Shown: in pieces, positions 1 through 64,000 of the stretch
How positions within the stretch are numbered: position 1 is the first letter of the stretch
Layout: every line of letters starts with the position of its first letter
Source: Stappia indica
Lineage (GTDB): Bacteria > Pseudomonadota > Alphaproteobacteria > Rhizobiales > Stappiaceae
Length of the DNA: 64,000 nt
Assembly (NCBI RefSeq): GCF_020177335.1
Contig: NZ_JAIVMG010000001.1
Span: 62,001 to 126,000 of the forward strand
Direction: 5' to 3'
Notes under the pieces: generated by a model
What the model was told of the DNA's origin: nothing
Databases searched by the model: none
What the model saw: the letters and a program-made list of their open reading frames with translations, nothing else
Position numbers and translations under genes: made by a program

Positions 1-218
1 AGCGACGACAGCACCACGGTCTTGCCGGCCCGGTCGAGGCGCTCGATCACCCGGGGCCAGACCGGATCGGAAAACGGCATGCGCTTGCCGCACACCACCT
101 CGCCCAGATAGACCCGCTCCACCGGCGCCTCGTCGGCGATGCGGGCGTAGAAATCGGTGAGGTGCTCCGGCGACCAGTTGAAGAGGCATGGGCCGATGGC
201 CAGTTCGATTGCGGTCAT
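1..218 (-). CDS. ubiV: UbiV, U32-family protein for anaerobic ubiquinone hydroxylation (partial, N-terminus)
   Basis: Only the first 72 or so codons are inside the window; the gene runs off the left edge. The visible N-terminus begins MTAIELAIGPCLFNW and continues with a stretch around GEVVCGKR, which resembles the first cluster-binding cysteine region of UbiV. In this family UbiU and UbiV form a 4Fe-4S heterodimer that hydroxylates ubiquinone precursors without O2. The gene lies 12 bases downstream of ubiU on the same strand, so the order ubiT-ubiU-ubiV is intact. The identification rests on the N-terminus and the neighbours; the remaining cysteines cannot be checked here. Confidence 0.85.
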   Translation of the reverse strand, partial: MTAIELAIGPCLFNWSPEHLTDFYARIADEAPVERVYLGEVVCGKRMPFSDPVWPRVIERLDRAGKTVVLSS

Positions 219-230
219 GGCGATAGGTCC

Positions 231-1247
231 TCAGCGCCAGGTTTTGCGGTAGGCGCCGGTGGTCTGCCGGCCCCCTTCGGCAAGGGCGGCCAGTTCGCCG
301 GCCAGATCGGTTTCCGGCTCGCCGCGCGCCAGCGCATCCACTGCCCGGCGGAAGGCGCGCACAACGCTGCTCACATAGGCCTTGCCGCGCTGGCGTCCCT
401 CGATCTTCAGCGCGGTGACGCCGGCATCGCGCAGGGCCGGCAGCAGGGCGGCGGCATTGAGGCTCACCGGGTCCTCGAACAGGTAACCGGTCTTGCCCAT
501 GGCACTGAACTGACCCTTGCACAGGGTCGGATAGCCGGCCGGCTCCCCGGCGGCGAAACGGTCGATGGTGAAGCCGCCGAGCCGTGCCAGCAGGGTGCCG
601 TCGGCGTTTTCCTCATAGGCCACATGATCCGGCGGCGAGCAGACGCCGGTGAGATTGGGCGACTTTCCGGTGGCGTGGGAGGAGAGGGCGCAGCGCCCCT
701 CGGTCATCACGCACAGGCCGCCGAAGACGAACACCTCGGTCTCCACCGCGATTTCGCGGTTGAGCCGAGCGATCTCCTCCACCGACAGGACCCGGGGCAG
801 CACCACCCGCTTGACGCCGAAGGTCTCGGTATAGAAGCGGATCGCCTCGGGGGTGTTGGCGGCGGCCTGGACGGAGAGGTGCAGCCTCGTGCCGGGCTGG
901 TGCCGGGCGGCGTGTTCGAGCACGGCAAGATCGGCGGCGATCAGCGCATCGGCGCCGGCCTCGGCGGCGGCGTCCACCGCGCGCTGCCAGATCTCGACGC
1001 TGCCGGCCCGGGCGAAGGTGTTGATGGCGACCAGCACCTTGGCGCCATGGCGATGGGCGTAGTCGACGCCCTTGGCCATCTCGGCCTCGGAGAAGTTCAG
1101 GCCGGGAAAGTTGCGGGCGTTGGTTTCGTTGTTGAAGCCGCAGTAGATCGCATGGGCGCCGGCGTCGACGGCGGCGCGCAGGGCCGCAGGCGTGCCGGCC
1201 GGGCAGACCAGTTCGAACGGCGCGGCGGTTTCAGCTTGAAGGCTCAT
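231..1247 (-). CDS. ubiU: UbiU, U32-family protein for anaerobic ubiquinone hydroxylation
   Basis: 338 residues, normal for the family. It has the peptidase U32 fold signature near the start (ELVCPAGTPAALRAAVDAGA) and the pattern of four cysteines expected for the 4Fe-4S cluster: GGLC and EGRC spaced C-x6-C in the middle, then GVC and TLC. Known UbiU works with UbiV and UbiT in O2-independent ubiquinone synthesis and is not a peptidase despite the family name. It overlaps ubiT by four bases (ATGA), so the two are probably translationally coupled, and ubiV follows 12 bases later. Placement beside denitrification genes fits a role in supplying quinone for anaerobic respiration. Confidence 0.93.
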   Translation of the reverse strand: MSLQAETAAPFELVCPAGTPAALRAAVDAGAHAIYCGFNNETNARNFPGLNFSEAEMAKGVDYAHRHGAKVLVAINTFARAGSVEIWQRAVDAAAEAGADALIAADLAVLEHAARHQPGTRLHLSVQAAANTPEAIRFYTETFGVKRVVLPRVLSVEEIARLNREIAVETEVFVFGGLCVMTEGRCALSSHATGKSPNLTGVCSPPDHVAYEENADGTLLARLGGFTIDRFAAGEPAGYPTLCKGQFSAMGKTGYLFEDPVSLNAAALLPALRDAGVTALKIEGRQRGKAYVSSVVRAFRRAVDALARGEPETDLAGELAALAEGGRQTTGAYRKTWR

Positions 1248-1804
1248 CGGCCATGCTCCGGGGTTGCGCGGATGTCGGCGGCGGGTGCGCCGAGCAGACG
1301 GCGGGCCAGGCCAAGCGCCTCGGCCGTGCGGCGGTTGACGATCTCGGCGAGATTGCCGCTGAGGCCGGCGAATTCGGCCGGGGTAAGGTCGGCTTCTTCC
1401 AGCGTGTTGCGCAGGGCCAGCACGTGCTGGGTCGCGCCCTCGATGGCGATGTCGCGAGAAAAAAAGGCCGCGTCGCCGTCATAGCTGCCGTCGAACAGGC
1501 CAAGCAGGATCAGCAAGGGACCTTCGATCCGCGCCGCCGCGCTGGTCGCCTGATCGCTGGCGACCACGTCGATGCGCGAGCGCGGCCCGTCCAGGTTGAC
1601 GATGAAGGCATGGGGCAGGTCGGTGGGAACGACGGCGATGGGCACCTGGGCGGTGGGGCCGAGCCGCTCGATCAGCTCCGGGCGCCGCTCCACGAACTGG
1701 CGCACCAGACGGGTGAGGATCAGTTCCAGCGGACGGCGGGGAAGCGGTTTGGTCAGAAGGGCGACGACGGGCGGGAGTTCTCCGCAGTCTCGATGGCGTG
1801 TCAT
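1244..1804 (-). CDS. ubiT: UbiT, SCP2-domain lipid-binding accessory factor for anaerobic ubiquinone synthesis
   Basis: 186 residues from the ATG at 1804. The open frame extends much further upstream, but the extension is low-complexity, runs into the ubiD region and would swallow the FNR-type box, so the short start was chosen. The N-terminal part (PLELILTRLVRQFVERRPELIERL) and the SCP2-like core with LPHAFIVNLDGPRSRIDVV match UbiT, which is thought to bind hydrophobic quinone precursors. It is the first gene of the ubiTUV operon. It diverges from ubiD, with 154 bases between the two starts, and is likely induced at low oxygen through the box at 1859. Confidence 0.88.
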   Translation of the reverse strand: MTRHRDCGELPPVVALLTKPLPRRPLELILTRLVRQFVERRPELIERLGPTAQVPIAVVPTDLPHAFIVNLDGPRSRIDVVASDQATSAAARIEGPLLILLGLFDGSYDGDAAFFSRDIAIEGATQHVLALRNTLEEADLTPAEFAGLSGNLAEIVNRRTAEALGLARRLLGAPAADIRATPEHGR

Positions 1805-1858
1805 GGGGGCCTCTTTGCTCGCGTGCCGGACTGTACCGCTCGCGCCGAGGCGCGCCCC

Positions 1859-1872
1859 TTGATCAAGGTCAA
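1859..1872. promoter_or_regulatory. FNR/NNR-type operator between ubiT and ubiD
   Basis: The 14-base sequence TTGATCAAGGTCAA fits the TTGAT-N4-ATCAA consensus of FNR/NNR regulators with one change. It lies 54 bases upstream of the ubiT start and 86 bases upstream of the ubiD start, so it could serve either promoter or both. Its spacing to ubiT resembles that of the nosR and nirI boxes to their genes. Which Crp/Fnr protein uses it cannot be told from the sequence. Confidence 0.7.
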
Positions 1873-1958
1873 GGCGGGGCGTCGATTTTGTCGCATCCTC
1901 GCGTGCCACGCCCGGGCCCGGGCGCGCGCTGTGCGATCCGCCGGGCCGGCTGTCCTCG

Positions 1959-3464
1959 ATGAAGTTTCCGCCCATGCACCTGCGTTCCCTGCCGCCCTTT
2001 GCCGATCTTTCCGCGTTTCTGAGCCATTTCGAGGCGGGGGGGGAGCTGACCCGGATCGCCGCGCCGGTGGCGGTGGAGCTGGAGGCAACAGAAATCCACC
2101 GCCGGGTGATCGCCGCCGGCGGGCCGGTGCTACGTTTCGACACACCTTGCGATGGTGCGGGAAAACCCTTCACCCGCCCGCTGGTGACCAACCTCTTCGG
2201 CACCCGGGAGCGGGTCGCGGCCGGCCTCGGGCTGGATGCGGCTGACTTGCGGAGATTCGGCCAGTTCCTTGCGGCCTTGCGCGCGCCGTCTCCGCCCAAG
2301 GGGCTGGGCGCCTGGCGCGAGCTGTTGCCGGTGGTCCGGGCCGGGCTCGCCGCCCGGCCGAAGCTGGTGTCCTGGCCGAAGACGCTGGAACCGCAGCAGG
2401 TGGATCTGACGGCACTGCCGGTGCAGACCTGCTGGCCGGAAGATGCCGGCCCGCTGATCACCTGGGGCATGGTGATCACCCGACCGCCGGGGGCGGACGA
2501 TCCGCGCGGCTACAATCTCGGCATCTACCGGATGCAGGTTCTGGGCCCGGATCGGGCGATCCTGCGCTGGCTGCCGATGCGCGGCGGGGCGAAGCATCAC
2601 CGCATGTGGGAGGATCTGGGTGAGCCGATGCCCGTGGCGGTGGTGATCGGCTGCGATCCGGCGACGCTGCTTTCCGCCGTGCTGCCGGCGCCCGAAGGGG
2701 TGGGCGAACTGGCGCTGGCCGGGGCGATCAATGGCCGGCGCACCTGTCTTGCCCCGTGCCGCAGCATCGAGATGCATGTGCCGGCCAGCGCGGAGATCGT
2801 GCTGGAAGGCACGGTACAGCCGGGCGACAGCGCGCTGGAAGGGCCGTTCGGCGACCACACCGGCTATTACAACGATGCGGAGCGCTATCCGGTGCTGCGC
2901 CTTTCCGCACTTCATGCCCGCGCGGAGGCGCCGTATCTGTCGACCTTCACCGGCCGGGCGCCGGATGAGCCGGCGGTGATCGGCGCGGCGATGACCGATG
3001 TGTTTGCGCCGCTCTTGACCCAGGCCGTGCCGGATATCCTCGATGTGCATTTGCCGCCGGAGACCTGTTCCTACCGGATGGCGGTGCTTTCCGTCGACAA
3101 ACGCTACCCGGGACAGGCGCGGCGGGCGATGATGGCCTTCTGGTCGCTCCTGCCGCAATTCACCATGACCAAATACGTGATCGCGGTGGACCGGGACATC
3201 GACATTCGCAACTGGTCCGATGTGATGTGGGCGGTGGCGACCCGGGCCGATCCGCAGCGCGACCTGATGGTTCTGGAGCGCACGCCGGTGGATCAGCTCG
3301 ACTTCGCCAGCCCGGAGGTCGGACTGGGCGGCAAGCTGGGGATCGACGCCACCATCAAGATCGGAGCGGAAACCACACGTCCCTTCGCCGACCGGCTGAC
3401 CATGCCCGCCGATCTGGTGGCGCGGGTCGATGGACGCTGGGAGGAGCTGTTCGGCGGCAAATGA
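1959..3464 (+). CDS. ubiD: UbiD-family decarboxylase (4-hydroxy-3-polyprenylbenzoate decarboxylase)
   Basis: 501 residues, matching the usual UbiD length. The N-terminus (LSAFLSHFEAGGELTRI, AGGPVLRFDTP, NLFGTRERVAAGLG) and the later segments (EGPFGDHTGYYN, ARADPQRDL, KLGIDATIKIG) follow UbiD closely. UbiD enzymes use prenylated FMN made by UbiX and remove the ring carboxylate in ubiquinone synthesis. The adjacent ubiTUV genes support this role over an aromatic-catabolism role. A second ATG five codons in (1974) is also possible; the first was kept because neither has a strong ribosome-binding site. No ubiX gene is seen nearby. Confidence 0.9.
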   Translation: MKFPPMHLRSLPPFADLSAFLSHFEAGGELTRIAAPVAVELEATEIHRRVIAAGGPVLRFDTPCDGAGKPFTRPLVTNLFGTRERVAAGLGLDAADLRRFGQFLAALRAPSPPKGLGAWRELLPVVRAGLAARPKLVSWPKTLEPQQVDLTALPVQTCWPEDAGPLITWGMVITRPPGADDPRGYNLGIYRMQVLGPDRAILRWLPMRGGAKHHRMWEDLGEPMPVAVVIGCDPATLLSAVLPAPEGVGELALAGAINGRRTCLAPCRSIEMHVPASAEIVLEGTVQPGDSALEGPFGDHTGYYNDAERYPVLRLSALHARAEAPYLSTFTGRAPDEPAVIGAAMTDVFAPLLTQAVPDILDVHLPPETCSYRMAVLSVDKRYPGQARRAMMAFWSLLPQFTMTKYVIAVDRDIDIRNWSDVMWAVATRADPQRDLMVLERTPVDQLDFASPEVGLGGKLGIDATIKIGAETTRPFADRLTMPADLVARVDGRWEELFGGK

Positions 3465-3825
3465 CGGCGTGCGGTTTCCGGCCGGTCCGGGGTGGGGAAG
3501 AAGAGCCGGGAGAGCTAGGTCTACCTAGGGGCGGACCCGCAACGCCGTGGCTCTCCGGTCCCGGATCTTCGCGTCGCTTCGTCCGGGAGGACGCGGAGTG
3601 TGGGGCAAGGTTGGGGAGACCACCCCCATCCTAACACCTCTTCAAACGAACAATCCCGGCCCCCGAGCCGGGATCGGGGAGCTGAAAGACTGGCGGGCAG
3701 GGAGCTGGGCCTGTCTCGCCGCCGTTTCCAGAAAGCCTTGTCATGACGCGAAAAGGCGGAGGATCGCTCCTCCGCCTTCTGTTCGTGGGTCTGCCAAAGG
3801 GGGCAGGGCGTCAGCCCTCCGCCCC
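3465..3825. other. Non-coding stretch between convergent ubiD and nosX, with three inverted repeats
   Basis: No credible gene is seen in these 361 bases. They hold three inverted repeats. The first is GGAGAGC (3509-3515) with GCTCTCC (3550-3556), enclosing CTAGGT/ACCTAG (3515-3528). The second is ATCCCGGC (3653-3660) with GCCGGGAT (3667-3674). The third is the strong terminator hairpin at 3753-3778, listed separately. The first two lack T-runs and could be repeat elements or mRNA 3' structures. Confidence 0.5.
3753..3778 (-). terminator. Bidirectional-type terminator hairpin closing the nos operon
   Basis: AAGGCGGAGGA (3753-3763) pairs perfectly with TCCTCCGCCTT (3768-3778) around a four-base loop, an 11-bp stem. 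On the minus strand it is followed by TTTT then mixed sequence, so it best fits a terminator for nosRZDFYLX. It lies 48 bases past the nosX stop, between convergent transcripts. Confidence 0.7.
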
Positions 3826-4836
3826 TCAGCCCTCGGCCTTGAGCCAGCGCGCTGTGCCGTCGGCGGCAACGAGGCGGGCACGGGTGCCGGGGAACGCCCG
3901 CAGCGCCTCGGCGAAGGTGGTCTCATCCGCGACCAGCGCGGCGGTGGACAGGCCATCGGCGAGCGCGGCATTGCCGGCGACGACGCTGGCGCCGGTGATG
4001 CTGCTCGTGGTCGGCGCACCGGTGCGCGGATCAAGGATGTGCCCGGCGAGGCCGTCCTTGTCGAAGGTGGTGCCGCGTGCGTGGGAGCTGGCGACCGCCC
4101 GGTCGACAAGCTGCAGCCGTTCGGCCGCCGCGCCGGCGCTGTGATCGGGGTCAAGCCGCACCGGCCAACCGCCGGTGCCGCCGTTGGTGCCATTGGCGCG
4201 GATCTCGCCCATGTCGACCACAAGGTCGGTCATGCCGCCGGCACGCAGCAGGGCGCTCACCCGGTCGGTGATGAAGCCTTGGGCGATGCCGTTGAGGGTC
4301 AGGGCCATGCCGGTCTGGCCGAAGCGGATCGCCTCACTGTCGATGCCGACCTTGTCGAAGCCGACCAGGCGATGCGCCTCGGCAATGGCTGCGGCGCCCG
4401 GGGCCTTGCCGGTGGCGGCGTGGCTTTCGGCGTGCAGCGCCCAGAGCGGCTGGATGCTGGGGTCGAAGGCACCGTCGGTGGCGCCGTGCAGGCGAGCGGA
4501 CAGGCCAAGCAGTTCCACCAGCTCCAGCGGCGGGCCGTCAAGCCGGCCGTCCCGGTTCAGCCGGGCAAGGGCGCTGTTTTTGTCGTGGAGGCTGAAGATC
4601 GCCTCCAGCCGGCGGATCTCCCGTTCCGTCGCCGCCAGCAGGGCGTCCGCCTGCGCGGTGTCGGTGGTCATCAACCGGATTTCAGCGGCGGCGCCCAGGG
4701 CAATGCCGCGCCAGCGCACCTGCTGCACGCCGGCCTGTGCCGGCAGGGCAAGAGCCGCGCCGGCCGCGCCGGCCACGCCGACCGCAGCGGCGGAAATCAT
4801 CAGGAAGCGGCGCCGTGAAAGAGGGGAAGTGGTCAT
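3826..4836 (-). CDS. nosX: NosX, FAD:protein FMN transferase (ApbE family) for NosR maturation
   Basis: 336 residues. A twin-arginine type leader (SRRRFLMISAAAVGVAGAAGAA) precedes an ApbE domain with the segments LNGIAQGFITDRV, LVDMGEIRANG and GHILDPRTGAP. ApbE proteins attach FMN covalently to a threonine of partner proteins. NosX is known to flavinylate the periplasmic domain of NosR and is exported. It is the last gene of the nos operon and overlaps nosL by four bases. It is the only ApbE-family gene in the window, so it might also act on NirI. Confidence 0.93.
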   Translation of the reverse strand: MTTSPLSRRRFLMISAAAVGVAGAAGAALALPAQAGVQQVRWRGIALGAAAEIRLMTTDTAQADALLAATEREIRRLEAIFSLHDKNSALARLNRDGRLDGPPLELVELLGLSARLHGATDGAFDPSIQPLWALHAESHAATGKAPGAAAIAEAHRLVGFDKVGIDSEAIRFGQTGMALTLNGIAQGFITDRVSALLRAGGMTDLVVDMGEIRANGTNGGTGGWPVRLDPDHSAGAAAERLQLVDRAVASSHARGTTFDKDGLAGHILDPRTGAPTTSSITGASVVAGNAALADGLSTAALVADETTFAEALRAFPGTRARLVAADGTARWLKAEG

Positions 4837-5411
4837 CGCTCGTTCTCCGAGACCCGGATTGGAAGTTGGGGAGGGGTCATGCCTGCGGCGGATCCTTCGG
4901 AGGCAACCGGGGCAAGCACGTAATCTGTCGGGATGGCATCGAACCGCATGATCGCGCCGCCGTTCTGCGCGGCAAAGGCATCGGCGGCCTCTTCGGTTCC
5001 AAACGGGATGGCTTCGGGGGCGCCCATGCCGCCACGGGTGCGGCTGCCGATCACGAACCAGGCGTCACCGGCATCGATCCAGTTGGCCGCGCCGGGATTT
5101 TCCCAGCTCTCGGCCTTGGCCATGTCGTTGACGTAGATTGCCACGTAGTCTTTCGGCTCTTCAGGCAGGCGGGTAAAGGCCACCGCGTCGCGCACCTGGG
5201 TGAACCAGAGCGGGAACGGGTTCCCGGCCAGATGGATTTGCGCCTTCGGGCCGCCATGCTCCAGAACGGTCATCTGGCAATAGTGACCGGCGGCCTCCAG
5301 GGTGAGGGCGACGGGCTGCGGCTTCTCGGCCACCGTCTCCTCCTGACAGCCGGCAAGGGCGAGACCAAGGACGGCGAAGAGGGCGGTGAGAATGGGCGCT
5401 GTGCGGGTCAT
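4833..5411 (-). CDS. nosL: NosL, copper-binding lipoprotein for NosZ maturation
   Basis: 192 residues with a lipoprotein signal ending LALAGC (Cys22). The core shows the metal-binding GHYCQM segment, then the NosL-type stretches FPLWFTQVRDAVAFT and WIDAGDAWFVIGS. NosL is an outer- or periplasm-facing lipoprotein that delivers Cu(I) to the NosDFY complex for assembly of the Cu centre of nitrous oxide reductase. It overlaps both nosY and nosX by four bases, showing tight coupling. A C-terminal tail after the DYVLAP segment is low in conserved features. Confidence 0.93.
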   Translation of the reverse strand: MTRTAPILTALFAVLGLALAGCQEETVAEKPQPVALTLEAAGHYCQMTVLEHGGPKAQIHLAGNPFPLWFTQVRDAVAFTRLPEEPKDYVAIYVNDMAKAESWENPGAANWIDAGDAWFVIGSRTRGGMGAPEAIPFGTEEAADAFAAQNGGAIMRFDAIPTDYVLAPVASEGSAAGMTPPQLPIRVSENER

Positions 5412-6238
5412 GGTGCGATCCTCCGGACAAGGACGATGGCAAGGGACATGGCCAGGGCGGCGAAGGCGAAAATCGAGGCGAGCGCCGCCACCGGCGGGAA
5501 GGGCAGGGTCTCGCCGACCCCGGCCATTCCGCCGACCAGATCGCTGGCGTTGAGCGCGGCGAGGTTGAACAGGCGGAAGGCATCGGCCGGATTGGCGAGA
5601 ATGGCGAAGGGGAAGACCTTGGCGGCGAAGGTGCCGCTGCTGTCGGCAACAAGGGCACCGAGCAGGGCAAGGTCATAAAGAACAACCAGGACCAGCCAGA
5701 CCCCGATCGACAGGGCGGCGGCGGTGCTCGATTGCCGGGTGAGCGAGCTCAAGGTGTAGCCAACCGCCAGAAAGGCAAAGCCAAGCAGCACCGAGGAGGC
5801 GATCAATCGGGCGAAATCCGCCAGACCGGCGAAGGTGCCCGCGCCGGACGCGATCAACAGGCCGGCGGTGACGCCGTAGCCGAACAGAAGCGCCAGCGCG
5901 AGCACGCAAACATGCCCCAGCGCCTTGCCGAGCAGGAATTCGGCGCGGGAGATCGGGCAGGAGAACACCAGGAGAAGGGTGCCCCGGTCGATCTCGCCGG
6001 CAACGGCATCGAAGGCCAGCAACAGGGCGATCAGCGGCACCAGATAGACCGACAGGGTCGCCAGCGAGGCGATGGTGATCGTCATCCGGTCGACGCCAAG
6101 GGTGCCGGCCGGGGCCGAGCCAAGCAGGGCGAGGGCGAGGGAAAACGCCGCCAGGATCAGCGCGGCCAGCATGATCCAACGATTGCGCAGGCCGATCCGG
6201 AATTCCTGAAAGGCGACGGTGAGGATACGGGTTGGCAT
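5408..6238 (-). CDS. nosY: NosY, membrane subunit of the NosDFY ABC complex
   Basis: 276 residues, with about six hydrophobic segments and the short basic N-terminus typical of ABC-2 type permeases (FQEFRIGLRNRWIML). The segment DRGTLLLVFSCPISRAEFLLGKALG is characteristic of NosY and ABC-2 relatives. It forms the transmembrane part of the NosDFY complex that works with NosL in loading copper into NosZ. It lies three bases after nosF and overlaps nosL by four bases. Confidence 0.93.
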   Translation of the reverse strand: MPTRILTVAFQEFRIGLRNRWIMLAALILAAFSLALALLGSAPAGTLGVDRMTITIASLATLSVYLVPLIALLLAFDAVAGEIDRGTLLLVFSCPISRAEFLLGKALGHVCVLALALLFGYGVTAGLLIASGAGTFAGLADFARLIASSVLLGFAFLAVGYTLSSLTRQSSTAAALSIGVWLVLVVLYDLALLGALVADSSGTFAAKVFPFAILANPADAFRLFNLAALNASDLVGGMAGVGETLPFPPVAALASIFAFAALAMSLAIVLVRRIAP

Positions 6239-6241
6239 GGC

Positions 6242-7147
6242 TCAACCTTCCTTGGCGGTTACGCCGGAGAAATGGCGGTAGACGTCGTCGAGACTGGGCA
6301 GGCTGACATCCACATCGGCGATCAGGGGCCCGAGTGCGGTGATCGCGGCCAGTTGCGACACCTTGTCGGACGGGGTGCACAGAAGCTCGACCGAACGGCA
6401 GTTGATGCGCTTGCCGCCGAGGCGGGAGGCGATCTCGTCGGCATTGTCTGCCGCGCCCTGCACCTTGAGGCGGATCGGCAGGCCGGCCGCCTCCCGCAGG
6501 CTCAAGAGGGTGTCGTTGGCGACGAGCTTGCCCTTGGACAGGATCATGATGCGGTCGGTCTTGGCTTCCACCTCGGTCAAGGCGTGGGAGGACAGAAGCA
6601 CGGTCGCGCCCCGTGCGGCGACTTCATCGATGATCTCGTAGAAGTTCTGCCGCGAGATCGGATCGAGGCCGCTGGTCGGCTCGTCGAGCAAGACGAGCCG
6701 CGGGTTGCCGATCAGCGCCTGAGCGAGGCCGAGGCGCTGGCGCATGCCCTTGGAATAACCGCCGACCCGGCGCCGGCCGGCCTCGCCGAGGCCGACCCGT
6801 TCCAGCAGCTTGACCGCCGCCGCCGGATCCTCGCTCTTCAGCCGGGCGTAGAAACGCAGGACCTCTTCGCCGGTCAGCGATTTGTGAAAGGCGACGGCCT
6901 CGGGCAGGTAGGCGATGGCATTGCGGGCCGCGGCGGAGCCGGGCTCGGCGCCAAAGATGCGGATCTGCCCGGTATCCGGCTGCAGGAAGCCGAGGATCAT
7001 CTTGAACAAGGTGGTCTTGCCCGCGCCATTGTGGCCGAGCAGGGCGATGCGCTCGCCAGCTTCAAGGGTGAAGCCGACGCCATTGACCGCCGGGCGTTTG
7101 TCGAAGGTCTTGGTGATGCCGTCGAGGGTGAGGGCGGCAGGGGTCAT
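6242..7147 (-). CDS. nosF: NosF, ATPase of the NosDFY ABC complex
   Basis: 301 residues with a complete ABC ATPase: Walker A GHNGAGKTT, signature YSKGMRQRLGLAQAL, Walker B LVLLDEPTSGLDP and the switch histidine in SSHALTE. The C-terminal 80 residues are the extension usual for NosF. The protein powers NosDFY during Cu-site assembly of nitrous oxide reductase. It overlaps nosD by four bases and precedes nosY by three. Confidence 0.95.
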   Translation of the reverse strand: MTPAALTLDGITKTFDKRPAVNGVGFTLEAGERIALLGHNGAGKTTLFKMILGFLQPDTGQIRIFGAEPGSAAARNAIAYLPEAVAFHKSLTGEEVLRFYARLKSEDPAAAVKLLERVGLGEAGRRRVGGYSKGMRQRLGLAQALIGNPRLVLLDEPTSGLDPISRQNFYEIIDEVAARGATVLLSSHALTEVEAKTDRIMILSKGKLVANDTLLSLREAAGLPIRLKVQGAADNADEIASRLGGKRINCRSVELLCTPSDKVSQLAAITALGPLIADVDVSLPSLDDVYRHFSGVTAKEG

Positions 7148-8421
7148 CCCTTTGCTCCCGCGTTCGGGGTGGTGAAGGTGGGCGCGTGCATCAGCGGTGC
7201 GGTGTCGACCACGCCGCCGGGCAACAGCGCCGGGAACTGCGATTGCGTCCAGCGCAGCAACTGAACGGCCGGACTGCCGATGAGAAGCTTCGCGGCCGGT
7301 TGGGTCCAGAGGATCTGGTCCACCATGTCGTTGGGCCGGTAGACGGTGTCGGCAATGCCATCGCCATCGGCATCGAAGGCGGCGTGGTCGCTCCAGAAGT
7401 TGCCGCGCCCGTCCTTGCTCCAGTCATGGTGCTTGCTGCCGACGTATTTGACCTGGGTCTTGTTGCCGATGAAGGCGTTTTCGCTGAAGGCGTTGTTCTC
7501 CGACCCGGCGGTGAAGTGAATGCCGATCGGACAGCCCTCGAAGCGGTTGCCCCGGACCGTGCCCTTGTTGGAATTGTACATGAACAGGCACTTCTCGCCG
7601 CCATCGCGCACGAGATTGCCGGAAATCCGCGCCCAATTTGCGTAATTCAGCATCAAGCCGTGGTCGCGGTCGCCCTCGGAGAGATTGTTCTCGATGGTCA
7701 ACCGGTCGGAGAACATCAGCGCATAGCCGATGTCGTTGCCGATGGAGACATTGCCGCTGATCACGCCGTCGTTGCCATGCATGTAGTGGATGGCGAAGCG
7801 CACTTCCTCGAAGAGGTTGTTGCGGAAGGTGTCCTTGTGGCTGGTGTTGACGAAGATGCCGTCGCGGCCATAGCGAATGGTGTTGAACTCGGCGACGAGC
7901 TCCGGGGCGTTCCAGACATAGATGCCGTTGCCGCGCTCGTTCTTGCGCATGTCGCGGCGGCCCTCGATCACATTGCGGGCGACAAGGGCCTGCTTCGGCC
8001 CATGCACGTCGACGCCGATGAGATTGTTGAGAACGCGGTTGTTCAGCACCCGGGCGCGTGCGGCCTTCTTGGTGAGCTTGATGCCGGAATCGATGGTTTC
8101 CTGCGACAGGCCCGAACCGGTCACGGTGACGGCGATCACGGCGCTGTCGGGCGCATCGACGGTGATGACGCTGCCGGTGCCGTTGCCCCGGATCTCCGCC
8201 TTGCCATCGCCCTTGAGGGTGAGGGGACGGTCGAGGACGACCGGTCCGTTGTGAATGCCGGGCTCAAGCCGGAGAATGTCTCCGGCTTGAGCGTTGTCGA
8301 TAGCCTTTATGAGTGCGTCCGACCCGCTTGGCACGGCGATTTCAGCCGCCATCGCGCCGGGGAAGCCTGCAAACAGGCCCGCCGCAAGGACAAGGATGCG
8401 AAGAGGTCGGACGCAGGTCAT
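7144..8421 (-). CDS. nosD: NosD, periplasmic beta-helix protein for Cu-site assembly
   Basis: 425 residues with a cleavable signal (LRILVLAAGLFAGFPGAMA) and a right-handed parallel beta-helix of the NosD/carbohydrate-binding type. The repeats show as regular N-rich turns (RVLNNRVLNNLIG, GNGIYVWNAPE, FRNNLFEEVRFAIHYMHGN, IGYALMFSDRLTIENN). NosD is the periplasmic part of NosDFY that receives copper or sulfur species for NosZ. It starts two bases after the nosZ stop and overlaps nosF by four bases. Confidence 0.95.
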   Translation of the reverse strand: MTCVRPLRILVLAAGLFAGFPGAMAAEIAVPSGSDALIKAIDNAQAGDILRLEPGIHNGPVVLDRPLTLKGDGKAEIRGNGTGSVITVDAPDSAVIAVTVTGSGLSQETIDSGIKLTKKAARARVLNNRVLNNLIGVDVHGPKQALVARNVIEGRRDMRKNERGNGIYVWNAPELVAEFNTIRYGRDGIFVNTSHKDTFRNNLFEEVRFAIHYMHGNDGVISGNVSIGNDIGYALMFSDRLTIENNLSEGDRDHGLMLNYANWARISGNLVRDGGEKCLFMYNSNKGTVRGNRFEGCPIGIHFTAGSENNAFSENAFIGNKTQVKYVGSKHHDWSKDGRGNFWSDHAAFDADGDGIADTVYRPNDMVDQILWTQPAAKLLIGSPAVQLLRWTQSQFPALLPGGVVDTAPLMHAPTFTTPNAGAKG

Positions 8422-8423
8422 GA

Positions 8424-10349
8424 TCAGGCTTCCCGGGGCTCGACGAGCATGCGGCCGCGCATTTCCATGTGCAGCGCGTGGCAGAACCAGTTGCAGTAGT
8501 ACCAGTGCACGCCCGGCCGTTCTGCGATGAAGGTCACCGAAGCGGTCGCCTGCGGCGCCAGCTCCATGGCAATGCCATAGTTGGAGATGGAGAAGCCATG
8601 CGTCAGGTCGTCGATGTCGTCGATGTTGGTGACATAGATGGTCACCTCGTCGCCCTGCTTGACGGTGAACTTCTCCAGGCTGAACGTCGGCGCCGCCGAG
8701 TACATGTAGACCCGGACCTTGTTGCCATCACGGATGACATCCGCGCAGTCTTCCAGGTCAATGCCGTCGGCCTTGGCCTGTGCGACCGCATCGGCGAACA
8801 TCGGATCGTCACGCTTCCAGACCGTCAGCGGGTTCACCTTGGACCGATGGACGATGATGGCGTCATGCGGCTCGGCGAAGGTCGGGCCGTCATGCACCAG
8901 CGTCATGTTGTCATCGGAGATGTCGATGAGCTGCTCGTTCTCCGGCTTCAGCGGGCCGACGTTGAGGAACCGGTCCTTGGAGAACTTGTTCATCGACAGC
9001 AGCCACTTGCCATCGGCTTCCGCGGTCTCGCCCATGGAGGTCGAGTTGTGGCCCGGCTGGTAGTGCACGTCGATCTTGGAGATGATCGGATCGACGTCCT
9101 CACCGGCATAGGCACGGACGGCCTTGTCGATGTTCCACTTCACCACCTGGCTGTCGATGAACAGGGTGGTGAAGGCGTTGCCCTTGCCGTCGAAGGCAGT
9201 GTGCAACGGCCCAAGGCCCAGCTGCGGCTCGGCGACGATGGCCGAACGCGGGTCGGCATCGCTGTCGAACAGGGCGTCGAGCTTGGTCACGTCGATCACC
9301 GAGCAGGTCGGCGACAGCTTGCCGTTGATGACGACGTGGCGCTTGTCCGGCGCGGTGTTGCAGCCATGCGGGCTGTTCGGGATCGGAATGTAGCGGGTGT
9401 ACTTCTTGTTCTTGCCTTTCCGGCCGTCGATCACCTTGACGCCATTCAGTTCCTGATAGTCGCCCTCGGCAATGCCCTTCTCGATCTCCTTGATGTTGAA
9501 GACCACGACGTGATCCATCTCGTTCGCGGTCATCTCGGCAAGGTTCATACCCATTTCCGAGTTGTAGCTGGTCGAGAAGGCGTACTTGCCCTGGTAGTCG
9601 CAGTCGAGGTTGTCGAGGTTGCCGGTGACCATCACCTGCCAGGCGACCTGCATCTCGTCGCCGTCGACGGCGGTGAAGATGTTCACGTACTGGGAGGGAT
9701 CGTCGAGGATCTTGCCGTCGTTGACCAGCGGAGCCTCATGCTCGCCATTGGCGAAGATGTAGCCGGTGCGCGGGTACTTCTGCGGCCGCATGCCATGAAT
9801 GTCATGGGCATTCGGGATCTCGAGGATCTTGTCGCACTTCATCACGTCGCAACGGATACGGGCAACGCGCGTATTCGCCTTGTCCTGCATGAACAGGTAG
9901 CGCCCGTCGTAGGTGCCGTCGGTGAACGACATGTGCGGGTGGTGCAGGTCGCCGTTGTCGTACATCTCCTTGCCCTGGGCGGCGAGGAACGCACGGGTCT
10001 CCGGCAGCATGTTTTCCATGATGATCTTGCGGGACTCGTTGGTCTGGCCCCAGCCCGTCGCCGAGCAGCGGTTGAAGACCGGGATGCGCATGAACTCGCG
10101 CATGGACGGCACGCCGAGGATGCGCAGCTCGCCCGTCTGACCCGACGACCAGAAGCCGTAGTACTCGTCGAGCTCACCGGGGGCGAGGGCGTATTTCGCA
10201 TGGTCAGCAGCCTGGGCCTGCTCCGGGGAGAGGGTCGCCACCGCTCCGGCGCCGGTTGCCGCGCCGACGCCAGCCACGAGAGCTGTCTTGGCGGTTCCAC
10301 CCAGCAGGTCGCGACGCGACACACCGGCCTGTTCAGTTTTCTCCGTCAT
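8424..10349 (-). CDS. nosZ: NosZ, nitrous oxide reductase (clade I, Tat-exported)
   Basis: 641 residues from the ATG at 10349, chosen because AGGAAGAG stands just before it. An in-frame ATG 33 bases upstream overlaps the nosR stop (ATGA) but has no such site. The N-terminus carries a Tat motif (SRRDLLGG) and a hydrophobic leader. The propeller domain carries several His segments expected for the four-copper CuZ centre ([37 protein letters not shown]). The C-terminal cupredoxin has the CuA ligand pattern Cys619-x3-Cys623-x3-His627-x2-Met630. It reduces N2O to N2 in the periplasm. The Tat leader and the nosR/nosX context mark clade I. Confidence 0.97.
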
Positions 10350-10378
10350 GGCACTCTTCCTTTGTTGAGGGGTCGGAG

Positions 10379-12604
10379 TCATTCAGCCGGATCCAGCACG
10401 GCCGCTGGCTTTGCGGTATCCGGTTTCGCTATGCCGATCTGCGTCTCGAAGCGCTTGCGCTTGGCAGCCTTCTTGATGCAGACGGGGCATTTCTGGTCGT
10501 GCTGATACAGCACCTGGCAATGCAGGCAGTTCAGGCACTCGTTGGGGTTGATGTTGCCTTCCGGGTGGATGGCCTGAACCATGCACTCGTTGGCGCAGCG
10601 CTTGCAGGGGTTGCCGCACTCACGGTACCGCTTCAGCCAGTCGAACATCCGCATGCGCGCCGGGATGGCGAGCGCCGCGCCCAGCGGGCACAGGTAGCGG
10701 CAGTAGAAGCGTTCCACGAACAGGCCGATGATCAAGAGCACGATGGCGAAGGCGACGAAGGGCCAGGCGCGCTGGAACTTCAGGATGATCGCCGTCTTGA
10801 ACGGCTCGACCTCGGCATAGTGCTCGGCAACATCGAGGGAGTAGAGCGACAGGCCGAACAGGGCGAGGAAGATCATGTACTTGATCGGCCAGAGCCGCTC
10901 ATGCAGGCCCCAGGGCACCTCGAACTGCGGAATGCGGCAGACCTTGGCGATCCGGTTGGTCAGCTCCTGCAGCGCGCCGAAGGGGCAGAGCCAGCCGCAG
11001 TAGGCGCCGCGTCCCCAGAACAGAAGGGCGGCGGCAACGGAGAACCACAGCAGGAACACCAGCGGGTCCATCAGGAACGCATCCCAGCTGAAATGGGTCG
11101 TCACCGAGGAGAAGAACGCCAGCACGTTGACCACCGACAGCTGCGCATTCTGGGTCCAGCCCAGCCAGAACAGGGTGAAGGTGAGGAACGCGATGCGGAA
11201 CCAGAAGGTGAAGCGTTCGCTGCGCGTGATCTGCATCTGGAAGAAGAAGACGCCGGTCAGGATCGCAAGCGCGGTGCCGAGGATGATGACATCGACCTTG
11301 CGCGTCTGCCAGATCCGCACCCACAGCTTCGGCTCGCCGGCATCGTCGGTGATGGCCGCCGTGGTCACGGAGGAGGCCGTTGCCTGCGGAGCGGTGCCGT
11401 TTGCCGCGGCAGGAGCCGGAGTTTCGCTCTTCAGGTAGCTGTCGGGCAGCCGATACCCCAGATCGAAGGTCAGGAACACCTTGTCGATGGCGCCGATCGC
11501 CCGCTGGGCCAGCAGCTGCATCCGGAATTCCTTGGCCGGATCGAAACCGACATCGGCGGGAATGATGAAGATGTCCATCTCGGTGAAGGCGGGGGCGCCC
11601 TCGGCGGTGATTTCGCCGATCCGGACATGCTGCTTGTCACGGAAGCGGACCGAGACGTCATCCTGGATCAACTGGATGCGGTCGAAGATGCCGCCACGCA
11701 CATAGCCCGAGCCCTTGAAGGAATAGCGCCCGCGCCCGAGCATCAGGACAGCGTGTTCACCTTCCTTCAAACGAGCCTTCAGGTTGTTGTACTCGGCCGA
11801 CCCGAGCAGCGACAGACCGATGCCGGGGGCGTCGGCAAGCGCGGCATACATATCGATGTAGGTGTCGGTTTCCGGGCCGGGTTCGGGGCGGGCAATCGCC
11901 TTGGCGTCGCCCTGGGCGACAAAGGCGGCGTTCACCTGAGCGACATCGAGCGACATACGGCGGACCGATCCGTCGCCGGTCAACTCGTTCCAGTCGAGGA
12001 TCTCTTTTTTGTCCGGATCGATGATCTTCTTCGGACCCGTGGCCACGGCATCCGGCGCGAGGCCGCCAAGACCGATGGCGCGCGCCACCTTCAGGCCCGA
12101 GCGAATGATCGAATCGTCGATGACCATGATCGTGACGGTGGCACCGGAGATGATGTCGAGCTCATGGGCGGAGCCGCCGGCGGCTTCTTCGACCTTGAGG
12201 TCAAGACCGGTGTAGTTTTCGGTCACCGCCTTGATCTCGGAATCGGGAATACCGATCAACACGATGGGCTCGGAGTGCTTGACCAGGTTCACGCCGGTAA
12301 TGACCGCGTCGTCATTCAGCCCGACCAGCGTGTGGATCGGTTTTCCCGAGTAGCCGGTGGTGGACACGAAATCGGAAGTCAGGAACACCCAGCCGAGGGT
12401 CTTGCCATCGGCCATGGCCGGAACCACCGGCACATCTTCGCGCGGCGCGCCATAGGACGTCGCGCCAGGAACGATCTCGCCAGCCGGGACCTTGGCGAGA
12501 AAGGTGGGAAGTTCGCCCGTCGCGGCCATCGTGGTCGCTGGGGCAAGCGCGAAGAGGACCGCCGCGACGACCCCCAGTATGCGATATAGAATTCTTGAGG
12601 ACAC
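10379..12604 (-). CDS. nosR: NosR, flavin and iron-sulfur membrane protein for nitrous oxide reduction
   Basis: 741 residues from a GTG at 12604. The frame is open to 12715, but that extension would include the FNR-type box at 12672, while GGAG stands nine bases before the GTG, followed directly by a signal-like segment. The periplasmic FMN domain has the flavinylation motif DIISGAT (residues 150-156, FMN on Thr156). Several membrane helices follow, with [12 protein letters not shown] and [12 protein letters not shown] motifs, then a cytoplasmic tail with two 4Fe-4S clusters (CxxxCxxC types). NosR is needed for nosZ expression and electron delivery. It overlaps or abuts nosZ. Confidence 0.93.
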
Positions 12605-13054
12605 TGTTTCGAACTCCAGGGTCGATCCCTCGATGTCAGGAGGGATTACCAAGGGATGCCAGATTCCCACATTGATGAAAGTCAATATTCCGAGACAATA
12701 TAAATTCGAATTCATGAATACATGAAATAAAGTACTTATGATTGAATCTCTTGAATAATTAAAATTTCAAACTTCTTTTTAGCTGGCGTTCCGGATTTTC
12801 TGGCGCGGCTTTTTCGTGTGCCGCAGCGAAGGCCCTGAGAACGTAGCGTAAGGCGTCTCGGTTCGGGCGTTGGCCAGTCTGGCGTGATGGTTCGCGGACT
12901 TGCATTTCGTGACAGGAGAAGCCGGTCACGCCATTGCGATCGGCTTCCAGATCATCGTCAGGTTGTACCTCCTGATGCACAAAAAAATTTCACAAGAGGC
13001 GAAGAATTCCGAATTCCATCCCTTGTCCGTGTCTCGGAATGGGGGAATCGGGGT
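12605..13054. other. nosR upstream region with an AT-rich island
   Basis: These 450 bases carry no convincing gene. The part from about 12690 to 12780 is strikingly AT-rich compared with the rest of the window and includes runs such as AATTCATGAATACATG. The nosR operator lies just beside it at 12672-12685. A 73-codon open frame on the minus strand (12759-12980) has no recognisable features and was not called. The remainder, nearer the 86-residue gene, shows nothing distinct. Confidence 0.5.
12672..12685 (-). promoter_or_regulatory. FNR/NNR-type operator of the nos operon
   Basis: Read on the plus strand the 14 bases are TTGATGAAAGTCAA; on the nosR strand TTGACTTTCATCAA. The first nine bases on that strand equal those of the nirS and norC boxes. 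It lies 67 bases upstream of the GTG start of nosR, the same distance class as the other boxes, so it probably drives nosRZDFYLX under low oxygen or NO through a Crp/Fnr regulator. Confidence 0.75.
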
Positions 13055-13315
13055 TCAGGGATTCTTTTCCGCCTCGTCGATCAGATGACGTACCCAGCGG
13101 GCGGCGGCCCAGGTGGCCGGGATGCCCAGGACGACGGACAGGGCCAGGGCGGCTTCCGGCGACAAGGCACTGAGACCGATGGCCTGTCCCATCAGGGCCA
13201 GCATGAACAGGTTGATGGCCACCGCCGCCGCCGTGAACGGGTAGAGGAGGAGGGCCAGCTTCCACAGTGGCCAGCGGCCGTCTGTTGGCGTGGAGGAGGG
13301 GTCGATGGCAGTCAT
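13055..13315 (-). CDS. Small membrane protein, two predicted helices, unknown function
   Basis: 86 residues, not recognised. Two hydrophobic stretches (LALLLYPFTAAAVAINLFML and AALALSVVLGIPATWAAARW) suggest two membrane helices joined by a short loop, with charged ends. It overlaps the CbiX-like gene by four bases, so it is almost certainly the last member of the nir operon. No metal-binding or catalytic motif is visible. Its codon use and coupling support a real gene. A helper of heme d1 trafficking or of a membrane complex is possible, but nothing in the sequence shows it. Confidence 0.75.
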   Translation of the reverse strand: MTAIDPSSTPTDGRWPLWKLALLLYPFTAAAVAINLFMLALMGQAIGLSALSPEAALALSVVLGIPATWAAARWVRHLIDEAEKNP

Positions 13316-14040
13316 TGGGGAACCTCTTGCAGGGTTTTGGTCAGGGTAGCGGCGATCAGGCCCGGCACGTCGCCGTGAAGCCCGATGGGCGGCAGAACCG
13401 GCCCGTCGAAGCCGGCATCGGCCAGAGCGCCGGGAATGTCATCGAGCACATGACCGGCGCGCAGGCTGAAGAACGGCAGGCACAGGGCCGGGCCCGCACG
13501 CCGGGTGACATCGGCGAGAAACGGGGGCTGTTCGATGAAGCCGGTGACCACCTGGCGGAAATGACCTCGGGCACTGAGGGCGCGGGCGGAGTCGTGTGCC
13601 GTGACATCGGAGCTGCTGTGGCGACCTGAACCATGAGCGGCCAGGACCAGCGTGGTGTTGGCGGGCGAAAGGCCGGCGGCGCGCGCGGTGTCGAGCGCGG
13701 TCCGCACCAAAAGGTCGATGAGGGCGGGATCGGCGCCGAACGGGGCAAGGCAGCGGGCGCCATTTTGCCCGGCGGCGGCCAGTCGGCGCGGCAACTGCTT
13801 GCGGGTGAACCAGCCGTCCGCCATGAAGAACGGGTAGACCAGCGGAGCGTCCAGCCCGTCGAGCGCGGCCTCCAGCGCGCCGTCGGCGGCCAGGGTCGCC
13901 CCGCGCACGGTCAGGCCGGGGACGCGGGTTGCGACCCGCGCGGCCAGCGCCGTCAGGGCGCGTTCCTGCGGCTCTGGATCCTTCGGCGATCCATGAGCGA
14001 CGATCACCGCCGCCCGGCGCGGGTCAGTGGCTTGTGCCAT
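13312..14040 (-). CDS. cbiX: CbiX-like sirohydrochlorin chelatase
   Basis: 242 residues from the ATG at 14040; an in-frame ATG at 14067 would overlap nirN by 44 bases rather than 17, and neither has a clear ribosome site. The protein has two related halves, each with an AHGS motif (IVAHGSPKD near the start and LAAHGSGRH in the second half), as in long-form CbiX chelatases that put a metal into sirohydrochlorin. Within a heme d1 operon, iron insertion to make siroheme is the most sensible role, because d1 is made from siroheme. This role is inferred from family and context; cobalt cannot be excluded. Confidence 0.8.
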   Translation of the reverse strand: MAQATDPRRAAVIVAHGSPKDPEPQERALTALAARVATRVPGLTVRGATLAADGALEAALDGLDAPLVYPFFMADGWFTRKQLPRRLAAAGQNGARCLAPFGADPALIDLLVRTALDTARAAGLSPANTTLVLAAHGSGRHSSSDVTAHDSARALSARGHFRQVVTGFIEQPPFLADVTRRAGPALCLPFFSLRAGHVLDDIPGALADAGFDGPVLPPIGLHGDVPGLIAATLTKTLQEVPQ

Positions 14041-15604
14041 CGGAAAAGCTGATCTTGTTCCAGACATTGTACTTGCCCGAGGGTTTGCGCATGGGCAGGC
14101 GGCGAACTTCCTCCAGCGTCCTGGCGTCGAAGACGATCACGGCGCCGTCATCCTCCCAGATCGAGACCAGCGCGTAGCGGCCGTCGCGGGTGAACTCGGT
14201 ATGGGCGACGGTGGCGCCCTTCTGCGGACGCAGGGTCTTGACGATTTCCAGGGTCTCCTTGTCGATGATGTGCATCGCGTCCTTGTTGGGACCGAAGAAC
14301 ACATCCGCCCAGACGTAGGGCGAGTTCTCGTGGCTGCGCAGGAAGAAGCCCGGCCCTTCGGTCTTGATGGTCTTGACCGTTTCCCAGGTGTCGATGTCGA
14401 TGACGGAGAGCTTGCCCTCCTTCAGATGCGGAGTGGCCATCACCCGGCGTCCGCCCGACATCCAGGTGATGCCCGAGCCCAGATGCGGCATGCCCGGCAG
14501 TGCCAGTTCGGCGATCTCCCGACCGACGATCAGGTTGACCACCACGCCGCGATCGCCCTCGCGGCTGGCGCCGATCAGGTTGGTGTAATCGGGGGTGAAG
14601 AAGAAATCGTCGAGCGGTTCGGCGATGGCGATGCGGCGGCGGGCGAACAACCCTTCCTCGGCGCCGAGCGCCTCCTTCATGCCGGCCTCGTGGCTGTGCA
14701 CGAAGCCGTCGTAATAGGGGCCGGCGTTCGGGTCGGTGGCGATTTCCCAGATCTCCGGCGCATCCTTCAGGGCGAGGATGAAGCTCTTGCGCTGCGGTGC
14801 CTGATACACCGCCGACACCCGGGAGGCGGTGCCGTTGCGGGCCACCACGTCGATCACCTTGGCGACCGACAGGTCCTCGGTGGCGAGGATCGTCACGGTC
14901 ATCGGCAGGTAATTGGCCACCGCCAGCCATTTGCCGTCATGGCTCATGGCGATGTTGCGGCTGTTGAGACCGGCGCGCACCCGGCCCACCTCCTGCAGCG
15001 ACCAGACGTCGTATTTCTGCACGAAGCCGTCGCGCGACATGATGAACACGTAGCGCCCGTCGGGGGTGAACTTCGGGCCGCCATGCACGGCGAACGGCGT
15101 GGCGAAGCGGTCCAGCACTTCGAAGGTGTCGCCGTCGAGCACGCTGACGTGGTGGTCGCCGGTTTCCACCACCAGCGTCACGTTCATCGGCTCGGCGGTG
15201 AAGACCGGGGCCGGGGCGGGCGTGTAGTCCGCCGCCATCTCGCGGCTGGCGGCGATATCCTCCGCGCTCCAGCTCGGAACCTCGGCGAGCGGCGTGCGCA
15301 GATAGGCGGCCAGCGCGGCGATCTCGCCCGTGTCGAGCGTGTCGGCGAAGGCGGGCATCTGGGTAGCGGGGCGGCCATTGGCAATCACCGTTTCCAGCAC
15401 CGGGCCGCGCATCCGTCCAAGGGTCTGGGGGATCAGGGCCGGACCGGTGCCGCCAAGCCGGCTGGCGGCATGGCAGGTGGCGCAATGCTCGGCAAACAGC
15501 GCGACCGCATCCGGTTCCGCCGAAGCGATGGACACGGGCGCCAGCAGGCCGGCGGTGAGAGCGGCAAGGGCAAGGCGGCTAAACGAAGCGATGGGCCGGA
15601 TCAT
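14024..15604 (-). CDS. nirN: NirN, c-type cytochrome with heme d1-binding propeller (dihydro-heme d1 dehydrogenase)
   Basis: 526 residues with a signal peptide ending near SIASA, an N-terminal cytochrome c domain (Cys41-Ala-Thr-Cys44-His45) and a beta-propeller like that of NirS and NirF. NirN is known to convert dihydro-heme d1 to heme d1 in the periplasm and hand it to NirS. It differs from NirS here in length and in lacking the NirS N-terminal tail. It overlaps nirJ by 26 bases and precedes the CbiX-like gene. The terminal segment [13 protein letters not shown] resembles the end of NirS and NirF propellers. Confidence 0.9.
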
Positions 15605-16805
15605 GGCTCTTTCCCCGGAATGGCGTGACCGTCAGGCGGCCGGTGTCGGTGTCCGCGTTGAGGCCGATTTCGTCGGCGGAGAGGTAGCAGGCGGGATCTT
15701 CCGCCCACGGGTCGCCGGTCAGTTGCAGGGCGCGAATGCGGGTGTTGCCGCCGCACACGCTCTTGTAGGCGCAGGCGCCGCAGCGTCCCTTCAGCGGCCG
15801 GGGACGCTGGCGCAGGGTCGCCAGCATCGGATCGTCGCCGGTCCAGATCTGCGAAAACGGCTGTTCGCGCACGGAGCCGACCGTGTAGTCAGACCAGTAG
15901 GTGTCCGGATGAACCTTGCCTTGCGTGTCGATGTTGGCGACGCCGAGCCCGGAGGAGTTGCCGCCCCAGGCTTCCAGATGGTCGCGCACATGGGCGGTCT
16001 GTTCGGCGCTGAAATTGGCCGCGACCCATTGCAGGAAATAGACCGCGTCCGCGTCGTTGTTGCCGGTGACGATCTCCAGCGGCCGGCCGGCGGAGAGCGC
16101 CGACCAGGCGCGCTCGATCAGGATGTCCATCGCCCGGCGGGTGTGGTCGTGGCCGGTGTCCTCGCCCCGGTGCTTGTCGCCGCGCCCGGCATAGACGAGA
16201 TGGGAGAGGTAGAACTTGTCGACACCCTCGGCCTCGCACAGATCGAGCATGGCCGGCAACTGGTCGGAATTGGCATCGGTGACGGTGAAACGCAGGCCCA
16301 CCTTGACGCCGCGCGCCTTGCAGGCCCGCACACCGGCGAGGGCCTCGGCGAAGGCGCCTTCGACACCGCGGAACCAGTCGTTGGTCGCGCCGATGCCATC
16401 GAGGGAAATGCCGACATAATCAAAGCCGAGATCGGCCACCTTGTCGGCGGTCTCGCCGGTCAGGCGGGTGCCGTTGGTCGAGAGGGCCAGATAGCGGAAC
16501 TGAAGCGCCCGTGCCCGTTCGGCCAGCTCGAAGAAGTCGAAGCGCGACAGCGGTTCGCCGCCGGACAGGATCAGCGCCGGAACGTTGAAGCTGGCCAGAT
16601 CGTCCAGCACCTCGAGCGCTTCCTCATGGGTCAGTTCGCCGGGAAAGGCCACGTCGGCGGAGGTGGTGTAGCAATGGCGACAGCGCAGGTTGCAGCGCCG
16701 GGTCAGGTTCCAGATCACCACCGGCTTGACCGGGCCGCTGCCGCGCCGCCCGCGCACCGGCGTCGGGTCGATCAGCTGATGCATGTACTGGCTCAGGCGA
16801 AACAT
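15579..16805 (-). CDS. nirJ: NirJ, radical SAM enzyme of heme d1 synthesis
   Basis: 408 residues. The radical SAM cluster motif is Cys38-x3-Cys42-x2-Cys45 ([10 protein letters not shown]), followed by LSGGEPLSR for SAM binding. The C-terminal part has a second cysteine set ([14 protein letters not shown]) of the SPASM/auxiliary-cluster type. NirJ removes the propionates from didecarboxysiroheme in heme d1 synthesis. It lies three bases after nirH and overlaps nirN. Confidence 0.94.
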
Positions 16806-16808
16806 GGC

Positions 16809-17297
16809 TTATCCCTTCCTGTCCTTGAGGCGCAGGCCAGTCTTCTTCAGGATGCGCGTTGAATAGAGAATGTCATGCGCCCGGCAGTCCGGGCCGAGCA
16901 GCGCGGCGATGCGCTTGCGCTTTTCCTCCACCTCCTCACGGCTGGTGCCGTGCACCATGGCGAAGAGATTGTAGGGCCAGTCGGGCAGGGCGCGCGGCCG
17001 CTGGTAGCAATGGCTGACGAAATCGAGGGCGCCGACCTTCGGGCCGAGGGTGCCGATGCGCTCGTCCGGCACATCCCAGACGCTCATGCCATTGGCGGTC
17101 ATGCCGAGGGCATAGTGATTGGGAGCGAGCGCGATCCGCCGGACGATGCCGCGCTCCTGCAGGGCCTTGAGGCGGGCAATCACCTCCTCCTCGCCGAGCC
17201 CGAGCCAGCCGGCCACCTCCGCATAGGGCGCCTGGGTCAGCGGCAGGCCGGCCTGGGTGGCGGCGATCAGGCGGCGGTCGGTGGCGTCAACGCTCAT
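16809..17297 (-). CDS. nirH: NirH, siroheme decarboxylase subunit (Lrp/AsnC fold)
   Basis: 162 residues with an Lrp-type winged helix start (DATDRRLIAATQAGLPLTQ) and the NirH core (GMSVWDVPDERI, SHCYQRPRALPDWPYNLFAMVHG). The SHCYQR-x5-WPYNLF segment is the hallmark of the NirD/L/G/H decarboxylases and carries the active-site histidine region. The C-terminus (STRILKKTGLRL) is typical for NirH. It overlaps nirG by four bases. With NirDL and NirG it removes two acetate carboxyls from siroheme. Confidence 0.92.
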   Translation of the reverse strand: MSVDATDRRLIAATQAGLPLTQAPYAEVAGWLGLGEEEVIARLKALQERGIVRRIALAPNHYALGMTANGMSVWDVPDERIGTLGPKVGALDFVSHCYQRPRALPDWPYNLFAMVHGTSREEVEEKRKRIAALLGPDCRAHDILYSTRILKKTGLRLKDRKG

Positions 17298-17767
17298 AGA
17301 GGCACCCGAAATCCGATGTAATACTCTTCGAGCTTGGGAAACCTTAGCACGGTAAGGCCGGTTTCCCGCTCGATTGCCGTCGCGGTGCGTTCGATGTCGC
17401 CGATGGCTTCAGCCGCGAGCACGAACCACATGTTCAGGCGGTGACTGCGCTCATAATTATGCGCCACCTCCGGATGCGCATTGACCAAAGCCAAGACGTC
17501 GTCGAACCGCTCCTTCGGCACCTCCATGGCGCACAGGCACAATTCTCCCCCCATGGCGGCGGCGTCGAAAAACGGTCCGAACCGGGTGATGGCGCCGATC
17601 TCGCGCAGGCGGACGATCCGGTCGATCAGGTCCTGTTCGCCGAGACCGAGGTCCTTGCCGGCCTCGGCAAAGGGGCGGGAGGACAGGGGAAAGCCGTCCT
17701 GCAGCGCGGTGAGAATGGCGCGGTCTGCCTGATCGAGGCTGCCTTCCGGGAGCGGGGCGCGTCTCAT
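17294..17767 (-). CDS. nirG: NirG, siroheme decarboxylase subunit (Lrp/AsnC fold)
   Basis: 157 residues. The N-terminus LDQADRAILTALQDGFPLSSRPF is a DNA-binding-type fold reused for catalysis in this family. The core has VAHNYERSHRLNMWFVLAAE, the NirG/D version of the active-site segment, and the end is EEYYIGFRVPL. It overlaps both nirDL and nirH by four bases. NirG acts with NirDL and NirH in turning siroheme into 12,18-didecarboxysiroheme. Confidence 0.92.
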   Translation of the reverse strand: MRRAPLPEGSLDQADRAILTALQDGFPLSSRPFAEAGKDLGLGEQDLIDRIVRLREIGAITRFGPFFDAAAMGGELCLCAMEVPKERFDDVLALVNAHPEVAHNYERSHRLNMWFVLAAEAIGDIERTATAIERETGLTVLRFPKLEEYYIGFRVPL

Positions 17768-18753
17768 GTGGAAGCTCCTGTCTGAAGCAGCGCGCCGGTC
17801 TGCTTGAAACAGCGTACCGAGAACAGCGCCTCATGGTGAACGCCGGCCAGTTCCGGCAGGTCGGAAGCGGCGCGCAGCACCTTGCCCGCCTCGGCGCGGC
17901 TGCGGGCGTGGATCATCGAAAACAGCGGGAAGGACCAGACACCGGGCACGGTGCGGCGCTGGTAGCACAAGGTGATGCCCGGCAGAGCGGCGAGCGCGGT
18001 GCCGGCCGCCTCGATCCGCTCTTCCGGCACCTGCCAGACCACCATGGCGTTGGAGAGCCAGCCGAGCGCCCGGTGGCGGACGATGACGCCGGCCCGGGTC
18101 AGAAGCCGGGCCTGCAACAGCCGGTCGATCCGCTCCAGAATGTCCGCTTCGCTGCGGCCAAGCTTTTCTGCCAGTTCGGCGAAGGGCCGGGGGACGAGGG
18201 GAAGCCCGGCGGCCAGCGCCTGCATGATCGGCCGGTCGTCAGGCCGCAGGGCATCGAGATCGACCGCTCCGGCATCCGGCAGGGCGTGGCGCGGGCCGGA
18301 AAGGCGGAAGCCCAGGTCGATGTTGAACGGGCGCACCAGGGGCAGGTCGAGAACCCGGTAGCCGGTGTTCTTTTCAATGCGGGCGAGGCTCGCCGCCAGT
18401 TCGGCGGCATCCGGCGCGGTGGCAACGAACCAGAGGTTCCAGTCATGTTCGCGCAAGTAAGAGTGATTGACCCCCGGTTCGGCCCCAACCACGGCGGCCA
18501 CCGCGTCGATATCCGCATCCGTGGGGATGGACAGCGCCGCCAGCGTCGAAGCGCCGGCGGTGTTGGGGCGGCAGGTGGCGCCGACCCGGGCGATGACGCC
18601 GAGCGCCTTCAGGGCGGCAAGGCGTTCGATGACCTCGGCTTCCGCAACGCCGAGCCGGTCGGCGATGGCGGCGAAGGGGCGGGAGACCAGCGGCAGGTCC
18701 CGCTGGAAGTCGTCGAGCAAGCGCTGGTCGAGCGGATCGCGGCGGTTTTCCAT
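17764..18753 (-). CDS. nirDL: NirDL, fused siroheme decarboxylase subunits
   Basis: 329 residues from the ATG at 18753 (MENRRDPL). The open frame runs further upstream but that part overlaps nirF. Two Lrp/AsnC-fold units are joined. The NirD-like half has VNHSYLREHDWNLWFVATA, and the NirL-like half has ITLCYQRRTVPGVWSFPLFSMIHA near residue 260. The linker lies around residues 160-175. In some bacteria these are separate nirD and nirL genes; the fusion is also known in other alphaproteobacteria. The gene starts four bases after the nirF stop. Confidence 0.92.
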   Translation of the reverse strand: MENRRDPLDQRLLDDFQRDLPLVSRPFAAIADRLGVAEAEVIERLAALKALGVIARVGATCRPNTAGASTLAALSIPTDADIDAVAAVVGAEPGVNHSYLREHDWNLWFVATAPDAAELAASLARIEKNTGYRVLDLPLVRPFNIDLGFRLSGPRHALPDAGAVDLDALRPDDRPIMQALAAGLPLVPRPFAELAEKLGRSEADILERIDRLLQARLLTRAGVIVRHRALGWLSNAMVVWQVPEERIEAAGTALAALPGITLCYQRRTVPGVWSFPLFSMIHARSRAEAGKVLRAASDLPELAGVHHEALFSVRCFKQTGALLQTGAST

Positions 18754-18757
18754 GGTC

Positions 18758-19921
18758 TTAGAGTCCCATCCGGTGCGCGCGGGCGGTGAAGAAGATGCCC
18801 GAGGGGCTTTTCGCGGCGATTTCGCCGAGTTTCTCGAAGGTCGCGGCGTCATAGATATCCACCCGGTCGGCATCGCGGACCGACACCCAGACCTCGGTGC
18901 CGCGCGCGGTGAACTCCATGTGCAGCACCGCCGGCCCCGGGGTCAGCTCGCGGATCACCTCATGGCTGCGGGTGTCGATCACCTGAATGGTGTCGTTGAG
19001 CGGGTGGGCGAAATTGACCCAGACCTGACGCCCGCCGGGCCGGGACATGGCGAACACCGGTTGCCCGTGGGTCTTGGTGCGGGCGGTCTCGGTCAGATCA
19101 CGGGCATCGACCCACAGCACCTCATGCTGGCCCACGGCGGGCAGGACGAACTCTTCCCCGGCCAACGCCCAGCCTTCCAGATGCGGCATCTTGTAGACGG
19201 GAAGCCCCTCGCGGCCCTGGCCATAGCCGGGCAGGATCCGGCGCGGCTCGGGCGTCTCGTCCCAAAGGTCGAGAGCGGTGAGCCCGTCCTCGCCGAACAG
19301 GCCAGCGATATAGGTCCGCCCGTCGGCGGCGATCAGCGCGTCATAGGGGTTCTTGCCGATCCCCGGCACCTTGGTGATCTTCGGGGCATCGCCGCTGAAA
19401 TCGGCGATCCAGGTCTCGCCCGTGTCCCACAGGGTAAAGACGAAGCGCCGGTCTGGCGCATCGACAAGGCCGATGGTCTTGGAGCCGGTGGGAATGTCGG
19501 CAACCATCTCCAGGGTGCCGGCGTCGAAAACCCGGACGCCGCCGGGGTCGTAATTGGCGACCGCAATGAGCGTGCCGTCATCGGAAATCGCGCCGCCGAT
19601 GGAATTGCCGGCCTGCATCACCCGGCCGGTGATCTGCTGGGTCAGAATGTCGACCTTGGTGAGGCCGCCATCGCGTCCGAAGACGTAGGCGAAGCGCTCG
19701 TCCGGGGAATAAACCAGGCTTGCGTGGGACAGATCGCCGAGCCCTTCGATCCGGCCGATGGCCGCCCGCTCGGACTGGTCGACCACCAGCAGGGAGCCGC
19801 TGGCCCGCTCGACGATCAGGCCCAGGTCGCCGGTGGCGCAGCAGGGCGCCTCTTCCGAGGCCGCATGTGCTGTGGGGGCGAGCAGGGCGGCGCAGAGCGC
19901 CAGGGCAGCAAAGCGGATCAT
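18758..19921 (-). CDS. nirF: NirF, periplasmic heme d1 biosynthesis protein
   Basis: 387 residues with a signal peptide (IRFAALALCAALLAPTAHAA) and a beta-propeller related to the d1 domain of NirS. Conserved segments include YVFGRDGGLTKVDI, AISDDGTLIAVANYDPGG, YKMPHLEGWALAGEEFVLPA and HMEFTARGTEVWVSVRD. NirF binds a d1 precursor and is required for heme d1 synthesis before NirN acts. It overlaps nirC by four bases and leads straight into nirDL. Confidence 0.93.
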   Translation of the reverse strand: MIRFAALALCAALLAPTAHAASEEAPCCATGDLGLIVERASGSLLVVDQSERAAIGRIEGLGDLSHASLVYSPDERFAYVFGRDGGLTKVDILTQQITGRVMQAGNSIGGAISDDGTLIAVANYDPGGVRVFDAGTLEMVADIPTGSKTIGLVDAPDRRFVFTLWDTGETWIADFSGDAPKITKVPGIGKNPYDALIAADGRTYIAGLFGEDGLTALDLWDETPEPRRILPGYGQGREGLPVYKMPHLEGWALAGEEFVLPAVGQHEVLWVDARDLTETARTKTHGQPVFAMSRPGGRQVWVNFAHPLNDTIQVIDTRSHEVIRELTPGPAVLHMEFTARGTEVWVSVRDADRVDIYDAATFEKLGEIAAKSPSGIFFTARAHRMGL

Positions 19922-20280
19922 TTGCCTTCGTCCTTCAACAGGTAATACGCAATCCAGAGGGCTTCATCCTCGCTCATCAGCGGGCGCCAGGGCGGCATGG
20001 CGGTGCCGGGCACGCCGTCGAGAATGATGCCGGCAATGCCTTCCGGCTCGATATGGCCGAGCGCCTCGGCGGTCAGCGGGCTGCCGAGCCCGCCCTTGCG
20101 GGTCAGTCCGTGGCAGGAGCCGCAGTCCTGCTCCACCAGATGGGCGAGTTTCTGCGCCTGTTCTGGCGCAAGAGCCGGCGCGCCGGGCAAGGCCGGCGCG
20201 GCGTTCTCCGCGAGCGCGGAGGCAAGGGCGAGGGCAGGGGCTGCGGCGGCAAGCAGCAGGAGGAGCGACAGGCTACGCAT
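19918..20280 (-). CDS. nirC: NirC, small periplasmic c-type cytochrome
   Basis: 120 residues from the ATG at 20280, where a clean signal peptide begins (RSLSLLLLLAAAAPALALASA). The longer open frame upstream was rejected because it overlaps nirE and encodes no signal. One heme site, Cys53-Gly-Ser-Cys56-His57, and a downstream methionine region (GTAMPPWRP) fit a monoheme cytochrome. NirC donates electrons to NirS or acts in heme d1 maturation. It overlaps nirE by eight bases. Confidence 0.9.
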   Translation of the reverse strand: MRSLSLLLLLAAAAPALALASALAENAAPALPGAPALAPEQAQKLAHLVEQDCGSCHGLTRKGGLGSPLTAEALGHIEPEGIAGIILDGVPGTAMPPWRPLMSEDEALWIAYYLLKDEGK

Positions 20281-21058
20281 GAGCCGCCATCCGCACCTCG
20301 TCGAGCAACTGGCCGGCCGGGAGACAGGCGGGCAGCTCGCGGTAAAGCGTGACCACATGACCGATGATGAACAGAACGGGGGCTTCGAAGCCCGTCGTTT
20401 GCAGTTCATCGGCGATCTGGTCGAGCTGGGAGATCAGCCGGCGCTCGCGCGGGGTGGTGGCGTTGGCCACGGCCATCACCGGCAGGCTTTCAGGCATGCC
20501 ATGGCCGATGAGACAGGCGGAAATCTCGGCGATATTGGCAACGCCCATGTAGACCACCAGCGTCGTTTCCTCGCTGGCAAGGCTGGCCCAGTCGAGATCG
20601 AGCGGCGCGTCGGCGGCCTTGTGACCGGTGACGTAGCGCACGCCGGTGGCAAGACCGCGATGGGTCAGCGGAATGCCGGTGGAACTGGCCGCCCCTTGCG
20701 CGGCGGTGATGCCGGGCACGTAGTCGACGGGAATGCCGGCATCGCCGAGAACGGCGGCTTCCTCGCTGCCGCGTCCGAAGATCAGCGGATCGCCGCCCTT
20801 CAGCCGGGCAACGACCAGTCCTTCCCGGGCGAGCGCGACCAGAAGGGCGTTGATGCGGTCCTGCGGAACCGAATGGCAGTTTGGAGACTTGCCGACGCTG
20901 ATGCGGCGGGTGGCGGCGGGAACGAGGCGCAGGATCTCGGGCGACACCAGCCGGTCGAAGACCACCACGTCGGCCCGTTCGATGATCTTGAGCGCGCGGA
21001 GCGTCAGCAGCTCCGGATCGCCGGGTCCCGCGCCGATGAGGAAGACTTTTCCGGTCAT
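20273..21058 (-). CDS. nirE: NirE, uroporphyrinogen-III C-methyltransferase
   Basis: 261 residues, a standard SUMT. Motifs include LIGAGPGDPELLTLRA near the start, VVFDRLVSPEIL, LKGGDPLIFGRGSEE, VPGITAAQGAASSTGIPLTHR and VVYMGV. It methylates uroporphyrinogen III to precorrin-2 with two SAM molecules, the entry step to siroheme and heme d1. Being inside the nir operon, it is the dedicated NirE copy. No precorrin-2 dehydrogenase is fused to it or found nearby, so that step must come from elsewhere. Confidence 0.93.
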   Translation of the reverse strand: MTGKVFLIGAGPGDPELLTLRALKIIERADVVVFDRLVSPEILRLVPAATRRISVGKSPNCHSVPQDRINALLVALAREGLVVARLKGGDPLIFGRGSEEAAVLGDAGIPVDYVPGITAAQGAASSTGIPLTHRGLATGVRYVTGHKAADAPLDLDWASLASEETTLVVYMGVANIAEISACLIGHGMPESLPVMAVANATTPRERRLISQLDQIADELQTTGFEAPVLFIIGHVVTLYRELPACLPAGQLLDEVRMAAHA

Positions 21059-21092
21059 GGGAAGCCTCTCTTGTCCGATAAGGGAAAAAGAG

Positions 21093-21117
21093 GGGGAGGG
21101 CCGGCGCGGCCCTCCCC
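21093..21117 (-). terminator. Terminator-like hairpin between nirS and nirE
   Basis: GGGGAGGGCCG (21093-21103) pairs with CGGCCCTCCCC (21107-21117), an 11-bp GC-rich stem with a three-base loop. Reading the minus strand, it starts 13 bases past the nirS stop and is followed by CTCTTTTTCCC. It probably terminates part of the nirS transcripts or shields the nirS mRNA, giving more NirS than the heme d1 enzymes downstream. Confidence 0.75.
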
Positions 21118-21129
21118 GAAGGCGAACCG

Positions 21130-25109
<3,980 letters not shown>

Positions 25110-25141
25110 TCCTTCTGCTGACGATGTTCATGGCGCTGTCT

Positions 25142-25169
25142 GCGGCCTTGCTCCGCCGGGGAAGGCCGC
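25142..25169 (+). other. Stem-loop between nirI and norC
   Basis: GCGGCCTT (25142-25149) pairs with AAGGCCGC (25162-25169) around a 12-base loop. No T-run follows. It sits 32 bases past the nirI stop and may protect or end the nirI mRNA before the norC promoter. Confidence 0.4.
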
Positions 25170-25245
25170 GGTCCGCGCGACGGCAGTTTCGGGTAGAAGG
25201 CACTGTTCCGTTGCGGCATGATCAGATGCGGATAAATCCTGGCAG

Positions 25246-25259
25246 TTGACTTTCGTTAA
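25246..25259 (+). promoter_or_regulatory. FNR/NNR-type operator of the nor operon
   Basis: TTGACTTTCGTTAA, identical over 14 bases to the nirS/nirI box, centred about 72 bases upstream of the norC start. The three bases after it (GGA versus GGC) start alike in both copies. It should place norCBQDEF under the same NO-responsive regulator as nirS. Confidence 0.8.
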
Positions 25260-25323
25260 GGAGTTGCGCCGGCACTCCGACGAATGTGCCAGCACCATCA
25301 ACCGCTCCGCGAAGGAGGGCGCA

Positions 25324-25776
25324 ATGCGCGAAGTCATGACCAAGAGCATGGCCCGTAATATATTTTACGGCGGGTCACTGTTCTTCATCGTCATTTTCAT
25401 CGGATTATCGATACACAGCCACTACTATATCGTCACGACTTCGACGGACCGTGCCGGTTTGACGGACAATGTCGCGGCCGGAAAGCACCTTTGGGAAAAG
25501 CACGGCTGCATCAACTGCCATACCATTCTGGGCGAAGGGGCGTATTTCGCGCCCGAGCTCGCCAATGTCATGACCCGCTGGGGGGTGAACGACGATCCGG
25601 AAGGCGCCTATGAGGCGCTCAAATCCTGGATGCAGGCGATGCCGACCGGCATCGAGGGCCGTCGCCAGATGCCCAGCTTCAAGCTCACCGACGAAGAATA
25701 TCGCCAACTTGCCGACTTCCTGCTGTGGACCAACAGGATCCGCGCGCAGGACTGGCCGCCGAACGACGCGGGCTGA
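25324..25776 (+). CDS. norC: NorC, cytochrome c subunit of nitric oxide reductase
   Basis: 150 residues from the ATG at 25324, preceded by AAGGAGG at five bases; a longer frame back to 25246 would start inside the operator. One N-terminal membrane anchor (NIFYGGSLFFIVIFIGLSIHS) is followed by a periplasmic cytochrome c domain with Cys62-Ile-Asn-Cys65-His66, and the segment GRRQMPSFKLTDEEYRQLADFL supplying the methionine ligand region. NorC passes electrons to NorB. norB follows after 10 bases. Confidence 0.96.
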   Translation: MREVMTKSMARNIFYGGSLFFIVIFIGLSIHSHYYIVTTSTDRAGLTDNVAAGKHLWEKHGCINCHTILGEGAYFAPELANVMTRWGVNDDPEGAYEALKSWMQAMPTGIEGRRQMPSFKLTDEEYRQLADFLLWTNRIRAQDWPPNDAG

Positions 25777-25786
25777 GGAGAGACCC

Positions 25787-27157
25787 ATGAAGTACCAAAC
25801 ACAAAAGATCGCGTATGCGTATTTCGCGGTCGCGATGGCGTTGTTCGCCGTTCAGGTGACCATGGGGCTCGTGCTCGGCTACATCTACGTCCAGCCGAAC
25901 TTCCTCGCCGAAATCCTGCCCTTCAACATTGGCCGCATGCTGCACACCAACAGCCTGGTGGTGTGGCTGCTGACCGGCTTCTTCGGCGCCGCCTATTTCC
26001 TCATTCCCGAGGAAGCGGAGCGGGAAATCCATTCGCCGAAGCTGGCCTATCTCCAGCTTGCGATCCTGGTGATCGGCACCGCCGGCGTGGTGGTGACCTA
26101 CCTGTTCAACCTGTTCGAGGGCAATTTCCTCCTCGGCAAGGAAGGGCGCGAGTTCCTGGAACAGCCCAGATGGGTCAAGGTCGGCATCGTCGTTGCCGCG
26201 CTGATCTTCCTCTACAACGTCACCCTGACGGTGCTGAAGGGCAAGAAGACGGCGATCTCCAACATCCTGCTTATCGGCCTGTGGGGGCTGGCGCTGCTGT
26301 TCCTGTTCGCCTTTTACAATCCGTCCAACCTGGCGCTCGACAAGCAGTACTGGTGGTATGTCATCCATCTGTGGGTCGAAGGCGTCTGGGAACTGATCAT
26401 GGCCTCGATCCTCGCCTTCCTGATGCTCAAGCTGACGGGCGTCGACCGCGAGGTGGTGGAAAAGTGGCTCTATGTGATCGTCGCCACCGCCCTGTTCTCC
26501 GGCATTCTGGGTACCGGCCACCACTACTACTGGATCGGCACCCCGGGCTACTGGCAGTGGATCGGGTCGATCTTCTCCTCGCTGGAGGTCATTCCCTTCT
26601 TCGCGATGATGGCCTTCGCCTTCGTCATGGTCTGGAAAGGGCGGCGTGACCACCCGAACAAGGCGGCGCTGCTGTGGAGCCTGGGCTGTGCGACGCTGGC
26701 CTTCTTCGGCGCGGGCGTGTGGGGCTTCCTGCACACGCTGCACGGGGTGAACTACTACACCCACGGCACGCAGATCACCGCAGCCCACGGTCACCTGGCC
26801 TTCTTCGGCGCCTATGTGTGCCTCAACCTGGCGATCTTCACCTATGCCATGCCGATCCTGAAAGGGCGCGATCCTTATAACCAGGTGCTCAACATGGCCT
26901 CCTTCTGGCTGATGTCGGGTGGCATGGTGTTCATGACCTTCACGCTGACCTTTGCCGGCACCGTGCAGACGCACATGCAGCGGGTCGTGGGCGAGAACTT
27001 CATGGATGTGCAGGACCAGATCGCCATCTTCTTCTGGATGCGGTTTGGCTCCGGTGTGGCCGTGGTGCTCGGCGTGTTCCTGTTCCTCTATGCGATCCTG
27101 GTGCCAGGTCGTGAAGTCATCGAGCCGGGCCCGACGGTCCGTGCCGCGGCGGAGTGA
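25787..27157 (+). CDS. norB: NorB, catalytic subunit of nitric oxide reductase
   Basis: 456 residues, about twelve membrane helices, of the heme-copper oxidase superfamily (cNOR type). The start at 25787 has GAGGAGAGACCC before it. Visible markers are the heme ligand region GRMLHTNSLVVWLLTGFFGA, WVEGVWELIMASILAF with the glutamate near the FeB site, GTGHHYYWIGTPGYWQWIGS, and THGTQITAAHGHLAFFGAY with the heme histidines. It reduces two NO to N2O on the periplasmic side, taking electrons from NorC. Confidence 0.97.
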   Translation: MKYQTQKIAYAYFAVAMALFAVQVTMGLVLGYIYVQPNFLAEILPFNIGRMLHTNSLVVWLLTGFFGAAYFLIPEEAEREIHSPKLAYLQLAILVIGTAGVVVTYLFNLFEGNFLLGKEGREFLEQPRWVKVGIVVAALIFLYNVTLTVLKGKKTAISNILLIGLWGLALLFLFAFYNPSNLALDKQYWWYVIHLWVEGVWELIMASILAFLMLKLTGVDREVVEKWLYVIVATALFSGILGTGHHYYWIGTPGYWQWIGSIFSSLEVIPFFAMMAFAFVMVWKGRRDHPNKAALLWSLGCATLAFFGAGVWGFLHTLHGVNYYTHGTQITAAHGHLAFFGAYVCLNLAIFTYAMPILKGRDPYNQVLNMASFWLMSGGMVFMTFTLTFAGTVQTHMQRVVGENFMDVQDQIAIFFWMRFGSGVAVVLGVFLFLYAILVPGREVIEPGPTVRAAAE

Positions 27158-27162
27158 AGAGC

Positions 27163-27969
27163 ATGAACGCTCATGTCAACTTGCAGGAGGGGGCGGAGGC
27201 CCCCTTCTATCTGCCGCAGGGCGACGAATGCGAGGTGTTCGCCGCCGCTCATGCCAACCGGCTGCCGGCGCTTCTGAAGGGGCCCACCGGCTGCGGCAAG
27301 ACCCGGTTCGTCACCCATATGGCGGCCCGTCTCGGCCGGCCGCTCTACACGGTCGCCTGTCACGACGATCTGTCGGCCGCCGATCTGATCGGGCGGTATC
27401 TGCTCAAGGGCGGGGAGACCGTGTGGGTCGACGGACCCTTGACGCGGGCGGTGCGCGAAGGGGCAATCTGCTATCTCGATGAGGTGGTGGAAGCGCGCAA
27501 GGACGTGACCGTCGTCCTGCATCCGCTGACCGACGACCGCCGCATCCTGCCGATCGACCGGACCGGCGAGGAACTGGCCGCGGCCCCGGGCTTCATGCTG
27601 GTCGCCTCCTACAACCCGGGCTACCAGAACATCCTGAAGACCCTGAAGCCGTCGACCCGGCAGCGGTTCGTCGGTCTTGAGTTCGACTTCCCGACCCCGG
27701 CCAACGAGATCCCGGTGGTGGCGCGCGAAAGCGGGTTGTCCGAGGAGCAGGTCAAGCCGCTGGTCCGGCTTGCCGGCAAGCTGCGGGCGCTGAAGGGGCA
27801 GGACCTGGAAGAGGGGGTCTCGACCCGTCTGGTTGTTTACGCCGCGACCCTGATTGCCCAGGGGATGCCGGTGGAGCGCGCGATACTGGCGGCGATGATC
27901 GAGCCGCTCAGCGACGATGAGGATGTGAAACGCGGGCTCCTCGATCTCGTCACGGCCATTTACGGGTGA
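27163..27969 (+). CDS. norQ: NorQ, MoxR/CbbQ-type AAA+ ATPase activating nitric oxide reductase
   Basis: 268 residues from the ATG at 27163, with GGAG eight bases before it; a GTG nine bases upstream overlaps the norB stop and is less likely. Walker A is GPTGCGKT (residues 40-47) and Walker B ICYLDEVVEA; the segments VASYNPGYQ and TRQRFVGLEFDFP follow, as in CbbQ/NirQ/NorQ proteins. With NorD it forms a chaperone that activates NorBC, probably by inserting non-heme iron. It overlaps norD by four bases (GTGA). Confidence 0.95.
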   Translation: MNAHVNLQEGAEAPFYLPQGDECEVFAAAHANRLPALLKGPTGCGKTRFVTHMAARLGRPLYTVACHDDLSAADLIGRYLLKGGETVWVDGPLTRAVREGAICYLDEVVEARKDVTVVLHPLTDDRRILPIDRTGEELAAAPGFMLVASYNPGYQNILKTLKPSTRQRFVGLEFDFPTPANEIPVVARESGLSEEQVKPLVRLAGKLRALKGQDLEEGVSTRLVVYAATLIAQGMPVERAILAAMIEPLSDDEDVKRGLLDLVTAIYG

Positions 27970-29915
27970 GGCAGGCCGTGTCCGGGATCGAAATCGAGCC
28001 ATGGGAACCCGAGGAAACCGTCGGGAAACTGTGGCACGCCCTCGCCAGCCGTCTTGATGCGCCGGAAGCGCATGAGGGAGCCCGTGTCGACCTTTCCGAG
28101 GTCGGCGGACGGCTGGCGGTACTTTTCCGCGGTCTTGGCGGCAATCCATCCGTGGAGATGAAACCGGTGGCCGAGGAGGAAAGCCGGCATCGGCTGTCCT
28201 TCCTGCGCCGGCTGGGAACGGCGGCCGAGCGGGCGCCGCGCGCCAGCTTCGACGGCGCGGCGGTCCGCTTGCCGGAAAGCCTTGCCGTTTTTCCCGCGCG
28301 GGAGGCGAATGCGGCCCTTTATCTCTGGCTGGCTGCCATCCTGTCGCAGGCAGGCGCCGAGCAGCAGGAGAGCGATCCGCTGCGCGCGGATCTGCGCCAC
28401 CTGGCGGGCGCGCTGCGCATGACCACGGCAACCCTGGCCGAGGCGCCGGGCTTCGCCCAGCTTTACGACGACCTGTGCGCGGCCTACCTGAGCCTGCGGC
28501 CGGAGCTTTCCCTGCCGCCGGTGGAGGCGGCGGTGGAGGCGGTGGTGCGCCATCTGCTCGGCGATCCGGCCGCCTTGTCCGATCGGGCGCAGGCGATGCT
28601 GGCGGCGGTGCATTCAGGCGATCGGCAAGGCTTTCGCGCGCCGCGCGGCTATCGCCCCTTGCGGCCGGTGCCGATCTGGCCGGACCTGCGCGAGCCCGGC
28701 AGCTCCGCACGGTCAGAGGTGGAAACCCGCGAGACCGACGGGCCGCCGGAGGAGGGCGAGGGCGGCACCCGCCGGGCGCGGCGGCGCAAGTCCGAACAGG
28801 CGGAGCGCAGCGACAGCTTCATCCTGCACAAGTTCGAGGCGATCCTGAGCTGGGCGGAGTTCATCAATCTCAACCGGCGGGTGGAGGATGATGACGTCGA
28901 TTCCGCGAAAAAGGCGGCGGACGACCAGGACGAGATCGGTCTCGGCCAAATCTCCAAGGCGCCGGCGACCCGGCTGAAGCTGCATCTCGATCTGGCGCCG
29001 GAGGATGTCGACCGGGAGAGCCTGTCCGGCGTTCATGTCTATCCCGAATGGGACGTGCGCACGAAGGCCTATCTGCCGGATCATGCGCGGGTTTTCGCCA
29101 GCATGGTGGAGCCGGGCGACGAGACCCCGGCGTTTCGCGAGGATCCGCAGGCGCTGCGGCGCATCAAGGCGGTGAAGCGCCAGTTCGAGGCCCTGCGTCC
29201 GGGGCGGGTGACCACCCCGGGTCATCTCGATGGCGACGATCTCGACATGGAGGCCGCCGTGCGGGCGCGGGCTGATTTTCTGGCGACGGGCGAGACCCGG
29301 GACCGGATCTGGCGGCAGACCCGGCCGCAGGCGCGCAATCTGGCGGTGTCGATCCTGCTCGACGTGTCGCGCTCGACCGAAAGCGCGGTAACCGGCCGCG
29401 CGGTGATCGACATCGAGCGCGAGGCGCTGACCGCGATGGCCTGGGGGCTGGATGCCTGCGGCGACGATTTCGCGATCCACGGCTTTTCCTCGCTGCGGCG
29501 GGATCGGGTTTATCTGTTCGGCTGCAAGGAGTTCGGCGAGCCGATGAGCACGGTGGTCGAGGACCGGATCGCGGGGCTGAAACCGGGGTTCTACACCCGG
29601 CTCGGGGCGGCGATCCGCCATGCCTCGGCGGAGCTGTCCGGTCAGGCGAAGAAGCGCCGGCTCCTGCTGGTCATCACCGATGGCAAGCCGAACGATCTCG
29701 ATCACTACGAGGGGCGGCACGGCATCGAGGACAGCGCCATGGCGGTGCGCGAGGCGCGCCGGGCTGGCCATGCGGTGTTCGGCATCACGGTCGACCGGGA
29801 CGGCAAATCCTGGTTCCCGCGCATGTTCGGACGCGGCGGCTACGCATTGGTGCCGCATCCGGATCGGTTGCCGAGCGCGCTGCCCGACATCTATCGGCAT
29901 CTGGTGGGGGCATGA
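27966..29915 (+). CDS. norD: NorD, von Willebrand A-domain partner of NorQ
   Basis: 649 residues with a GTG start overlapping the norQ stop. The N-terminal two thirds are alpha-helical with a charged middle (about residues 240-280). The C-terminal VWA domain starts near residue 460 and carries a MIDAS motif, LDVSRSTES (D-x-S-x-S). NorD docks the NorQ ring to NorBC during maturation. It overlaps norE by four bases. Length and motif placement agree with NorD of Paracoccus-type clusters. Confidence 0.94.
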   Translation: MRQAVSGIEIEPWEPEETVGKLWHALASRLDAPEAHEGARVDLSEVGGRLAVLFRGLGGNPSVEMKPVAEEESRHRLSFLRRLGTAAERAPRASFDGAAVRLPESLAVFPAREANAALYLWLAAILSQAGAEQQESDPLRADLRHLAGALRMTTATLAEAPGFAQLYDDLCAAYLSLRPELSLPPVEAAVEAVVRHLLGDPAALSDRAQAMLAAVHSGDRQGFRAPRGYRPLRPVPIWPDLREPGSSARSEVETRETDGPPEEGEGGTRRARRRKSEQAERSDSFILHKFEAILSWAEFINLNRRVEDDDVDSAKKAADDQDEIGLGQISKAPATRLKLHLDLAPEDVDRESLSGVHVYPEWDVRTKAYLPDHARVFASMVEPGDETPAFREDPQALRRIKAVKRQFEALRPGRVTTPGHLDGDDLDMEAAVRARADFLATGETRDRIWRQTRPQARNLAVSILLDVSRSTESAVTGRAVIDIEREALTAMAWGLDACGDDFAIHGFSSLRRDRVYLFGCKEFGEPMSTVVEDRIAGLKPGFYTRLGAAIRHASAELSGQAKKRRLLLVITDGKPNDLDHYEGRHGIEDSAMAVREARRAGHAVFGITVDRDGKSWFPRMFGRGGYALVPHPDRLPSALPDIYRHLVGA

Positions 29916-30472
29916 GCGAAACCGTCGAGACGCCGCATCCGCTTGAGCAATTGCCGGGCGATCTGATGATGTGGGTGCTGATCGTGTCCGAGCTTCTGGT
30001 GTTCGGCGCGGGGCTTGCGGCGTTCCTCGCCGTGCGGATCGGCGATCCGGCGGGGTTCGCGGCGGCGCAGGATCATCTGCACCGGGCAGCGGCGGGCCTT
30101 AACACGGTGGTGCTGGTCACCTCCGGCCTTCTGGCCGCGCTGGCGGTGCGGGCACGCGAGGCGGAACAGCGCCTGCGTACCCGCTGCCTGCTGGCGGGCG
30201 CGTCGGTGCTGGGACTGGTGTTTCTCATCATCAAGGGGATGGAATACGCGGACAAGGCAGCCGCCGGGATCGGCGTTGAAACCCATCCGTTCTTCACCTT
30301 CTACTACCTGCTCACCGGGTTCCACGCCGCGCATGTGCTCGCCGGCGTGATCATTCTCGGCCTCGTCGGCTGGAAGGATAGTCCGCGCAGCGTCGAGGTG
30401 GGGGCGGCCTTCTGGCACATGGTCGATCTGGTCTGGGTGCTGCTGTTCCCGGTCATCTATCTGTTGAGGTAG
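29912..30472 (+). CDS. norE: NorE, cytochrome c oxidase subunit III-like protein
   Basis: 186 residues with about five membrane helices. It has the subunit III-type segments LIVSELLVFGAGLAAFLAVR, KGMEYADKA, FYYLLTGFHAAHVLAG and AFWHMVDLVWVLLFPVIYLL. NorE proteins accompany NorCB in many alphaproteobacteria and help nitric oxide reductase reach full activity. It overlaps norD and sits three bases before norF. Confidence 0.93.
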   Translation: MSETVETPHPLEQLPGDLMMWVLIVSELLVFGAGLAAFLAVRIGDPAGFAAAQDHLHRAAAGLNTVVLVTSGLLAALAVRAREAEQRLRTRCLLAGASVLGLVFLIIKGMEYADKAAAGIGVETHPFFTFYYLLTGFHAAHVLAGVIILGLVGWKDSPRSVEVGAAFWHMVDLVWVLLFPVIYLLR

Positions 30473-30475
30473 GCC

Positions 30476-30754
30476 ATGCTCCGCGATCCGCTTCTGCGTG
30501 CCTGGGCCCTCCTGATCGGCCTGTGCCTTGCCTCCACGGTCCTTGCGCTCGCCATCGAGCGGACCAGCTTCGCCGGCCTTGCCGCGACCGGGGCGGGCGC
30601 GGCGATCCTGCTGCTTGCCTGGCTGAAGGCGCGCATCATTCTGTCGGAGTATCTGGGGCTGGCCGCCGCGCCCTTCTGGCGGCGCGGCTTCGGCATTGTG
30701 CTGGCGCTCTACGCGCTCTTGCTGCTCGGGCTCTACACCATCCCGGTGCTTTAG
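30476..30754 (+). CDS. norF: NorF, small membrane protein of the nor operon
   Basis: 92 residues with three hydrophobic segments (LLIGLCLASTVLALAIER, GLAATGAGAAILLLAWLKARIILSE, GFGIVLALYALLLLGLYTIPVL). The middle LKARIILSEYLGL stretch resembles cytochrome c oxidase subunit IV relatives found with NorE. It ends the norCBQDEF operon. Its exact role is not settled, but loss of NorEF lowers NO reduction in Paracoccus. Confidence 0.88.
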   Translation: MLRDPLLRAWALLIGLCLASTVLALAIERTSFAGLAATGAGAAILLLAWLKARIILSEYLGLAAAPFWRRGFGIVLALYALLLLGLYTIPVL

Positions 30755-30918
30755 GCGGCACACTTCCAGGAGATTGGTGCGCCTGTGAGGGAGCCGGCCC
30801 TGCACGGTGGCTTCTGCGTGTCTTCTGTGCTGAAGTGCATGTGCCGTTGTGCAAGGACACGCCCTGCGCGCATGGTTTCCCCGGCTATCTGCCTGATCAA
30901 ATTGACTGGAACGAACCC

Positions 30919-32004
30919 GTGATTTTCAAAAAACGCTCCTATGCCTCGGTTTTTACCGCCATGCTTCTGGCGACCAGCACGCTTGTTTCTTCTGTGGCGG
31001 ATGCCTGTACCCGCTTCGTCTATCATGGTGCCGGCGATGAGGTGATCACCGCGCGCTCAATGGACTGGAAGGTGGATGTCGGCACCAATCTCTGGGTGTT
31101 CCCACGGGGCATGGCCCGCACCGGAGAGGCGGGGGCGAACTCGCTCCAGTGGACATCGAAATACGGAAGCGTGATCGCGTCCGGCTATGACATCTCGACC
31201 ACCGATGGCATGAACGAGGCGGGACTTGTCGCCAATGTGCTGTGGCTGGTGGAATCCTCCTATCCGCAGGAGCGTGGTGAAAAGCCGGGCCTGACCATCG
31301 CGGCATGGGCGCAATACGTGCTCGACAATTTCGCGACGGTTCAGGAGGCGGTCGATGCGCTGGCCTCGGAACCCTTCACCATCGTGACGGACAAGGTTCC
31401 GGGCGAAGAGCGGCTGGCCACCTTGCATCTGTCACTGTCCGATGCCACTGGCGACAGCGCCATCATCGAATATATCGACGGCAAGCAGGTGATCCATCAC
31501 AGCCGCGACTATGATGTGATGACCAATTCCCCGGCTTTCGAGAAGCAGCTTGTCTTGAGCGAATACTGGACGCAGATCGGCGGTACGGTGATGCTGCCGG
31601 GGACAAATCGCGCGTCTGACCGCTTCGCCCGCGCCACCTTCTACGTGAATGCGATCCCGAAGAGCGAAGACCCGGTCGAGGCCATTGCCAGCGCCTTCAG
31701 CGTGATCCGCAATGTCTCGGTGCCCTATGGCATCTCCACCCCCGACCAGCCGAATATCTCGTCGACGCGCTGGCGCACCGTGTCGGACCAGAAGCGCAAG
31801 CTGTATTTCTTCGAATCCGCGCTCACCCCCAATACCTTCTGGGTCGATCTGAAGAAGCTGGATTTCTCGAAAGAGGCCGGCAAGGTGCTGAAGCTCGACC
31901 TTGGCCCCAATCAGTCCCTGACCTATTCGGGCGTCGCCAATGATCAGTTCAAGGAAGCAAAGCCTTTCAAGTTCCTTGGAACAGGCGGTGTGACCGGGGA
32001 GTGA
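30919..32004 (+). CDS. Choloylglycine hydrolase / penicillin V acylase family Ntn-hydrolase
   Basis: 361 residues from a GTG at 30919, chosen because a signal peptide starts there (FKKRSYASVFTAMLLATSTLVSSVADA). The longer frame runs through norF. Cleavage after ADA would expose Cys30 (ACTRFVYHG), the N-terminal nucleophile of this family, followed by ARSMDWKVD and DGMNEAGLVAN, as in bile salt hydrolases and penicillin V acylases. These enzymes split linear amides, and Gram-negative members often act on acyl-homoserine lactones. The gene stands alone 164 bases after norF, so a link to denitrification is not shown. The substrate is unknown. Confidence 0.85.
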   Translation: MIFKKRSYASVFTAMLLATSTLVSSVADACTRFVYHGAGDEVITARSMDWKVDVGTNLWVFPRGMARTGEAGANSLQWTSKYGSVIASGYDISTTDGMNEAGLVANVLWLVESSYPQERGEKPGLTIAAWAQYVLDNFATVQEAVDALASEPFTIVTDKVPGEERLATLHLSLSDATGDSAIIEYIDGKQVIHHSRDYDVMTNSPAFEKQLVLSEYWTQIGGTVMLPGTNRASDRFARATFYVNAIPKSEDPVEAIASAFSVIRNVSVPYGISTPDQPNISSTRWRTVSDQKRKLYFFESALTPNTFWVDLKKLDFSKEAGKVLKLDLGPNQSLTYSGVANDQFKEAKPFKFLGTGGVTGE

Positions 32005-32056
32005 TCCCAGTCAGAAGCGGACGTGGCGTCGCCGGAGACGGCGGCCACGTCTGCCG

Positions 32057-32644
32057 TTAGAGCGTTTCCGCCTCCGGGCGGAAGGCCGCGGCGAAGGGGG
32101 CGGGCAGATCGAACTCCGCCAGCACCCGCGCCCGGCCCTCGTCGGACATCTTGCGCGCGGTGCGGGTGACGATCCGCAGGAGTTCCTCCGGGTCGCGCCC
32201 GTCGGCGAAGGGCGAGAAGTACCAGCGCAGGAAGACGAAACAGATCACGTCCTCAAGCTGCTGGACCTCCGGGTCGCGCTTGATGCCTTCCTTGCGCAAC
32301 ATGCGGCCGCTGCGGGCGATTTCCTCGTCATCGTAGCCGGCGTCGGCCATGATGCCGGCCACCCGTTCGGCATGGCGTCGTCCCTGTTCCTTACGCCAGG
32401 CGAGATAGCCGGGCCGGCCTTGCGGATAGCTGTCACGGGAGAGGGTCCAGCGCTCCACATGCTGGCCCCGGGCGGCGATGCGCAGCACTTCCGAGGCGTG
32501 CGGAAACAGCCGCTCCAGCTCCGCGCTCATGCGCTCGCCATAGACGAGGGCGGCCGGGCGGCCGTCTTCCTGGGTCGGGTCGGCGGCATTGGCCGCGTCG
32601 ATGGCGGCAAGGGCGGCGTCAAGGCGGGTGGGATCTTGCGTCAT
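32057..32644 (-). CDS. DUF4202 family protein
   Basis: 195 residues, a DUF4202 member by its segments ARGQHVERWTLSRDSYPQGRPGYLAWRKEQGRRHA and LEDVICFVFLRWYF. The spaced histidines and acidic residues (QHVERW, RRHAE, LEDVICF) suggest an HD-like metal-binding helical fold, but no activity is established. It overlaps the stop of the dnr gene by four bases and so is translated with it. The pairing suggests a role connected with the Dnr regulator or with nitrogen oxide metabolism; that is inference only. Confidence 0.8.
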   Translation of the reverse strand: MTQDPTRLDAALAAIDAANAADPTQEDGRPAALVYGERMSAELERLFPHASEVLRIAARGQHVERWTLSRDSYPQGRPGYLAWRKEQGRRHAERVAGIMADAGYDDEEIARSGRMLRKEGIKRDPEVQQLEDVICFVFLRWYFSPFADGRDPEELLRIVTRTARKMSDEGRARVLAEFDLPAPFAAAFRPEAETL

Positions 32645-33345
32645 TGTCCACGGTTCCAGGCCAGAGCGGTGTCTTCTTCGGCATAGTCGCGCAAGGCCGC
32701 GACATCGGCGATCTCGGCGTAATACTGGCGAATGGTGACGCCATGGTCGCGCAGCTTGGCGAAGGCGCGCGACAGGCTCTCCGGCTTCAGCCCCAGACGC
32801 CCGGCGATCAGCGCCTTGTCGTAGGGCAGGAGCACGGTGCAGGAGCCGTCATCGCGGTCGCACAGTTCCAGCAGGAACTCGGCGACCCGCTGGGCGCCGG
32901 TCTGGGCCTTGAGCTGCTCCACCTGGCCGACCAGGCTGTGCAGGTGGACGAAGGTTGCCGACAGGATCGAGACGGCCACTTCGGGAGACTCGGTGATCAT
33001 CCGCAGGAAGGCATCCGCCTCGATCCGCAGCAAGGTGCAATCGGTGACCGCTTCCGCGCCGACCGGATAGACGTCGTGGCGGAAGGCGACGGCCTCGCCG
33101 AAGCTGCGGCCCTTGGTGAACACGCCGACCACCGCCTCGGTGCCGTTCGGGGCGATGCGGAACAGCTTCACCCACCCCTCGACGACGATGTAGATCGCTT
33201 TGGCGCGTTCGCCTTGCAGGAAGATGGTGGCGCCCCGTTCGAACACGCGGGTATGGGCGCCGGCCAGCAACGCTTCCTGGGCCTGAGCGGGCGCGCTTGC
33301 CAGCAGGAGGGATTGACGGGCGGTTTCTGCGTGTTCGGGTTTCAT
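32641..33345 (-). CDS. dnr: Dnr-type Crp/Fnr family regulator of denitrification
   Basis: 234 residues from the ATG at 33345. The upstream extension of the frame is Arg/Pro-rich and was rejected. The cyclic-nucleotide-type sensor domain has RGATIFLQGERAKAIYIVVEGWVKLFRI and GRSFGEAVAF, followed by a long dimerisation helix and a winged helix with IAGRLGLKPESLSRAFAKLRDHGV. ESLSR in the recognition helix is close to the DNR/NNR pattern that reads TTGAC half-sites. It lacks the N-terminal cysteine set of FNR, so it should sense NO (through heme, as DNR does) rather than O2. It is the obvious candidate for the boxes at 12672, 22951 and 25246. Confidence 0.88.
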   Translation of the reverse strand: MKPEHAETARQSLLLASAPAQAQEALLAGAHTRVFERGATIFLQGERAKAIYIVVEGWVKLFRIAPNGTEAVVGVFTKGRSFGEAVAFRHDVYPVGAEAVTDCTLLRIEADAFLRMITESPEVAVSILSATFVHLHSLVGQVEQLKAQTGAQRVAEFLLELCDRDDGSCTVLLPYDKALIAGRLGLKPESLSRAFAKLRDHGVTIRQYYAEIADVAALRDYAEEDTALAWNRGQ

Positions 33346-33420
33346 GCCTGGGTCTCTGGATGCCTGCGTTTTTTCAGCTGACACCTTGTGCCACAGACCG
33401 GCGGGGCCGCACAGGGGCAA

Positions 33421-33450
33421 CGTGCATTGCGGGGGCAATTGCCTTGCACG
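33421..33450. repeat. Inverted repeat upstream of dnr
   Basis: CGTGCA (33421-33426) and TGCACG (33445-33450) form an inverted pair that encloses the palindrome GGCAATTGCC (33434-33443). It lies about 75 bases upstream of the dnr start and about 100 bases past the fmdB-like stop. It could be an operator for dnr or a structure at the end of the preceding mRNA. No FNR-type box is seen here. Confidence 0.35.
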
Positions 33451-33547
33451 GATGCAGAGCAGAGAAGCGGGCAGCGAAATGGAGGCGGCCGGGCGCGGCG
33501 CGCATGCGGAGGCGATGGCGCCGCGTCCGACCGGGGTCAATGGCCCA

Positions 33548-33850
33548 TCAGTGGCCGATCATCCATTTGTGCCGGGTCGGGGTCGGCTTCTGCGGCCCGA
33601 CCTTGCACAGCGCGCAGCCGCAGCCGGCAAGGTGGCTTCTCTTGACCACCTTGGGTTCGCTACCGCTCTTTTCCGAACGCGACATGGCCCGGCGCAAGGT
33701 GGTGTTCATCAGGTTGAGACGCGGCGCCGCCACGTCCCGGGCGCTGGGTTCGCTGCAGGCGGGGCAAGCGCAGGCATTTGCGGCGTTGCTCATCGTTTCC
33801 CAACTGTCGAAGGGGCCGCATTCTTCGCAGATGTAGTTGTAAAGAGGCAT
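33548..33850 (-). CDS. fmdB: FmdB-family zinc-ribbon protein
   Basis: 100 residues starting at MPLYNYICEECG (ATG at 33850). The N-terminal zinc ribbon has C-x2-C (CEEC) and CACPAC, as in FmdB proteins found with formamidase genes and thought to regulate or assist them. The C-terminal part has a further cysteine group (AGCGCALCK) and a basic tail. It follows the AmiS/UreI-like gene by 68 bases. The function of FmdB is not firmly known. Confidence 0.85.
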   Translation of the reverse strand: MPLYNYICEECGPFDSWETMSNAANACACPACSEPSARDVAAPRLNLMNTTLRRAMSRSEKSGSEPKVVKRSHLAGCGCALCKVGPQKPTPTRHKWMIGH

Positions 33851-33918
33851 ATTTGTCTCCTGTCCTTTCATTCAGGGATCAGGGCGGGGGAGCGCGGCCG
33901 CCGCCCGGTCCGGTCAGC

Positions 33919-34431
33919 TCACAGCAATCCATCCAGAAGCAGGTATCCGGGCATCCAGCCGGTGACGATGCCGGCGACCAGTGTCAGAAGCGCCGTTGGC
34001 CGCAGCACCGGTTTTTGCAGGCCCAGCAGCAGGAAATACATGAACCAGAGCACGGCCCAGATCGCCCAGTTGAGGCCCAGCCAGACATCGGTGAAGGACT
34101 GGGCGGAGCTCAGCCCCTGGATGGCGACCGGCACGACGGTGATGGCCACGAACAGGCTGAACCAGCCGAGACCGCGGCCGTCGACGGCAACGACCCGGTT
34201 GTAAGCAACCCAAAGGTAGGTGGTGGTGAACAGCAAGGTGAGGGCGCCGGCCTTGACCGACGCGGCGTCCGCTGCGCTACCGAACAGCGAACTGAAGGCG
34301 ACGGCGAGGGTGGCGACCCCCGAGACGACATTGATGACGACGATCTCGCGATCCTCGATCTTGCCGAGGAGCCAGAGCCCGTTGAGAAACAGAACGGCGC
34401 CGACGTACAAAAGTGCAAACCCGAGCAGCAT
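33919..34431 (-). CDS. AmiS/UreI-family short-amide or urea channel
   Basis: 170 residues, six to seven hydrophobic helices, with the AmiS/UreI segments LLGFALLYVGAVLFLNGLWLLG, TYLWVAYNRVVAVDGRGLGWFSLFVA and WAIWAVLWFMYFLLLGL. Proteins of this family let urea or short aliphatic amides enter the cell. Between formamidase and FmdB, formamide or another small amide is the likely cargo. Hexameric pore formation is known for UreI; here it is assumed from family. Confidence 0.9.
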   Translation of the reverse strand: MLLGFALLYVGAVLFLNGLWLLGKIEDREIVVINVVSGVATLAVAFSSLFGSAADAASVKAGALTLLFTTTYLWVAYNRVVAVDGRGLGWFSLFVAITVVPVAIQGLSSAQSFTDVWLGLNWAIWAVLWFMYFLLLGLQKPVLRPTALLTLVAGIVTGWMPGYLLLDGLL

Positions 34432-34460
34432 GGGCGGTTCCCCCCAAGTGGCGGGCTCGA

Positions 34461-34478
34461 CCGGGGTTCGCCCCCCGG
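34461..34478 (-). other. GC-rich hairpin between fmdA and the amide channel gene
   Basis: GGGG (34463-34466) and CCCC (34471-34474) close on TTCG, with an outer CC/GG pair past a two-base bulge. It sits in the 84-base gap between the formamidase stop and the channel start and may slow transcription or stabilise the fmdA message. There is no T-run. Confidence 0.35.
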
Positions 34479-34515
34479 CCGGCTCGCTTGTTGTTCTGGG
34501 TGTTTGGACGAAGCG

Positions 34516-35742
34516 TCAGCTCGCCTTGGCGACATCCGCGCCGAAGACCTGCCGTGTCGGGCCGGTCGAGTTCGGGTTGATGTCGAAGTCGAAGATGCCT
34601 GTCGGGATCGCCAGGGTGGCGCAGACATTCGGGATATCGACAATGCCGGCGATGCGCCCCTCCACTGGCGCGGTGCCGAGGATCATGTAGGCCTGCTCGC
34701 CCGAGTATCCGAATTTCATCAGGTATTCGATGGCGTTGAGACAGGCGCGCCGGTAGGCGACATGGGCGTCGAGATAGTACTGTTCGCCCGTATGCTCATC
34801 GACCGAGATGCCTTCGAAGATCAGATAGTCGTCGAAATGCGGGTCGATCGGGCTCGGCTTGAAGATCGGGTTGACCACGCCGTATTTGGCCATGCCGCCC
34901 TTGATGACATCGACGCTGATGTCGATCCAGCCAGCCATCTCGATGGCGCCGCAGAAGGTGATTTCGCCATCGCCCTGGGAGAAGTGGATGTCGCCCATGG
35001 AAAGGCCGCCGCCCTTCACATAGACCGGGAAATAGACCTTGGAGCCGCGCGACAGGTTCTTGATGTCGCAGTTGCCGCCATGTTCGCGCGGCGGCACGGT
35101 GCGCCAGGCTTCCTCTGCCGCCTTTCGGGCCGCATCGCCGGTGAGCTGGCCCATCAGCGCGGTGTCGGCATAGGGCAGGGCGGCGAGCGGCGGCACCCGG
35201 TTGGGATCGGTGGCGACCAGTTCCGCCTCGCGCCGGTTGGCCTCGGCCAGGAGCTTGTGATCGGGCAGGCAGCCGATCAGGCCGGGGTGGATGATGCCCG
35301 GATAGCGGACGCCGGGAATGTGCCGGGAGGTGGTGTAGATGCCCTGGAAATCCCAGCAGGACTTGCTGGCGTTCGGATAGTGCTCGGTCAGGAAGCCGCC
35401 GCCGTTTTCCTTGGCGAACAGGCCGTTGAAGCCCCATTCGGAATCCGGCTTGGCGCCAAGGTCGAGAATGTCGACCACGAGCAGATCGCCCGGCTCCGCG
35501 CCTTCGAACCCGAACGGTCCGCTGAGGTAGTGCACCCGCGTCAGATCGACGTCGCGAATGTCGTTGGCGCTGTCGTTGTTACCGATCTGGCCACCGGTCC
35601 AGTCGTGACATTCAACGCGGATCACCTCGTTCCGCTTGAAGGTTTCGACGAGGGGGATGTCCGGATGCCATCGGTTGTGCGTCTTGATATCCTGATCTTC
35701 CGGCGCCTTGTTCAGGTCGACCGAAAATACTGTCTTGGGCAT
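34516..35742 (-). CDS. fmdA: Formamidase (FmdA/AmdA family)
   Basis: 408 residues from the ATG at 35742, preceded by GGAGGAGGAG. The sequence follows FmdA throughout: HNRWHPDIPLVETFKRNEVIRVECHDWTGGQ, YLSGPFGFEGAEPGDLLVVDILD, PGIIHPGLIGCLP, GGNCDIKNLSRGSKVYFPVYV and MGDIHFSQGDGEI. The enzyme hydrolyses formamide to formate and ammonia in the cytoplasm. Channel and FmdB genes follow on the same strand. The upstream region carries OmpR-type direct repeats, and the adjacent two-component genes probably control it. Confidence 0.95.
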   Translation of the reverse strand: MPKTVFSVDLNKAPEDQDIKTHNRWHPDIPLVETFKRNEVIRVECHDWTGGQIGNNDSANDIRDVDLTRVHYLSGPFGFEGAEPGDLLVVDILDLGAKPDSEWGFNGLFAKENGGGFLTEHYPNASKSCWDFQGIYTTSRHIPGVRYPGIIHPGLIGCLPDHKLLAEANRREAELVATDPNRVPPLAALPYADTALMGQLTGDAARKAAEEAWRTVPPREHGGNCDIKNLSRGSKVYFPVYVKGGGLSMGDIHFSQGDGEITFCGAIEMAGWIDISVDVIKGGMAKYGVVNPIFKPSPIDPHFDDYLIFEGISVDEHTGEQYYLDAHVAYRRACLNAIEYLMKFGYSGEQAYMILGTAPVEGRIAGIVDIPNVCATLAIPTGIFDFDINPNSTGPTRQVFGADVAKAS

Positions 35743-36130
35743 GGAAGCTCCTCCTCCGGTTAGTCTCAAAGACGGGAGGAGCCTGCCGCAGCCGTCATCC
35801 CCCCCAGGATCGCCATCCGCATTCCGTCTTTGTGCGGGATTGCGAACCGTGCGGGGCAAGGTTAGGCAGCTTGTGTAATTCCACTGTGGGCGATGATCGG
35901 CCGTATTGTAATTTTTTGTAATCAAGCCAAGGGGTTAAGGGTGTGTTCGTGCAGTGGGTTGAGCCCCTGTTTCGTCTTTCCGATCAATGATTTGTATTAT
36001 TTTTCTAAGGCCGCGCCTTCGCCGTGGTGCGGCAATCGGCTCTCCCTCCCAATAGTTGCGGGGGAGCCTGCGACAAATACCGATGCTGAAGCGCTCGACC
36101 GGCGGCGGGAAATGCGCTTATCGTATCGCC
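35743..36130. other. Divergent control region between fmdA and the OmpR-type regulator
   Basis: No gene is seen in these 388 bases. The part from about 35860 to 36010 is AT-rich for this genome and holds two copies of TTGTAAT at a 10-base step (35906-35922) plus a related TGTGTAAT at 35872-35879. An in-frame ATG at 36083 could lengthen the regulator gene, but a coding role for the intervening sequence is not evident. Confidence 0.55.
35906..35922. promoter_or_regulatory. Tandem direct repeats resembling an OmpR-type binding site
   Basis: TTGTAAT occurs at 35906-35912 and again at 35916-35922, start to start 10 bases, the spacing at which OmpR/PhoB-type regulators bind as tandem dimers. It lies about 164 bases upstream of fmdA and 209 bases upstream of the OmpR-type gene, between the two divergent starts. 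A related half-site is at 35872. Confidence 0.5.
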
Positions 36131-36865
36131 ATGCAGAGCGAAGAAACACGATCCCGCATACTCGTCGTCGATGATGACCGGCTGTTGTGCAATTTCCTGC
36201 AGAAGTTCCTGTCGGGCGAGGGCTACGGTGTTGCCTGTGCCAATGAAGGGCGGGAGATGCGGCGGGCGCTGGCCGACCAGCCGTTCGATCTGGTGATTCT
36301 CGACCTGACCTTTTCCTCCGGCGACGATGGCATCACGCTGGCGCGTGCCTTGCGGGCGCAATACGATTTCCCGGTGATCGTTCTGTCGGGCAAGAGCACC
36401 ACCATCGACAAGGTGGTCTGCCTGGAACTGGGCGCGGATGACTACATCACCAAGCCGTTCGAGCCGCGCGAGTTGCTGGCGCGGGTGCGCTCGGTGCTGC
36501 GCCGGGCGGTGCGGCGGATCGAGCCGGCGGCAAACGGGGAGGCGGTGGTCGCGCCGATGTGTTTCGCCGGCTGGCGGCTCGACCCGACCTGCTATCAGTT
36601 GAAGTCGCCGGAGGGTGAGGCGGTCCGGCTGACCAGCCAGGAGTTTCAGGTTCTGACAGCACTGGTGCAGCGGCGCGGCCGCATCCTGTCGCGCGAGCAG
36701 ATCCTGGAGATCGTCGCCAACCGCAACTGGACCCCCTATGACCGCAGCATCGACGTGCTGATCGGCAAGATCCGTCGCAAGCTCAACGACAATGCCCGCG
36801 AGATGCAGTTCATCAAGACCATTCGCGGCATCGGCTACATGTTCGCGCCGCCCGAAGGGCACTGA
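36131..36865 (+). CDS. OmpR-family response regulator
   Basis: 244 residues from the ATG at 36131; an ATG 48 bases upstream is an alternative, and neither has a strong ribosome site. The receiver domain has VDDD at the start, the phosphoacceptor Asp58 (VILDLTF) and Lys108 (YITKPFE). The C-terminal winged helix ends with DVLIGKIRRKLND and IKTIRGIGYMF, as in OmpR/PhoB regulators. It diverges from fmdA, and its 3' end overlaps the 3' end of the hybrid kinase gene by 31 bases. It probably receives phosphate from the permease-kinase or the hybrid kinase. Confidence 0.9.
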   Translation: MQSEETRSRILVVDDDRLLCNFLQKFLSGEGYGVACANEGREMRRALADQPFDLVILDLTFSSGDDGITLARALRAQYDFPVIVLSGKSTTIDKVVCLELGADDYITKPFEPRELLARVRSVLRRAVRRIEPAANGEAVVAPMCFAGWRLDPTCYQLKSPEGEAVRLTSQEFQVLTALVQRRGRILSREQILEIVANRNWTPYDRSIDVLIGKIRRKLNDNAREMQFIKTIRGIGYMFAPPEGH

Positions 36866-38052
36866 ACCGCGCGCGGCAGATAGAGGCTGATGCGGGTGCC
36901 GCGCCCCGGGCCGCTGTCGATGGCAAGGCGCCCGCCCGAGCCGCGCACGAAATTCTCCACCATCGGCAGCCCAAGGCCGCAGCCTTCGCCCGGCGGTTTG
37001 GTGGTGAAGAGCGGATCGAGCGCGCGGGCCCGCACCGCCGGGCTCATGCCCTCGCCGCTGTCGGCGACCGAGATCACCACATAGTCCCCGGGGACCAGGT
37101 CGGTCGGGCCATGATGTCCGTCGATGCCGAGCCGGACGTTGCGGGCCTCGAAATCGAGGGTGCCGCCGGTGGGCATGGCATCGCGCGCGTTGAGCGCCAG
37201 GTTGAGCAGGCTCGTTTCCAGCCGTCCGGGCAGGAGTTCGACCGGGGAAAGCCCGTCCTCCATGCGCAGGCGGATGACGAGCGTATCCCCCAAGGTGCGT
37301 TCGAGCATGCGGATGAGAGCGGGAAGCTCTTCGTCCAGCCGGACCAGGCCGATGTTTTCCGATGGCGCGGCGCCGAAGCCGAGAAGCCGGGTGGTCAGGT
37401 CGGATCCGGACCGGGTGGCGGCGAGCGCGTCGGCGACCAGCTCCGCCAGCTCCGGCTGGTGCCGCACCCGCTCTTCCAGCAGGCGCAGATTGCTGAGCTG
37501 AACGGCGAGGATGTTGTTGAAGTCATGGGCAATGCCGCTGGTCAGTTGCCCCATCGCCTCCATGCGCTGCTTCTGGCTCAGCCTTGCGGCGGCCAGCGCC
37601 TTGTCCTTGAGGAGCTGGATGCGTTCAAAGCAGCGGTTCAAGGTGGCGAGCAGATCCTCGCAGTGGAACGGCTTCATCAGGTAGTCGTAGGCGCCGGCCT
37701 GCAGCGCCTCGACCGCCGTTTCGACCGAGGCGTAGGCGGTGATCATCACGCAGACGAGGTCCGGGTCCTTCTTGCGCAGGGCCCGCACCACCTCGATGCC
37801 ATCGCCGGTGCCAAGCCGCACGTCGACAAGTGCAACGGAGACCGATTGCCGGTCGATCAGGCCAAGGGCGGTCTCGCCGTCATGGGCCTGAAACACCCGG
37901 TAGTCTTCGAGTTGCAGCAGGCCGGCGAGGCTTGCGGCGAAATCCGTGTCGTCATCGACGATCAGCAGCGCTCGCCCGCTGGTGCCGTGGCCCTCCTCAC
38001 CGGGTCGGTTGTCCTCCTGTCCTGTCATGTTGCCATCCTCCGGTTGGCTCAT
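36835..38052 (-). CDS. Receiver-histidine kinase hybrid, soluble
   Basis: 405 residues without membrane helices. An N-terminal receiver domain (Asp77 in ALVDVRL, Lys127 in LMKPF) is followed by a linker helix and a kinase with the H-box GIAHDFNN (His176). N, G1 and G2 boxes are visible as NLALNARDAM, DSGEGM and GCGLGLPMV. Such proteins take phosphate from an upstream kinase on the receiver and control their own kinase output. It overlaps the permease-kinase gene by four bases, so the two form an operon and likely one relay. The HDFNN H-box places it in the HPK4 kinase class. Confidence 0.88.
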   Translation of the reverse strand: MSQPEDGNMTGQEDNRPGEEGHGTSGRALLIVDDDTDFAASLAGLLQLEDYRVFQAHDGETALGLIDRQSVSVALVDVRLGTGDGIEVVRALRKKDPDLVCVMITAYASVETAVEALQAGAYDYLMKPFHCEDLLATLNRCFERIQLLKDKALAAARLSQKQRMEAMGQLTSGIAHDFNNILAVQLSNLRLLEERVRHQPELAELVADALAATRSGSDLTTRLLGFGAAPSENIGLVRLDEELPALIRMLERTLGDTLVIRLRMEDGLSPVELLPGRLETSLLNLALNARDAMPTGGTLDFEARNVRLGIDGHHGPTDLVPGDYVVISVADSGEGMSPAVRARALDPLFTTKPPGEGCGLGLPMVENFVRGSGGRLAIDSGPGRGTRISLYLPRAVQCPSGGANM

Positions 38053-40676
38053 GCTCCCATCCCCGGTAACACAAGGGTCACGGTGCTGCCTTCGCCCTCG
38101 ATACTGTCGATGCGGATTTCGCCGCCATGGGCTTCAATGATGCGCTTGACCAGCGGCATGCCGAGGCCGACGCCGAACGCCTTGGTGCTGTAGAGCGGCT
38201 CGAAGGCGCGCCGGCGGGCCTCCATCGACATGCCGCCGCCGTTGTCGGCGATGGACAGGCTCACCCGGTCGCCCTCGCGCCGGGTGGCGACACGGATCGC
38301 GGTCTCGCGATCCTGCACTGCCTCGCAGGCCTGAAGCGCGTTGGTCAGCACGTTGGAAAAGGCCTGGTGCAGGCGCTCGCCATCGACCATCAGCTCGCAA
38401 TCGGCGGCAAGGTCGAGCTGGATCAGGGCGCGGGTTCGGTCATCGAGTTCATCGACCTGGGTTTTCGCCCAGCGGTCGATGGCCAGCGGGGCGGGCGCGA
38501 AGCGATGCTTGCGCGAGAAGTCGAGAAGATCCTCGATGATGCGCACGCAGCGCCAGGCATTGCGCTGCATCCGTTCCAGCTCGCCGGATACCGGTTCGCC
38601 GGCGTTCTTGAGCGAGCGGCGCAGGATGTCCGAGGAGGTCACCAGCGTGCCGAGCGGGTTGCGCAATTCATGGCTGACGGTGGCGGTGACCTTGCCGATG
38701 GCGGCCAGCCGCTCGTTGCTGGCCAGGTCCTGTTGCGCCTGACGCAGCTTCTCCATGGAGGCCATCAGGTCGCGTTCGGCCAGTTCCCGGCTCTCGTGCG
38801 ACAGGACGATCCACCAGGCGCCGATGCACAGAAGCGGCAGGAGCGCGAGAAACACCCCGAGCAGCAGCGAACTGCTTTCAAGACGTGGCTGCCCGGCGGC
38901 GGGTTCGAGCAGCCGGTAGGTCAGAAGGATCGCTGCCGCCGTGACGATGGCAAGGGCAAAGAGGATGCCGCCGACCTTGAACAGCCGCTGTTGCATGTGC
39001 GGGGCGATCTTGTTGCGCAGGCCCCGCCCCAGATAGCTGGCGCGGGATTCCTCAAGCACCCCGCCGGGCGATTTGCAGACATCGTGGCAATGGGAATCGA
39101 GGCTGCAACAGAGCGAGCAGATCGGCCGTTCGTAGAAGGTGCAATGCACCATGTCCGGCCGTTCGTAATCGAGGCCGCAAAGCTCGCAGCGCAGGATCCG
39201 GCGTTTCGGATCGGCGAAGGGGGTGACCGGGCGGGCGCGGTAGTATCTGCCCTTGGTGAGAACGCCGATGGCGACCGCGCTGGCAAGGGCGGTGAGGAAG
39301 GCGATGGGCGCGGCATAGGCCTGGGCCATGGTGCCCAGCGTCCCGGTGAAGCAGACCACCGCCACCAATGCGCCGAGCGCCATCGAGCCGCAGCCGACCG
39401 GGTTGAAATCGGGCAGGTAGGCGCGCCGGAACTCCGGGTAGGCGGGGCTGACGCCAAGGGGCTTGAGGATGGCGAGATCGGCGAAGATCGACCCGATCCA
39501 GGCAGCGGCGATGACCGAATAGACCGCAAGCACCAGTTCCAGCGTCTGGAAGATGCCGAGCAGCATCAGCAAGAGCGAAATCAGGATGTTGAACACCAGC
39601 CAGACCACCCGGCCCGGATGATAGTGGGTGACGCGGGCGAAGAAGTTCGACCAGGCGAGCGAGCCGGCATAGGCGTTGGTCACGTTGATCTTCACCTGCG
39701 AGACCAGCACGAAGATCGCCGCCGCCGCCAGCACCACCACCTGATCGGAACTGACGTAGCCATAGGCCTGGATGTACATGTGGATCGGCTCCAGCGCGGT
39801 TTCGCTGGAAAGACCCGAGGTGATGGCGATGGCGGCGAGGAAGCTGCCGCACAGGATCTTGAAGCCGCCGATGACGATCCAGCCCGGCCCGGCGGAAATG
39901 ACGGCGGCCCACCAGCGCAGGCGGTTCTCCGGCGTCTTGTCGGGCAGGAAGCGCAGATAGTCGACCTGTTCGCCGATCTGGATCGACAGGGCGAACAGGA
40001 TGCCCAGCGCCGCGCCGAAGGAGAGCATGTTGAAACCGCCACCGCCTTTCTCGCTGCCGGCGAAGGCGACCCAGTCGCGCGCGGTCTCCGGATGACCGAT
40101 GGCGATGGCAATGAAGGGCAGCAACAGCATCATGATCCACAGCGGCTGGGTGATCAGTTGCAGCCGGCTGATCATGGTGACGCCCATGAAGGTGATCGGG
40201 ATGATGATCAGCGAGGAGATGATGTAGCCGAGCACCAGGGGCACATCGGCGAACAGCTTCAGCGCCTGGGCCATGATCGCGCCTTCCAGCGCGAAGAAGA
40301 TGAAGGTGAAGGTGGCGTAGATCAGCGAGGTGATGGTGGAGCCGATGTAGCCGAAGCCCGCGCCCCGGGTCAGCAGATCCATGTCGATGTTGTGGCGGCT
40401 GGAATAATAGGCAATCGGCAGGCTGGTGATGAAGACGAACAGGCAGGTCACCAGCACGGCGGGAAAGGCGTTGGCAAAGCCATAGCTGAGGGTAATGGCG
40501 CCGCCGATCGCCTCCAGCGCGAGAAAGGAGATGCCGCCCAGCGCGGTGTTGGCGATGACGAAGGGCGACCAGCGCCGGAACGACCGCGCCGCGTAGCGCA
40601 GCGAGTAGTCCTCCAGCGTCTCGTTGGCGATCCAGGAGTGATAGGACCGCAGCGCGGGCAGATGCGGCAGGTCCAT
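38049..40676 (-). CDS. NCS1 permease fused to Cys-rich cluster and histidine kinase
   Basis: 875 residues. Residues 30-475 are an NCS1 nucleobase:cation symporter-1 like unit (about 12 helices; FVIANTALGGISFLALEA, IQIGEQVDYLRFLPD, VKINVTNAYAGSLAWSNFFAR). Residues 497-534 hold eight cysteines with a CELC and a CSLCC, a likely zinc-binding cluster. Two more helices (about 567-588 and 603-625) lead to a kinase with H-box VSHELRNPL (His669), N-box Asn779, DNGGG (811-815) and GVGLG (835-839). It probably couples binding or transport of a nucleobase- or amide-like compound to signalling. It overlaps the hybrid kinase gene and is close to the formamidase genes. Whether it still transports is unknown. 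Confidence 0.88.
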   Translation of the reverse strand: MDLPHLPALRSYHSWIANETLEDYSLRYAARSFRRWSPFVIANTALGGISFLALEAIGGAITLSYGFANAFPAVLVTCLFVFITSLPIAYYSSRHNIDMDLLTRGAGFGYIGSTITSLIYATFTFIFFALEGAIMAQALKLFADVPLVLGYIISSLIIIPITFMGVTMISRLQLITQPLWIMMLLLPFIAIAIGHPETARDWVAFAGSEKGGGGFNMLSFGAALGILFALSIQIGEQVDYLRFLPDKTPENRLRWWAAVISAGPGWIVIGGFKILCGSFLAAIAITSGLSSETALEPIHMYIQAYGYVSSDQVVVLAAAAIFVLVSQVKINVTNAYAGSLAWSNFFARVTHYHPGRVVWLVFNILISLLLMLLGIFQTLELVLAVYSVIAAAWIGSIFADLAILKPLGVSPAYPEFRRAYLPDFNPVGCGSMALGALVAVVCFTGTLGTMAQAYAAPIAFLTALASAVAIGVLTKGRYYRARPVTPFADPKRRILRCELCGLDYERPDMVHCTFYERPICSLCCSLDSHCHDVCKSPGGVLEESRASYLGRGLRNKIAPHMQQRLFKVGGILFALAIVTAAAILLTYRLLEPAAGQPRLESSSLLLGVFLALLPLLCIGAWWIVLSHESRELAERDLMASMEKLRQAQQDLASNERLAAIGKVTATVSHELRNPLGTLVTSSDILRRSLKNAGEPVSGELERMQRNAWRCVRIIEDLLDFSRKHRFAPAPLAIDRWAKTQVDELDDRTRALIQLDLAADCELMVDGERLHQAFSNVLTNALQACEAVQDRETAIRVATRREGDRVSLSIADNGGGMSMEARRRAFEPLYSTKAFGVGLGMPLVKRIIEAHGGEIRIDSIEGEGSTVTLVLPGMGA

Positions 40677-40987
40677 CAGCCGCCCATGGCCTCAGCGCCG
40701 CGCCGCCACCGGCGCACGCGATGTGGCGCCGACCGAATGCCTGGCATCATCCGACTGTTCCCCCGATGATCAGCACGTGTGTGGGCTCTTTCGACCCTTT
40801 GTCACCGAACATAGCAGGTTTGCCGGCCGCGTCTCCAGTCGGGTGATGGGGCGGGTGACTGCGCAAAAGGGCGCGAGCGCCAAGAAAATCTCGCATCGGG
40901 CCGGACCGTCCGTGTATTCTTTTCGTGACACCTGCAGCACAGCGCCCTTGTTCCCCCGGGATCAAACGCGGACCCTGACCTGACCAG
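40677..40987. other. Intergenic region between the permease-kinase and the LysR gene
   Basis: 311 bases between divergent genes with no supported gene. A short stem GGCGC/GCGCC (40870-40881) is present. No operator with recognisable symmetry was found apart from this, so nothing further can be said about control of either gene. Confidence 0.4.
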
Positions 40988-41881
40988 ATGAATCTTCGCC
41001 ATATCGAGGTTTTCCACGCAATCCGGCTGGCCGGTTCGATCAATGCCGCCGCCGACCGGCTGAACGTGTCCCAACCGGCCCTCAGCCGGACCCTGAAACA
41101 CGCCGAATCCCTGCTCGGGTTCAAGCTGTTCGACCGGGTGAAGCAGCGGCTGGTGCCGACCAAGGAAGCCGAACTGCTGTTCGCCGAAGCCAAGGACGTG
41201 CAGGTCGCGCTGGAGCGCTTCCGCACGCTGGCGCGCAACCTGGGGCGCAATCCGGACAACGTGCTGCGGGTCGGTTTCCTGCCCAGCCTCGGGGTAGGGT
41301 TGGCGCCGAAGGTGGTGTCCAAGCTGCCGCAGCACTGGGAGGGCTTCAAGCTGGAGCTTTTCACCCATCACTACGATGTGCTGGTGAAACGGCTGCTGGC
41401 GCTCGATCTGGATCTGGCGGTGGGGTTCTCCATCGTCGAGACGCCGGGCGTCAACAGCACCACCGTCGGCACCATGAGCCTGACCTATCTGGAGACTGAC
41501 GGTCCGGACGTGCCGGTCGATCCTTCGCCGATGGATCTGCGCGAGATCGACATGAACAGCTTTGTCGGGCTGGAAGGGGAATCGCCCGTCGGGGTGTTCC
41601 TCAAGGATGCGTTCGAACGGGTGGGCGTTGCCTATGAGCCGCGCATCTCGGTGCACACCTATTCAGTGGCCGCCGCCTGTGTCAGCCAGGGGGTGGGCTG
41701 CGCCATCGTCGATGAGTTTTCCGCCCGGTTCACACGCGGGGTGCGGCTGCGTCCGCTGACGCCGCCGCTTCAGTTCACCATCACCGCGCTCACGGCGGAA
41801 AACCGGCCGATCTCGAACGCGGAAGACATGTTCATCAAGATCCTGAAATCCGCCTGCACGGAGCTGCACCAGGAAAGCTGA
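40988..41881 (+). CDS. LysR-family transcriptional regulator
   Basis: 297 residues. The N-terminal winged helix is typical (MNLRHIEVFHAIRLAGSINAAADRLNVSQPALSRTLKHAE), and the periplasmic-binding-like effector domain follows (LRVGFLPSLGVGL, LDLAVGFSIV, SFVGLEGESPVGVFL, VSQGVGCAIVDEFSA). It converges on the D-aminoacylase gene, 44 bases away. It may control the liv-amidase-aminoacylase operon, although it does not sit at that operon's promoter; the effector is unknown. Confidence 0.92.
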   Translation: MNLRHIEVFHAIRLAGSINAAADRLNVSQPALSRTLKHAESLLGFKLFDRVKQRLVPTKEAELLFAEAKDVQVALERFRTLARNLGRNPDNVLRVGFLPSLGVGLAPKVVSKLPQHWEGFKLELFTHHYDVLVKRLLALDLDLAVGFSIVETPGVNSTTVGTMSLTYLETDGPDVPVDPSPMDLREIDMNSFVGLEGESPVGVFLKDAFERVGVAYEPRISVHTYSVAAACVSQGVGCAIVDEFSARFTRGVRLRPLTPPLQFTITALTAENRPISNAEDMFIKILKSACTELHQES

Positions 41882-41925
41882 TTGGAGGAAGGCGCGCCGG
41901 TCCGCAAACCGTCGCTTCCTTGCGC

Positions 41926-43374
41926 TCAGATGGCGCCGCGTGCAAGGAATCTGCCGCCGCGCGTTCCCGTCACCCGGCCATCGGTGAGAACCGGCCGGCC
42001 ATTGACGAACACATGCTCGATGCCGGTCGAAGGGCGGTCTGGCGTGTCGTAGTCGGCAAGGTCCAGCACGGTCTCGGCATTGAAGGCGACAAGGTCGGCG
42101 CTGAAGCCGGTCTGCAGCCGGCCGCGGCGGGCCATGCCGAACACCTGCGCGGGCAGGGAGGTCATCTTGCGAATGGCTTCTTCCAGCGGTAGCACGCCAT
42201 CCTCGCGGACGTAGCGTCCGAGCACGCGGGGGAAGGTGCCCCAGAGGCGCGGATGGGATTGCGGGCCGGGAATGCCATCGGAGCCGATCATGGTGCGCGG
42301 GTGGCTCATGATGCGGCGGATATCCTCCGGCGACATCTGGAAATAGACCCCCATGGCGGGGCTGAGCCGGCGGGCGGCTTCCTCGTCGTCGCAGCCCATC
42401 TGCTCGGCAACGCGGGAGAGCTCCATGCCGTTGAATTCCGGATGGGGCCGGGAGTTGATCACCAGAATGCGTTCCGCGTGCCGGGTCAGCTCCGGCAGCA
42501 GCACGGTGGAGCTGGCCTCATAGGGGTAGACATCCATGGCGATGTCCTGATGCCGCAGGGCCTTGTCGATCATCGACAGGGTCCGAACCGAGCGGCCGTA
42601 GTTCTGCTTGCCGATGCATTTGTGGTGGGAAATCACCACCGGAACGCCTGCCTGCCGACCGATGCCGATGGTCTCGCCGACCGCCTCTTCCACCCCGTCG
42701 CGCTCGTCGCGCATATGGGTGACGTAGAGAGCGCCGGGGAAGGCGGCCAGTTCCTGCGACAGGGCGACGATTTCCTCGGTCGGGGCGGCCTTGGCCACCG
42801 GATAGGCAAGGCCGGTGCTGAGACCGAGCACGCCGGCGGTCAATGCCTCGTTGAGATGCCCGCGCATGGCGTCGACTTCCGCCGGGCTCGCCGGACGGTC
42901 CGTGTCGGCGAGCACCATCGCCCGCAACGTGCCGTGACCGGCGAGCGCGGCCACATTGACCGCAACGCCGGCATCGTCGACCGCTCGCCGATAGGCGGCG
43001 AAGGAGCCGAAGCGATAATCGTCGGTATCGCCCAAGAGGCCCAGCGGCGGCACCAGCTTCGGCGGATGCTTGTAGGGCGCGAGGCTGATGCCGCAGTTGC
43101 CGACGATCACGGTGGTCACCCCTTGGGTGATCTTCGGCTCCATGGCGCTGTCGTTGAGAACGGCGAGGTCGTCATGGGTGTGCACGTCGATGAAACCGGG
43201 GGCGAGGCAGAGCCCGTCCAGATCGCGGGTATCCGGCGCCGACCAGTCGGAGACATCGCCGATGGCAAGCAGTTGCCCGCCACCGATCGCCACGCCGCCG
43301 GTTACCGGAGGGCTGCCGAGACCGTCGAACAGCTCGGCGTTGATCAGCAGCGTGTCGCACTGTTTCCGTGTCAT
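41926..43374 (-). CDS. N-acyl-D-amino-acid deacylase (D-aminoacylase family)
   Basis: 482 residues of the amidohydrolase superfamily. The metal-binding HTHDD lies at residues 65-69, Cys94 in GNCGIS is the D-aminoacylase metal cysteine, and later segments STGLAYP, THMRDE, VVISHHKCIGK and MIGSDGIPGPQSHPRLWGTFPRVLG agree with the family. It removes acyl groups from N-acyl-D-amino acids. It is the last gene of the liv-amidase operon, with 44 bases after the amidase stop, and suggests use of D-amino acid derivatives. Confidence 0.9.
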   Translation of the reverse strand: MTRKQCDTLLINAELFDGLGSPPVTGGVAIGGGQLLAIGDVSDWSAPDTRDLDGLCLAPGFIDVHTHDDLAVLNDSAMEPKITQGVTTVIVGNCGISLAPYKHPPKLVPPLGLLGDTDDYRFGSFAAYRRAVDDAGVAVNVAALAGHGTLRAMVLADTDRPASPAEVDAMRGHLNEALTAGVLGLSTGLAYPVAKAAPTEEIVALSQELAAFPGALYVTHMRDERDGVEEAVGETIGIGRQAGVPVVISHHKCIGKQNYGRSVRTLSMIDKALRHQDIAMDVYPYEASSTVLLPELTRHAERILVINSRPHPEFNGMELSRVAEQMGCDDEEAARRLSPAMGVYFQMSPEDIRRIMSHPRTMIGSDGIPGPQSHPRLWGTFPRVLGRYVREDGVLPLEEAIRKMTSLPAQVFGMARRGRLQTGFSADLVAFNAETVLDLADYDTPDRPSTGIEHVFVNGRPVLTDGRVTGTRGGRFLARGAI

Positions 43375-43418
43375 CGGTGGGTCCTTCGGTCGGTGGGCGT
43401 GGCGCTGGGCGGTGGTGG

Positions 43419-44819
43419 TTATGCGGAAAGGCCTGCCGGGGTGCGCCGATCCGGCGACAGGCGGGGCTCAAGGGCGGCGCCGAGGGCGAGAAGGCTGTCC
43501 TCGCCGAAGGCGCGGCCCATCAGCTGCACGGCGAGCGGCAAGCCGGCGTCGCTGAAGCCAGCTGGCAGGGCCAGCGCACAGGCGCCGACGTAGTTGGCCG
43601 GGCGGCCATAGAGCGCCAGCGGGACGGTGGTTTCATCCACCTCGGCCACGGGCACCGCCGGGAAGGGGACGGCCGGCGTCAGGAAGGCATCGAACGGCCG
43701 CATGAAGTCGGCATAGACCTCCTTCATGTGGCGGTGATGCGCCAGGGTGTCGATGTAGTCGTCGGCGCTGACCCCGGCGCCGGCGAGAATGCGCTGGCGC
43801 ACATAGGGGCCGAAGGCGCGGGCGTCATCGGCGATGTAGTCGCGGTGCACCGCATAGGCTTCGGCGGCAATGATGCGGCCATTGCGGGCCGTCAGATCGT
43901 CGAAGCTGAAGGGCAGGCTGACCGGCACCAGCTTTACGCCAAGGGAGCGCAGGGCCTCTTTCGTCCGTTCGAAGGCGGCCTGCATGACCGGATCGAGCGG
44001 GGTGGGAAAATCCTCCTCCCGCATCACCGCCACATGCATGCCTTCCGCCGAAAGCTGGCGCCAGGCGCTGGCCGTGCGCGCGGGGGCGGCAAGGGTCGCC
44101 GGGTCGGCGGGATCGGCGCCGGCAAGGGCGTCAAACAGCAACGCGGCATCCTCGACGGTACGGGTCATCGGCCCGACGGAATCGAGGGTCCCGGAGAGAG
44201 GGAAGCAGCCGCTCAGGCTGATGCGGCCATAGGTCGGCTTGAGACCGGCAAGGCCGTTGAGCGCCGCCGGGATGCGGACGGAGCCGCCGGTGTCGCTGCC
44301 AAGGGCCGCGGGCGCAAGGCCGGCGGCGACAGCAACACCGGACCCGCTGGAGGAGCCGCCGGGAATGCGATGGGTGTCAAGGTCCCACGGGTTGTGCGGG
44401 GTGCCGCAGATCGGGTTGGTGCCCCAGCCGCCGAAGGCAAACTCGACCATGGCGGTGCGGCCGATGGGGATCATGCCTGCGGCGAGCAGGCGCCGCATCA
44501 CGGTGGCATCGCTCGCCGAGCGGCGATCCGACCATGCGGCACTGCCCACGGTGCAGGTCTCGTCCTGCCAGTCCACCAGATCCTTGATGGCGATCGGCAG
44601 GCCGTGCAGCGGGCCGTAAACGACACCGGAGGCGCGCAGCCTGTCATGGCCCTCGGCCATGGCCATCGCCTTGTCGGCATCGACATGGACGAACGCACCC
44701 AGCTTCGCGTCATGCGCGGCGATCCGGTCGAGGAAATGCCGGGTGATATCGGTTGCGGTTAGAGCCCCCTCATCGAGGGCTTTCGACAGATCCGCAAGGG
44801 AGGCAAATGACAGGTCCAT
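43419..44819 (-). CDS. Amidase (amidase signature family)
   Basis: 466 residues. The Ser-cisSer-Lys triad is visible: Lys79 (IAIKD), cis-Ser156 in GGSSSGSG (residues 154-161) and nucleophile Ser180 in GSDTGGSVRIP. The family hydrolyses diverse amides, including glutamyl-tRNA in GatA, but the absence of GatB/C neighbours and the presence of an importer and D-aminoacylase point to catabolism of an amide taken up by the ABC system. The substrate is not shown by the sequence. Confidence 0.9.
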   Translation of the reverse strand: MDLSFASLADLSKALDEGALTATDITRHFLDRIAAHDAKLGAFVHVDADKAMAMAEGHDRLRASGVVYGPLHGLPIAIKDLVDWQDETCTVGSAAWSDRRSASDATVMRRLLAAGMIPIGRTAMVEFAFGGWGTNPICGTPHNPWDLDTHRIPGGSSSGSGVAVAAGLAPAALGSDTGGSVRIPAALNGLAGLKPTYGRISLSGCFPLSGTLDSVGPMTRTVEDAALLFDALAGADPADPATLAAPARTASAWRQLSAEGMHVAVMREEDFPTPLDPVMQAAFERTKEALRSLGVKLVPVSLPFSFDDLTARNGRIIAAEAYAVHRDYIADDARAFGPYVRQRILAGAGVSADDYIDTLAHHRHMKEVYADFMRPFDAFLTPAVPFPAVPVAEVDETTVPLALYGRPANYVGACALALPAGFSDAGLPLAVQLMGRAFGEDSLLALGAALEPRLSPDRRTPAGLSA

Positions 44820-44849
44820 GTCTTCTTTCTTTTCACAGGAGATACGTCC

Positions 44850-44872
44850 GGCCCGGGGAGCGCCCCCGGGCC
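44850..44872 (-). other. Stable hairpin between the binding-protein gene and the amidase gene
   Basis: GGCCCGGGG (44850-44858) pairs with CCCCGGGCC (44864-44872) around a five-base loop. No T-run follows on the minus strand. Hairpins at this place, after an abundant solute-binding protein, commonly protect its mRNA and lower expression of the next gene. Confidence 0.55.
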
Positions 44873-44884
44873 GAGCGCGATTGA

Positions 44885-46114
44885 TCAGTTCCGCTGGTCC
44901 CAGGCGGGGATCGGGTACACCGGCTTGGCGACGGCGACCTCTTCCGGCCAGACGGTGACCAGGCCCTTTTCCGGTTGCAGCTGCACGACCGGGAACGGCA
45001 TCTTCAGCTGCTTGCCGGTCTCGTCGACCGCATAGGGGCCGGCGAGAACCGTGAGGTTGTCGCTGAGGTCGAGGGCGGCCTGCTTCAGCTTGTCGGCTTC
45101 GAAGCTGTCGGCCTTCTCGATGATCTCGCCGGCGATGACGGCGGCGCCATAGGCGAGGACCGTCTGGAAGTCCGGTGCATAGGAGACGTCCGGGAACATC
45201 GTCTCGTAGGCGCTGATGAAGCCCGCGCGGTCGAGGCCGGCGTTCACGTCCCAGTTGATGGTGGGATGGAAGTTGGTGTGGCTGTAGATGTACTGGGCAT
45301 CGTCGCCGATCTCGATGAACTGCGGCGTCGAGGCGTAGACCATGAACGAGAACGGGAAGTTGACGTTCATCTGGCGCATCTGCCGCACCATGGAGATGAG
45401 GTCGCCCTCGTAGCTGGTGGGGAAGAACACATCCGCACCGGCGGCACGCGCCTTCTGCAGCAGCAGGCTGAAGTCCTTGGTGCCCTTCGGGTAATCTTCC
45501 TTCAGCACCACTTCCATGCCGAGCTTCTCGGCAATGGCCTCGGCACCGTCGGCAAGGCCGGCGGGGAAGGGCTCGTCGACATTGACGATGGCGACCTTCG
45601 TGCCGCCGAGGGCATGAGCCGCCTCAAGGCCGGCGGAGGGCATGCGCGAGACCGGCATCTGGGTGGCGGAAACGATGTTCTTGAAGCCCTGGTCGTAGAG
45701 GGCATCGGAGGCCGCCGACCAGATCACCATGAACTTGCCGAGCCGTTCGGTCACGGTGGCTGCCGCCGCCGTCAGGGTCGAGCCGAAGGGCGCGAGCAGG
45801 ACGTCCACGTTCTCGTTGACGATGAGGTCTTCGTAGACCCGGGCGACCATCTGCTTGTCGCTGCGGTCATCACGCTTGACCAGCTCGACGAGGCGCTTCT
45901 CGCCGCCGAACTCAAGGCCGCCCTGCTTGTTGATCTCGTCGACCCAGATCTCCACGCCGCGCACGCCCGACTGGGATGCCAGGGCGAAGTTGCCCGATGA
46001 CGACACGGTCATGCCGATGCGGATCTTCTCCGCCGCCTCTGCCACGGTCAGCGGCAGGCTCATGCACGCCAGCAGCGTGCCGGCCAGAAAACTACGCTTG
46101 GTAATGGTCCACAT
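44885..46114 (-). CDS. ABC transporter substrate-binding protein, branched-chain amino acid type
   Basis: 409 residues from the ATG at 46114, with GAGGGAGG before it; the longer frame upstream overlaps the ATPase gene. A signal peptide (ITKRSFLAGTLLACMSLPLTVAEA) leads into a LivK-like two-lobed fold (IRIGMTVSSSGNFALASQSGVRGVEIWVDEINKQGG, VDVLLAPFGSTLTAAAA, FSLLLQKARAAGADVFFPTSYEGD). It captures the substrate in the periplasm for LivHMGF. Its amidase and D-aminoacylase neighbours suggest an amide or N-acyl amino acid rather than leucine. Confidence 0.92.
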   Translation of the reverse strand: MWTITKRSFLAGTLLACMSLPLTVAEAAEKIRIGMTVSSSGNFALASQSGVRGVEIWVDEINKQGGLEFGGEKRLVELVKRDDRSDKQMVARVYEDLIVNENVDVLLAPFGSTLTAAAATVTERLGKFMVIWSAASDALYDQGFKNIVSATQMPVSRMPSAGLEAAHALGGTKVAIVNVDEPFPAGLADGAEAIAEKLGMEVVLKEDYPKGTKDFSLLLQKARAAGADVFFPTSYEGDLISMVRQMRQMNVNFPFSFMVYASTPQFIEIGDDAQYIYSHTNFHPTINWDVNAGLDRAGFISAYETMFPDVSYAPDFQTVLAYGAAVIAGEIIEKADSFEADKLKQAALDLSDNLTVLAGPYAVDETGKQLKMPFPVVQLQPEKGLVTVWPEEVAVAKPVYPIPAWDQRN

Positions 46115-46158
46115 AGGTATCCTCCCTCTTGGGTCCGGTTGGTTGCGTCCCGACGTCG

Positions 46159-46902
46159 TCAGACGTCGATCCTGTAGTTCATCCATTCGGCGACCATCTC
46201 CTTGAGCTGGCCGTCGGTGGCGAAATCCTCTTTGGTGCCCTCTGCCTTGTTGCGGCCCAGCTCCAGGATGTGGAGCCGGTCGGAAATGGCGGCGCATTGG
46301 CGCACGTTCTGGTCGACCAGAATGATGGTCGCCCCCTGGTCCGCCAGCGAGCGGGTCAGGGCGTAGATGTCCTTGGAAATCTTCGGCGCGATCATCGCCG
46401 TCGGCTCGTCGAGCAGAATGACCTTCGGGTCGGTGACCAGTGCCCGGGCGATCTCGAGGAACCGCTGCTGGCCACCGCTGAGCGCGCTGGCCGGGCTGGC
46501 GGAGCGTTCCTTGAGCACCGGGAACTTGTCGAAGGTCGCGGCGATGGCGCGGGTAATCCGGGCCTTGTCCTTGCGGAACGGCCAGCAGCCGAGCAGCAGG
46601 TTGTCGTAGACCGAAAGGCCCGGAAACACGCTGCGGTTCTGCGGCACGAAGGCGATGCCTTCCAGCGCCCGCTGGAACGCCTTCAGGCCGGTGATGTCGC
46701 GCCCGCCCATGTGGATCGCGCCGGTGCGGGTGGTCAAAAGACCGAAGATGGTCTTCAGCACCGTCGACTTGCCGGCCCCGTTCGGGCCGATGATGCCGGT
46801 TACCTCGCCCGGCTGGGCGCGCAGTGCCACGCCCTGCAACACCGTGATGTCCCCATTGTAGGCGACACTGATGTTTTCCATGCTGAGTTCAACGCCATCC
46901 AT
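46159..46902 (-). CDS. livF: ABC transporter ATP-binding protein, LivF type
   Basis: 247 residues. Walker A GPNGAGKST, signature ALSGGQQRFLEIARAL and Walker B VILLDEPTAMI are complete, and QNRSVFPGLSVYDNLLLG is the LivF-like Q-loop region. It pairs with the LivG-type ATPase, whose stop is two bases upstream, to drive import. The symbol reflects family, not proven leucine specificity. Confidence 0.92.
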   Translation of the reverse strand: MDGVELSMENISVAYNGDITVLQGVALRAQPGEVTGIIGPNGAGKSTVLKTIFGLLTTRTGAIHMGGRDITGLKAFQRALEGIAFVPQNRSVFPGLSVYDNLLLGCWPFRKDKARITRAIAATFDKFPVLKERSASPASALSGGQQRFLEIARALVTDPKVILLDEPTAMIAPKISKDIYALTRSLADQGATIILVDQNVRQCAAISDRLHILELGRNKAEGTKEDFATDGQLKEMVAEWMNYRIDV

Positions 46903-46904
46903 GA

Positions 46905-47612
46905 TCAGGCTCCCAGGTAAGCTTCGATGACGTCGGGGTTCTTCTGGATGGCCTCGGCGTTGCCTTCGGCAAGCACGTGGCCTTCATGCATGACCAGAAT
47001 GTTGTCAGACAGTTCGTAGACGGAGGTCAGGTCGTGGCTCACCAGCATGACCGAGCAGCCGACCTCTTGCGGCATCTCGCGAATGATGCCGATCAGGAGC
47101 AGGGCAAGGCTCGGGTTGACGCCGGCAAAGGGCTCATCGAGCAGCACCAGCTTCGGGTTGGCGACCATGATGCGCGCCAGCTCCAGGAGCTTCTGCTGTC
47201 CGCCGGACAGCTCCTCCGCGTAGTTGTGGCGCAGCCGGTAGAGCTCCACCTTGTTGAGCCAGTGGGCGCTGATCTCCGCCACTTGCGCGTTGCTCAGCCC
47301 CTTGTTGAGCAGCGCGACGGCAAGGTTTTCCAGAAGCGACATCTGTGGGAAGATCCGCGGCACCTGGAAGGTGCGGCCGACGCCCTCGGTGAACACCGCA
47401 TGCGGGGCCTTGCCGATGAGGCTGACGCCATCAAGGCTGATTTCCCCCGACGTCGCTTCGTAGATGCCGTTGATGCAGTTCAGCATCGTGGTCTTGCCGG
47501 AGCCGTTCATGCCGAGAACGCCGAGGATGGAGCGGTCCGGGACGGTGAGGCTGATGCCGGCAAGCGCCGTCATGCCACCGAAGGTCTTGACGAGTTGATC
47601 GACTTTCAACAT
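46905..47612 (-). CDS. livG: ABC transporter ATP-binding protein, LivG type
   Basis: 235 residues. Walker A GMNGSGKTT, signature ELSGGQQKLLELARIM, Walker B LVLLDEPFAGVNP and switch VSHDLTSVY are present, with the LivG-like VGRTFQVPRIFPQMSLLENL. The gene begins four bases after the end of the LivH-type gene. Specificity is inferred from the operon only. Confidence 0.92.
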   Translation of the reverse strand: MLKVDQLVKTFGGMTALAGISLTVPDRSILGVLGMNGSGKTTMLNCINGIYEATSGEISLDGVSLIGKAPHAVFTEGVGRTFQVPRIFPQMSLLENLAVALLNKGLSNAQVAEISAHWLNKVELYRLRHNYAEELSGGQQKLLELARIMVANPKLVLLDEPFAGVNPSLALLLIGIIREMPQEVGCSVMLVSHDLTSVYELSDNILVMHEGHVLAEGNAEAIQKNPDVIEAYLGA

Positions 47613-47616
47613 GGCG

Positions 47617-48498
47617 TCACCGAAGGTTCTGGACGCCGAACAGGCCGGCAGGACGGATGAGAATGACGGCGATCAGCAGGACGAAGCCCAGCAGCATCGC
47701 CACGGTTCCGCTGAAGAAGACCATCGCGGTCTGTTCGGCGAGACCGAACAGGATGCCGCCGGCGACCGCGCCGATGGGATGGCCGAGACCGCCCAGAACG
47801 ATGACGATGAAGCCGATCAGCGTGTAATCCTGGCCGATGAAGGGCGAGAAGGAGGGGAAGATCATCGACACGATGATGCCGGTGATGCCCGCCAGCCCGA
47901 GGCCAAGGCCGAAGGTCAGCGCCGACAGGTGGTTGAGATCCACGCCGACGATCTGGATGGCATCGCGGTTCATGATGATCGCCCGCAGCGCCTTGCCCGG
48001 CATGGTCCGGTAGAGGAAGTAGGCAAGGCAACCGGTGATGACGACGCTGACGGCGAGACCGAGCAGCTTGGTGGTCGGCAGGATGACGTTGCCGAACATC
48101 AGGAACGGCGGTTCCAGCGAGAAGTTCAGCGAGCGGCTGTCGGCCTCGAACGCCAGCAACATCAACGCGCCAAGCACCAGCGACAGGCCGAACATGACCA
48201 GGAGCGAGGCGTGTTCGGGATCGTTGGAACGGCTGAGCCGCTGCACCAGCAGGAAGTAGAGCCCGTAGCCGAGCAGGCCGAAGACGAGGAAGACCAGCGG
48301 CATGGCCAAGAGCGGCGACAGGCCGAGAAGCTGCTGGGCGAAGTAGGCGCCATAGGCACCGAGCACGATGAATTCGCCATGAGCGAAGTTGACGACCCGG
48401 AGCACGCCGAAGATCACATTCAGGCTGACGCCGATCAGCGCGTAGATCAGACCGACGACGATGCCGTTGACCAGGCCTTGAAGCAGAAGTTCGTTCAT
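47617..48498 (-). CDS. livH: ABC transporter permease, LivH type
   Basis: 293 residues, about eight membrane helices, starting MNELLLQGLVNGIVVGLIYALIGVSLNVIFGVLRVVNFAHGE, the usual LivH start. The segment GLGLGLAGITGIIVSMIFPSF is the permease loop that contacts the ATPases. It follows the LivM-type gene by 21 bases and works with it as the membrane channel of the importer. Confidence 0.93.
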   Translation of the reverse strand: MNELLLQGLVNGIVVGLIYALIGVSLNVIFGVLRVVNFAHGEFIVLGAYGAYFAQQLLGLSPLLAMPLVFLVFGLLGYGLYFLLVQRLSRSNDPEHASLLVMFGLSLVLGALMLLAFEADSRSLNFSLEPPFLMFGNVILPTTKLLGLAVSVVITGCLAYFLYRTMPGKALRAIIMNRDAIQIVGVDLNHLSALTFGLGLGLAGITGIIVSMIFPSFSPFIGQDYTLIGFIVIVLGGLGHPIGAVAGGILFGLAEQTAMVFFSGTVAMLLGFVLLIAVILIRPAGLFGVQNLR

Positions 48499-48519
48499 CT
48501 TTGTTTCAACCCTGTGCGA

Positions 48520-49527
48520 CTACGGAATGAAGCGGCGGAAGCGCGAGAACCGCTGCGCGAAGGCCCCGACGATGCCGCGCGGCAGCAGCAGCATCAGCGC
48601 GATGATGACCACGCCGAGGATCAGCAGGTTCAGGGTCGGGAAATGCCTCCAGATCAACTGGTCGATGCCATAGAGCGCGGAGGCGCCGACGATCGGGCCG
48701 ACCAGGAAGCCGAGCCCGCCGGCCATCGCGTAGACGATGCTCTTGGCGGTCACCAGCAGGTTGAACGAGGATTCCAGGTCGATGGCGTTGGTGTACCAGG
48801 CCTCGACACCGCCGACGAGCGAGGGGAACATGGTCGCCATCACCCAGGCCTTGAGACGGGTGCGCACCACGTTGACGCCGACCACTTCGGCGGCTTCCCG
48901 GTCGTCACGGATGGCCCTGAGGGCGATGCCGAGGCGCGACATGGAAAGCCAGGTGCCGGCGGCGAGCGCGCCGAGCAGGACGGCGAACATGGCGTAATAG
49001 GCCATGGTCGGATCGTTGGCGCTGGACAGGATCAGGCCAAGGCTGCCGCCGGTGATCTTGGCAGGCATCAGGGAGATGATCAGCTTCATGGCCATGGCCA
49101 GCGCGAGGCTGACGATGCCGAAATAAACGCCCTTGAGGCGCAGGGTCGGCGCCAGCAGCAGGCCGATGGCGACGCCGGCGGCGGCGGCGCCGGCGAGGGC
49201 GATGGGGATCGGCAGACCGAAGGTCTTGTAAAGAACGCCGGTGGCATAGGCGCCGATGCCGTAAAATGCCACATAACCAAAAGGCATATACCCGGCCATG
49301 CCGGCGACGAAGTTGAAGGACGTCGCCATGGTCAGCCACAGCATCATGTAGAACATGAAGGACAGGTTTGTGGTGAACAGGGGAACCGGCAGGAAGGCGA
49401 GAATGATCAGCGTGACCACTCCTCCCCAAATCAAGCTTTTGATGTGGCTCGTTTTCTCTGGATTATTCTGAGAAGCGGAAAGAGGATTCTGCGCCTCTAT
49501 CCGCGTCTCTCGTGTTTCATCTGACAC
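48520..49527 (-). CDS. livM: ABC transporter permease, LivM type
   Basis: 335 residues from a GTG at 49527, preceded by GAGG at seven bases. A polar N-terminus of about 30 residues leads into roughly nine helices, with FYGIGAYATGVLYK, YFGIVSLALAMAMKLI and LRAIRDDREAAEVVGVNVVRTRLKAWVMA, all LivM markers. It heads the operon livM-livH-livG-livF-binding protein-amidase-D-aminoacylase. The candidate operator at 49613 lies 86 bases upstream. Confidence 0.92.
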   Translation of the reverse strand: MSDETRETRIEAQNPLSASQNNPEKTSHIKSLIWGGVVTLIILAFLPVPLFTTNLSFMFYMMLWLTMATSFNFVAGMAGYMPFGYVAFYGIGAYATGVLYKTFGLPIPIALAGAAAAGVAIGLLLAPTLRLKGVYFGIVSLALAMAMKLIISLMPAKITGGSLGLILSSANDPTMAYYAMFAVLLGALAAGTWLSMSRLGIALRAIRDDREAAEVVGVNVVRTRLKAWVMATMFPSLVGGVEAWYTNAIDLESSFNLLVTAKSIVYAMAGGLGFLVGPIVGASALYGIDQLIWRHFPTLNLLILGVVIIALMLLLPRGIVGAFAQRFSRFRRFIP

Positions 49528-49612
49528 TGTGAGACCTCAATCGGGAACATTTCGCCTCAGCGTATCCCGGCGTCCCGATGATGTCCTATCGCAATAGCAG
49601 ATGTACTTATAA

Positions 49613-49638
49613 CCAAATGACATAAATTCGTCATATGG
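49613..49638. promoter_or_regulatory. Inverted repeat upstream of the liv operon
   Basis: CCAAATGAC (49613-49621) faces GTCATATGG (49630-49638) across eight AT-rich bases, matching at eight of nine positions when folded. It lies between the liv operon start and the stop of the COG0523 gene, in the position of an operator for the liv operon. A dimeric regulator such as a GntR- or LysR-type protein could bind; the protein is not identified. Confidence 0.5.
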
Positions 49639-49641
49639 CGA

Positions 49642-50862
49642 TCAGGCGGCGGCTTCGGTCCTGCGCCAGAGCGGAAACGGGTCGGTAAGCCCTTGAAATT
49701 CCGCCGGATCAAAGCGGGTCTCCTCGCCGGCAAGAGCGCCGTCGAGCGCGGCGGTGATGGCTTCCTTGTCCATGCCGGCGCCGATGAACACCAGTTCCTG
49801 CCGCCGGTCGCCGAACACCGGATGCCACATACGCTTCAGGTGATCCCGGGCCTCCGGGCCGCCGGGCCAGCGCTCGCGCGGGACGGATGCCCACCAGCGG
49901 CCCAGCGGCTGAACCGAGGACAGCGCGCCGGCGAGGGAGTATTCGGCGACCCAATCGGGGCGGGTGGCGATCCAGAAATGCCCCTTGGCGCGGATCACCC
50001 CCGGCAGCGCGCCGCCGAGAATCGCGTGGACCCGCTCCGGATCGAAGGGGCGGCGGGCACGGTAGACGAAGGAGGAGACGCCGTATTCCTCGGTCTCGGG
50101 CACATGATCGGCGAAGCCGTAAAGCTCCTTGGCCCAGAGCGGGTGCTGGTGGGCGGTCTCGAAGTCGAACAGGCCGGTGTCGAAGATGCTGTCCACCGGC
50201 ACCCGGCCGAAATCGGTTTCGATCAGCCGGGCATCCGGGTTGAGGCTGCGGATGATCTTGCGGGCCGCGTCCAGCCGGTCGGGGCTGGCGTCGCTGACCT
50301 TGTTCAGCACCACCACATCGGCGAATTCGATCTGATCGACCAGCAGATCGACGAGGTTGCGGTCATCGCCGTCGCCGGCGGTTTCCCCGCGATCACGCAG
50401 GAAATCGCGGCTGGCGTAGTCCTTCAGCAGATTGACCGCATCGACCACCGTCACCATCGTGTCGAGCCGGGCCACATCGGCGAGGCTCACGCCGTCTTCG
50501 TCGCGGAACTCGAAGGTGGTGGCGATGGGCAGGGGCTCGGACACGCCGGTCGATTCGATCAACAGGTAATCGAAGCGCCCATCGGCGGCGAGGCGGGCCA
50601 CTTCCTTCAGAAGATCGTCGCGCAGGGTGCAGCAGATGCAGCCATTGGTCATCTCCACCAGCTTTTCGTCGGTCTGGCTGAGATCGGCGGCGCCATGGCG
50701 AATGAGGTCGGCGTCGATGTTCACCTCGGACATGTCGTTGACGATCACCGCGACCTTGCGGCCCTGGCGGTTGCCGAGGATCTCATTGAGGAGGGTGGTC
50801 TTGCCAGCACCGAGGAAGCCGGAGAGGACGGTCACGGGCAGGCGACTGAAGGAGGAAGACAT
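49642..50862 (-). CDS. COG0523 (CobW/ZigA-like) GTPase, predicted zinc chaperone
   Basis: 406 residues. Walker [10 protein letters not shown] lies at residues 15-23, the metal motif CICC at residues 75-78, and [13 protein letters not shown] and VVLNKVS complete the G-domain. The C-terminal CobW domain has [12 protein letters not shown] and FWIATRP. Members under Zur control deliver zinc to client enzymes during zinc limitation. Upstream is a clean Zur-type palindrome, and nothing related to cobalamin is nearby, so a zinc role is favoured. Confidence 0.88.
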
Positions 50863-50885
50863 GGGTCCCTTTCGCTGAAACGGAT

Positions 50886-50902
50886 ATGTTATAAAATAAC
50901 AT
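50886..50902. promoter_or_regulatory. Zur-type operator upstream of the COG0523 gene
   Basis: ATGTTAT (50886-50892) and ATAACAT (50896-50902) form a perfect inverted repeat around AAA, 23 bases upstream of the start codon. It fits the GTTATA-rich palindromes bound by Zur in alphaproteobacteria. Sitting this close to the start, it would repress the gene when zinc is plentiful. Confidence 0.75.
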
Positions 50903-51116
50903 TACGAGGCGAAGGGAGGGATGGCAAGCGCCTTTGTCGCGAGAGGGCAAAGGGGAGGCGGTGCTGGTGGTGGCGCTGGAAGGGGAAAGGACGCGGACGT
51001 CGGATGGTTCGCGGGGGCATTGGCGCGCGGACCGGATGCCGTGCGGCCGCCGCGCGAGGGACCCGGGGAGGAACCTGGCGGCGGCCGCGCAGTTGAACAC
51101 GTTAAGAGAGCCGGGG

Positions 51117-51743
51117 TCAGCCCTTGCGCGCGTCGGCGATGGCGGAAAGCAGCGCCTTCTTGTCCATCACCCCGTTGTAGATCCGGGTGCCGACGATATA
51201 GGACGGCGTGCCGCCGAAGCGGAAGGCTTCGGCCTGGGCGTCGTTGCGCCGCAGAATGCCGTTGATCCAGTCCGGCTTCTTGTCATGCGCGGCCTGCAGG
51301 GCAGTGGGATCGAGACCGGCGCCACGCAGCGCCGTGTTGATTTCCTCCAGGCTGAGCCGCCCGTCGGTGGCCATCAGCGCTGCGACGGCGGTCGGATAGG
51401 CGCCGCTCTTCTGGGCGGCCAGCGCCATGGTCGCGGCGTGGAACGAGGGGGCACCGAAGATCGGCCAGTCCTTCATGACCAGGCGAATGTTGCCATCGGC
51501 CTTCACCACCTCCATCAGGTCGGGATGGGCCTTCTTGCAATAGGGGCACTGATAATCGAAGAACTCGGCGATGGTGACATCGCCCTTCGGGTTGCCGAGC
51601 ACCGGGATTTCCGGATCGAACAGCACTTCCTTGACCGTGGGCATGCCTTGCGCCTGAAGCGCCGCCGGCAGCAGGGTGAAGGCGGCGGCACTGGCGGCGA
51701 TGCCGGCGGCCGAGCCGGCGAGCAGGTTGCGTCTGGTGATCAT
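51117..51743 (-). CDS. DsbA-family periplasmic thiol oxidoreductase
   Basis: 208 residues with a leader (TRRNLLAGSAAGIAASAAAFTLLPAALQA). The thioredoxin-type active site is Cys66-Pro-Tyr-Cys69 in FFDYQCPYCKKAHPDL, and the cis-proline segment is GGTPSYIVGTRIY. Proteins of this DsbA/DsbG-like group oxidise or reshuffle disulfides in the periplasm. It is the last gene of the dsbD operon, two bases after the L,D-transpeptidase. Confidence 0.9.
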   Translation of the reverse strand: MITRRNLLAGSAAGIAASAAAFTLLPAALQAQGMPTVKEVLFDPEIPVLGNPKGDVTIAEFFDYQCPYCKKAHPDLMEVVKADGNIRLVMKDWPIFGAPSFHAATMALAAQKSGAYPTAVAALMATDGRLSLEEINTALRGAGLDPTALQAAHDKKPDWINGILRRNDAQAEAFRFGGTPSYIVGTRIYNGVMDKKALLSAIADARKG

Positions 51744-51745
51744 GG

Positions 51746-52474
51746 TCAGATTTCCTCTTCCTTCGGCGTGTTGATCTCGTCCGGCTTGTCGAGCACGACC
51801 ACGCGCGCGCCGTTGGGAACACGTTTGTGCAGGTCAATGATGTCCTGGTTGAACAGGCGGATGCAGCCGGAGGACACGGACTTGCCGATCGACCACGGAT
51901 TGTTGGTGCCGTGGATGCGGTAGAGCGTGTCGCGGCCGCCCTTGTAGAGGTAGAGGGCGCGGGCGCCGAGCGGGTTGTCGATGCCGCCCTTCATGCCGCC
52001 GGCCCATTTCTTGTAACGCTCCGGCTCCCGGCTGATCATGTTCGGCGTCGGGGTCCAGCCCGGCCAGGAGGCCTTGCGGGCGATATCCGCATCGCCCTGG
52101 TATTCCAGGCCGGACTTGGCCACGCCGACGCCATAGCGCATGGCCTTGCCGTTCTCCATCACCAGATAGAGAAACCGCGCATGGGGATCGACGACGATGG
52201 TGCCGACCCGCTCATCGGTCTTGTAGTCGACGATCTGGCGCAGGTTGCGCTTGTCGACCTTGCGCACGTCGATGGCCTTGATGACCGTGCCATTGTCGTC
52301 GATCTCGCCATACATCTGCGCGTAGGATGAAAGGCTTGAGGTTTGCGGATCCTGGCCGGTCGTCTGGCAGGCGGCCAGGGCGAGGGGGGCGCAGAGCGCA
52401 AGCAGCAGCCGGAAAGCGCGATACGGCGCATGGGTCCGGTGGCTGGGAACCTGGGTCAAGGAAACTCTCCTCAT
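51746..52474 (-). CDS. L,D-transpeptidase (YkuD family) lipoprotein
   Basis: 242 residues from the ATG at 52474, overlapping the stop of the thioredoxin-like gene by four bases; the longer frame upstream is a shadow. The N-terminus shows a lipobox (ALAAC, Cys36). The YkuD domain has His188 (YRIHGTN) and the catalytic Cys204 in [13 protein letters not shown]. It cross-links peptidoglycan stem peptides or attaches proteins to the wall. Its catalytic cysteine must stay reduced, which makes its position among thiol-redox genes meaningful. Confidence 0.92.
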
Positions 52475-53274
52475 TGGGCTGCGGTCAGCCGCTGGATGTT
52501 GGATTGAAAGATCTCGCGCGAGATTTCGCCGAGATGGGTGTCGCGAACCTTGCCATCGGCGCCGATGAACAAGGTGGCCGGCAGTCCGGGGGCGCCATAG
52601 TGGCGCGACAGGTCGGAGAACCCGTCGATCAGCACGGTGCGCAAGGTGAGCCCCTCGCCGGCGAGATAGCCGTTGACCGTGCCGCCATCCTCGCCCTGGT
52701 TGGCGAAGATGAAATCGACGCCCTCCACCTCTCCGGCGACCTCGGCCATCATCGGCATCTCCCGCCGGCAGGGCGGGCACCAGCTTGCCCACAGGTTGAT
52801 GACCATCGGCCGGCCGGTGGGCCGGGCGAAGTCGTGAACGGGACCGGCGAGGGTCTTGAAGGCGCGCTCCGGCAGCGGGGTGGCGGGCGTTGTGCCGGTC
52901 AGTTGCCAGGCGATGTTCGCCGTCATCAGCGCTGCGGCGAGCGGGGCGGCGGCCCACAGGCGCAAGGATGTGGTCTTGAGGCCGAACAGCATCATCAGGA
53001 TGACCGCGGCTGCCGCCGGCGGCCAGAAGAAGCCGCCTTCCCACAGGGCGAACACCCTTAAGGGCTCGGCGGAAAAGTTCTGCCAGTAGAGCACCACATG
53101 GCCGAGGCGCCCGGCGATGAGCGCGGCGAGAAAGGTGCGCCAGGACCAGGTGTTGAAGCGCGGATCGACCTTGCGGGCGACGATCGAGGCGGCGATGAAA
53201 AACACGGCAAGGCCGAGGATCGCCGCGAAACGGTCGGCGGAGAACACCAGCGGTCCGAGAGAAACGGCACCCAT
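52471..53274 (-). CDS. Membrane-anchored TlpA-like thiol-disulfide reductase
   Basis: 267 residues in two parts. The first 125 have several hydrophobic segments ([40 protein letters not shown]) and resemble the membrane part of prolipoprotein diacylglyceryl transferase-like proteins. Residues 135-267 are a TlpA/ResA-type thioredoxin with Cys166-Pro-Pro-Cys169 ([13 protein letters not shown]). It probably takes electrons from DsbD, encoded just upstream (one base between the genes), to reduce periplasmic thiols. Confidence 0.88.
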
Positions 53275-53275
53275 G

Positions 53276-55147
53276 TCAGCGCTCCTTCGCCAGGTCGGCG
53301 GCGGCGGTAAGGGTCTGCCGGTTTATGTCGCCGACGAGCCGCGCGCCGGCGATCTCCTTCCCGCCTTCGTCGAAGAAGATCATGGTCGGTGGTCCGGCGA
53401 CCTTGAGCTGGGCCATCAGCTCGGTGTTGGCCGCGTCGATGTCGGAGACATCCGCCTTGACGAGCTGGAAGCCGGACAGCGCCTGCTTGACGTCGGGCGC
53501 GGGCAGCACCGAGCGCTCGATGGTGTAGCAGGTCACGCACCAGTCGGCGGTGAAGTAGATCATCGTCGGCCGGTCCTGTCCGCGCGCGCTGGCAAGCTGT
53601 GCCTGGAACGCTTCGGTGGAGCCGGTCGGGGCGAAGACCAGCGGCGGGGCCGAGGTGCCGGCGGCGCTCCCGCCGGCGAAGACGGCAAGCGGCTTCAGCG
53701 GATCGTTGGAGCCGGCCGCCGCGCCCACGGTCAACACCGCGCCGTAGAGCAGCGCCAGCAGGCTTGCGGTGCGCACCACGACGCCGCCGGACCGCTCCAC
53801 CGGCCAATGCACGAAGGCATAGGTGCCGAAGCCAATCAGCAGCGCGGCCCACAAGAAGAGCTCGAGCCCCGCCGGCAGGAGCGGAGCGGCCATCCAGATC
53901 GCCGTGGCGAGGAAGCCGAAGCCGAACACCTGCTTGACCGTGTCCATCCAGGCTCCGGCCCGGGGCAGGACGCCGCCGCCCAGCGTGCTGAAGACGATGA
54001 GCGGAATGCCCTTGCCGATGCCGAGGCCGAAAAGAGCGGCGGCGCCAAGGGTGACATCGGCGGTCTGGGCAATGTAGAGCAGCGCGCCGGCAAGCGGGGC
54101 GGTGACGCAGGGGCCGACAATCAGCGCGGAGGAAAAGCCCAGGACCACGGCGGCGCGCTTGGAGCCGGCGCCCTGGCCGGTGCCACGGGAGAGAGCATTG
54201 GTCCAACGTGCCGGAAGCTGGAGTTCGTAAAGGCCGAACATCGACAGGGCCAGCACCGCGAACAGCAGCGCGAGCACCCCGGCCATCCACGGCGATTGCA
54301 GCACCATCTGCAGGTTCTGGCCCGACCAGCCGGCGGCGGCGCCAAGCAAGGCGAAGGCGCTGGCAAGGCCGAGCACGTAAAGGCTCGACAAGACGAAGCC
54401 GCGCCGGGGTGTCAGCCGTTCGCCTTCACGGGCAAGGGCGCCGGCCATGATCGGATACATGGGAAAGACGCAAGGGGTGAAGGCCAGCAGCAGGCCGAAC
54501 AGGGGGAAGGCCGCGAGCACGAGAATGACCCCGCCGCGCGCCATCAGCGAGGGGATCAGCCCCGGGTCCTCGGCAAGCTCGAAGGCGGGCGCGGCGCCAG
54601 TGGTCTCCGTGGCGCGGTCGGTCGCTGGGTCGGCGGTCGTGTCCGTCGGCGCCGGTGTCCAGAGCGAGAGCTTGGGCGCGACGAGGCCGCCTTGCGCGGT
54701 GACGGCAAGGGTCAGCGGATCGATGACGCGCGTTTCCGGCCGGTAGCAGATGCCGTCTTCCTGACAGCCCTGATAGGTGAGGGCAATGGGCGCATCGCCG
54801 GGCGCGGAAAGGGTGGCCTCGGCGCTGGCATAGTAGATCTCGGTGGTGCCGAAATTGGGATCGTCCTTGGCAATGCCGCTGCCGGTCTCAAGGGGCAGCG
54901 GCGCGCCGCCATCGGCGGTCTTGGCCTCGATATGCTCCCGGTAGAGATAATAGCCCGGCGCGATCTTCCACTGGAAGGCAAGGCCGCCGTCCGGGGCCTC
55001 GTGCACCTGCAGCGTGAAGGCCTCGTCCACGGGCAGCGGCGCGGCGCCGGCCGGCAGGGTCCAGACGAAAAGACAGAGTAAAAGCGATGCCAGACGTCTC
55101 ACGATGGTCCTCAAGGCGGTGTTTTTGGTGTGTGAATCGCGGATCAT
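53276..55147 (-). CDS. dsbD: DsbD, transmembrane thiol-disulfide interchange protein
   Basis: 623 residues with all three parts. A signal is followed by the N-terminal domain with its cysteine pair (YQGCQEDGICYRP). The eight-helix membrane core has the two cysteines in FTPCVFPMYPI and GPCVTAPLAGA. The C-terminal thioredoxin has ADWCVTCYTIE. DsbD carries electrons from cytoplasmic thioredoxin to periplasmic partners. It heads the operon dsbD-TlpA-like-transpeptidase-DsbA-like and diverges from a two-component system whose likely site lies between them. Confidence 0.93.
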   Translation of the reverse strand: MIRDSHTKNTALRTIVRRLASLLLCLFVWTLPAGAAPLPVDEAFTLQVHEAPDGGLAFQWKIAPGYYLYREHIEAKTADGGAPLPLETGSGIAKDDPNFGTTEIYYASAEATLSAPGDAPIALTYQGCQEDGICYRPETRVIDPLTLAVTAQGGLVAPKLSLWTPAPTDTTADPATDRATETTGAAPAFELAEDPGLIPSLMARGGVILVLAAFPLFGLLLAFTPCVFPMYPIMAGALAREGERLTPRRGFVLSSLYVLGLASAFALLGAAAGWSGQNLQMVLQSPWMAGVLALLFAVLALSMFGLYELQLPARWTNALSRGTGQGAGSKRAAVVLGFSSALIVGPCVTAPLAGALLYIAQTADVTLGAAALFGLGIGKGIPLIVFSTLGGGVLPRAGAWMDTVKQVFGFGFLATAIWMAAPLLPAGLELFLWAALLIGFGTYAFVHWPVERSGGVVVRTASLLALLYGAVLTVGAAAGSNDPLKPLAVFAGGSAAGTSAPPLVFAPTGSTEAFQAQLASARGQDRPTMIYFTADWCVTCYTIERSVLPAPDVKQALSGFQLVKADVSDIDAANTELMAQLKVAGPPTMIFFDEGGKEIAGARLVGDINRQTLTAAADLAKER

Positions 55148-55169
55148 GTCCGCCTGATCGCCAGCCAGT

Positions 55170-55186
55170 CTTAAGGCAGCCTTAAG
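55170..55186. promoter_or_regulatory. CTTAAG-N5-CTTAAG operator, PmrA-type
   Basis: CTTAAG (55170-55175) and CTTAAG (55181-55186) are separated by five bases, the arrangement of the PmrA box bound by OmpR-family regulators. The whole 17 bases also form a perfect palindrome (8+1+8). It is 23 bases from the dsbD start and 89 bases from the response-regulator start, so it probably governs both directions. Confidence 0.65.
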
Positions 55187-55275
55187 CTGGACTTGTGCGA
55201 TTGACGTGACAGGCGTTCCAGTAGACCGGGGTCCGGTATGGCCGAGGGCCGGTAGACCGAAGGAATGAAGCGAAA

Positions 55276-55941
55276 ATGCGGATACTGATTGTCGAGGACG
55301 ACCCGATGATGCTCGACGGTCTTACGGTTGGGCTCGGGCTTGCCGGTTTTACCTGCGATGCGGTGTCGAGCTGCGCCGATGCCGGCAGCGCCTTGCGGGC
55401 GCAGGGTTATGATGCGGTGGTGCTCGATCTGATGCTGCCGGATGGCTCCGGCCTCGATGTGCTGGCGGAGCTCAGGGCGCGCAAATCGGACACGCCGGTG
55501 CTGCTCCTGACCGCGCGCGATCAGATCCCGGACCGGATTCGCGGGCTCGATGCCGGGGCGGATGACTATGTCGGCAAGCCGTTCGATCTCGATGAGCTGG
55601 CCGCCCGGGTGCGGGCGATTGCCCGGCGCGGCAAGGGGCGGGCCTCGGCGCGGCTGGAGTGGCGCAGCCTGTCGCTGGAGCCGGGCAGCCTGTCGGCGAC
55701 GAAGGACGGTGCGCCGCTGAAACTCACCCGGCGCGAGTTCTCCATCCTCAGCCTGCTGATGGAACGGCCGGGGGTGATCGTCACCCGGGCGATGCTGGAA
55801 GATGCGCTCTACGGCTGGCAGGAGGAGGTGGAGAGCAACGCGGTGGAGGTGCACATCCACCACCTGCGCGCCAAGCTCGGCCCCGGCGTGATCGAGACCG
55901 TGCGCGGTGTCGGCTACCGGCTGGCGGAGGAGGGGGCATGA
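55276..55941 (+). CDS. OmpR-family response regulator (QseB/PmrA-like)
   Basis: 221 residues. The receiver has EDDP at the start, Asp51 in VVLDLMLPDGSG and Lys101 in YVGKPFDLDEL. The winged helix (LTRREFSILSLLMERPGVIVTR, VEVHIHHLRAKLG, ETVRGVGYRL) is of the QseB/PmrA/TctD kind. It overlaps the kinase gene by four bases. Its site is probably the CTTAAG pair between it and dsbD, which would tie thiol-redox genes to its signal. Confidence 0.93.
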   Translation: MRILIVEDDPMMLDGLTVGLGLAGFTCDAVSSCADAGSALRAQGYDAVVLDLMLPDGSGLDVLAELRARKSDTPVLLLTARDQIPDRIRGLDAGADDYVGKPFDLDELAARVRAIARRGKGRASARLEWRSLSLEPGSLSATKDGAPLKLTRREFSILSLLMERPGVIVTRAMLEDALYGWQEEVESNAVEVHIHHLRAKLGPGVIETVRGVGYRLAEEGA

Positions 55942-57317
55942 CCTCGCTGCGCGCCCGGCTGTTGCTCATCCTGATTACCGGCACCGCCGCCGTCTGGCTG
56001 TCCGCCATGGCCTGGATTTTCCTCAGCACCCGGGCGGAGGTGGAGGAGGTGCTGGATGCGCGGCTGATGGAGGCGGCGCGCATGGTCAATTCCCTGATCA
56101 GCGAACGGCGGCAGGAGCCGGGCGGCGGCCTTTCTTCCAAGGACACCCTGTTCGGTGAGTTCGAGCGGCAACCCCGGGCCTATGAGCGCCAGCTTTCCTG
56201 CCAGATCTGGTCGCTGGACGGGGCGCTGGTCGGCCGCTCGGAAAGCGCGCCGCAGATACGCCTCAGCACGGCGGAGGCCGGCTTCTCCCTGTCGGACATC
56301 GATGGCGAGACCTGGCGCGTCTTCACCGTGGAGAACCCGGAGCTCAACGTTCGGGTGATGGTCGGCGACAACCTGCGCATTCGCGATGGGCTCGTCGGCG
56401 ATGTCATCAAGGGGATGCTGCTGCCGACGGTGCTGGTGCTGCCGGTGATGATCGGCCTGATCTGGCTCAGCGTGCGGCAGGGCCTGTCGCCTTTGAACAC
56501 GGTCGCCGCCCATCTGGCGAGCCGGCGGGCGCGTGATCTGCGGCCGGTGCCGGACGGGAAACTGCCGCGCGAGGTGGCGCCGCTGGTCGGGGCGCTCAAC
56601 GGGCTGTTCAAACGGGTGGAGGATGCCCGCGAGCGCGAGCGCAGCTTCACCGCCTTTGCCGCGCATGAGCTGAAAACGCCGCTGGCGGGGCTGAAGACCC
56701 AGGCGCAGATCGCCCTGGCGAGCGACGACCGGGATGTGCACGCCAATGCGCTGCGGCAGATCTCTTCCGGTGTCGACCGGACCGCGCGGCTGGTGAAGCA
56801 GTTGCTCGATCTTGCCGCGCTGGAAGCAAATGACGCCGGTCCGAAGCTCGCTTCGGGCGATCCGGCGGCGCTGGTCCGCTCGGTGGCCTCCGCACTGGAG
56901 CCGCTGGCGCGGAGCCGTGAGGTGTCGCTCTCCGTCACGGTGCCGGATGCGCCGCTGCGCGTGACGATGGAGCCGCATTTCCTGGAACTGGCCCTGCGCA
57001 ATCTGGTCGAAAATGCCGTGCTGCATGCGCCAACGGGCGGGGAAGCCTCCTGCGAGCTGCGGCGCGCCCCGGATGGCCGGGTGTCCCTTCATGTGCGGGA
57101 TGACGGGCCGGGGATCGCCGAGGCGGAACTGCCCCTTGCCACCGAGCGGTTCTTTCGCGGCAGCAATCGCAGCGCCCTGGGAAGCGGCCTTGGGCTGGCA
57201 ATCGTCGAGCTGGCAATGGAGCGCATGGGCGGGGCGCTGCGGCTCGTCAACCGAACCCCGCACGGGCTGGACGCCAGCCTGACCTTCGCGAATCGCGGCG
57301 AAGACACCGCGCGCTGA
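55938..57317 (+). CDS. Sensor histidine kinase partner of the QseB/PmrA-like regulator
   Basis: 459 residues from the ATG at 55938, overlapping the regulator stop (ATGA). Two membrane helices (about 8-30 and 160-178) enclose a periplasmic sensor of the 2CSK_N type. A HAMP-like linker leads to the H-box FAAHELKTPLAGLK (His243), then NLVENAVLHAP, DDGPGIAEAE and GSGLGLAIV. The sensed signal is not shown by the sequence; a metal or envelope redox cue is suggested by the site and the neighbours. Confidence 0.92.
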   Translation: MTSLRARLLLILITGTAAVWLSAMAWIFLSTRAEVEEVLDARLMEAARMVNSLISERRQEPGGGLSSKDTLFGEFERQPRAYERQLSCQIWSLDGALVGRSESAPQIRLSTAEAGFSLSDIDGETWRVFTVENPELNVRVMVGDNLRIRDGLVGDVIKGMLLPTVLVLPVMIGLIWLSVRQGLSPLNTVAAHLASRRARDLRPVPDGKLPREVAPLVGALNGLFKRVEDARERERSFTAFAAHELKTPLAGLKTQAQIALASDDRDVHANALRQISSGVDRTARLVKQLLDLAALEANDAGPKLASGDPAALVRSVASALEPLARSREVSLSVTVPDAPLRVTMEPHFLELALRNLVENAVLHAPTGGEASCELRRAPDGRVSLHVRDDGPGIAEAELPLATERFFRGSNRSALGSGLGLAIVELAMERMGGALRLVNRTPHGLDASLTFANRGEDTAR

Positions 57318-57348
57318 CGTGCTCTGATGCGACGCGAAACAGCTTGAG

Positions 57349-57376
57349 GCGCGGGCGGTTGTGGTGTCCCGCGCCC
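57349..57376 (+). other. Stem-loop after the kinase gene
   Basis: GGCGCGGG (57349-57356) pairs with CCCGCGCC (57369-57376) around a 12-base loop, 31 bases past the kinase stop. No T-run follows, so it may be a weak or factor-aided terminator. The rest of the 276-base gap up to the next gene carries the promoter and palindrome described below. Confidence 0.45.
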
Positions 57377-57531
57377 CAAAACTGTTGCAGATTTTGAGTC
57401 AGAGACTTTTTCCAAGTAATTCATTTTGAACAGGAAAATCCCTCCTGAAGCGCTGCGTGAGCGCAGGCGTGGCTGTCTTCGGCCGCGCGGATCCATGCCG
57501 ATCTTGCCCGGGAAAACCCGTATGTGACCGG

Positions 57532-57559
57532 TTGACAGAAAAAACATATAAGCTACCGT
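57532..57559 (+). promoter_or_regulatory. Candidate promoter of the M81-TRAP operon
   Basis: A perfect -35 hexamer TTGACA (57532-57537) is followed 16 bases later by TACCGT (57554-57559), a weak -10. Transcription would start near 57566, immediately before the palindrome at 57569. The -10 match is poor, so this is tentative. Confidence 0.4.
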
Positions 57560-57568
57560 TCAAAAAAC

Positions 57569-57582
57569 GAAACGAATGTTTC
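57569..57582. promoter_or_regulatory. Palindrome over the start of the M81-TRAP operon
   Basis: GAAAC (57569-57573) and GTTTC (57578-57582) form a perfect inverted repeat around GAAT, 11 bases before the chosen start codon and close to the expected transcription start. A repressor bound here would block transcription. The operon's own RpiR-type protein is the natural candidate. Confidence 0.5.
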
Positions 57583-57593
57583 ATGGGGTGGAT

Positions 57594-59081
57594 ATGCGAA
57601 TTGGTGTGGGGCGGCTCTGGCACGAGGCCAATTCCTTTTCGGTTTCAGTCACGGATCTGGCTGAATTCGAGGCGCGCGAGTGGGTGCGCGGCGAGGCGGC
57701 GCCTGGCCTTTACGCAGGCACGGCGACCGAGCCGGGCGGCGCGCTCTCCTGGGCGAAGGCGCGCGGCGACGTGGAGCTGGTGTTCTCCCGCTGCGCCTCG
57801 GCGGCACCGGCCGGCCCGGTGGTGCAGGCGGTGCTCGACCGGGTTGTTGCCGAGATCGCCGGCGAGCCGGCATTCGAGAAGTTGGACGGTCTGTATCTGT
57901 CGCTGCATGGCGCCTGTATCGGCACCGATGACCTTGATCCGGAAGCGACCTTGCTCAAGGCGCTGCGGCGGCGGTTCCCGGATCTGCCGATCGTTGCCTC
58001 CTTCGACATGCATGCCTGCATCTGCGATGACCTCGTCGCCTGCCTGAACGGCGCCACCGTCTACCGGACCTATCCGCATGTGGACATGGACAAGGCAGCG
58101 GCAAGCGCGCTGGAGATGCTGGCGCGGATGATGGAGACCGGCTGCCGCCCGCGCGTTCTTCTGCGCACCATCGACCGGGTGCTGCCGAGCTTCAACATGC
58201 GCACGGATTTTCCCGGCCCGATGCGGGAGATCGAGGATCTGGCCCAGGCAGCCTCGCGGGAAAAGCCGGGCGCGCCGCTGCTGGCCGCTTATCCTTTCGC
58301 CAGCTTCGGCTATGCGGATGTGCCGGCGACCAATGCCGGCGTTCTGGTCACCTGCGAGGATGATGAGGCGGGTGCGCGCCTTGCCGATCAGGTGGCGGCG
58401 GAAATGCTGGCCCGGCAAACGGCGTTCCGGCCCGACCTGCCGCCAGCGAGCGCGCTGATCGCCGGGCGCCCGTGGGCAAATGGCCGGCGGATCGCCTTGC
58501 TTGAGCCTTCCGACAATCCCCTGTCCGGCGGGATCGGCGATACGCCGGGGCTTTTTGCCGCCGGGCTGGACGGGGCGGTGCCCGAGGGTACGGTGTTCGC
58601 CTTCTTCTGCGATCCGGATCTGGTGACGCGGGCTCATGCCGCCGGTGTCGATGCTGTGCTCGACGTGACCCTTGGCGGGCGGCTTGATGAGCGTTTCGGC
58701 GCAGCCGTGCCGTGCAAGGCCGTGGTGCGGGCGGTGACCGACGGTCGGTTCCGGAATGTCGGGCCGATGGAACGCGGCATGACCGTCAATCTGGGTCCGA
58801 CGGCGCTGCTTGAGGTTGGGCCGATGCGGGTGATCGTCACCACCGGCTGCCAGTCGCCGAACGACCATGGCTATTTCCACCTGCACGGCATCGACCTTGC
58901 CGGAGTGCCGCTGCTGCTGGCCAAGGCGAAGAACCACTTCATGGCCGCCTTCGCCGATGCCTTCGACGAAATCCACCATTGCGAGACGCCCGGTCCGGCT
59001 ATGGCCGACGTCTCTCAACTGCCGTTCCGGCACGTTCCGCGGGATCGGCTCACCCTGAAAGAAGACCAGAGGGAAACATGA
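57594..59081 (+). CDS. M81 family metallopeptidase (MlrC-like)
   Basis: 495 residues from the ATG at 57594 (MRIGVGRLWHEANSF); an ATG 18 bases upstream falls inside the palindrome. Zinc-binding candidates are His10 in WHEANS and the histidines in SFDMHAC (near residue 138) and YPHVDMD (near 160). The C-terminal half has the MlrC C-domain. MlrC is best known for cleaving the linear product of microcystin, but most M81 members lack known substrates. It overlaps dctP by four bases, so the substrate is probably what the TRAP system imports. Confidence 0.88.
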   Translation: MRIGVGRLWHEANSFSVSVTDLAEFEAREWVRGEAAPGLYAGTATEPGGALSWAKARGDVELVFSRCASAAPAGPVVQAVLDRVVAEIAGEPAFEKLDGLYLSLHGACIGTDDLDPEATLLKALRRRFPDLPIVASFDMHACICDDLVACLNGATVYRTYPHVDMDKAAASALEMLARMMETGCRPRVLLRTIDRVLPSFNMRTDFPGPMREIEDLAQAASREKPGAPLLAAYPFASFGYADVPATNAGVLVTCEDDEAGARLADQVAAEMLARQTAFRPDLPPASALIAGRPWANGRRIALLEPSDNPLSGGIGDTPGLFAAGLDGAVPEGTVFAFFCDPDLVTRAHAAGVDAVLDVTLGGRLDERFGAAVPCKAVVRAVTDGRFRNVGPMERGMTVNLGPTALLEVGPMRVIVTTGCQSPNDHGYFHLHGIDLAGVPLLLAKAKNHFMAAFADAFDEIHHCETPGPAMADVSQLPFRHVPRDRLTLKEDQRET

Positions 59082-60193
59082 AAAAAACGCTCCCCATCGC
59101 CCTTGTCGGGCTGGCCACGTTGACGACCGGTGCAATGGCTACGGAACTGACGATCAGCTCCTGGGTCGCCCCGTCCCATCCGACGATCTTCGCCGGTTAC
59201 GAGACCTACTTCCCCGCCGTCGAAGAGGCGACCAAGGGCGAAGTGACCTTCAAGCTCGTCTCCGGTGGCGCGCTGCTCGGCGGCAAGGAAACCCTCACCG
59301 GTCTTGGCGACGGCGTCGCCGACGGATCGGTGCTGGCGCTGACCTACAATCCGGCGCAGCTTCCGACCAGCCAGCTCGTGGCCGAGCTGGCCATGCTCAG
59401 CGGCAATTCCCTGGCCGTGGCGGCGGCGGTGACCGAGTTCACCCTGCTCAACTGCCAGCCCTGCATCACCGAGTTCTCGGCGCAGAACGTCGTTTATACC
59501 GGCAGCTACGCCACCGCTCCTTACGCGCTGATCTCCAAGGGCGACATCACCTCGCTGGCCGACATCGCCGGCAAGCGGATTCGCTCGCCGGGCGGTGCCT
59601 GGGATCGCTGGATCACGGAAAGCGGTGCGACCGTGGTGCACACCTCCAGCTCGGAAATGTACGAGGCGCTGGACAAGGGCATGATCGACGTGGCCATGCA
59701 GCCGGCCGCCGCGCTGAAGTCCCATTCGCTGTGGGATGTGGCCAACTCCATCACCCTCGGCAGCTTCGGCGTCTACAACTCCGGCCCGCTGCTGTCGTTC
59801 AACAAGGACGCCTGGGGCGAGCTCACCCCGGAAAACCGCCGGGTGATGCTCGACAAGATGGCGCTGGCAATCGTCGCCACCACCGAGGCCTACCTGACGC
59901 AAAACGCCGCCGCCAAGACCGAGGCACCGGAGCACGGCGTGACGCTGGTGGAAAAGCCCGCCAAGCTGGAAGAAGAGATCGCCGCCTTCAACGGACAGGA
60001 CATTTCGGCGGTGATCGAAAAGGCGGAAAACGTCTATGGGGTGAAGGACGCCAAGTCGCTGATCGAGAGCTACACCCAGCTTCTGGCCAAGTGGCAGGGC
60101 ATCACCTCCGAGGTCGCCTCGCGCGAGGAACTGGTTGCCCGCATGAAGGCCGATATCTTCGACAAGCTGTCGGAGACCGACTACGGCCTTTAA
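59078..60193 (+). CDS. dctP: TRAP transporter substrate-binding protein (DctP family)
   Basis: 371 residues from the ATG at 59078, with AGAGGG before it. A signal peptide (KKTLPIALVGLATLTTGAMA) precedes a DctP fold with the typical GKRIRSPGGAWDRWI and YEALDKGMIDVAMQPAAALKS. The first half holds a C-x2-C pair (LNCQPC) that is unusual and could form a disulfide. It binds the substrate in the periplasm; the arginine in RSPG suggests a carboxylate ligand. Confidence 0.92.
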   Translation: MKKTLPIALVGLATLTTGAMATELTISSWVAPSHPTIFAGYETYFPAVEEATKGEVTFKLVSGGALLGGKETLTGLGDGVADGSVLALTYNPAQLPTSQLVAELAMLSGNSLAVAAAVTEFTLLNCQPCITEFSAQNVVYTGSYATAPYALISKGDITSLADIAGKRIRSPGGAWDRWITESGATVVHTSSSEMYEALDKGMIDVAMQPAAALKSHSLWDVANSITLGSFGVYNSGPLLSFNKDAWGELTPENRRVMLDKMALAIVATTEAYLTQNAAAKTEAPEHGVTLVEKPAKLEEEIAAFNGQDISAVIEKAENVYGVKDAKSLIESYTQLLAKWQGITSEVASREELVARMKADIFDKLSETDYGL

Positions 60194-60206
60194 GGCGATC
60201 CCCGGG

Positions 60207-60224
60207 AACCCGGCCTTTCGGGTT
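60207..60224 (+). other. Small hairpin between dctP and dctQ
   Basis: AACCCG (60207-60212) and CGGGTT (60219-60224) form a six-base stem 14 bases past the dctP stop. It may protect the dctP message. The remaining bases up to dctQ (gap of 259) hold no supported gene. Confidence 0.4.
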
Positions 60225-60452
60225 TCTGTGCGGATTTGCAATGATGCCAAGAGGTTGCGGCGCATTCTTCGCAAGATGAATCGGGTCAATGAGACTCTGG
60301 GCGAGATGCACCCGGGCCGCCACCTTTCTTGCCCGCCGGAGCGGCACCGCGTCGCTCCGGCCCCGGTTTCCGCCGATCCGGCGGGGCGTTTGCCGGTCTG
60401 AAGAGGACCGGCCGCCGCTGCCGCCGCCTTGCCCTGTCAAGCTGGGGACCCC

Positions 60453-60998
60453 ATGCAAACACTCGATAATTTCCTTGGCCGGCTCGGCCGCTGGCTGGCC
60501 TGGGCGGCCGTGGCCTGCCTGGTGCTGATGATGGTGGAAGTCTGTCTGGATGTCGCCGGACGGTTCCTTTTGTCCATGCCGATGCCCTCGACCCTTGAGA
60601 TCGTCTCCGAGTGGTGGATGCCGGCGCTCATCTTCCTGCCGCTGCTCAATGTGGAATGGCGCGACGAGAACATCGCCGTCGACATTCTGCACCAGCGGCT
60701 CAACCCGCGCTGGCGCGCGGCTTGCGATGCCTTCGCGCTGCTGTGCTTCGGTCTCTTTCTCTGGCTGATCGCCTATGCCGGGTTCGAACAGGCGATGCGG
60801 GCCGCCCGGCAGGGCGAGTTCATCGTCGGCATGATCCCGGTGATCACCTGGCCACCGCGCTTCTTCCTGCCCGTTGCCGGATGTCTGACCGGCCTCCTGT
60901 GCCTCGTGCGCGCCGTTGGCGCGATCCGGGTCGCGGTGACCGGCCGGGGCGGATATCTGCCGAACACGCTCGATTCGAAGGGGGCGCACCTTGGATAG
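60453..60998 (+). CDS. dctQ: TRAP transporter small membrane subunit (DctQ family)
   Basis: 181 residues from the ATG at 60453, with GGGGA before it. Four membrane helices are seen (WLAWAAVACLVLMMVEVCLDVAGRFLL, ALIFLPLLNVEWRDENIAVDIL, CDAFALLCFGLFLWLIAYAGFEQA, PPRFFLPVAGCLTGLLCLVRAV). WRDENIAVDIL is the family core. It overlaps dctM by eight bases and forms the transporter with it. Confidence 0.92.
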   Translation: MQTLDNFLGRLGRWLAWAAVACLVLMMVEVCLDVAGRFLLSMPMPSTLEIVSEWWMPALIFLPLLNVEWRDENIAVDILHQRLNPRWRAACDAFALLCFGLFLWLIAYAGFEQAMRAARQGEFIVGMIPVITWPPRFFLPVAGCLTGLLCLVRAVGAIRVAVTGRGGYLPNTLDSKGAHLG

Positions 60999-62295
60999 CA
61001 TCACTCTCGTTTACTGGGCTCTCGGTGCGCTGCTGGTTCTGCTGGCCCTGCGCGTGCCGGTGGCCGCGGCCCTCGGCCTGGTGGCCATCGTCGGCATCTA
61101 TATCCTGATGGGCGAACGGGCGACCTGGGGCGTGTTGCGCTCGGTGCCGCATGCCTTCGCCGCGCACTGGAGCCTCAGCGCCATCCCCATGTTCCTGTTC
61201 ATGGGCTACATCTGCTTCTCCGCCGGACTGACCGACGGGTTGTTTCGGGTGGCGCGTGCCTGGCTGACCTTCCTGCCCGGCGGGCTGGCGATCTCCTCCG
61301 TCGGTGGCGCGGCGCTGTTTTCCTCCGTCACCGGATCTTCGGTCGCCTGCGCGGCGGCCATGGGCAAGATCGCCGTGCCGGCCATGCTGGAGCGCGGATA
61401 CGATCCCAAGCTGGCGGTCGGCACCATTGCCGCGGCTGGTACCATGGGCTCGCTGATCCCCCCGAGCACCATCCTGCTGCTCTACGCTGTCTTCGCCGAG
61501 GTGCCGGTCAGCGAGCTCTTCATCGGCGCGGTGATCCCGGGGCTGCTGACGGCGGTGATGTACAGCGCCATGATCCTGTTGCGGGTGCGGTACAACCCGG
61601 CGCTGGCGCCGCGCGAGACCGCCGTTGACTGGCGCGAGCGGTTCGTTTCGCTGGGGCAGACCTGGCCGCTGTTCCTGCTGATCGTCACCGTGTTCGGCGG
61701 CATCTTCGGCGGGCTGTTCTCGGCCACCGAGGCCGGGGCGATCGGCGCGCTGGTCTCGATCCTGATCGGCTTTGCCAAGAAGACCCTGAGCTGGAAGGCG
61801 TTGGTGCAGGCGGCGCTGGAGACCATCCGCTCGACCTCGGCGATCTTCCTGATCGCGGTGGCCGCAGCACTGTTGACCCGGCTGTTCGCCTTCGCCGGCT
61901 TTCCTGACTACGTGCAAGGTCTGATCGGCGACGACCTGTCACCGCTGACCATCATCCTGGCGGTGTCGCTGATCTACCTTCTGCTCGGCATGTTCCTCGA
62001 TCCGATTGGCGTCATGCTCCTGACCCTGCCGGTGCTGCTGCCGATCTTCGACAATGCGGGCATCAGCCTGATCTACGCCGGTGTGATCATCACCAAGTAT
62101 CTGGAGATCGGCCTGATCACGCCGCCGGTCGGGCTCAACGTGTTCGTCATCAAGAACGTGGTGTCGGGCAAGGTGTCGACCAGTGACGTGTTCCGCGGGG
62201 TCGGGTGGTTCCTGCTTGCCGACGTGGTGACGGTCGCCATACTGATCGCATTTCCGGCGACGGTGCTGTGGCTGCCGGAACTGATACGGGGGTAG
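60991..62295 (+). CDS. dctM: TRAP transporter large membrane subunit (DctM family)
   Basis: 434 residues with about twelve helices. It has a TTG start at 60991, inside the end of dctQ, with GGGGG before it. Markers include PMFLFMGYICFSAGL, ISSVGGAALFSSVTGSSVACAAAMG and GTMGSLIPPSTILLLYAV. It is the sodium-driven channel subunit. The RpiR gene follows after four bases. Confidence 0.94.
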   Translation: MDSITLVYWALGALLVLLALRVPVAAALGLVAIVGIYILMGERATWGVLRSVPHAFAAHWSLSAIPMFLFMGYICFSAGLTDGLFRVARAWLTFLPGGLAISSVGGAALFSSVTGSSVACAAAMGKIAVPAMLERGYDPKLAVGTIAAAGTMGSLIPPSTILLLYAVFAEVPVSELFIGAVIPGLLTAVMYSAMILLRVRYNPALAPRETAVDWRERFVSLGQTWPLFLLIVTVFGGIFGGLFSATEAGAIGALVSILIGFAKKTLSWKALVQAALETIRSTSAIFLIAVAAALLTRLFAFAGFPDYVQGLIGDDLSPLTIILAVSLIYLLLGMFLDPIGVMLLTLPVLLPIFDNAGISLIYAGVIITKYLEIGLITPPVGLNVFVIKNVVSGKVSTSDVFRGVGWFLLADVVTVAILIAFPATVLWLPELIRG

Positions 62296-62299
62296 GGCC

Positions 62300-63199
62300 A
62301 TGAGCGAACCGGCGTCCACGCCAACGACCCTCGATGCGCTGAACGCGCGCATGATCGCCGACATGGACGCGCTGCCGCGCCGGCTGGCCGACGGGGCACG
62401 CTATCTGATCGACCATCCCGATGATGTGGTGATCAGCTCCATGCGCGAGATCGCGGCACGGGCCGGCGTTGCTCCGGCGACGCTGGTGCGGCTCGCCCGC
62501 AGCTTCGGCTTCGCCGACTGGTCGCAGATGCGCGCGCTTTACACCGAGCATCTGCGCACCGTTCCGGCGCGCTATGCGGACAAGGCGCGGGCGGCGGTGG
62601 AAAGCGACAAGGCCGGCGGGCTGATGGCGGAGACCTTCCGGGCGCAGGAGGCAAGCCTTGCCTTCGCCGCGCAGGTCAACCCGCCGGAAGCCTTCACCGA
62701 GGCCGCCCGCACCCTGGCCCATGCCAAGCGGGTCTATGTGGCCGCCTTCATGAGCTGCCGGGGGCCGGGGCTGACCTTCACCTATCTGTGCAAGATGCTG
62801 CGGCCGAATGTGGAACTGCTCGGCGGCGAGGGCTCATCCCTCGTTGCCGATCTGTCCATGCTGGAGCCGGGCGATGCGGTGTTGTCGATCAACTTCCAGC
62901 CCTATGGGCGGGAGATCGCGCAGGTCGGCGAGGCGGTGCAGCGTTCGGGCGCGGATCTGATCAGCCTCAGCGACAGCCGGGCCACGCCGCTGCAGGCCCA
63001 GGCACGGACCGTGTTGCTCTACTCCGCCGAAAGCCCGTCTTTCTTCCCGTCCATCGTCTCCGCCGTTGCGCTGGTGGAGAGCCTGGCCGGAGCAATTCTC
63101 GCCGAACTGCGCGACACGGCGACGGATCGTATCAACCGGATCGAGGAGCAACTTTACGCCTCCGGATCCTATCAGCATTCGCGCCGCAGCAAGTCATAA
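62300..63199 (+). CDS. RpiR/MurR-family transcriptional regulator
   Basis: 299 residues. The N-terminal helix-turn-helix (VVISSMREIAARAGVAPATLVRLARSFGFADWSQMRALY) is followed by a SIS domain (RVYVAAFMSCRGPGLTFTYLCKMLRPNVELL, DAVLSINFQPYGREIAQVGEAV). SIS domains bind sugar phosphates, but relatives in amino-compound operons sense other ligands. Placed between the TRAP genes and the aminotransferase, it should control this operon. Confidence 0.9.
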   Translation: MSEPASTPTTLDALNARMIADMDALPRRLADGARYLIDHPDDVVISSMREIAARAGVAPATLVRLARSFGFADWSQMRALYTEHLRTVPARYADKARAAVESDKAGGLMAETFRAQEASLAFAAQVNPPEAFTEAARTLAHAKRVYVAAFMSCRGPGLTFTYLCKMLRPNVELLGGEGSSLVADLSMLEPGDAVLSINFQPYGREIAQVGEAVQRSGADLISLSDSRATPLQAQARTVLLYSAESPSFFPSIVSAVALVESLAGAILAELRDTATDRINRIEEQLYASGSYQHSRRSKS

Positions 63200-63211
63200 A
63201 GAAGATCTGCC

Positions 63212-64000
63212 ATGAGCTACGTTTTCCATCGCACCGCACTTGGCGGCTTGCCGGTCGCCGCCTCGGGCCAGGGCGCCGAAATCATCGACACCGAGGGGCG
63301 CCGCTACATCGACGCCTGCGGTGGTGCCGCCGTCTCCTGTCTGGGCCATGGCGAGCCGCGCGTTCTGGAAGCGATCCAGCGCCAGCTTTCCACCCTCGAC
63401 TACGCCCATTCGAGCTTCTTTACCACCGAAGGGGCGGAGGAACTGGCCGAGCACCTGTGCACGGCGACGCCGCTGCCGCTGGAGAAGGTCTATTACGTGT
63501 GCAGCGGCTCGGAAGCGGTGGAGACCGCCGTGAAGATGGCCCGCCAGTATCACGTGGAGCGGGGCGAGCCGCAGCGCCGGGTGCTGATCTCCCGGCACCA
63601 GAGCTACCACGGCAACACGCTCGGTGCCCTGTCCTTCGGCGGCAATCCGGGCCGGCAGAAGCCCTATGCGCCGCTGCTTCTGGAACAGCGCAAGATCGCG
63701 CCCTGCTTCGACTATCGTTACCGGCAGGCGGAGGAAACGCCCGAGGAATACGGCCTGCGTGCCGCCAATCTGCTGGAGGCGGAAATCCTCGCCGCCGGGC
63801 CGGACACGGTGATGGCATTCCTGGCCGAAACCGTGGTCGGGGCGACCTCCGGGGCGGTGGCGGCCGCGCCGGGCTACTTCCGGCGCATCCGCGAGATCTG
63901 CGACAAATACGGCGTCCTGCTGATTCTTGATGAGGTGATGTGCGGCGCCGGCCGGACGGGCCGGTTCCTCGCCTGCGAGGAAGAGGGCGTTGCGCCGGAT
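63212..64000 (+). CDS. Class III aminotransferase (partial, cut by window end)
   Basis: The first 263 residues are present from the ATG at 63212; the rest lies beyond the right edge. Class III markers are YYVCSGSEAVETAVKMARQYH, SRHQSYHGNTLGALSFGG and LLILDEVMCGAGRTG; the lysine that binds pyridoxal phosphate is outside. Such enzymes transfer amino groups from omega-amino acids or diamines. It is the last visible gene of the M81-TRAP-RpiR operon. Confidence 0.9.
   Translation, partial: MSYVFHRTALGGLPVAASGQGAEIIDTEGRRYIDACGGAAVSCLGHGEPRVLEAIQRQLSTLDYAHSSFFTTEGAEELAEHLCTATPLPLEKVYYVCSGSEAVETAVKMARQYHVERGEPQRRVLISRHQSYHGNTLGALSFGGNPGRQKPYAPLLLEQRKIAPCFDYRYRQAEETPEEYGLRAANLLEAEILAAGPDTVMAFLAETVVGATSGAVAAAPGYFRRIREICDKYGVLLILDEVMCGAGRTGRFLACEEEGVAPD

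Follow-up and report, generated by a model that had tools for sequence, protein, structure and literature searches.

What might a bacterium sense with a protein that joins a transporter-like domain to a histidine kinase, and which genes would such a protein switch on? The question is raised by a locus of Stappia indica, within the 64,000-nucleotide stretch of DNA analysed in the present study (hereafter the window), where a fusion of this kind is encoded beside formamidase genes. We infer, and consider fairly likely, that the fusion works as a receptor kinase of transporter origin (a "transceptor") for urea and short-chain amides and drives fmdA through an OmpR-type regulator, the ligand in S. 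indica being most likely formamide.

The fusion protein and its gene cassette

The earlier note on this DNA, made from the sequence alone, had described a permease and a kinase in one polypeptide, with an eight-cysteine cluster at residues 497-534, two extra helices and intact kinase motifs, next to a formamidase and an amide channel. The fusion is real and each of these elements was found again, among the following features (positions in the window):

38049..40676, minus strand: NCS1-like transporter / eight-cysteine / histidine kinase fusion, a single open reading frame of 875 aa without internal stop
39231..40589, minus strand: NCS1-like transporter-fold domain, residues 30-482 (profile and fold matches to CodB and Mhp1)
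39075..39188, minus strand: eight-cysteine module, residues 497-534, C-x2-C-x11-C-x7-C-x2-CC-x5-C-x3-C
38805..38975, minus strand: two extra hydrophobic helices, residues 568-624 (hydropathy; low-confidence helices in the full-length model)
38064..38696, minus strand: histidine kinase core (HisKA, HATPase_c), residues 661-871 (Pfam)
36835..38052, minus strand: 405-aa protein with a receiver domain and, after it, a second HisKA/HATPase core; its start and the kinase stop share 4 bases (ATGA)
36131..36865, plus strand: OmpR-type response regulator (Response_reg, Trans_reg_C); start chosen by eye, open reading frame from 36056
35907..35921, minus strand: candidate operator TTACAAAAAATTACA (TTACA-N5-TTACA), 164 bp upstream of the fmdA start, position conserved
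34516..35742, minus strand: fmdA, formamidase (NCBIfam FmdA and Pfam FmdA_AmdA); start placed at MPKT, open reading frame to 35925
33919..34431, minus strand: amiS/ureI-type amide/urea channel (Pfam AmiS_UreI, E 2.4e-58), in 32/35 loci
33548..33871, minus strand: FmdB-like zinc-ribbon protein (Pfam Zn_ribbon_8, E 1.1e-10), in 32/35 loci

Within the fusion, Pfam places HisKA at residues 661-723 and HATPase_c at 765-871, and the translation carries H669, N779, DNGGG (811-815) and GVGLG (835-839); a transporter-fold domain and an intact histidine kinase thus sit on one polypeptide, as in a transporter-kinase fusion. The hydropathy maxima that follow the cysteine module (568-586 and 606-624) are helices in the full-length model, at pLDDT <50. 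A frame error or assembly fusion joining permease to kinase, the risk that the earlier note had raised, is ruled out because relatives are full length in a single frame at 32 of the 35 genome_contigs loci, the others being L053 (875 aa with its start re-chosen), L065 (frame cut off after 627 aa) and L066 (at the end of its contig). The H-box is present in 105 of the 106 kinase-type members, the exception being the truncated L065.

The eight cysteines (497, 500, 512, 520, 523, 524, 530 and 534) keep identical spacing in all 106 members, and their pattern matches once in the S. indica genome. Pfam holds no family for this module (best chance match E 0.23, in one of 12 queries), nor for any part of residues 1-566, of which 525-566 have low model confidence. 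The PDB yielded no convincing solved relative of the module, and its zinc-finger matches (best E 0.015) were rejected as homology, being weak and partial.

The cassette consists of the kinase, the receiver-kinase, the OmpR-type regulator and fmdA-amiS-fmdB. The receiver-kinase adjoins the fusion in 34 of the 35 loci, the contig ending first in L055. The regulator gene, which is transcribed away from fmdA and towards the receiver-kinase gene, occurs in 33/35 and is missing from L041 and L055. FmdA lies well above its NCBIfam equivalog cut-off (742.6 bits vs 500). The genes for LysR, an amidohydrolase, an amidase and a Liv-type ABC system on the flank (40988-49527) were rejected as members of the system, because LysR, amidohydrolase, substrate-binding protein and permeases accompany the kinase only in Stappia taiwanensis (L038) among the 35 loci. 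Near other loci, the ATPase and amidase matches are weak and generic. Urea stays a possible ligand in S. indica, given that other contigs of the genome carry urease and a urea-type urtA.

Ancestry and pocket of the transporter domain

The transporter part has no Pfam match even at E 10, the curated NCS1 model PF02133 included; L073, a kinase-less relative in the same genome, scores 16 bits against that model's cut-off of 23.5. Against the PDB, the family profile matched CodB alone (E 4.5e-5) and a broader profile CodB (1.2e-29) and Mhp1 (9e-21) alone. The predicted fold is likewise closest to CodB (Z 29.9) and Mhp1 (Z 27), the next family reaching Z 22.7, and both measures place NCS1 homology above other LeuT-fold families. 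An SLC5 transporter domain gave no profile match up to E 10, with SLC5-type chains at a fold Z of about 20-22, below NCS1. The domain is a real but divergent NCS1 relative, and not a normal NCS1 transporter. Of the "complete NCS1 nucleobase-type transporter" that the earlier note had proposed, the NCS1 relation holds, by profile and fold, and "nucleobase-type" is not supported by the clamp, the Na+ site or the neighbouring genes.

Residues were counted in the 106 kinase-type members after HMM alignment to CodB and Mhp1, a mapping that joins distant proteins (16-18% identity) and may be off by one, above all in TM8. The aromatic sandwich of NCS1 proteins, mainly Trp in TM3 and Phe/Trp in TM6, is conserved family-wide according to the available part of PMC9379551. 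Across the 106 members this sandwich is not found: TM6 position 230, whose aromatic packs on the base in CodB and Mhp1, is L104/F1/M1, and TM3 position 127 (Trp in NCS1) is F93/L13, so that half of the clamp pair is still aromatic in most members. By the same alignment, the Na2 site with its two TM8 hydroxyls (CodB T278/T279, Mhp1 S312/T313) is replaced, its positions being taken by K329 (106/106) and I330 (105/106). The fusion thus differs from CodB and Mhp1 in the TM6 aromatic, the Na+ site and the Phe/Leu of TM3, as well as in its kinase and its urea/amide neighbours; from pocket residues and neighbours together, a plain nucleobase transporter was judged unlikely.

Eight residues (T124, E131, Q233, E236, Q237, K329, N331 and N334) are invariant in 106/106 kinase members, whatever gene set adjoins. 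The kinase-less relatives L105 and L162 also have E131, Q233, N331 and N334, with a basic residue at 329, so that these are not amide-specific; what sets the family, together with its kinase-less close relative L104, apart from these two within the invariant set is T124, E236 and Q237 only. In a scan for urea- versus amide-linked residues, with labels that we assigned ourselves and rows with absent or unclear neighbours excluded (10 in the scan, 9 in the tree), positions 167 and 395 are changed in six of seven urea lineages. As discriminators they are a lead only, since each is retained in one lineage and the scan took in many columns. On a quick tree of the family, the urea/amide association switches at least five times.

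Does the domain still carry its ligand across the membrane, the kinase reading transport and not simple binding, as in a model proposed for CbrA? This is possible, if rather doubtful. The predicted model has a complete transporter fold; the residues that align with R216 and Y285, a pair in CodB, are R242 and Y336, invariant in 106/106; L104 is a stand-alone protein encoded next to urease in Acinetobacter lwoffii, a hint that such a domain can work as a transporter; and the transporter domain of CbrA imports histidine, as the accessible text of PMC13022988 has it. Against this, the TM8 Na+ ligands are replaced by K and I, which excludes Na+ coupling only, and most loci have an amide/urea channel or ABC transporter in any case. 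Moreover, E55, invariant in the kinases, is F in L104, and the two may therefore differ in function.

Gene neighbourhoods and the TTACA direct repeat

In the family survey, which covered Pseudomonadota, 52 of 398 genomes gave strong matches, as did hundreds of plasmids, with members in rhizobia, Burkholderiales, gammaproteobacteria and Klebsiella plasmids. The family is thus large and widespread, which the earlier note had no means of seeing. Of the 99 kinase loci, 91 have a gene for formamidase, the urea transporter (urtA) or urease in their vicinity, as against 0 of 20 random windows from the same genomes. The case that the earlier note had named against its own reading, homologues never found with amide genes, is thus contradicted. 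Among the 35 close loci, 32 have fmdA; the other three are L055 and L066, both cut short by a contig end, and L041, whose genome has an fmdA cassette elsewhere. The class loci have fmdA and/or urtA in 20 of 25; of the five with no marker gene nearby, L098 is a broken gene, and three belong to one genus with an fmdA-urt cluster elsewhere in the genome (read in G033). In the phylum sample, fmdA, urtA and/or ureC accompany the kinase in 39/39. An aliphatic amidase relative was found in 10/68 hybrid loci, that of L081 being an NCBIfam equivalog (721.3 bits) and that of L101 reaching only 38%. A creatininase-family gene was seen near a Klebsiella kinase locus.

Could the ligand instead be a nucleobase, a hydantoin or an allantoin-like heterocycle that yields urea or formamide when degraded, with fmdA and urease acting downstream? 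We think this unlikely. NCS1 ancestry speaks for it, as do two kinase-less relatives near hydantoinase genes (L105, which has E131 and Q233 as well, and L073, beside a hydantoinase-like ORF identified by eye) and the Phe at 127 in 93/106 members, which could stack on a ring. The TM6 aromatic, however, is replaced by Leu in 104/106, and neither the annotated kinase loci nor, by eye, the recurrent neighbours showed a recognisable family for nucleobases, hydantoins or allantoin. The recurrent neighbours came from all-against-all clustering of ORFs of at least 150 aa within 8.5 kb (families in at least 5 loci), in which not every cluster was identified and shadow frames from GC-rich DNA blur the grouping. 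The sensor for a nitrogen-rich small molecule that the earlier note had suggested, with a transporter domain as kinase input and a tie to amide genes, is supported, the neighbouring genes indicating urea and short amides. Because of the Phe at the TM3 clamp in most members and E131/Q233 in the hydantoinase-linked relative, we lowered our confidence in urea and amides somewhat and raised that in a heterocycle. In any case, the neighbourhood marks the pathway, not the ligand.

It is very unlikely that the signal is the metal or redox state at the eight cysteines (for instance for nickel-dependent urease), with the membrane domain a mere anchor. The perfect cysteine spacing in 106/106 would fit. 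Nevertheless, the transporter part is better conserved between branches (48-55% identity to 20 hybrid members, vs 39-44% for the whole protein), with an invariant pocket, and fmdA, which is not known to require nickel, is carried by 68 of the 99 kinase loci.

Nearly all short-form loci have the direct repeat TTACA-N5-TTACA upstream of fmdA; it is perfect in 32 of 35 intergenic regions versus 0 of 1400 shuffles. One copy per locus was found in 32/35 close loci and in a rearranged Paracoccus locus; the relocated fmdA cassette of L041's genome has it too, the repeat tracking fmdA in two loci with a rearranged cassette. No perfect copy occurs in the 63 loci of the hybrid sets or in 20 random windows. 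In the window, imperfect copies (up to 2 mismatches) show no clear enrichment: they number 7 against 3.8 expected, a count reached by 12 of 100 shuffles. A six-spacer version, TTACA-N6-TTACA, was rejected: most loci need 2-3 mismatches and the window shows no enrichment.

Proposed mechanism and relation to known systems

Gene order, domain make-up, conservation and the repeat that follows fmdA are read directly from the DNA, and on them we base a conditional scheme for the urea/amide receptor. The NCS1-like domain would take the amide at the place of the CodB/Mhp1 substrate, in a more polar pocket with a weakened aromatic clamp and without the normal Na+ site. The bound state may be relayed through the cytoplasmic eight-cysteine module, which probably holds two zinc sites, and the two extra helices to the kinase, which would autophosphorylate on H669. 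The phosphate might then pass to the coupled receiver-kinase and/or the OmpR-type regulator, and the latter, putatively binding TTACA-N5-TTACA, would turn on fmdA-amiS-fmdB. The kinase is probably an unrecognised switch that turns on adjoining urea/formamide genes in many proteobacteria. More tentatively, and with somewhat less than even confidence, the family may form a new, widespread class of urea/short-amide receptors, with a rebuilt NCS1 pocket that lacks the Na+ site and binds instead of pumping, a two-zinc Cys8 module of a kind not described before, and a kinase dedicated to the control of formamidase, urease and the transport of amides and urea, both in many proteobacteria and on plasmids of Klebsiella.

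Kinases fused to transporters have precedents, CbrA (PMC13022988) and an ammonium transporter-kinase (PMC5764959) among them, and a bacterial NCS1 transporter is reported to carry the non-aromatic metformin (PMC13390362), as far as the available portions of these papers go. In agreement with the earlier note, which could match the protein to no described system, our literature search, made mostly without subscription papers, found no NCS1-type sensor kinase. CbrA, CrbS and RpuS, the SLC5/STAC kinases, resemble the fusion in linking a transporter to a kinase that controls nutrient-use genes (accessible parts of PMC13022988 and PMC9100948). They differ from it in having an SLC5 part and a helical STAC linker where the fusion has an NCS1-like part and, apparently, the eight-cysteine module, and in being tied to histidine, acetate and pyruvate use where the fusion is tied to amides. 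CbrA has a small partner peptide, CbrX; in the present family, the upstream DNA of nine loci showed no conservation by eye. The ammonium transporter-histidine kinase of Kuenenia stuttgartiensis also couples a nitrogen-compound transporter to a kinase (available text of PMC5764959); unlike the NCS1-like fusion, it has an Amt/Rh transporter and ammonium as its ligand.

Urea and formamide are common nitrogen sources with well-annotated genes, and our literature search turned up no transporter-type sensor for them. If our reading is true, the family would be a direct urea/amide switch in rhizobia, Burkholderiales and gammaproteobacteria and on plasmids; another transporter family would join the SLC5 and Amt sensor fusions, and a base-transporter pocket would be seen rebuilt for a very small ligand. 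The candidate operator and the residues suited to point mutants are concrete things to test.

One relative already has a name. SMb20609 of Sinorhizobium meliloti is the hybrid-branch member at L110:11980-15360, beside urtABCDE, with the PhaR site printed for it in PMC12542648 lying 95 nt upstream, which agrees with the paper; the part of that 2025 paper available to us calls its function uncharacterised. SMb20609/SMb20610 have a receiver domain of their own and a LuxR-type regulator, unlike the cassette in S. indica. SMb20609 is more abundant without the storage regulator PhaR and shares a module with urease subunits (same portion of PMC12542648), and the enzymes associated with the family release ammonia, which would suit a general nitrogen-status kinase carried by chance with nitrogen-scavenging operons. 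We regard this as improbable, as the neighbours represent one substrate class in recurring gene clusters with their own regulator, and the short branch has the operator-like repeat once per locus. A urease/urt map of Ectopseudomonas guguanensis shows a hybrid kinase with a LuxR regulator, labelled only "HK", and the available text of PMC13296017 gives it no transporter domain or sensing role; placed by its neighbours alone, it probably belongs to the same hybrid branch. In current annotation, members of the family carry the labels "ATP-binding protein" or "hybrid sensor histidine kinase".

A transporter-like, probably sensory domain on a histidine kinase

The kinase fusion gene of Stappia indica reads as a single open frame and lies beside the following genes.

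Genes of the kinase and formamidase cassette (window positions)
38049-40676, minus strand: kinase fusion gene, single open frame, 875 codons
36835-38052: next gene after the kinase fusion gene, a receiver domain followed by a second HisKA/HATPase core
to 36865, strand opposite to the kinase gene: OmpR-type response regulator
35742 to 33548: formamidase genes fmdA-amiS-fmdB, beyond the OmpR-type regulator

The kinase gene's stop and the next gene's start share four bases, and a Stappia taiwanensis locus (L038) is 98% identical to the window here. Pfam matches in the protein fall in the kinase only (HisKA 661-723, HATPase_c 765-871); residues 1-566 match no Pfam family even at E 10, and eight cysteines lie within residues 497-534.

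Against the PDB, a profile of 31 family members matched CodB alone at E up to 10 (E 4.5e-5), and a broader profile including distant kinase-less relatives, to which its scores are partly owed, matched CodB (1.2e-29), Mhp1 (9e-21) and nothing else. For an AlphaFold2 model covering residues 1-566 (built from 33 sequences; mean pLDDT 74.7, pTM 0.78; residues 1-28 and 525-566 unreliable) the closest Foldseek matches were CodB (E 2.3e-7) and Mhp1 (E 1.1e-6), and VIA-align gave Z 29.9 for CodB (rmsd 3.8, 392 aligned) and Z 27.1 for Mhp1 (rmsd 4.0, 412 aligned), with the remaining LeuT-fold families at Z 22.7 and lower.

Pocket residues were placed by profile alignment and by the residues named in excerpts of PMC9379551 and PMC4195764, and were counted over 106 kinase-type members. 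On this mapping, which may be off by one, in TM8 above all, CodB W108 (Mhp1 W117) is replaced by F in 93 and L in 13 members, CodB F204 by L in 104, and Mhp1 Q121 by E131 in all; CodB A207, through whose backbone cytosine is bound, becomes Q233 in all 106, and the Na+ ligands T278/T279 become K329 (106/106) and I330 (105/106). With these replacements the base clamp is lost on one side and is usually Phe, not Trp, on the other; other residues occupy the Na+ site, and the pocket gains polarity. The sensor domain is NCS1 by homology and not quite by signature; we use the name NCS1-like for it and do not class it with the NCS1 transporters. The kinship to CodB and Mhp1, in profile and in fold, supports the NCS1 relation given in the earlier note; its "nucleobase-type transporter" is not supported, the base clamp and Na+ site being altered.

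The cysteines follow the spacing C-x2-C-x11-C-x7-C-x2-CC-x5-C-x3-C identically in all 106 kinase-type proteins, a pattern with one match in the source genome, no Pfam family and no convincing relative among solved structures. The kinase-less relative L104 (Acinetobacter lwoffii) keeps cysteines 1, 2, 4 and 5 and lacks the other four, and this one sequence fits a module of two separate metal sites, one belonging to the kinase form.

Distribution and gene neighbours

Patterns from the window protein, scanned against genome_contigs, gave 35 loci (the close set). Of 385 genomes drawn from the class, 28 gave matches at E 0.001, and 26 of these were strong, one being a fragment; of 398 drawn from the phylum, 59 gave matches, 52 at E < 1e-170 by hand count from the table. 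Among 72,556 plasmid records 531 matched, 523 of these with 80% or more of the query covered; Klebsiella accounts for 342 of the matching records, and the weakest matches include at least one kinase-less relative, L105. The family falls into two branches, a short form of about 875-900 aa (the window type) and a hybrid form of about 1040-1285 aa, which carried its own receiver domain in six of six tested and had a LuxR-type regulator match as neighbour in 68 of 68 loci (Pfam on two). A quick tree with 109 rows, some on long branches, places the short form in one clade (38 rows, support 100), and on it a single change separates the two forms.

The neighbourhood with amide genes seen in the earlier note recurs among homologues: fmdA, urtA or ureC (counted at ≥45% identity and ≥150 bits) lies near 91 of 99 pooled kinase loci, rows that are not independent, as L147 and L149 repeat L067 and L063 and several share a genus. 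By set, fmdA occurs in 32 of the 35 close loci, fmdA and/or urtA in 20 of 25 class-set loci, and fmdA, urtA and/or ureC in 39 of 40 phylum-set loci, the exception being the kinase-less L162; random windows from the same genomes (fixed seed) held marker genes in 0 of 20. Eight kinase loci had none: L055 and L066 lie at contig ends, L098 is a broken gene, L041 belongs to a genome with an fmdA cassette on another contig, L083, L086 and L090 come from one genus whose genomes have, at another place, fmdA with a urtA relative close by, and the genome of L093 (G051) has urt genes about 60 kb off on the same contig. An aliphatic amidase relative occurs in 10 of 68 hybrid loci, one confirmed by NCBIfam.

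Neighbours at ten hand-picked plasmid loci
Klebsiella: formamidase, urtABCDE
Paraburkholderia: formamidase, urtABCDE
Novosphingobium: urease and urt
Mitsuaria: urease; urt farther away
S. meliloti pSymB: urt
Paracoccus: fmdA-amiS
Halomonas: unannotated; fmdA and urt by tblastn
Tistrella: nothing near
Acinetobacter, kinase-less: urease
Rhodococcus (L105), kinase-less: hydantoinase genes

On the Klebsiella plasmid NZ_KY271405.1 (L101) the hybrid form, formamidase and urtABCDE stand amid insertion sequences. The kinase gene is split over more than one frame in the Halomonas PA16-9 record (L109) and in Nitratireductor pb3 (L065); urtB and urtC of L109 likewise look split, which suggests sequencing errors there. 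Downstream of the kinase, L061, L066, L069 and L070 show two adjacent stretches that match the receiver-kinase gene; these could be a relay protein that was duplicated or split, or one match in two pieces.

Next door in the window, 40988-49527 holds a second amide-like cluster (LysR regulator, amidohydrolase, amidase, Liv-type ABC transporter), found as a cluster among the 35 loci only in Stappia taiwanensis. At 27966-33540 lie a VWA protein, a COX3-family protein, a choloylglycine-hydrolase-family protein, DUF4202 and a Crp/Fnr-type regulator; the VWA/COX3 pair may resemble norD/norE.

A repeat upstream of fmdA

Between the OmpR gene and fmdA, a perfect TTACA-N5-TTACA occurs in 32 of 35 intergenic regions (the window, 32 close loci, L147 and L149), which are related and do not count as 32 independent events, and in 0 of 1400 dinucleotide shuffles; L070 has one mismatch, and in L062 and L069, whose region is long, the repeat sits farther up. 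A scan of the complete fetched loci found it a single time in each of 32 out of 35; the other three are L041 (fmdA absent there), L055 (cut off by the contig end) and L070. None of the 63 hybrid-set loci (L098 and L162 included) and none of the 20 random windows contains it, and imperfect copies show no clear enrichment in the window. The source genome of 4.66 Mb has three perfect matches, and one site within one mismatch of TTACAAAAAATTACA. Stronger evidence than the 32/35 count comes from relocated copies: in Paracoccus, where fmdA stands beside the kinase, the repeat is upstream of fmdA, and the relocated fmdA cassette in the L041 genome carries it too. The repeat is a candidate operator of fmdA.

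Proposed ligand and signalling

The best reading, drawn from the neighbours and, less firmly, from pocket chemistry, is a ligand-gated receptor kinase for urea or short amides; in the window's clade the ligand would be formamide, with the signal passing from receptor kinase to OmpR regulator to fmdA. Along the tree, urea-linked and amide-linked loci replace each other five times or more, with no change in the core pocket, a pattern consistent with a receptor for the H2N-C=O group that both kinds of compound share. As the source genome has urease on contig C11 and a urea-type urtA on contig C4, urea is also a possible ligand of the window protein. The domain may still transport its ligand: the stand-alone Acinetobacter relative beside urease suggests that the fold can act alone, but the lost Na+ site and the separate transporters encoded alongside speak for a receptor. 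That relative (L104:11950-13557, on an A. lwoffii plasmid) is kinase-less, has half of the cysteine module and lies directly upstream of the urease operon; its product is a candidate stand-alone urea transporter.

The literature searched yielded no description of an NCS1-type sensor kinase. An NCS1 transporter for metformin is reported in an excerpt of PMC13390362, which shows that the family can take non-aromatic nitrogen compounds; in part of PMC13209695, urtABCDE beside formamidase is suggested to carry formamide; and part of PMC13296017 draws a hybrid kinase and LuxR regulator in a urease/urt cluster, passed over there without comment. One family member, S. meliloti SMb20609, has come up in experimental work: in excerpts of PMC12542648 it is termed functionally uncharacterised, PhaR binds its promoter, and its abundance is higher without PhaR. 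We identify it with the L110 gene because the 21-base PhaR site printed there lies 95 nt upstream of that gene, the distance in the paper.

The kinases have E131, Q233 and a basic residue at 329 in common with the kinase-less L105 and L162; T124, E236 and Q237 of the kinases are absent from these two. E55 is Glu in 106 of 106 kinases and not in the kinase-less L104, L105 and L162, and may matter for signalling. T167 (93%) and G395 (97%) are nearly fixed in 74 amide-linked members and altered in six of seven urea-linked lineages; 167 and 395 are possible specificity positions.
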